Virus record (IMG/VR): IMGVR_UViG_3300045125_000117
Location: 1 to 29,944 of that record
Length of the DNA stretch: 29,944 nucleotides
Source: a virus
Direction: 5' to 3' (one strand)
Below are positions 1-29,944 of this stretch, in pieces. Numbering within the stretch: the stretch's first letter is position 1; every line of letters begins with the position of its first letter. The notes beneath the pieces were generated by a model. That model was not told the origin of the DNA and searched no databases. It was given only the letters and a program-made list of their open reading frames with translations. The translations under genes and the position numbers were made by a program.

Positions 1-1997
1 CCGAGAACTTCCGGTTAACACATTCAAATTAATGAATGTTCCTGTATTACCAAACAAATTGCTACCGCTTACAACGCTTGCACTAATTGTACCAGCATAT
101 TGCAATGTATTACCAACTTCACTCAAGCTTGAGGTAATCATATTACCTGTTGTAGTTTGCACTTTCAAGAAGTTGTTTACAGTCAACAAAAATTCACTAC
201 CAAAACTGCTTGTTGGTCCTTGCAAAATAATTGCACTGCTTGTTACTATAGGACTAGATCCACTTTGATTGCTTTGCAACAACCAATAATTATTCAAACT
301 ATCCCATAACAAAGAACTTGTTACAGCAGTGGTACTACCGCTATCAAAAACATCGATACCAGTATAACGTTGTGGTCCTCCAACACTCCATGCATTTAAT
401 TGTATACGATTGTCACCTATTACCAAATTGCTACTAGTAATATTAACAATCGAACCAGTACCAACCATTGTTACGTCACCATATAGTGTTGTACTACCAC
501 TAACAATCAAGTTTTTACCAATGCATACACCACCATCGGTTTTGTATTGCGCCAACTTACCTGCAATTGTTGCGACTGCTGTATTTGTATTATCTAAAAT
601 ACCAGATGTTTGCAATTGTTGACGATGCACCACCAATATTGATTGTTGTTGCATTTGCTGTAGCTAGATTGAACGTTTGCCGCAGTCGTAGTAGACACTT
701 CCTCCGTTAACAGCAACGTTTCCAGTAGAAGTGATTGCTGTTCCACTAATCGGACCACTTGCACCTCAAAGGTATTGGTACTTGGTATATATGCAAGTCC
801 GTCTAGAATATCAATATAAGATGGACGATTTCCAGTACCGTCAACAAACAGAGATATATTGAACTCGTAGCAGTACTGTTATTAGCAGCAATACTAGTAC
901 TAAGAGCATTTTGTTACAGATGCCGGTGCCAGTAAAGTTTACTGGCTGTCAGAATTATTAAACCAGCCACTGCTTGCACTAATATTACCGCTTGCACTAA
1001 TGTTGCTTGCTGTTAAATTGGTTGATCGTATAACTTATTACCAACTACCAAATTTGAAGACGTCAATGCATTGGCTTGCCCAACTTGCCGTGCCAAAATG
1101 TGCTTCCGGTGTGAGGTCCAACAAATACACTTGCGCTAATGTTTCCACTTGCACCAATATTACCATTAACAGTTAGACCGGCAATCGTGCTAACTATTTG
1201 CAGTGTTTAGCGCATTTGCAGTTGCTGCTGTTTGAGAAGCAATTGCATTGCTTGCACTTTGAAGGCCAACTAGCAGTACCGCAAAAAGTGCTGCCTGTGT
1301 GCGGTCCAACAAATACATCGTTGCGCTTACAAATCCGCTTGCGCTAATGTTGTTGATCAGCTGTTGGGTGACCAGCAATTGTGGTTGAACTACTCAGCCG
1401 TCAATGAACTTACGATACTCGACATTGCTTGCTGTAATTGCACTTGCGCTGATAATACTGCCGGTTAATGCCACCGTTTATTAATGCAGATCCTCCAAGT
1501 GTAAGATTTGAACCACTAAATGCACTCGCACTAACATTGCCGAACGTACTATTACCAACAACGGTTAAATTACCCGCATCAAAAATATTACTTGCTGTAA
1601 TATTTCCACTTGCACTTAATAAGCCGGTAACATTTGTTGTTCCTAAAGTGCTTGTTCCAACAACAACTAATGTACCACTATCAAAAACACTACTCGCACT
1701 TATTCCGCCACTTGCACTAATATTACTTGCCGTTATAGGACCAGATGTAATTGCAGCAGATGTTATTGCCGTACTTGCACTAATAACACTAGCTGTCAGT
1801 GCGCCAGTAACCGTTAAATTTGTAAAACTTCCTCCGGGAATACTTGTACTGCCTATTAAATTTCCACTTGCATCGGTGACTAAAAATAAATTACTTCCGC
1901 TAATTTGTCTTTCAACAAATGGAAATTGTCCACCGACTGAGCTTCCGCTAGTTTGTGAAATGACAATAACAGAGGCTGCTGTGTTTGGATATGGCAT
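1..1997 (-). CDS. Repetitive tail-fibre-like structural protein (partial, runs off left edge)
   Basis: The start is the ATG at 1997 (MPYPNTAASVIVISQ...), preceded by a good AAGGAA ribosome site on the minus strand. The first ~185 residues read cleanly. They are rich in Ser, Ala, Gly, Thr and Asn, and repeat a module like 'NISASGNITASNIFDAG' followed by 'LTVVGNSTFGNVSAS'. This beta-repeat pattern is typical of phage tail-fibre or baseplate-appendage shafts. The same vocabulary continues in shifting frames to position 1, so this is one long gene broken by many indels, worst between about 600 and 1400, and not several genes. It lies directly downstream of the gp15-like gene. No receptor-binding tip is visible because the 3' end is outside the window. 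The fibre-type role is likely; the exact appendage is unknown. Confidence 0.7.
960..1800. repeat. Degenerate repeats inside fibre gene
   Basis: Short motifs such as cttgcactaatattac and related variants recur at irregular spacing. On the coding strand they encode Asn-Ile-Ser-Ala-Ser-type beta-repeat units. The spacing is too irregular and the units too degenerate for a CRISPR array; they are protein-coding repeats. Confidence 0.6.
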
Positions 1998-2026
1998 ATT
2001 ATGATTCCTTATTTATATATCTCATT

Positions 2027-2033
2027 ATAAATA
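2027..2033 (-). promoter_or_regulatory. TATTTAT box upstream of fibre gene
   Basis: The coding strand reads TATTTATA 29 nt before the ATG at 1997, with an AAGGAA ribosome site between them. This is the same box seen before other transcription-unit starts here (see findings). A phage promoter core is an inference; the region is AT-rich and chance matches occur. Confidence 0.35.
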
Positions 2034-2069
2034 TTGCTATTTTTTTAAAAATTAGAATTTTATTTTTAT

Positions 2070-3230
2070 TTATTCAAAATCTGCTATCGCTTGACGTCTC
2101 CATCTTCCATCTACGTAGATATAATGATAATCACCGTCATACGCCATCCAACCTTCTTGACCGTATGCATCAGGTGTTTCGGGAGGTTCATGCCAAATAT
2201 CACAACATTTTTCAATAGTTGTAGCAATCATAGAAGCATATGTTTGGCGTATTTTTTCCAACACTTCACCACCTCCAGTACTTGATTTTTCTGAAAAAAT
2301 TGTAGGTTTAGGAGTTTTCCAAACACTTCCTTTTTCAACAATTATATTATCTTTTAACGTATAATTAGTTCCGTTATTTTTTGACAAATTGTTATTCACT
2401 GCAATCATTTGTGCAGAATTTACAATTTCTCCAGTAATATTAATTTTTTTAGGAGTCAACAATTTTTGAACGGTTGATTTGCGATCTTCAAAACTTTCCG
2501 GCAATAAATATGCAAATAAACTCAATGAAAATGTAGTACGAACTATGCGATCTTTATCACTTGATACTTCAGTGGTATTGTGTAATCATTGATGGTTACA
2601 CGAAATTTAAATCGTTGTGGATCTCCCCAATAATCCTCTGCTGGCAAAATTAATTTTTTCAAGAATACTATTCATTTGTTCAACATATTCTGTCCAAACC
2701 ATAAATTCATACTCTACTTTAACATGATCAGGCAATGTAACTGCATGATATTTGATTGGTACGGAGCAACTGTATCATTCAATAAACTAAATTTATCGTA
2801 TATTGATTCTTCTCATGTGAATTTAGTCATCACTGGATATGTCAGATAACGATTGAATGTTTGTAAGTTTTCATTTTTACTAAACGAACTGCGTTTGAAC
2901 ATGATAGCTGGTAATCTGAACTTTACCATTGTATGATCTCGATAATATCCGTCATTTTGAATTGCTTTCCATACGTTCAGGGCTACCATATAAAATTGGT
3001 ACTTTTACATTTGCACCTGTATCTACGACTGTTGGATTTACAACATTTTGTAAATATTCCATCAATGCAGCTGTCAACATCCAATGAGTGTAATTGTAAA
3101 ATTTTTTCTTGGGTCTTTGTCTCTTCGAGCGTCAAATGCCTTATTTTGTTAGATTTGTAAAATAAGGATTCTTCTTCGTTTGATCAACATTCGAAGGTAC
3201 TGGATTGTTTTTGATGTATCTCCACGCCAT
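2070..3230 (-). CDS. 15: gp15-like tail terminator / sheath stabiliser
   Basis: Reconstructed across several indels from MAWRYIKNNPVPSN at 3230. Recognisable blocks occur in the same order as in T4 gp15: FYNYTHWMLTAALMEYL (T4 FYNSSFRRYATLMGDLF), VPILYGSPERWKA (T4 VPITYASKEHF), KFRLPAIMFKRSSF, KVEYEFMVWTEYVEQMNSI (T4 KMIYELSIFTRYEDDMFQI), and RIVRTTFSLSLFAYLLPE near the end. The family forms the hexameric ring that ends tail-tube and sheath growth and joins the tail to the neck. The position right after a gp14-like gene matches the T4 order 13-14-15. The C-terminal ~100 residues (GWMAYDGDYHYIYVDGRWRR) are an extension without a T4 counterpart that I can recall. A 151-codon fragment that looks independent (2070-2525) is simply the 3' part of this gene. 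Confidence 0.7.
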
Positions 3231-3248
3231 GACATATTATATTGTCTT

Positions 3249-3708
3249 TCAACTGATATTTAACTTACTCAAACGACTATAATGAGTATTACAGATTATA
3301 CTATCGATTTATTTGACTTGACCACCTAAAAATTGTTCTTGTACAACGTTATTGATTTCATGATAACGATCATTAAATAAAATCAATCACCAACTTCTGG
3401 ATAAAATTTGCGTCGGCATGTTTTAATTCTCTGAATTTAAATACAACACTTTGATCTCTATCAGGACCAAATCCTTCATCATCTGTAGTAATATCGCCGC
3501 GTATCAATTAAAGCTACTTAATTCAACGCCAGGATAAAAACTCTTCCTTCGCTTGGTAACTGCTTTCACTATGTTGGCTTTGGTTTCACTTGACAGCAAT
3601 TTTGAAACAAAACAACTAGTGTTTCAATAATATCACGTACTAATTCTGCATTAAATTGATTAAAGCGTTAATGTCTCGTTGACTAAAATATCTTCCAAAT
3701 AAGCTCAT
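3249..3708 (-). CDS. 14: gp14-like neck protein
   Basis: The start is MSLFGRYFSQRDINAL at 3708. After frame repair it continues with ELVRDIIETLVVLF, ITTDDEGFGPDRDQSVVFKF, then FYPEVGDLILFNDRYHEINN and QEQFLGGQ, ending CNTHYSRLSKLNI. The G-D-L-I-x-F...E-I-N block matches T4 gp14 (GDLIYFPMDNSLFEINWV). gp14 forms part of the neck that closes the filled head and receives the tail. The gene lies between the gp13-position gene and the gp15-like gene, as in T4. At least four indels interrupt it. The stop is placed at the first TGA as read, but the true end may be 10-20 nt further, overlapping the next start. Confidence 0.6.
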
Positions 3709-3724
3709 AATGGCATCTAAATGA

Positions 3725-4957
3725 TTATCCGATATAAATTAATAATGGAACGGTCTTCATGATTGATGTCATTTTTTCAGTTTCATCTCTTTTGGCTTCC
3801 ATTTGAGCTTTACGACTAGTGCTTCAAGATTTTCTCTTAATTGAGTTATCAATGCTTCTTTTTCAGCAGTTGCTTCACTTCTTAATTCAGCACCATCTAA
3901 TGATACTTCTCCACCAGGAATTGGTATTGTACGTATATTTTTGTCTAATTCAGCACCAAGCATATTCTTTACACAATGCTCAAGAAATATTTCTTAACCC
4001 ATTGTTTGCCAACATTAATTTAATTTATAATAAGTTACATTTTGATATGGAACATTACTATAATCGCTGACAACATCATAATTGACTTCCACTACTAAAT
4101 GTATTATGCACTATTACATTTATCTTTTTCAACAACATATTCAACATAAACTGTTGTGATTGTATGTTGGAATTGGAAATAATCTTCAATTTGTTATTTA
4201 CAATTTCAAAACTATATACACTTTTACGAACCATATCATTGAATTCAATTTAGCTTGACCACGTAACAAATCTTCAAAGATTGGTGTCATCAAAAATTGT
4301 GGCAGCAGGACTATATCCAGCAAATCCCATTTCATTTAGTACGTTACTATAACTCATACCAGTCATACTAAATGGATCATAAATACGAGCAAATGCTTGG
4401 TGGAGGACCGTGAAACACTACGTTCTAACTTCGATACTCGACTTGCCAAGTTTCAAGATCTTGTACCAATCGATTGATTGTAAATCATATGTTTGTACAC
4501 TTGAGTAATTGCGACTACTGTATTTCTTTTATATCAACATATCCACCAACACCAACTTCACTACCATATCTGTTTGGACAATTGAATTATATAAGGTAAT
4601 CCTGTTCCATTTACATTTATACCTGTAATATTTAGGATTATCTGCGGTAGGTAATCCTTGTAAATTCAATAGATTATTTCTGAATATTAAATTGATTTAC
4701 TTGAGCACCATATTCATTTACAGCTTCTTCAAAACAAGCATAAAAATTAACATCAATCATTTCAATGTCAATGATTGGATAACCCAGTCTTTTAGCTGCT
4801 CCATTCAGCACTCTTCTCACAATCATATTCAAAATACCCAACACTACCCAGTTGCACTTTCATTCAAATAAATCCATAAGGTACGCTGCCGGTGTTAACC
4901 GCACTTAAATGAACCAACCCAACGAATACGATCTTGGTTCATATTTGCATTTGACAT
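3725..4957 (-). CDS. Neck / head-completion structural protein (gp13 position)
   Basis: The start is MSNANMNQDRIRWVG at 4957, preceded by the TATTTAT box. Joined fragments give about 410 residues. They include RLGYPIIDIEMIDVNFYACF plus EEAVNEYGAQVNQFNIQ, EVGVGGYVDIK, RIYDPFSMTGMSYSNVLNEM with GFAGYSPAAT, MLGAELDKNIRTIPIPGGEV, and a Lys/Glu-rich C-terminal helix (EKEALITQLRENLEA...). This resembles an uncharacterised virion structural protein that I associate with T4-like phages. It occupies the gp13 slot immediately before gp14- and gp15-like genes. I cannot show sequence identity to T4 gp13, so the role is inferred from position. The region from about 4050 to 4950 is heavily frameshifted. 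Confidence 0.5.
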
Positions 4958-4962
4958 ATATA

Positions 4963-4969
4963 ATAAATA
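4963..4969 (-). promoter_or_regulatory. TATTTAT box, 5 nt before start of neck gene
   Basis: The coding strand reads AATATTTATTATATATG, with no Shine-Dalgarno sequence between box and start codon. It could be a promoter core giving a leaderless mRNA, or an AT-rich translation signal. Confidence 0.35.
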
Positions 4970-5003
4970 TTAGTTTAATTCTCAATCAAACATCTAATAT
5001 TAG

Positions 5004-5046
5004 GAATAATACTCTTTCAAAATAATATATTTTTTAATTTAATCAT
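5004..5046 (-). pseudogene. Orphan leader peptide (MIKLKNIL...)
   Basis: An ATG two bases after the stop of the preceding gene begins M-I-K-L-K-N-I-L and hits a stop after nine codons as read. If one T of the TTTT run is an insertion error, the frame becomes MIKLKNILLKEYYS and then stops. The first 26 bases are identical to the start of the gene at 5678. It looks like a capsid-targeting leader that has lost its passenger, or a duplication scar. It could also be the 5' end of a gene scrambled by read errors, but only about 45 nt separate it from the next gene. Confidence 0.4.
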
Positions 5047-5048
5047 AA

Positions 5049-5678
5049 TTAAACATCTTGTATCATTGATTTGTCAAGAATACAAATAGAATATTCAGCT
5101 TTAGTTCCTTCTACTTCATTTTTATATTTTATAGCACCAATATCATATTTAATCAGTTAAATTTCGTATTTGAGATAATTTCCGAGAATCTTTTATATAC
5201 TGTACTACTCAACGTTATTTCGCTAAATACATCCCTCGGATAAAAATTAGAATTTCCATAATTTACACTTGCTCTATCTATAAGATCATAACCTTTCAAT
5301 TTTTGTCTACATCTACATCATCCCATAATCAATCATTTCATGTGCATCTTTTGTATGTATTTCACCTTCATGTATTAATTCAACTAACAAAACATCAGCA
5401 TGTTCCCACACATATCATGCTCAATTGTAGTCATATATAAATTACCAACTACTTCAAAACTTTAAATCTTGAGATTGGAAGATTATCTTCACTACACCTT
5501 TGCTCACAGTTTTATCCGATGAACCCATTGAGCTTGATCCATCGTTCCAACGTGGAACCAATGATTGACGATCAAATATAATATTCTTGACATTAGAGCT
5601 TGTATGGACCAGCATGATATGCATACCAAAGTTAATATCACTTGCCATTTCCAATAATATATTTTTTAATTTAATCAT
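5049..5678 (-). CDS. Leader-bearing putative internal head protein, unknown function
   Basis: The start is M-I-K-L-K-N-I-L-L-E-M-A at 5678, which overlaps nothing but sits 2 nt after the previous stop. The leader ends L-L-E, matching the prohead-protease consensus L/I-x-E. After frame repair there are about 205 residues: SDINFGMHIMLVHTSSNV, SDKTVSKGVVKIIFQSQDLK, NLYMTTIEHDMCGNMLMF, DLIDRASVNYGNSNFYPRDV, then a C-terminus like ...AEYSICILDKSMIQDV. I do not recognise a family. The context is a run of small leader-bearing genes between the capsid and neck genes, which suggests a protein packaged in the head. At least four indels are present between 5050 and 5460. Confidence 0.5.
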
Positions 5679-5679
5679 A

Positions 5680-5933
5680 TCAATTTAGCAATTCTACAAC
5701 CAATTTGCTTGTCTCAGTTATAACTCATGATAACTTTCTTTTGAATATAATATTTGCCTTCTAACAATTGCAATTCATTGTCCATTTGCAATAACCAAAT
5801 TGCTATTTTCAACTACTTCAACAACACGATCTTCACGATCACGATGCCACTCTTCGATAGAATCACGATTGGCATCAGCAACAAATTCACGAAGATATTG
5901 ATTATTACCCAATGCAGTTTCTTTAAATGGCAT
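5680..5933 (-). CDS. Small cupin-like phage protein
   Basis: The start is MPFKETALGNNQYLREFV at 5933, three bases after the preceding stop. After one frame repair near 5780 it reads EEWHRDREDRVVEVVE, then NELQLLEGKYYIQKKVYH-like sequence, and ends TSKLVVELLN. The layout (W-H-x-D-x-x-D-R-x-V-E-V-V-E, a short turn, then I-x-K-x-V-x-H) resembles small single-domain cupin or beta-barrel proteins that recur in phage genomes. About 84 residues. It lacks the shared leader, unlike its neighbours on both sides. Function unknown; metal binding by the histidines is only a possibility. Confidence 0.45.
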
Positions 5934-5935
5934 TT

Positions 5936-6554
5936 TCATATATTATAACCCCATTCGTGTAACGAATCTCCCGTATACAATGTATTGGCAGGCACTGTCT
6001 TTGTTAATATTTTATAATTACCCAATAGATTCGATTCTCCATGTTCGACTGCATACAATCTGTTAATAGTAACCCAGTCTCCATTGTTTATTGTTAATTT
6101 TAATTTCTTTTTCTCTTCACTAAGTTTTATTAACAATATCTCTTAAGAATTCTAAATATTTTTCTTTATTATATCCCATGTCATGAAATTTACCACTGGC
6201 TTCACGATCTTTTATTGGAGGAAATCCAAATTTATCTATAATTATCATAAATATTATTATAATATTTTAGTTTATCATCTATGTCTTTAGAAAGATTTGG
6301 AACAGCTCTATAAATTTTAATTTCTTGCATTTGGTTTTTTATATACATATCTAATAATCGATATTGAATGTAGATTCATGTCACGTCCTTCACCATAATA
6401 TCTAGCGGTTGTAATCAAATCTAATGTGTAAATATCATCTTTGATATATTTTTGTCACATCATATAAAGGAGCACCATTACTTGAATTTGGAGCCGTATG
6501 CAACTTTCGATACGAGTCATCCATTTCTATTAATAATGATTTTAATTTAATCAT
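5936..6554 (-). CDS. Leader-bearing ADP-ribosyltransferase-like protein (Alt-like, R-S-E type)
   Basis: The start is M-I-K-L-K-S-L-L-I-E-M-D at 6554; its ATG overlaps the previous stop (ATGA). The leader ends L-I-E. The repaired body reads NGAPLYDVT, YYGEGRDMNLHSISIIRY, AEIKIYRAVPNLSKDIDD, then NNGDWVTINRLYAVEHGESN, GNYKILTKTVPANTLYT and GDSLHEWGYN. The order is Arg in I-Y-R-A-V-P, then G-D-W-V-T, then A-x-x-H-G-E-S-N, then a C-terminal H-E-W-G-Y. It matches ADP-ribosyltransferase-like domains often seen in phage polyvalent and internal proteins (R-S-E class, ART-PolyVal-like). T4 Alt is an ADP-ribosyltransferase packaged in the head behind the same kind of leader, so an Alt-like injected enzyme is a reasonable inference. 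Catalytic activity and target are unproven. Confidence 0.6.
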
Positions 6555-6819
6555 TTTATTTTTTTAGAAAATTGTAAAACTTTTTCAATTTTATCCAACT
6601 TCTTCTTGTGTTTTATAAAATTTGATAGGCTTTTACAATCACTGTGATATTCTATAAATTTAGTTTTATCTTCGTTTACAAATTCAACATATGTATGTTT
6701 TTCAAAATTTCCGTTTTACAATGTGGGCATTCATGATAATACGTAGTTTTTGGTCTTAATACAGTCGTTTTAACTTGAGTACTATCTGATTTTAATATTA
6801 AATTTTTAAGTTTAATCAT
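6551..6819 (-). CDS. Leader-bearing small zinc-binding-type protein
   Basis: The start is M-I-K-L-K-N-L-I-L-K-S-D at 6819. The repaired sequence of about 89 residues contains YYHECPHCKTENFEKHTYVEF, then IEYHSDCKSLSNFIK and a basic, helical C-terminus ending QFSKKIK. C-P-H-C followed about 24 residues later by H-S-D-C looks like a zinc knuckle or ribbon. This leader lacks the Glu that ends the others (I-L-K), so protease processing is less certain. The stop overlaps the next start as ATGA, showing tight translational coupling with the ART-like gene. Confidence 0.5.
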
Positions 6820-7452
6820 ATAATTCATAATAATAACGACCTTTGCTCTTGGTTCCCAAACTACGAATTCGATGACTACGGCAACTCCAATATCCTGCGG
6901 CTGTGCTGGTCTTTGACTACATTTGTGACGAGCACTAAAAACTCTTGCGACGAGCTTTGCTACTTGCACGAACACGCATTTTTGGATCACCAAACGTTAC
7001 TTTTAATTTTACCAGCTTTGCTTTTAACATATACAGCAAATTTTTTTAGGTCCTCCGGAGTTCTAAATGGACGATTTAATTTAACATTACGACCACGATG
7101 CTTTGCTTCTTCAATTGATTCGTTGATTAGCTGTTCATCAACATCTTCTTCAAGTGGAGCATCCAAATACACTTCACGATCCCCGTATATTGCAGTTTCT
7201 CCCAAATCGCTTTCAACAATGTCAGTATCATAACCATCTCAACTCGATTGCATCTTGATTGTATAATTTTCTCAACTTCGTTCACTAAAGCGAAATATGT
7301 CTTGGCTATAACGACGAAACACAACATTCTTCAAGAGTTAAATTGCGTTCCAAATGATATTTTAAATTTGAGACTAACAGAAACCCTCTTGACTAATTTC
7401 ATAGGTTCTGGCTGGATGAACAATATTTTCAACAATGTCAAGTTAATTTCAT
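6812..7452 (-). CDS. Conserved phage protein with FRTPxxxKKF / RARHKC...YWSC C-terminus
   Basis: The clear part reads YDTDIVESDLGETAIYGDRE, PLEEDVDEQLINESIEEAK, NRPFRTPEDLKKFAVYVKSK, VTFGDPKMRVRASSKARR, KSFRARHKCSQ, then TAAGYWSCRSHRIRSLGTK and a C-terminal GRYYYELYD. The signature 'RPFRTP..KKFAVYVK...FGDP.M...RR.SFRARH.C...YWSC' is a recurrent phage C-terminal module. I recognise the pattern but cannot name its function; the Cys and His residues suggest metal binding. The N-terminal 70 residues are scrambled by indels. The start is placed tentatively at MKL...DIVENIVHPARTYEI (7452), which would make it another M-x-L-type leader. The stop overlaps the next start by 8 bases. Confidence 0.5.
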
Positions 7453-7471
7453 ATGATAATGCACATAGTTA

Positions 7472-7863
7472 TCATTGTTTAAACACTATTTGATTTATAT
7501 TAAATACGCAAAACACAGTCGAATTAGTATCTCCATCCATTATATCTTTTATTAGTAACTCCATCATATTTTTCTGATTTTGCTTTTTTTGCCCACCAAA
7601 CAGGTCCGGTGTGGATAATTATCAGCAAATTGTTTGCTTGAAAACTTTAAGAGGATTGCTTAATGTTATTTGAGACTTTCTCTACATTTTCGCCAAAAAA
7701 CTTGCAGCTTCTTCATTATCTGTAAACCAAAATCCAACTGTATAAGTGCCCGTCGATTTTCCGATGAAAATGCATCAAATTTTTGAAAATTAATATCGTC
7801 TCCTCGAAAAACATCATATGTTACTTCGTTTAATAACGTATAAAAATCTTTATATTTAATCAT
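7472..7863 (-). CDS. ADP-ribosyltransferase-like protein (ART-PolyVal type) with variant leader
   Basis: The start is M-I-K-Y-K-D-F-Y-T-L-L-N-E-V at 7863; L-N-E fits the prohead-protease consensus. Then comes YDVFRGDDINFQKFDAF, FGLWFTDNEEAASFFGEN, KVSNNIKQSS-like sequence, WWAKKSKSEKYDGV, and a C-terminus that reads DIMDGDTNSTVFCVFNINQI after frame repair. The order F-R-G, then G-x-W-F-T-D-N-E-E-A-A-S-F-F-G, then Y-D-G-V, then V-x-x-x-F-N-x-N-Q-I is the usual layout of small phage ADP-ribosyltransferase-like domains. About 130 residues. It is the first gene after the capsid terminator, so it probably opens its own transcription unit. Activity is inferred only. Confidence 0.6.
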
Positions 7864-7868
7864 ATTAT

Positions 7869-7875
7869 ATAAATA
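7869..7875 (-). promoter_or_regulatory. TATTTAT box, 5 nt before start of ART-like gene
   Basis: The coding strand reads GTATTTATATAATATG immediately downstream of the capsid terminator, where a new promoter would be expected. No ribosome site is visible between box and start. Confidence 0.45.
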
Positions 7876-7881
7876 CTACAA

Positions 7882-7920
7882 TAAAAATAAAAAACCCACG
7901 GCATTTCTACCGTGGGTTTC
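7882..7920 (-). terminator. Rho-independent terminator after major capsid gene
   Basis: A perfect 10-bp inverted repeat (AAACCCACGG / CCGTGGGTTT) has an 8-nt loop. On the minus strand it is followed by a T-rich tract. It lies 20 bp past the capsid stop codon and separates the capsid unit from the accessory cluster. Confidence 0.9.
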
Positions 7921-7939
7921 TTTTTAACTAACTACATCG

Positions 7940-9697
7940 TTACGGATTATACTGGTCAAGATCACCAATATATACTTTTCCATAAAACTCTGGGCGGATT
8001 AACCTTCTTAGCATAACGAGTCAATACCCTACGACGTGGTGTGAAGTTAATTGGATCGTATACCAATCGGAGTTTGTACGAGTGGGATGTATGGAGCATA
8101 CAACTGCACCAGTTTCGAGGAAGTTATTTCCACGGAAACCAACCAAGATTACGTTTTCAACCATATATGGGTTCTTGTAAACTTGGAAGCGACTTGCGAA
8201 GCTACCAACACGGCTTACGCCCATTGCGAACTTGGCACTATCACCATCTGTGTTTACTACATAGCCTGGAATAGCATTCCAAGATAGTTGCAACATCTGG
8301 ACTTACAACCAAGGAAGTTGGCACCACCACGAAGAGTCAATTGGTGAATCTTGTTAGATACACTGTTGAATCTTGTTACCAAGAGTTTGGAACCAAGTGC
8401 TCTTAACGTATGCAGTCGTGTTAGCAGCATCGGTGCTCAAAGTGAATACTATGTAGCGTTACCATCTGTATCCAAGTTGACTGCTAATTCGTTACCGATC
8501 TTGGCACTCCATGCTTGAGTTGTTACACCCGGAGCAGCATGTAATTAACATGTCGAGGATTTCAAGATCAATTTCCATAGACACGTATTCACTCAATAGA
8601 GCAGTAAGTTCTGCTTCTGCATCAATGCTATGATAAGCATTCAAGTCTTGAGCCAATTCTGGTGTCCAGACTGCTTTCAACTTACGAGTCTTGGCAACGA
8701 TTGGTTCGCTCTTCCAGTTCCAAGTTAATTTCTGGAATACCAATGTCAGCACCTTGATTGATACCGCTTGTTCCAGTACCACTAAATGGATTTTTGTCTT
8801 CAAAGTCTCCACGGGTAGTATCAGTTGGTTGTTTGCTGTACATTACACTGCCTGTAACTTTTCCTGCGAAGTGCGAAGCGAAGCAGCACCACTGAAGAAC
8901 AAGATAGCTTTGTATTGAGGACTTGCCAAGCTTCGGTATTGTACACCGCTTGAAATTGGTTCAATGGAGTCAAACTTGCACTGGTAAATGTAAAGCTACG
9001 AACAGCAGTCAAGTCGGCACTGCTGATTACAGATGCATTTGGATTTGCTGCACCAGAACTCACCATCTCCAAGTTAACAACAACTTTGTAAACTTCACCA
9101 GCCACAACGCTTGAGCTATATGATTGATCATAAGTCTACATCACTGTATGATGCAGTAGTGAAATATGCAGTTCCACTGCTTCCTGTTGCAACTGCAAGT
9201 GTTGATGTAATGTCATTCAATGTATATCCATAACGACCTACGCCATACAGACCACCAGTTGCACTGTCAGTTGAACCGAGTTTTTTGCCCGTTCCGCCGA
9301 ACAATGAACTATAGCTACTGGTTGTGTCTGCATTGAATCCACCATTGGTAGAACCATATTTGAAATCCAAATAGAAAATCAGACCAGATGGAAGGTTCAT
9401 TGGTTGAACACTGATACGAATTCTTTAGCGCTAATTTCGGCGAATACACGACGAACCAATGGAAGAGCTACGCCAGCCCATTGTTCGCTGTTTGCTGATG
9501 TACCTGTAGCGGTTGCTTCATCAAGCAATTGCTTTGCTTGGTTTTCAAGCAAGATGGACATATTGGCTTTTTCTACGCCGCCCAATCCTTCGAGAAGACC
9601 AGTTTTATCCCACTTGCTTTGCAATCGACGAGTTTCATGCATCAACTCGTGCTTGTGGATTCATATTGTTTGTCAATAATGACTTAATATCACTCAT
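7940..9697 (-). CDS. 23: Major capsid protein (gp23-like)
   Basis: The start is MSDIKSLLTNNMNPQARV at 9697, preceded by AAGGAAAA. The repaired protein is about 585 residues (T4 gp23: 521). Blocks include GLGGVEKANMSILLENQAKQ, WAGVALPLVRRVFAEISAKE, VQPMNLPSGLIFYLDFKYGS, INLELRSEPIVAKTRKLKAV, WTPELAQDLNAYHSIDAEAE, YVSMEIDLEILDML and the C-terminus YDPINFTPRRRVLTRYAKK, all characteristic of T4 gp23. The N-terminal segment ends Q-L-L-D-E at about residue 62, just before A-T-A-T-G. This closely parallels the T4 maturation cleavage site (L-T-E-A at residue 65), so gp21-type removal of a ~62-residue delta domain is expected. It is interrupted by about nine indels. It follows the scaffold gene by about 50 nt and ends in a strong terminator. 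Confidence 0.95.
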
Positions 9698-9746
9698 ATT
9701 TTATATTTTCCTTATCTATTTTTGTTTGGTTTGCTCACCATTAAAA

Positions 9747-10849
9747 TTACTTCTTGATTCCGGCGAGTCTTTGGAATCTTAAAGCCATCTCGTTAGTGTT
9801 TTCAACAATTACATCTTTTGATGGTTTTGTAGATGCAACTGGTTTACTTGCCAAACCTTCGGTGATAGATTTTGCAGCAGTATTTGTCTTCTTGACTGTT
9901 GATGCACCGGAATTCAATGATTCGGCTAAAATTGTATATGCATACTTGACTTCACGAAGCGTGCTTGCCAAGTCGAATTTTTCAACAATGCTTAATTTTT
10001 GTGCATTACTCAAACCAAATTGCTTGAATAATTTGTTGGTATACAACAATTTAGCATTCAATAGATTAATTTCGTTGATTTGTTCACGCAAATATTCAAC
10101 GACTTTAATGTGTTCGCTCAATTGAGCGCGAAGAGAAGCATTTTCTTCTTTCAAACCATCTTCTTCTTCTTCTTCTTCTTCTTCTCTTGCTTCTTCCAAC
10201 TTTCTTCAGCACCGATTTCACTCAAAAGCTCATCGAGACTGATTTCTTCCATACCTTCCTCTTCTTCAGCAACTGGTGGTTGTGCAGGAGCCGCTGGTGC
10301 AACTGGTGCAACTGGTGCAACTGGTGCAACTGGTGCAACTGGTGCATTTGGATCAACTGGCGCATTTGGATCAACTGGTGCAGGAGCAGTAAGTTGTGCA
10401 GTTGGATCAACTGGAGGTTGTGCTGGTGCTGGCTCACCTTCTTCATCTAACTCTTCTTCCAAGCTACTCAAGATTTCTTCCAATTCTTCATTGGTAATAG
10501 TTTCATCGTGAACAGCTTCTTCAGATTCTTCTTGAATAGTTTCGTCAACTTCTTCAGCCTCTTCGTCCAACTTTACGCCAGTTTCTAATTTAGAAACTTT
10601 CGTATGTGGTTGTTTCTTTGGTTTTGCACTGCCTTTTCCGATGCCACTTGAAACGTTTTCATCCATTTCATCTTCTGGTTTCTGATTAACAGATTCCTCG
10701 CTGGCTAGTTCTTCTTTGATTTTGTTTTTTGAAACATTCCTGTTACTTCGCGTTGAAATGTTTCTTCCAATGCCACTTTGGCATTTTCGATAGCAATGCG
10801 CTTGACAGCTTTTGCGTCAGCGGAGTGCTTCTTGTAATAATTTTGACAT
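9747..10849 (-). CDS. 22: Prohead core / scaffolding protein (gp22-like)
   Basis: The start is M-S-K-L-L-Q-E-A at 10849 with AAAGGA upstream; L-Q-E-A fits the protease consensus. The N-terminal third is basic (DAKAVKRIAIENAKVALEE). The middle is very acidic (runs of Glu) and holds a Pro-Val-Ala repeat (PVAPVAP). The C-terminal ~150 residues are coiled-coil-like: SLRAQLSEHIKVVEYLREQI, NLLNAKLLYTNKLFKQFGLS, FDLASTLREVKYAYTILAES, ending RFQRLAGIKK. This C-terminal block, the acidic composition and the place just before the capsid gene identify the prohead scaffold. T4 gp22 guides capsid assembly and is then degraded by gp21. About 365 residues. Indels fall in the GAA (poly-Glu) run near 10,160 and near 10,830. 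Confidence 0.85.
10299..10379. repeat. Tandem repeats in scaffold gene (Pro-Val-Ala and Pro-Asn-Ala-Pro-Val)
   Basis: Five perfect 9-bp units (gcaactggt) at 10299-10343 are followed by two 18-bp units starting gcatttggatcaactgg at 10344-10379. They encode a proline-rich hinge between the acidic and coiled-coil parts of the scaffold. Copy number could vary between relatives or be miscalled by the sequencer. Confidence 0.85.
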
Positions 10850-10998
10850 ATTGTTTTATCCTTTGTTTGTTTCTGAAGTTATTATAGAAACTCCAATAGA
10901 GTTAGAATATTTATTGCGACAAAGGAAATGTCGTATTACTATAAAATAAATATAAATAAAAAAATCAAAAGTTAAAATAATTTTAGATATTTATTTAT
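10850..10998. promoter_or_regulatory. Divergent promoter region between scaffold gene and plus-strand island
   Basis: About 150 bases without a convincing gene. On the minus strand, two overlapping TATTTAT boxes lie at 10946-10958, about 100 nt before the scaffold start. They precede a leader with a small inverted repeat (cgaca / tgtcg, 10917-10933). On the plus strand, TATAAATA is at 10951-10958 and TATTTAT at 10988-10994. The layout suits outward transcription both ways. The region is very AT-rich, so single motif matches are weak evidence. Confidence 0.45.
10988..10994 (+). promoter_or_regulatory. TATTTAT box, 4 nt before plus-strand start
   Basis: The coding strand reads GATATTTATTTATATG. 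This is the only plus-strand transcription unit, and it carries the same box at the same spacing as minus-strand units, which supports a real signal. Confidence 0.45.
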
Positions 10999-11473
10999 AT
11001 GACCGAAAAACAAAAAACAATTATTAAAAAGATACATCAAAAAAGTATTGTTAGAATCCGAAATGATTCAAACAAAAGAAGCGGACGACACTAACTTGAC
11101 TGCCGTATTGCAAAAGGATATAACGGACCATATCCAATCGGTCCTCAAGAACTTGAAAAAAATAAAAGAAGCAATCAAGCATGTATACAAAAATGTTAGT
11201 TCTATAGATTTTACCAATAATACAATTAAGTTTGAAGTAAATAATACTCCAACAAATTTTCATTTTACTATAAGAAAAGTTATCAATCCACAAAATACTA
11301 ATCAATATAGATATGTTATGTGGTATGTACCCTTTGATAGCCGAGAAAATATAGATACTCCGGGAACAGTATTTAAAAGAGAAGCAAGTCCATTTGATAA
11401 AAATGTAAATATTCCAAATTTTTTGAGCAATATTTATAATTTTTTCATAAAGGCATTATTAATGAACAAATAA
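10999..11473 (+). CDS. Plus-strand hypothetical protein, helical N-terminus
   Basis: The start is MTEKQKTIIKKIHQK at 10999, preceded by a TATTTAT box 4 nt upstream. One indel near 11045 joins it to LLESEMIQTKEADDTNLTAV, ITDHIQSVLKNLKKIKEAIK, FTIRKVINPQNTNQYRYVMW, FDSRENIDTPGTVFKREA and FLSNIYNFFIKALLMNK. About 158 residues. The N-terminal half is predicted to be helical and charged, and the second half looks like beta structure. I recognise no family. It is the first gene of a two-gene island opposite to every other gene in the window, placed between scaffold and capsid-core genes. It could be a moron-type insertion or an early-expressed gene. Confidence 0.6.
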
Positions 11474-11477
11474 AATT

Positions 11478-11863
11478 ATGCAATCAAATCAAATTACTAT
11501 TAATTCAAAACGTCATAGTGTTGGTAGCAATCATAATAACTATAAACAACCAATGAATATTCGTAAAGATTATCATTCTTCCGGATTACAAAAATGAAAA
11601 TTACTATAAAATAGATGATTGGGACAATCCTAATTCATGGGAAATGAAAGATCTTGATATGTTGGAAGGTATGGGATTTCAAATTGAAGGTGATAGTCAC
11701 ATGGGATTAAGTATTCCCGGTGATCTTGATATGAATAAATACAGTGTTGCAAAACACAAAAAATTAGGTTATGAATTAAAAGTGAATGAACGAAAAACAT
11801 TATTTTAAATCATTTGATAATATGATGGAAAAAATAGATGAATTCGGTAAACTAGAAGTATAA
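11478..11863 (+). CDS. Plus-strand hypothetical protein (frameshifted)
   Basis: The start is MQSNQITINSKRHSVGSN at 11478, 4 nt after the preceding stop. After an indel near 11590 it continues DYKNENYYKIDDWDNPNSWE, MKDLDMLEGMGFQIEGDSHM, GLSIPGDLDMNKYSVAKHKK and LGYELKVNE. After another near 11790 it reads KHYFKSFDNMMEKIDEFGKL-EV and stops. About 125 residues. The acidic, aromatic middle (KIDDWDNPNSWEMKDLDMLE) is distinctive, but I cannot name the family. The last segment could be a separate small gene starting at 11786 (MNEKHYFKSFDNMMEK), because an ATG is present there. It ends 3 bp before a strong bidirectional terminator. Confidence 0.5.
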
Positions 11864-11865
11864 TA

Positions 11866-11893
11866 AAAACCCCGCTTTTCAGCGGGGTTTATT
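11866..11893. terminator. Bidirectional terminator between convergent genes
   Basis: An inverted repeat aaaccccgc / gcggggttt with a 6-nt loop is flanked by an A-rich tract on the left and TTTATTTTTT on the right. It can therefore stop both the plus-strand island and the minus-strand head operon, whose stop codons are 3 bp away on each side. Confidence 0.9.
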
Positions 11894-11895
11894 TT

Positions 11896-12374
11896 TTAGA
11901 GATTAAAGTATCTTTCTAATTTTAGACCGATTTCTTCGTACAATGCTTCGGCTTCCTTGCATAACGGATGAATCTTTATTAGCGGCTTTTTGTAAATCCA
12001 TTGCATGTTTTTTGATTTCTTTCATATCACGTTCCAATGTTACGCCTTCAAACCATTCACTGGTTTCATTCAAACCATACTTCTCAGTCATTTCTGCAAT
12101 GTAAACAATATTTTCAGCAACTTGCTTTAATTCATCTGCCATTTTCATTGCACGACGATATTCATTGAGACTGACCAACCATACCAAGCAATTTACGCTT
12201 TTCTTCAGCGGTCAGTTTCTTTGAAGGTAACGCTTCATTGGTACGAACAGGAGCACCTGATGGCGCAAATGCTTTTGGTGTATCCCAAGTAGTAGGTGAC
12301 TGACCCATCATACCACTCAATTCATTGGTAGTTTCTTGTTCTACTCCTTCAATAATTTTCTTTAGCGTAATCAT
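11896..12374 (-). CDS. Conserved head-operon protein with targeting-type leader
   Basis: The start is M-I-T-L-K-K-I-I-E-G-V-E-Q-E at 12374; I-I-E-G fits the protease consensus. The repaired body is about 160 residues: SGMMGQSPTTWDTPKAFAPS, KKLTAEEKRKLLGMV, SLNEYRRAMKMADELKQVAE, NIVYIAEMTEKYGLNETSEW, FEGVTLERDMKEIKKHAMDL, ending EAEALYEEIGLKLERYFNL. The second half is a long, conserved-looking helical domain that I associate with uncharacterised T4-like head-region proteins. It is the last gene of the head operon before the bidirectional terminator. Indels fall near 12,165 and 11,960. A structural or core role is inferred from leader and position. Confidence 0.6.
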
Positions 12375-12380
12375 ATGTTA

Positions 12381-12387
12381 ATAAATA
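12381..12387 (-). promoter_or_regulatory. TATTTAT box, 6 nt before start of leader-bearing head gene
   Basis: The coding strand reads AATATTTATTAACATATG in the 20-base gap after the upstream stop codon. Same box and spacing as other starts; no Shine-Dalgarno sequence. Confidence 0.4.
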
Positions 12388-12394
12388 TTATCAA

Positions 12395-13114
12395 TTATAC
12401 AAAAAACTCTTTATATGTAATTTTGTTAATATTTTCCGGAATAAGATTTCCTTTTTTATCGATTTTACCAGCGTTATAAGCTTTTAGATATTCAGCGGTT
12501 TTTGTTGTGGAATCTGCGGCATTTAATACATTTCCTTTTGGATCACTCCACAATTTAGTTGTATCGTCAAAAACAAAACCATTGAATTTAGCAGCATGTT
12601 TTGGACTAGTAATTGCTGCTATAGTTGGCGTTGATTTTGGTTTAGTTGATGTTGGTTTAGTTGATACTGATTTTGGTTTTGAAGCAGGTTTTGAAGCAGA
12701 TTTTGAAGAAACAGGTGGAACCGAAACTCCTATATTTTTTAAATAATCTGCAATATCTTTATATTGTGGTTGTTGTAAAGTTGCAATTACATTGTCAGGT
12801 TTTTTCACCTGTCATTTTCATGAAATCACGAATAAAACCCAATATTTGTTTTTTAACTTCAATTTCAGCATTTAATTTAGATTCAACATTACCGACTTTC
12901 AGTTTTACCAACAAACGGCTTCATACGTGCTTGAGCAATGCTAAATAAATGTTTAATTTTTTGCATCTTGCACGCTTGTTAATTTTAACGGAGTTCCCGC
13001 AGCAACAGATGCAACGGCAGTACCTAAATTTGATGCTGATGTTTTAACACCAGTCCATCCCGCTGAAATGCGATCCCACATTCCTTCATTTTGCATTGTA
13101 TTCTTATTATTCAT
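12395..13114 (-). CDS. Head-operon protein with Lys/Ser/Thr/Pro-rich linker
   Basis: The start is MNNKNTMQNEGMWDRISAGW at 13114, three bases after the protease stop. The repaired protein is about 240 residues. It has an N-terminal hydrophobic small-residue stretch (TSASNLGTAVASVAAGTPLK), a helical part (KIKHLFSIAQARMKPFVGKL, EVKKQILGFIRDFMKMTGE), a block QYKDIADYLKNIGVSVPP, then a basic linker (SKSASKPASKPKSVSTKPTS) that looks histone-tail-like. It ends with AAKFNGFVFDDTTKLWSDPK and ITYKEFFV. I do not recognise a family. Position between gp21 and the scaffold and capsid unit suggests a head-associated or packaged DNA-binding protein. Confidence 0.55.
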
Positions 13115-13117
13115 ATA

Positions 13118-13736
13118 TTATTTAATCTCTCCTAAAATTTCTCTAATAATATTATTTACATTATCCCATTTGTTTGTAATAGGATTTTTAACTGTGTTTA
13201 TACCTTCTTGAATTTGAGCCTGAAGGATGCAAAAATGCTCCTTGTGTGCTTGGATTGCTTACAAAATCGAAAGCAATAAGTTCAAAATCTTCTTGAACTT
13301 CATCGGCACTTTCTGCCATTTTTCGTTTTACACTACCAACTCCACGACTGCTAATACCTACGTTAATTGAACTTTTAAACAGTTCGCGCAAAATATTGCC
13401 GCTTGGAGTCGTCAAAATTTCAACACTACCAACCAAATCATCACCCTCCCAGTGAACTTCCAAAACATTGTGACTAACATTTTGTAAGTTTACTACACTG
13501 GTTTCTGGATGATCCAATTCACCCAATGCACGGCGTTGTTTTATAAAGTTTTCAGTATATTTTACAGCCTCGCGTTCCAAAATTGCTTTTGGATAAATTC
13601 TGCCGTTTTGATTTTTTGCATTGGCTCGTTGCAATACGCCTTTTACTACAAATGGTCCGCCACTGTTTGTCATTTCATTTATGACATCACGACTCACTGC
13701 AAACGAAATGCAATCAACAAGTAATTCTTTATTCAT
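13118..13736 (-). CDS. 21: Prohead core protease (gp21-like)
   Basis: The start MNKELLVDCISFAVSRDV is chosen at 13736, two bases from the preceding stop codon; the in-frame extension further upstream belongs to the previous gene. The repaired length is about 205 residues (T4 gp21: 212). Key blocks are GPFVVKGVLQRANAKNQNGR, IYPKAILEREAV, RRALGELDHPETSVVNLQNV with the likely catalytic His at about residue 76, and SSINVGISSRGVGSVKRK with the likely catalytic Ser at about 129-130. These match the assemblin-like fold of T4 gp21 and relatives. The enzyme would cleave scaffold, capsid protein and internal proteins after L/I-x-E. One indel near 13,215 separates the C-terminal ~30 residues (IQEGINTVKNPITNKWDNV...EILGEIK). 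Confidence 0.9.
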
Positions 13737-13737
13737 A

Positions 13738-14229
13738 TTATCTAGTATTAATATTTGGTTGAACTGGTGCAACTAAAGGCTGTTGTTTCTTTTTCTTTTT
13801 TGTGTTTTTGGAACAATTTGCGCCTGACCCAAAATTTTAATTTTGTATCCCGGCTCTAAAAAGTATTCTTTGTCATTTTCATCTTTGAAAACAACAACAT
13901 AACGTTCATAATAAAAATCAATACTAACACTTTTTACATTGATAGTATAATCTTTTATTGGTTGACCGTAACCTCTTGCTGCCACGCAAAAATACTTTTT
14001 TATTACCAACTAAACTCATTAGTTTTTGTTGAAAAGCATTTTTTGCATTTTCAGTAAAAGCAGCTATTGTGCGTTCAAAATTTGTAAAATCTAAACCAAC
14101 ATTAAATTCTTGTCCCGGCGTTGTTGGTTGTTGGGCAACAATAGGCTTGTAAGCATTCGGAGCTTGTGGCTCCAATGCTTCGTTATCTTGATTGTCGAGT
14201 TCAATTAATCTTTTTAAACTAATTGACAT
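13738..14229 (-). CDS. Prohead core-region protein with targeting-type leader (gp68 position)
   Basis: The start is M-S-I-S-L-K-R-L-I-E-L-D at 14229; the leader ends L-I-E. The repaired body is about 162 residues: NEALEPQAPNAYKPIVAQQP, TPGQEFNVGLDFTNFERTIA, AFTENAKNAFQQKLMSLVGN, GQPIKDYTINVKSVSIDFYY, ERYVVVFKDENDKEYFLEPG, YKIKILGQAQIVP and a basic tail. The second half looks like a small beta-barrel. It is directly between the gp67-position gene and the protease with 1-2 nt spacing, which is where T4 has gene 68. That is a positional analogy, since I see no sequence match. Indels fall near 13,990 and 13,800. Confidence 0.6.
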
Positions 14230-14230
14230 A

Positions 14231-14690
14231 TTAGTCAGATTCTTCTGAGCGTTTTAAGTTTTCAGGTGGTTCAGCCAAACTAGTCAATTCATCTTCTACA
14301 CTTTTTAACTTTGCTTTCAATTTTGCAAATTTGTCTGGATCAACTGGTGTACTTTTCTTTGGCTTAACAATTGGTTCGTATTTAGTAGGTTTTTTTCTGA
14401 TTTTTCAGGTTTTTTAGCTTCTTTTTCGTTGATAGTGCCAGTTTCATTCTTACCAACTTGCTTGTATCCATCCAAACCAGTTGTAGGATCTTTAACTTTA
14501 CCAAATGCATATGGTGTTTTGACTGGACCAGCACTGCCATCAGCAGGACTGCCACCAGCAGCACCACTGGTTGAAATTTCTTTCATTTGCTTGCGGATCA
14601 GTTCTTTTAACTTAGCTTTTAATTTTTCACGCAAAGTAGATCCGACAATTACTTTTTTCCCTTTGGTGGCATTACATTATCTTTTTTCAT
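14231..14690 (-). CDS. Small Lys/Pro-rich core-region protein (gp67 position)
   Basis: The start is MKKDNVMPPKGKK at 14690. The repaired length is about 153 residues: LREKLKAKLKELIRKQMKEI, STSGAAGGSPADGSAG, PYAFGKVKDPTTGLDGYKQV, GKNETGTINEKEAKKPEKSE, KKPTKYEPIVKPKKSTPVDP, ending KLKSVEDELTSLAEPPENLK. The protein is low-complexity and highly charged with an amphipathic N-terminal helix, which suits a prohead core component. T4 gene 67 also encodes a small charged core protein between portal and protease. The role is inferred from composition and place. The stop is followed immediately by TATG of the next gene. Confidence 0.55.
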
Positions 14691-14695
14691 ATTTA

Positions 14696-15562
14696 TTAAA
14701 TTTTAGATTTTATTTCTTTGATGAGTTCATATGAAAGCAACAAAACCATAATTTGATTGTCTTTGACATTCTTTGATGGTTTTACTTTATCCAATTGTTT
14801 TACAGTTTCTGTAATTTTAATTTTAATAACATCCGAATCAATTTTTGAACTCAATTGAGTTAATTCTTTCTTTACAGTTTCAACTTCTTCATTGATCAAT
14901 TCATTCAGTGAATTTGTATTGGTAATATTGTTAATAAATTCACGCAACAAACGTTTTTGATTTTGATCAAGTCCTTGATATTTTTCATTCAAACTATCAA
15001 CCATGATTTTATATGACAACATACGAATATCTTCGCTTTGTTGTTTATAAATTTTAATGACATCTTCTTCTGCTTCAAGTGATTTCTTCTTTATGCCACA
15101 AAGATTTTCACTAATAAAATTTCTAGCTTGTATGACTTCTTGAATATCAAATTTAATTTTATTGTTGATATAGATCTTCAAACAATTTATAAATTGACGC
15201 AAATAATTTATAATTTTTTAAACTGGATTTCAACAATGTTTCTGCGGAATAGACAGTGTTGATTTCTTTGATTAAATTATATTTTTGTTCTGTAAGTTTT
15301 TTGTTATCAAGCTTTTCGCGTTGTTTTAAACTGATTGAAATATATTTTTCTGCAAGTGTTTCATCTTTAGCTTAGTTCATTTACCAAAAAGTTATACAAT
15401 TGCCATTCGCGTCCAAGTTCCGTATTTGGAGAAAAATACTTAAACAAAAGATTTTTTGGCTGGCGATTCATCTTTTCCAGCCAAAATATCCGCAGTTACT
15501 TGTCGAGTAAGTAACTCAAATAGCAACCCAGTATTTCTAAACTTAGAATGTTTTGCTTTCAT
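14696..15562 (-). CDS. Conserved helical protein between portal and prohead core genes
   Basis: The start is MKAKHSKFRNTGLLFELLTR at 15562, then QVTADILAGKDESPAK, FSPNTELGREWQLYNFLVNE, KYISISLKQREKLDNKKLTE, QKYNLIKEINTVYSAETLLK, KNYKLFASIYKLFED, YKIMVDSLNEKYQGLDQNQK, RLLREFINNITNTNSLNELI, ending LSYELIKEIKSKI. About 288 residues, almost entirely alpha-helical and Lys/Glu-rich. The N-terminal 'K-x-K-H-S-K-x-x-N-T-G-L-L-F-E-L-L-T-R-Q' block is one I recognise from an uncharacterised protein conserved in T4-like phages next to the portal gene; no biochemical role is known to me. Indels fall near 15,375, 15,450 and 15,200. Confidence 0.65.
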
Positions 15563-15589
15563 ACATAATAATGTCTATTCCGTTATTTT

Positions 15590-15596
15590 ATAAATA
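15590..15596 (-). promoter_or_regulatory. TATTTAT box 27 nt before start of helical head gene
   Basis: The coding strand reads CTATATTTATAAAATAACGG in the 80-base gap after the portal stop codon. The longer spacing would leave a short leader, as for the fibre gene. Confidence 0.35.
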
Positions 15597-15643
15597 TAGA
15601 GAAAAATGTGTAAAATTGATTTAAATACGATATTTATCTAACT

Positions 15644-18584
15644 TTACTCAATAATATTCGATTCATCTAAAAATGATTTTTAGATGATTCTTCTTTTTCA
15701 TTTAAGATTGATTTTTTATTATTACCACACAGATGCAAATCCAATCCTTCAAAACTCAAAGGACTATTATTTTGTATGCATGTGAAATAGGATGTTTTTT
15801 TGTAGTTTTATTTGAACGACGAATGTTTTCACCACTTCAACGGATCTTCTCCAAATGGATAGTCAGATGCCTTTTTACGACCTGTTTGATCACGTTCTTT
15901 TAATGCAGGTGTAGGCGTTTCTGCTGGTGTTTCTGGTTTTGAAGATCTAATTCACCCGGAACTGTTTCATTTCCGCCACCTGTTTCATTTCCGCCACCTG
16001 TTTCTGCTGTATTAATCTTATTATATGGCTTTGCTGGATCGATACCTTCTTCTTCAATCTTTTTCAAACGATATGATTGTTTTGCATCTTCAACAATATC
16101 ATTTAAAATCACTGTCATATCATCGTCACTGGTGTTAAACACATTGGTATAAATCCACTTTTACTATAAATTTTTGCTTCCATCATGTCTTTAGCAACGT
16201 TAACTTTTTCTTGCCATACACTAACTTTTTTCTTTTTCCAAAAATTGTAGAAGGATTTGTCAATTCCAAGCTAAAATCAACTAAGTCTGCATCACGATAT
16301 CCTTGTGAATACAAATGAACGATGGCAATTTTAGTTAACTCACTTACAATAAATTTTTGAACACGCTGAACAGTGTGCAAAACGAACATCTTCTGCCGCC
16401 AAGTTGCTTTTCCGCTCAAATCTTCTTCGTATCCCAAAAATGCCTTTGGAATTTTCAATGCAGCCATCATCTTGTTACGCAGATATTCAATATCATCAAT
16501 ACCTGTAAATTCCATACCACTCAATGGTTCAATACTTGTACCACTATCACTACCACGCACTGGTAAATAAATATCCTCAACCATGTTCCATAAATTAAAG
16601 CGAAGATTATAATCTCCAGTTTTTTCATCAATATATGGTACTTTTTTGGTTTTATTGATCAATTTTTCCATATATTGATCAACTTCATTTGGAGGAATAT
16701 TACCAATATCTACCTTATAAATACGCTTTTCAGGTGCTCGCATAATACGATGAATCAACATTGCGTCTTCCATCAAACTTACTTGCTTCCATACACGACG
16801 CGCACCTTCAATAATCACCCTTACCATACGGCAAAAAATTACTATCACTCAACAAACGAAAATGAGCAACTTGATAATTTTCTAATTCTTCGATTTTACC
16901 GCCTTCTGGTAAGTTTACTTGAAATTTAATATAATTTTTATTATTTAAATCACTATTTTCAACGCGAGTAACATTATAACTACTAATTGGTTCAACCGGC
17001 GTAAACTCCAAATTCTGGGCCTACATACATTTTTAGATAAAAATCTCCGTGTATTTAACCAAATTACGAGGTCCAACTCCACAAATTAAATTCAATATTT
17101 AAAATGTCATAAAACAAATTATGCAAAATTTGTTTGATATTATCGTTACCGTTGGTGACATGCAATTGTTAATATATCACCCACCTCGTTTTGTGTTAAA
17201 CATTCGTCTGCATAAATGTCGAGAGCAGAAGATATTATTGGATCCTATGTCCATTGTGTTACTAACGAAACAACTATCTGTTGCAAAATTTTCATATTTT
17301 TCAACTGTAACATCATACACATCAATTTCTCCAATTATGTTCAATAGACACTATTTTGTGATTTAGTGTAGAAACGACTTCTTTTTTAAATGATTTCCAA
17401 TCATGCCCTTCTTTTTTGAGACGAGTTTGAAGAGTCGAATGATCCCAATGAATGTGTGAAATAAAATCCCATAATATTATATTTTTGAATATTCTTTATA
17501 ATATTCAAATGCTTTTTTCTTTAACATTCTCAAAAGTAATGTCGTGACGATATTTTGGATTCTTAACATCGGATTGATCTCTATTTTTAAATACTTTTTT
17601 TAACGTCTCGGATCGTTTTTCGTATTGGATTCATCGGAATGTGTTTTTCCGTAAAAAGGATTACTTTCTCCCTGATCTTTCTCCGTTCCAATGATGAAAA
17701 TCTACTATTAATATAATTGGGATGAGATTTTAATTTATTTAATTTGATTTTCATAATTTTTATCGCTCCATAATACATTCTTGTTATACTCACTGTGATA
17801 TTTTTTATGTTCTTTCCAATCCATTATCAATAGATTATCCGGCATATTATTAGAACCGTTTATATCTAAATGATGAACTACTTCATTTTTTTGAAGCGGT
17901 CGATAAAATTGTTCAGCAACAATTTTATGCTCAGATTGCCATCCTTTTGAAAAATTATATAATTTGCGATATCGTTTAAATCCATGTTTGTTATATCCAT
18001 AATCTTTTTGATAAAAAGGCATCACAGAATCACCCACTCGTAATTCAAATGTTCTTTTATACGATCCATCTCTCATCATAAATGGGTGTTTAAGACTAGC
18101 TATAACATGCTGCCCATTATCAAATGTGACTTTGTATCCTTGACGTTTTCCCTTCTTTTTCTAGGATGATACGCTTTTCCCAATTTAATACTATCCGTTT
18201 CGTGATCATAGCTAAACACATAAAAGCGTTCTTGTGGTTTATCTTTGTATTTTTCGGTCAACTCTGCTATGGTTGGTCGTGTTCCGTCTGGCAGTGGAAT
18301 AATTGTATCTGGTCCAACACAATCATAATCTCTAAACAATTCGATACGTGCCGCTTGATAACTCAAGGTAAAATCTCGGCTATATTGATTGTATGCACTG
18401 GTACGAATACGATTAAAACGATCACGTAATGTATTACGATCTGTTGCGTATGCTAATTCGTCAGTATCTATTACTTTTAGTTTTTTGCCACCAACATTGC
18501 GAACAATGACATCGGTGCTAAATAATCTTCTTAATTTTGAAAACAACGAACGTTGTTTCAACTCTTGAATTCATCTATAGGCAT
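15644..18584 (-). CDS. 20: Portal protein (gp20-like) interrupted by an intein
   Basis: The start is tentatively M-P-I-D-E-F at 18584, running by one indel into LKQRSLFSKLRRLFSTDV. The N-extein (~87 aa) ends SYQAARIELFRDYD at 18322. The C-extein resumes at T-M-D (17257) with PIISSALDIYADECLTQNEV. It continues VKYGDFYLKMYVGPEFGVYA-like sequence, NLPEGGKIEELENYQVAHFR, RRVWKQVSLMEDAMLIHRIM, RAPEKRIYKVDIGNIPPNEV, GSDSGTSIEPLSGMEFTGID, MMAALKIPKAFLGYEEDLSG and SDDDMTVILNDIVEDAKQSY. These are hallmark T4 gp20 blocks. The C-terminal tail carries a GGGNET repeat, ASDYPFGEDPL, SPLSFEGLDLHL and ends SFLDESNIIE. Extein length is about 620 residues (T4 gp20: 524). The portal forms the DNA channel and nucleates head assembly. 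Confidence 0.92.
15963..15998. repeat. 18-bp tandem duplication in portal C-terminal tail
   Basis: Two perfect copies of tgtttcatttccgccacc encode a Gly-Gly-Asn-Glu-Thr-type linker. In-frame and protein-coding. Confidence 0.85.
17258..18321 (-). mobile_element. Intein with HNH homing endonuclease inside the portal gene
   Basis: The N-terminal splicing block begins C-V-G-P-D-T-I-I-P-L-P-D-G right after the portal sequence FRDYD. Next come FYVFSYDHETDSIKLGKAYH and a block-B-like LKHPFMMRDGSYKRTFELRV (T/K-x-H-P type). An HNH domain follows, in two overlapping pieces: EHKIVAEQFYRPLQKNEVVH, then HHLDINGSNNMPDNLLIMDW plus EHKKYH. After it are basic, DNA-binding-type segments (LQTRLKKEGHDWKSFKKEV). 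The C-terminal block is GEIDVYDVTVEKYENFATDS, then CFVSN, followed by Thr as the +1 residue. Cys1, terminal Asn and Thr+1 support splicing. The penultimate residue is Ser where His is usual. About 354 residues across several indels. The exteins rejoin as RDYD-TMD. Confidence 0.9.
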
Positions 18585-18599
18585 ATCTGTATATATATC

Positions 18600-20196
18600 T
18601 TATAATAACCAATTTAAAGACTCTTTTTTATCATTGCCTGTTTTTCCTATATTCATTTCCCATGCTTGTTGAGCAGTTAAATGTCCACTTTTATATATAG
18701 GATCTGCGACACCAACTCTGTTTATACTATTCAACATGGTTCTTGTTAAATCAATACCATGCTGGCGCAATTTTAGTGCCGTGTCGCGAACCCATAGTCC
18801 AATGCTAAATGCCATGATTAAATCGTCATGGTGTGTTTTCATTGCTTCTGGTTTGTTTCCATTCCATACAAATGTACTCAGTTCATTCAATAATCTTATA
18901 GAGTTAATACTAACTGATTTTTCTCTAAAATACATTTCCAAACGAGACACAATCAATGGGCGGGTCTTCATAGTTGTAGTAAATCCCGGCACCATTTTTT
19001 TATCCATTTGATTATACTTTGTTGACATTTGACGTTCTATATCAACATATTGTAAATCTACACTGCTGTAAAAAGTATGTGGATATTGTCTATCTATTAT
19101 CTGCTGCAACACTGCCCAGCCTATATTTGCATTTTCAACGACCAACAATGCATTGTTGTATTCAGTTGCAACTGATACTAAAAAGTTACCATAATCTTTT
19201 GTACTAATTTGTCCTTGATATTCTGCTACTTGAGTCAAATTATCTACATCAATTACATGAAATGCACTATAATCTGCCCCATCACCCCTAGCTACATCCG
19301 CTGAAATAATATAATTTTTAGTATAATCTGGATATTCCCAAATCCAATAACCACTATCCGCCCCACGCATTTCTAAAGGATCTTTCATTTTTTCTTTTTT
19401 GTAAAATTCTAGTGTTTCAGAATCAATTACAGTATTACCAGATGTTAAAAAATCTGTGTCACATTCTTGAGATGCTCTTTTTTCTCCCAATTCTTTTGTT
19501 TGTCTATCTCTCCAAGCTTGATCTCTATCTGGATGTAAATTCCACTTTAATCTAATTTTATTAAATGTATTTCTTTTTGATTCCGCTGCTGCCCACGTTG
19601 AATGAAAAAAGTTTCCGGTTCCATTCGGAGTTGACAATAATATTGCGCGACCACCAGTTGCCATCGTTTGCTGCGCGGACGTCCAAACTTCTTCCGCATT
19701 ATCAATAAATGCACATTCATCCATTACAAGCAAATAACAACTATATCCACGCGCAGCGTCAGAATCACTGGATGCGGCCCAATACACGCGATTCATTTTT
19801 TAGTTTTAATGACAATCTATTGTCTTCTACTGGAGGAGATTTTAGCCAAGCTGGCAAATGACTATTTGCAAGTCTTATTTTAGAAACAATTTCTTTTGCC
19901 GATGCTTGTGTGATAGACAAAACAAGAATATTTTTACCCGGATTAAATATCATTACCCATAGAGCATACGCACTAACCAGTGTACTTATACCCATTTGTC
20001 TAGATTTTAAAACTATATTTCTATCGTTATTTATAAAAGCTTGAAGCGTTTCTTCTTGAAAAGGATACAATTCAAATGGAATAATTCCACGGGTTTGATG
20101 TTGAATTTTTATGTATTTTTTCATAAAATACATAGGATCAAGAAAACATTTTTTATATTCTTCTTTGATTGCTTGTTTTAATGTTTTTTCAGACAT
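18600..20196 (-). CDS. 17: Terminase large subunit (gp17-like)
   Basis: The start is MSEKTLKQAIKEEYKKCFLD at 20196; one indel near 19,790 (at NESRVYWAASS) breaks an otherwise complete ~532-residue protein. ATPase: FELYPFQEETLQAF (Q-motif-like), Walker A KSRQMGIST near residue 64, Walker B YLLVMDECAF near 160, coupling motif LLSTPNGTGNFFHS near 190. RNase H-like nuclease: IISADVARGDGADYSAFHVI near 300, LLVVENANIG near 355, and MKTHHDDLIMAFSIGL near 470, supplying the Asp/Glu/Asp metal ligands. It is the packaging motor that docks on the portal, encoded just downstream. Its start overlaps the upstream zinc-ribbon gene by 8 bases. All active-site residues are intact. Confidence 0.95.
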
Positions 20197-20879
20197 TATA
20201 TAATTTCTCCTCTTTTTCTTTTATCTTTAGCAGAGTTAATTTTTTTATTTCAGGATCGATATTCAAATCATATTTTATTTTTTTCAATTCGCTTTCAGCC
20301 AATTCTATTCCATTATTTACTTTTTGTAAATCTTCATGCAAATGCTTTAATACAATTTCACGTCTGTCTGTATTATCTACCCAAATTTCATTGCTGCCAT
20401 CTTCATTGAAAAATTGAGGATCTTTTGTTTTCGGTGTATAATTCTCAAGATATTGAATACTATCAACGACTTTTGATTTAAAATCTCGCATCATGGATAA
20501 TTCATTATTAATGATTTTAAATTTTTCGTAATCATTATAAATTCCACGACTTTTTAATACACTTTCAAATTCAATATTACATTCATAACAACGCTGTGTT
20601 TTTGGATAAATTTTTTGATCCAAGTGATTGCCCCACTTCATGTCTGCATTACAAATGGTACAACGCTGTTCAAGTACGTATTGTGCTTTTTTACTGACAC
20701 GACGTTTATATCCGTTTTTCTTTATCCATTTAGCTCCATTACTGTCTTCCCACTCTTCACCTTCTTTTTCTATTTTGTAACGCTATATTTTCGTCATAAC
20801 CAACTTGTATAAATGGACGTTCTCCATTTAAATAATTGCGAACAATACTTAAATTACTTTTTCCGGATGCTTTTTTCAT
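20189..20879 (-). CDS. Zinc-ribbon, coiled-coil protein overlapping terminase
   Basis: The start is MKKASGKSNLSIVRNYLNGE at 20879, then RPFIQVGYDENIAL, EEWEDSNGAKWIKKNGYKRR, CTICNADMKWGNHLDQKIYP, KTQRCYECNIEFESVLKSRG, YEKFKIINNELSMMRDFKSK, FFNEDGSNEIWVDNTDRREI, and a C-terminal coiled coil ending KEKEEKLYNV. C-x2-C ... C-x2-C, spaced by about 21 residues, forms a zinc ribbon. About 230 residues after repair near 20,640-20,790. The 8-base overlap with the large terminase start implies translational coupling and a packaging role. It is a candidate for the missing small terminase subunit (gp16 slot), but it does not look like T4 gp16, so this is inference. Confidence 0.6.
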
Positions 20880-20939
20880 AAATAAATCATAACCACTTTA
20901 TTATATATAAATTATACGCAGTAAGTCATTTTTATATTT

Positions 20940-21768
20940 TTAAATAACAGGATCTATATATTGTTTTAAAATATTATATTTTGTGCCGCCATTTTTAAAT
21001 TTTACAGTATATATAAAATCTGAACCTAGCGGCCCATTTTTGAAGAGGATTAATATTCTGTTTATCTAAAATTGTTCCTTTAGATCCAATTGGAATATTA
21101 TCAATATCAATTTTTGAAACAACTTTACTACCAACTGTATACGGTGCAGATAATTTAGTATCTATTTCATATATATTATCTGGATTATAAATACAAATTT
21201 GATCGCCATCCAATGTTCTGAACAGCGTTTTTCCCTTAAACCAAATTGCATCATATTTTGACTTTAAATAATTTGTCATTTTAACTGTGGCATGATAACG
21301 TTCTGCTTTAATAGCTGCTAAATTAGTTTTTGAATTACCAAATAACTTTTCTGGAGATTTTGTATCATAATCATATCCGTTTCTAATCCACCAATTCATC
21401 ATCGTAGAATTTGCTGCAAAATTAATAATTTCCAAACGAGGCACTGCAGCATAATAAATTTTCAATCCACTAATAGTTCCATCATTATATTTTTGCAAGA
21501 TTCTTTACGGTAGTCATATAAACTCCAAATCCTAAATGATGGACCGGCGCAGGTATACCACCATAATAATTTGAAATTTCATATCCATGTGAAGTTCCAG
21601 CAGAACTAGCATCATTATAAAAAATTTTGAATCCTTCACGATCAATTATTTCTCTTTTTTCAGCAGACGTACCATGATAAATAGGTCCAAAAAATTTATT
21701 TGATATTGCATAATCAAATGATATTTTTTTACTTGCGCTTCAATAATTAATGATTTTAAATTAATCAT
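20940..21768 (-). CDS. Leader-bearing ADP-ribosyltransferase-like protein (YHGT type)
   Basis: The start is M-I-N-L-K-S-L-I-I-E-A-Q at 21768, with its ATG overlapping the previous stop (ATGA). I-I-E-A is an ideal prohead-protease site. The repaired body has IYHGTSAEKREIIDREGFKI, HGYEISNYYGGIPAPVHHLG, FGVYMTTVKNLAKYNDGTIS, YAAVPRLEIINFAANSTMMN, KYDAIWFKGKTLFRTLDGDQ and ICIYNPDNIYEID. YHGTS, then G-F-G-V-Y-M-T, then Y-D-A-I-x-x-K with I-Y-N-P-D-x-I resembles the H-Y-type ADP-ribosyltransferase fold seen in phage proteins. A C-terminal ~70-residue domain (VGSKVVSKIDIDNIPIGSKG, then TVKFKNGGTKYNILKQYIDP) looks like an SH3/KOW-type barrel. About 275 residues. Enzymatic activity is inferred. Confidence 0.6.
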
Positions 21769-22523
21769 ATGTCAAAAGTTTCTTTAAAAACATTCGGAGC
21801 AGCATTATATGACTTTTTAGTTTCATCTAAATTATTATCTGTATATTGCCAATTCCAAAACAGTTGATCAGGTGTCTTGAACCCAAAATATTCCAATACA
21901 CTTTTTTGTATTTCTACTACATTTCCACCATTCCAATTTTGACCAACTGCAATAAATCCGGCATCAATATGTTTTACAATGTTGTTTTCACCCAATGTAC
22001 TATGCCGGTTTTCTATCCAAGTAAGTCTTTCGATTAATTTTTGATAATATCCGTTTGCTTGTCCCCATCTAATACTTGCAAAAATACAACACAATCACTT
22101 TCAAACAATTCTTTGCTTATTTTCCACAATTCATCACTTTATTATATACTACACCAACATCTATGATATCCAGATGGATTTTTTCTTTGTCTTTTAATAC
22201 TGCATCTTTTGTTCCACAGTGATTACCGTTATGTTCTTTATTGCTGCTCACATTACCTTCACATGGAAAAATATTCAATTTTGTTACATCAATATGCGAG
22301 ATTTTTTCTTTTCCTACAAATTCTTTAATATTGATTGCCAATTGTGTGCTTTTAGGAACATCATCTTTATTCTGTGTCCATCTATTACTTGTAGTCAATA
22401 ATAATACTTTATTTTTTGTTTTTAAATATTCTATTGTTTTCAAGTGTTTTTTGCATAACTATCCATTTCTAATTCACTAGATGGTAGTTTTGATTCATGC
22501 AATATTGATTTTAAAGTAATCAT
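21765..22523 (-). CDS. Leader-bearing flavodoxin-family NAD(P)H oxidoreductase
   Basis: The start is M-I-T-L-K-S-I-L-H-E-S-K at 22523, an ATGA overlap with the preceding gene; L-H-E-S fits the protease consensus. The repaired body is about 250 residues: NKVLLLTTSNRW (the phosphate-loop strand of a flavodoxin fold), VPKSTQLAINIKEFVGKEKI, HIDVTKLNIFPCEGNVSSNK, DELWKISKELFESDCVVFFA, SIRWGQANGYYQKLIERLTW, IENRHSTLGENNI, DAGFIAVGQNWNGGNVVEIQ, and FWNWQYTDNN. This is the layout of NADPH-dependent FMN reductase or flavodoxin-like phage proteins. The Cys-rich region (CEGNVS, HCGTK, HRCWCS) could bind metal or act in redox chemistry. A packaged redox enzyme is unusual. Indels fall near 22,440, 22,180 and 22,110. 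Confidence 0.7.
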
Positions 22524-23276
22524 ATTTGTTTAATAAATTGTACTGGTATATCGTGTCCGACTATAATTGTATATGGTGACATTCCTGAACTAGAATCTAA
22601 TTGTATTTTCATGTCATCCAATTCTAATTTAGAACGTATTAAATCTCTCAACAAATACTCTTCAATATCCGGTTCATATTCAAGATTGACTTCTGATAAA
22701 TTATTTGCATTCTTGAATGCATCCATATCAAGTTCCAAACATACATCTCCATATGTTCCACTTGCATGTTCTTCTGGATCAACGCTTGTAAAAATACCAT
22801 GTGAAAATCTATTTGTTAATCCAGCGCCGCCGCCGCCTTGCAACTCTTCACTTTGCTGTATAGCTTCCCAGTTTTCTTCTGTAGTATAATGATATAATTT
22901 GCCCGGATTAGCTTTTCAAATCTTCTAATGTACCTTCAATCCATCCATTATAGATAGAATCTACACCATGTCCCAATAATTCTTCCATTTCAGAATCGCT
23001 TAAATTATAAATCCAATCTTTTATATCTTTTACATATTCAAATGATTCTGATTTAGGATCGTATGTTATATACAATTCAGAATTTGTATTGTCTGATACT
23101 CTAAATAATTCTTTTAAACATTGTTTTATATTTAAATTAAATTTATTTTTAAGTTTAATTAATTCTTCTTTTGGTATATCATAACTATTATAATCTATAT
23201 AATCCTCCCAATCATCCCATAAATCGGCATTAATATCCTCATCATTTTCAGTTATTAGGTCTTTTAACCAAATCAT
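22520..23276 (-). CDS. Leader-bearing ART/RNA-2'-phosphotransferase-like protein (HYT type)
   Basis: The start is M-I-W-L-K-D-L-I-T-E-N-D at 23276; I-T-E fits the protease consensus. An acidic helical N-terminal domain follows (DINADLWDDWEDYIDYNSYD, KFNLNIKQCLKELFRVSDNT, SESFEYVKDIKDWIYNLSDS). After one indel near 22,910 comes KLYHYTTEENWEAIQQSEEL, GLTNRFSHGIFTSVDPEEHA, SGTYGDVCLELDMDAFKNAN, EPDIEEYLLRDLIRSKLELD, ending IIVGHDIPVQFIKQI. HYT-x-E-N-W-E-x-I, then G-I-F-T-S-V-D-P-E-E, then Y-G-D-V-C-L-E resembles ART-fold proteins related to RNA 2'-phosphotransferase/DarT-like enzymes. About 250 residues. It is the first gene after the tail-sheath terminator and heads a three-gene ATGA-coupled unit. 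Function inferred from pattern only. Confidence 0.55.
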
Positions 23277-23280
23277 ATAT

Positions 23281-23287
23281 ATAAATA
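23281..23287 (-). promoter_or_regulatory. TATTTAT box, 4 nt before start of ART-like unit
   Basis: The coding strand reads ATATATTTATATATATG just downstream of the tail-sheath terminator, where a new promoter is expected. No Shine-Dalgarno sequence. Confidence 0.45.
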
Positions 23288-23300
23288 TATAGAAATTAAT

Positions 23301-23332
23301 AAAAAAACCCTGCTAGATTTCTCTAGCAGGGT
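23301..23332 (-). terminator. Rho-independent terminator after tail sheath gene
   Basis: A perfect 11-bp inverted repeat (accctgctaga / tctagcagggt) with a 4-nt loop is followed on the minus strand by a run of seven T. It lies 20 bp beyond the sheath stop codon. Confidence 0.92.
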
Positions 23333-23351
23333 CTGATTTTTTAGGAACTAA

Positions 23352-26300
23352 TTATGCGCCGGGAAATTGAGCACCTGTTGGTAAGATGTTGAAGTCAAGA
23401 ATGATGAATTCAGCAGTCTTTGCAGGTTGCAAGTAAATTTGACCGTAAAGCACGTTTCTGTCGATCAAATCTGGGGTATTATTTTCAGCATCCATTTTAA
23501 CTTGGAACGCATACAATCCACTACGTTGTTGTACGCTTTCCAAATATGGATTTACAATACTCAAGAAACGATTGCGTGTTGCAGCAACATTTTGTTCGAA
23601 TACCAAGAACTTGCTTGAACTTGCAATGAATTTCTTCAATGCGATTAACAAGCGACGAACATTGATACGATCCAACGCGCTTGGTTTTACTTGAAGTGTT
23701 TTTTGACCCCATACACAAATTCCTTGACCCGGAAATGCTGCGATTGGGTTAACACGACCTTCATACAACACATCACGTTCTGCATGTGTTAAGCGATCCA
23801 ATACTTGAACAGCTTGTGAAATACCACCCACGATTCAAACCAGCAGGAGCAAACCATTCGGCACTTGAATTGTCATTTGCAGCGTAAATTGCTGGCATAA
23901 TAACACTAGGTGGAACACTGATAATCTTGTTTAAGTTGGTATCAAGAATCTTGATCCAAGGATAATATGTACCTACGTAATTACTATCAATTGTAGCTAC
24001 ATCATTTACAGCGGCATCAATCAAACCTACGCTTTGATTGCTCTTAGGGAAGATGATATTATCCATGATGTAGAAGCAATCACCACGGGCTTCACACATA
24101 TCGATTACCAATTGTGCAACATAGCTATGTTGACTGTGGAAAATACCCGGTGTAGCAATTAGGTTAATGTCAAACTCGTCTGCATTACCAAGAGCACCTA
24201 CAACTTGTTTGTAAGCAATACTACCTGCACTATTGATATTTACACAATTCAAACCTTGTGTATTACCAGCGGTAATGTCGCTACCAACATTAATTGGAAT
24301 TGCTGGACTTTGACCATCAAATCCACCTTGGAAACCAATAACGAACTTACGCATTTTAACGTAATTTGATTCGTTAGCAGAATCATAGGTTGCTGGTACA
24401 CTACCACTTGTTGCGGCTGGCAATAAACTACCAGTTGTTGCAATGTAAGCAGCACTACCACTACCCAAAACATCACCCAAATCGAAGTCAATGTTTTTAC
24501 CATTGCTATCATTTGCACCCATTGCTGGAATTGGAGCGAAATATTGTAGTGTATCTTCTGCAACAGTTACTCCAGTACTTGCTGTTGGATACAATGCAGT
24601 CAATTCATCATCAGCACCCAATGGAATATCACCGAATACTGTTCCAGAGGCATATTTACCCGGAGCTTGACCATAAATACTTGCTTTACTGTATTTTACA
24701 ACTGGAACATAGTTTGTTGCTGTGCTACCAATTGGACATGTATATGCTTGGAAACCATAAGGCACTGCACTTACTGGATATAGCAATATCACTCATTTCA
24801 ATACGAATGTATTTGCTCAAATTGCTGTAAGTACCGAATTCAATAATTTTACCTGCATAAGTGATATAATTATAACGATCACCGATACGACGAGCAATAA
24901 AGTTTGCACTGTCTGGGTCCAAACTCAAATTTTTGGAAAATTTCCAAATACTTAGGTTTTCTTTTCAGTGTCACTAAAGTCACGTACTGCAAGAGTGAAA
25001 CTACCCCAATCACTACCAGCAACAGTACCAGCCAATTTTACATTACTAATTTCAATCTTATATTTTTGATTGGTGTTGGTTCCGTCTGACAAGGTATGAA
25101 CTTTGAACAATTCAAATTTAGTTGCATTAGCGGTGCTACCATCTGCGCTCCAAGGAGCAATACCTTGACTCTTAATCCAAGGAGTTGCTGCATGTGTCAA
25201 ACTATAGCTACTATCACCAGCATTCAAATTCAATGAATATGAGTCGGTGAAAGCTAATGGATTACCAGTTGAAAAGCTACTACTTGGTAATACCGCACCA
25301 CGAATTTCCCAACCTTCAGTCAAGTATTTTGAAGCAACACGTTGAGCACTGCTACCAAAGAATTTATAAAGATAAGCAGCTTCAATTTTTGTTCCCGCAA
25401 CTTGTTTTGCTGGATTATCTGCGGGTTGCATCAGTACCAAATACATTTGTGATATATTTGTTACTTGCTGGATCTAATGAGAAGTCATAATAACCAACTG
25501 TGCTACCATTGCTTGCCAATTTCAACTGAAAATTCAATGCTGCACGATCAATTTCTCCAGCATATGTTCCACTTGAAGCGGTCGGTGCAATTAATACGCT
25601 ACCACTAAAACCAGCAGCAGTAAGTGTAGAATCTAATGTAGCATGTTGTGTATCAGCAAGAACTGCCAAAATTTGTGGTACACGACCACTTTGTGAAACA
25701 GGACTGCATGGATCACCATACGATCCCATTTGTTGCAGTAAATGTACCAGTCAATTTACCGAATGAACCACTTACGATACCATTAACAACCAATTGAACA
25801 CCACAACCACCAGTAGCAACTGATGATGTAAATGAACCACTGATCAAACTAATCGCACCACCATTAGTAACAATACCATTATCAGTATTTACGATAGTCA
25901 CTGAATTACCAAATGATCCACTTACGCTACCACTTGCACCAGCAGTTTCTGTCAATGCTTGTAATACTTTGGTAGGACCAGAAGCACTACTTCCTTGAAT
26001 ACTACTTGTTACATAAACGGCTGTTGTTGTAACTGTTGAAGGAAATGCGAATGCAAATTGTTGATTATAGTATAATTGACTACCACTATTGAAATTTGTT
26101 ACACTTCCACTAATTGCATCACCTTGTGAGCTTTTAAACTTACCAATAAAAGCAGCCCCACTCAAAAATTTCAACGTACCGGCAATACCAGATGATGTGT
26201 AATCAAATGTAGCAGCCATGTTATTAGTATCATATAATACATAGGAACTAGCACTGGTAAATGCACCTGCGCTGCCGCTACGATTATATGATCCGGGTTC

Positions 26301-26629
26301 GACTCAGATAACGAACGGATTATTTTGATTGTAACCTGTTAATGCACCGACACGAACAACAGTTACGAATCCTTTTTCTTTTAAATATTCTTTTGCAGTG
26401 TATGAATATAATAAACACCATCAGCTACACCAAATTTTGCTTCCAAATCAGCAGTACTAGTAACTAATGTTGGCGCAAATCCCGGTCCCTTGGGAACGGT
26501 GCAGCAATTGCTGCACCAATATCTGCGACACCTTGTGCAACGCCACTCAGATCGTTTTCACGGGTGAATACACCGGGACTCACGATTCTATCTTCTGGGC
26601 TAAATTTTCCACTCTCCAGTAATGGGCAT
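23352..26629 (-). CDS. 18: Tail sheath protein (gp18-like), unusually long
   Basis: The start is M-P-I-T-G-E-W at 26629 with AAAGGAAA upstream. The N-terminus is FSPEDRIVSPGVFTRENDLS, GVAQGVADIGAAIAAPF, then GPGFAPTLVTSTADLEAKFG, typical of gp18. The middle (about 24,950-26,220) is Ser/Gly/Thr-rich beta sequence, e.g. SGSFGNSVTIVNTDNGIVTN. The C-terminal part holds SLDPDSANFIARRIGDRYNY, VIGFQGGFDGQSPAIPINVG, EFDINLIATPGIFHSQHSYV, GTYYPWIKILDTNLNKIISV, PPSVIMPAIYAANDNSSAEW, FAPAGLNRG, GQGICVWGQKTLQVKPSALD and RINVRRLLIALKKFIASSSK, the conserved sheath core. Total length about 1,090 residues against 659 in T4, so the variable surface domains are strongly expanded. Several indels. Sheath contraction drives DNA injection. 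Confidence 0.93.
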
Positions 26630-26676
26630 ATGTTATATTTCCTTTCAAAATCAGTTTTTGTTATATAAAACTAAAT

Positions 26677-26683
26677 ATAAATA
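26677..26683 (-). promoter_or_regulatory. TATTTAT box upstream of tail sheath gene
   Basis: The coding strand reads GTATATTTATATTTAG 47 nt before the sheath ATG, in the ~100-base gap after the upstream gene; the sheath has its own AAAGGAAA ribosome site. Confidence 0.4.
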
Positions 26684-26731
26684 TACGTCAAAAATTCAAG
26701 ATTATAATATTTATGGGATTTTTATAATTTG

Positions 26732-28694
26732 TTATGGTAAATATCCAATTTGATTGTTAGAATCAATAACAACATATTTGTAACCAGAAGAAATAGTCGG
26801 TAAACCAGTAAATATAACATTTCCCGTCACAGTTAAATTTGAAAATGCCGCATCTGTGCTTGTTGATGGACTGCTTTCTCCATTTGGATCAAATGTTTGT
26901 ATCGTTCTTAAATTAGAATAAACCAAATTTGAATTATTGTCATACAACTCGGATTTGATGTCATACAATTCCTTTTGCTTGATTTACATTGAATGGAATT
27001 CTAACACTATAAGAACTTGGACTAAATCCATTTGTTCGATCATATTTAATTGAAATATTATTCAAAACCACGGACTTTAATCCTTTTGGTACTATTACCA
27101 AAGTACCATATATATCATTTAATGGAGTAAATTTAAATTGAAATGTATTATAAAAATTCTTTGAAGTACTAGTATCGTTTATTTCAATACTTGCTAAAAG
27201 TTTAATCTCCATAATCAGCGTTGTAATTGGATCGTTTATTATTGTTTCCATATGATCCAGTAAGGTAAAAATCAAACAAGCAGTTTGACTTGCATCTTTA
27301 GAAAGTAAATTACAGTCGAAAACTCAATACGTAATCTGTGTTTTGATTTAGTTTTAGAAAATTTGTATCATAAGATGAACCGGATTGATTTAAATATTCA
27401 TTTTGATTAAAATGGAATATGAATTTGCATTTCTATAATTAACTGGATCAGTATTTAATTTAGCTAAAACGTAGCCACTAGAAATGGTTGTAGAACTACT
27501 GATATTTAATGGCATCTATATAAGAACCAACTATCGTATTTTAATTCGCCAGATCCATTGCTTGAAAACCAAAAAAGTATTAATAAATGATTGTGTATAA
27601 AAATTACCTAAATTTTGATAACTTTTTATAGGAACTAAATTATTTTTAAGTTGTTCATTATTAGAAAAATTCTCATCTAATATCAAAACATAATCACTTG
27701 CCACATTTAAACTTTTTCATAAACCTTATGTCGAACAACTGCTCCGCTAAATGTATCTAAATTTTTATAAGTAACTTCCAGCAATACATACTTTTTATAA
27801 CGTGTAGTTGCACCCGCACTTTCAGTAATATAACTTGCAGTTGTAAAATAACTTTGATTATAAAGATAACTTGAATAGTTAATTGAATAACTGCCACTAG
27901 TAATTTCTACAACTGTGTTTTTATTATTTGCTGGATTTTTATAAATAATAGGCGACTCTAATTGTAAAGTATTGTAATTAATTACATTTTTAATATTGAT
28001 AGATGATGTTTGATTAATTTCTATTTCTCCTCCACCGTTTGGATTACGTATTTTGTGAACATTTAACACCATTCCAAAAGATTGAAAACTAGCACTAAAA
28101 GCTGTTGTTTTTGTAACAACTTGATAATCTATATTATTTTTATTATACTTAGTGTCATCGATATTAAAATTGGCTCCCGGCAAAATAGCTGTAGAATAAC
28201 ATAATCCACTGCTTGTTTTGGGATTTATTTCAGATGTGTTTGTTCTGGTAACATATGAAAGTAATGGAGTTACTTCAATTGTAGGTGGTACATAAAAACG
28301 AACCTTACTATCATTAATTAAAGTAGTATCTATATTAACATTGGTGATGTATCTAATAGATTTGCCATTAAATGTACCAATAAATATTATTTTACCAATA
28401 CCATTGGCATTTTGATTATAAACATGAAATGCATATGTAATTGCTTGTGTTTTTCTAATAAAATCATTGTTGATAGCCTTTTCGTAGTATAACTGACATT
28501 ACCATTTGCGTCATGTGCTTCAATTTTAATATCTGATGGTGGATTGTTTACAGTAATTGAATTTTTTCCAAGATGAAAATTACCATTAAACTCTGTAATT
28601 AAAAATACGCATGAGGAATAAAAATAGATGCATCCTCTGCGTCTACTTTAATGTTTAATAATCCTAAATTATTACCTGTTCTAAATTGTGGCAT
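26732..28694 (-). CDS. Large tail/baseplate structural protein with fibre-like C-terminus
   Basis: The start is taken at MPQFRTGNNLGLLNIKVDAE (28694), preceded by a TATTTAT box. An in-frame ATG at 28718 (MTVYIYEYMPQ) is an alternative. The repaired protein of about 650 residues is beta-rich. It includes NSITVNNPPSDIKIEAHDAN, NIDDTKYNKNNIDYQVVTKT, AFSASFQSFGMVLNVHKIRN, SGSYSINYSSYLYNQSYFTT, SGAVVRHKVYEKV, EIKLLASIEINDTSTSKNFY and GTLVIVPKGLKSVVLNNISI. It ends with a fibre-style FSNLTVTGNVIFTGLPTISS and VIDSNNQIGYLP. No family is named with confidence. Its place upstream of the sheath and its fibre-like end suggest a virion surface or baseplate component. Fragmented by at least six indels, worst at 27,280-27,700. 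Confidence 0.55.
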
Positions 28695-28700
28695 ATATTC

Positions 28701-28707
28701 ATAAATA
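28701..28707 (-). promoter_or_regulatory. TATTTAT box, 6 nt before MPQF start
   Basis: The coding strand reads ATATATTTATGAATATATG. It would lie inside the gene if the upstream ATG at 28718 is used, so its role depends on the true start. Confidence 0.3.
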
Positions 28708-28722
28708 TATACCGTCATTCAT

Positions 28723-29853
28723 TTATGCTACACAATCTTGGAAAATCCACGTTCTTTCTTGATTTCTAGTTGTTTTGTCCACCATATCTTTCATAGCATC
28801 CAAAATGACTTACTACCCAAATAAAAATCAAAATGTATTACCGAAAATATGATAATAATCGCCGATGCATTGAATTCCAAATTATCCTTATCAGCACAAC
28901 CAAATCCTTCATCAATGGCTATAAAATTTGGGACGTGGTAAATTAGAATATTTTTATGAGTGCAAACACGTGTTGCAAGCGACAACACAAACTTTTCTAA
29001 TCCGCTACCCATTTCAATCAGCCATTTTTTACCATCATATAGTTTATATAACCAATAACATTTTTGCCAGTCCGTAAATCAAATTAACATTGAATTCAAC
29101 GAATTCAGATTTGCGATATTGTTAATTTCTGCTTCTAATAGTAGGCAACAGCCTTTTGCTAATCAAATTATATGGAATACCGTCACGACTAATTGCCATC
29201 ATATAATACGTATAAGCTTGCTGTTGCAATTCCCACAGTTTAGCATTTTTGATTTGTTCTTCATAAGTTGTCTTTTGATTTCGTTGGCCAAAATCAATTT
29301 ACCATTTAAATCAGCAATTTTGCGAGATGAACTTTTTACAAGGGTATCTAATTTTTGAAATATTTTCCTTTACTAGATTCTAATCGCTTCATTTACAACT
29401 TTATTAGATTCAATTGCATCACTTTTGTTTATAGCTACGATTGAATATCTTGTTCCAATGTTAGTAACCTGATTTTCATATTGAACCAATTTCGTAGAAT
29501 TTTTCAAAAATTCAGAGTTTGCATAATTGTATTTTCTTTTCATATTCAGATTTTTTTCTGATTGAGCGAATTAACTTTCTTATTTTGCTCCACAACATCT
29601 ACATAATAAATTTATATTATCATTGAGATTGTCTTTGTTAATATTTAAGGCATCTAATTCTGTTTCAATCGTGTGATATTCATCACTTGTTTTCTTAGAA
29701 GTATGATCTTAATGTTTTTTATTTGCTTTACACAAAATGAACAATTAGGATCATAATCGATGCCATTGCCGAAATTAGATAAAATAGATTTCTTTTACTT
29801 GATAGTTCTACATTCTTTTTATCAATTGCATTCTGAATATTTTGAAGATCATG
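28723..29853 (-). CDS. 46: SbcC/Rad50-type recombination ATPase (gp46-like), C-terminal part
   Basis: The 5' end is cut off by the end of the read. A zinc-hook sequence YDPNCSFCVKQIK (C-x2-C) near 29,740 is followed by a second coiled-coil arm, e.g. LWELQQQAYTYYMMAISRDG, IPYNLISKRL and EINNIANLNS. The ATP-binding C-terminus is DGKKWLIEMGSGLEKFVLSL (ABC signature G-S-G-x-E-K-F), NLPRPKFIAIDEGFGCADKD (Walker B plus D-loop) and FDFIWVVSHLDAMKDMVDK. These match T4 gp46, the partner of nuclease gp47. The complex resects DNA ends in recombination-dependent replication and host DNA breakdown. Heavily frameshifted (about ten indels). The stop at 28723 precedes the next gene by under 30 nt. Confidence 0.8.
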
Positions 29854-29944
29854 TTAAAGCGGCGCACGAAAAACGCGAAAGGGGTTTCACGATAAATGCG
29901 AAAAACGCATAAACACCTGCATCTGATAACCGAACGAAGTACAT
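29854..29944. other. Nanopore adapter and barcode flank (not biological)
   Basis: Starting with aagcggcgcacgaaaaacgc and continuing gtttcacgataaatgcgaaa, this matches, with a few errors, the reverse complement of the Oxford Nanopore rapid-barcoding flank as I remember it. The final gaacgaagtacat matches the reverse complement of the standard sequencing adapter. Base composition changes abruptly from the AT-rich phage sequence. The ~25 bases in between would be the barcode, which I cannot identify. Confidence 0.9.

Follow-up and report, generated by a model that had tools for sequence, protein, structure and literature searches.

Nanopore contamination of NCBI records, among them phages and Streptomyces assemblies, has already been published in the Barbell study, which described Mu flanks from rapid kits that remained at the ends of contigs and advised that the check be extended to resources such as GTDB (PMC13293122). 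NCBI core nucleotide was queried in that work for the flank plus a barcode, and matches to the flank only were set aside. It was also found that 83-89% of rapid barcoding reads carry one tag, at the left, and that about 5% of rapid reads are tagged at both ends. For viromes assembled from MinION reads only, an average of 474 indels per 100 kb (4.7/kb) was reported before polishing, and the error of raw nanopore reads was given as 5-10% (VirION, PMC6487183).

The window analyzed here, which is an entire virus record, linear and 29,944 bases long, resembles the Barbell cases in that a rapid-kit Mu flank was left at its end. The last 90 bases of the record are a leftover nanopore library adapter. 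In reverse complement, positions 29855-29944 consisted of a ATGTACTTCGTTCAGTTA-like adapter, a GGTGTTTAACC-like linker and a 50-base MuA transposon end; the order on the minus strand was ATGTACTTCGTTCGGTTA, eight unassigned bases, AGGTGTTTATGC and the 50-base right end of phage Mu, the last with 4 edits. The components were as follows.

29927 to 29944, minus strand: Oxford Nanopore sequencing adapter, a library artefact; 17 of 18 bases are those of ATGTACTTCGTTCAGTTA (local alignment and edit-distance scan)
29919 to 29926, minus strand: miscalled adapter remainder, TCAGATGC on the minus strand (window sequence, and comparison with the barcoded layout of PQ065999 and the unbarcoded layout of sample 3300045125)
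29907 to 29918, minus strand: rapid-kit linker, AGGTGTTTATGC in place of GGGTGTTTAACC; two to three differences (local alignment)
29855 to 29906, minus strand: MuA transposon end (phage Mu right end), a rapid-kit component; 4 edits in 50 bases

Local alignment of the reverse-complemented right end with the rapid adapter plus MuA end gave a score of 115, whereas none of 1000 shuffles scored above 26 and no other part of the window above 27. For the Mu end by itself the score was 85, compared with 25 for the control, and the best edit distance for its 50 bases was 4 at the terminus and 18-20 everywhere else in the window. These values, and the match of the last bases to the adapter sequence, bear out the preliminary description, which had identified the right end as reverse-complemented ONT adapter and had proposed this comparison as a check. 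No internal copy of the adapter or Mu end, and no chimera, was found inside the window by a dynamic-programming edit-distance scan. In a blastn search, 48 bases of the Mu end were matched by phage Mu itself (AF083977), at its right end, with 95.8% identity, and the longer adapter plus Mu arrangement was also found close to the termini of plasmid records from Streptomyces. Unlike phage Mu, the window has no Mu genome behind this sequence, which is preceded by the kit linker and adapter.

The order adapter, linker, Mu end is that of the Oxford Nanopore transposase-based rapid kits; the kit sequences are corroborated by 23 other IMG/VR contig ends with the same order and by phage Mu itself. The terminus has the arrangement of the unbarcoded rapid kit, with the Mu R end on the sample DNA, the linker directly before it and ATGTACTTCGTTCAGTTA outermost. 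No 24-base barcode was detected by local alignment between the linker and the Mu end, which abut each other. The rapid barcoding kit was therefore ruled out, since the window, unlike the barcoded PQ065999, lacks a barcode. The barcode-flank match noted earlier thus held for the flank and failed for the barcode.

Nucleotide homology to the relatives ended at 29851 (alignment with L086) and protein homology at 29853 (proteins of the relatives aligned with the window), so that the adapter was assigned to 29855-29944 and the start previously placed at 29854 was correct to one base. Related phage contigs run on with phage sequence past this junction. The adapter is joined to a site within a phage gene, as expected of random transposase library insertion.

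28731 to 29853, minus strand: gene interrupted by the adapter junction, 1071 residues in a relative; 21 frameshifts in 341 aligned codons

The carrier is a T4-like phage, in which the myovirus proteins terminase large subunit (PF03237), portal (PF07230), prohead protease (PF03420) and tail sheath (phrog_23) were identified.

1 to 29854, minus strand: T4-like phage genome fragment, genes on the minus strand with few exceptions; about 200 indels that break the frame and are specific to the window
17273 to 18322, minus strand: intein with HNH_3 endonuclease in the T4-like portal gene, inserted at ELFRDYD/C...HN/TMDMD

An intact copy of the intein, 348 residues in length, was present in IMGVR 3300032237_000868, and the portal gene was uninterrupted in L195 (same record as L006), L005 and L087. 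Neither a T4-like carrier nor a portal intein is generally regarded as unusual for phages. Two segments of the window, 20943-21767 and 22498-23246 (750-825 bases), were missing from L004 at clean boundaries and present in L086; the second had a weak match, below the cut-off, to the ADP-ribosyltransferase family PF15633.

Frameshifts were counted by aligning proteins of intact relatives with the window, using a purpose-written frameshift-aware aligner. The 24 genes compared (23.7 kb aligned) contained 160 frameshifts, and at least one was present in 23 of them; the sole exception was aligned over 67 codons only, at 31% identity. The same proteins and method gave 0 frameshifts over 43.9 kb in four relatives (L008, L012, L041 and L088), the only ones counted as wholly independent controls because they supplied no query proteins; L006, L064, L086, L184, L185 and L087 had partly supplied them and were not so counted. 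DNA alignments of the window with its relatives had 6-12 frame-breaking gaps per kb, compared with 1.5-2.4 per kb between relatives at 80-87% mutual identity and higher values for distant pairs. When an indel was considered window-specific only if supported by two independent relatives, 203 were found in 23.0 kb. In the window, 39% of the sequence lay in stop-free stretches of at least 150 codons; in the close relatives the share was 87-99%. The roughly 200 broken reading frames are sequencing errors and reflect the quality of the data, not the biology of the phage. That almost all genes are frameshifted had been described from the start, together with the view that the record was neither trimmed nor polished and that annotation based on ORFs would mislead. 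All three points agree with the adapter and the frameshift count; polishing did not reach a usable standard, and ORF calling breaks nearly every gene.

The indels were not distributed uniformly. Their density was U-shaped, 18.5/kb in the flanks (0-9 kb and 27 kb to the end) and 4.3/kb in the middle (p=3e-26), so that the rate changes about fourfold along the record.

1 to 9000: high-error left flank; 16-22 indels per kb of sequence that could be compared
9000 to 27000: low-error middle; 4.3 indels per kb over its whole length, with 3-kb bins ranging from 1.5 to 8.4
27000 to 29854: high-error right flank; 17.5 indels per kb, 43 insertions and 7 deletions

The density did not track gene divergence, the worst gene, at the adapter, being 88% identical to its relative, and a terminase fragment of 398 codons (1.2 kb) was free of frameshifts. 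A second rise at 15-18 kb (8.4/kb) departs from a simple U. This rise in frameshifts peaks over the portal intein, and fewer reads spanning the intein may account for it. The value for the middle is near the 4.7/kb of long-read-only assemblies before polishing and below the error of raw reads (PMC6487183), and truncated gene calls follow in both cases, but the window additionally has high-error flanks, with the adapter.

The errors were mostly insertions of a single base; window-specific single-base events comprised 124 insertions and 37 deletions. Insertions of one base fell in runs of at least three in 10% of cases (9% expected) and deletions in 35% (22% expected, n=37). A homopolymer origin of the indels is unsupported by this run-length test, and the earlier statement that many of the frameshifts lie at homopolymers was not upheld. 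The flank bins had 109 insertions and 26 deletions; insertions, four to one over deletions, dominated there at non-homopolymer sites, and these indels were mostly not copies of the neighboring base. Insertion-dominated, non-homopolymer indels differ from the usual nanopore spectrum. One possibility is that a consensus from very few reads kept the extra bases of each read.

The exact linker-Mu junction was searched in 2.9 million IMG/VR contigs. It matched 18 stretches, every one from sample 3300045125; the window presumably comes from this sample too, but its error-rich adapter copy escapes an exact search. When other Mu patterns were added, 21 contigs with 23 adapter ends were found in this sample, all with the same unbarcoded adapter. 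The adapter was forward at the left end in 12 cases and reversed at the right end in 11, always at the extreme end of the contig, and the contigs bearing it were up to 187,259 bases long. The adapter tails had 8% edits on average, equal to that of the window. Two contigs had inward-facing adapters at both ends, with no mutual similarity beyond the adapter; these two alone are not decisive, since about 5% of rapid reads are doubly tagged, and it is the even split of orientations that decides. The pattern is that of assembled contigs with untrimmed end reads.

The record is thus very probably a contig of Oxford Nanopore rapid-kit reads that was deposited without adapter trimming and without effective polishing. 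During the library step, MuA transposase would couple the Mu end of the kit to a DNA fragment at its 5' end, and attachment of the sequencing adapter on the Mu-end side would give reads in the order adapter, linker, Mu end, sample DNA. If the read at the right end of the contig were on the minus strand, its start would appear as the reverse complement at 29855-29944. The middle would be a low-coverage consensus that retains about 4 indels per kb, and the flanks, covered by fewer reads, would retain about 18; read depth is presumably the cause of the U-shaped density. The preliminary description had instead considered the window to be probably a raw read. An adapter at one end only, the many indels and the 4 edits in the 50 bases of the terminal Mu end are all compatible with one raw nanopore read, and a read of variable quality that was reverse-complemented on deposit would also have its adapter at the right. 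Nevertheless, such an origin is improbable, given the end and strand of the adapter, the U-shaped indels and the occurrence of both orientations in sample 3300045125. The adapter is on the strand opposite to that of a native read, rather than forward at the left, the error rate is uneven, with a middle well below the raw-read error (PMC6487183), and the terminase fragment extends for 1.2 kb without a frameshift. Moreover, sister contigs of up to 187 kb carry the adapter in both orientations, two of them as an inward-facing pair.

Two biological explanations were also considered. The 50 bases are genuine sequence of the right end of phage Mu, and IMG/VR does contain true Mu prophages (L162, L168 and L174), so that a Mu-like element of the phage or its host might be envisaged at this site. 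However, the prophages have Mu sequence (GAAGCGCGAAAGCTAAA) before the Mu end where the window has the kit linker and adapter, the sequence lies at the very end of the record, no Mu genes were seen and the relatives continue with phage sequence at the site; a natural Mu end was already refuted by the linker and adapter, and the probability of such an element is minute. The frame breaks in 23 of the 24 aligned genes could in principle be real, in a decaying phage or in a recoded or frameshifting genome. Against this, protein identity to the relatives is 62-98% across the breaks in nearly all genes, those for essential head proteins among them, in-frame stops numbered only 3, the relatives have none of these breaks and the breaks increase toward the adapter end. 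Real frameshifts are extremely unlikely.

Adapter sequence was also seen in other records. In four contigs of IMG/VR sample 3300049043 (L180-L183) the nanopore ligation adapter is internal, often with two copies back to back, and this suggests that chimeric reads were left unsplit and connect unrelated DNA. The GenBank 'complete genome' of Proteus phage vB_PmiA_PM1 (PQ065999.1, L002) has a rapid-kit adapter with an apparent barcode at about 940-1049, and the annotated protein XES61207.1 overlaps it. Four Faavne_M6 contigs of the GTDB collection (L210-L213, from Sulfurimonas, Robiginitomaculum and Enterobacterales) begin or end with the rapid-kit linker and a partial Mu end, and their names indicate Pilon polishing. 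In contrast to the Barbell search for flank plus barcode (PMC13293122), the unbarcoded kit was recognized here by the linker-Mu join, in IMG/VR and in the four contigs of GTDB-listed genomes. The IMG/VR cases appear to be undocumented in the literature searched; no literature on the affected samples 3300045125 and 3300049043 was found, the accession search having covered 3300045125 only.

Untrimmed nanopore assembly was likely deposited for the whole of IMG/VR sample 3300045125 and, as a separate case, for 3300049043, with systematically truncated viral proteins and adapter-derived links between unrelated viruses as the result. The value of these observations is practical only. Gene counts, gene lengths and claims of pseudogenes or gene novelty made from this record are unreliable, and the same is probably true of similar contigs in sample 3300045125. 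Adapter ends can produce false links between records. Affected sets can be detected quickly with a filter that combines the 22-base linker-Mu junction at contig ends with short stop-free stretches.
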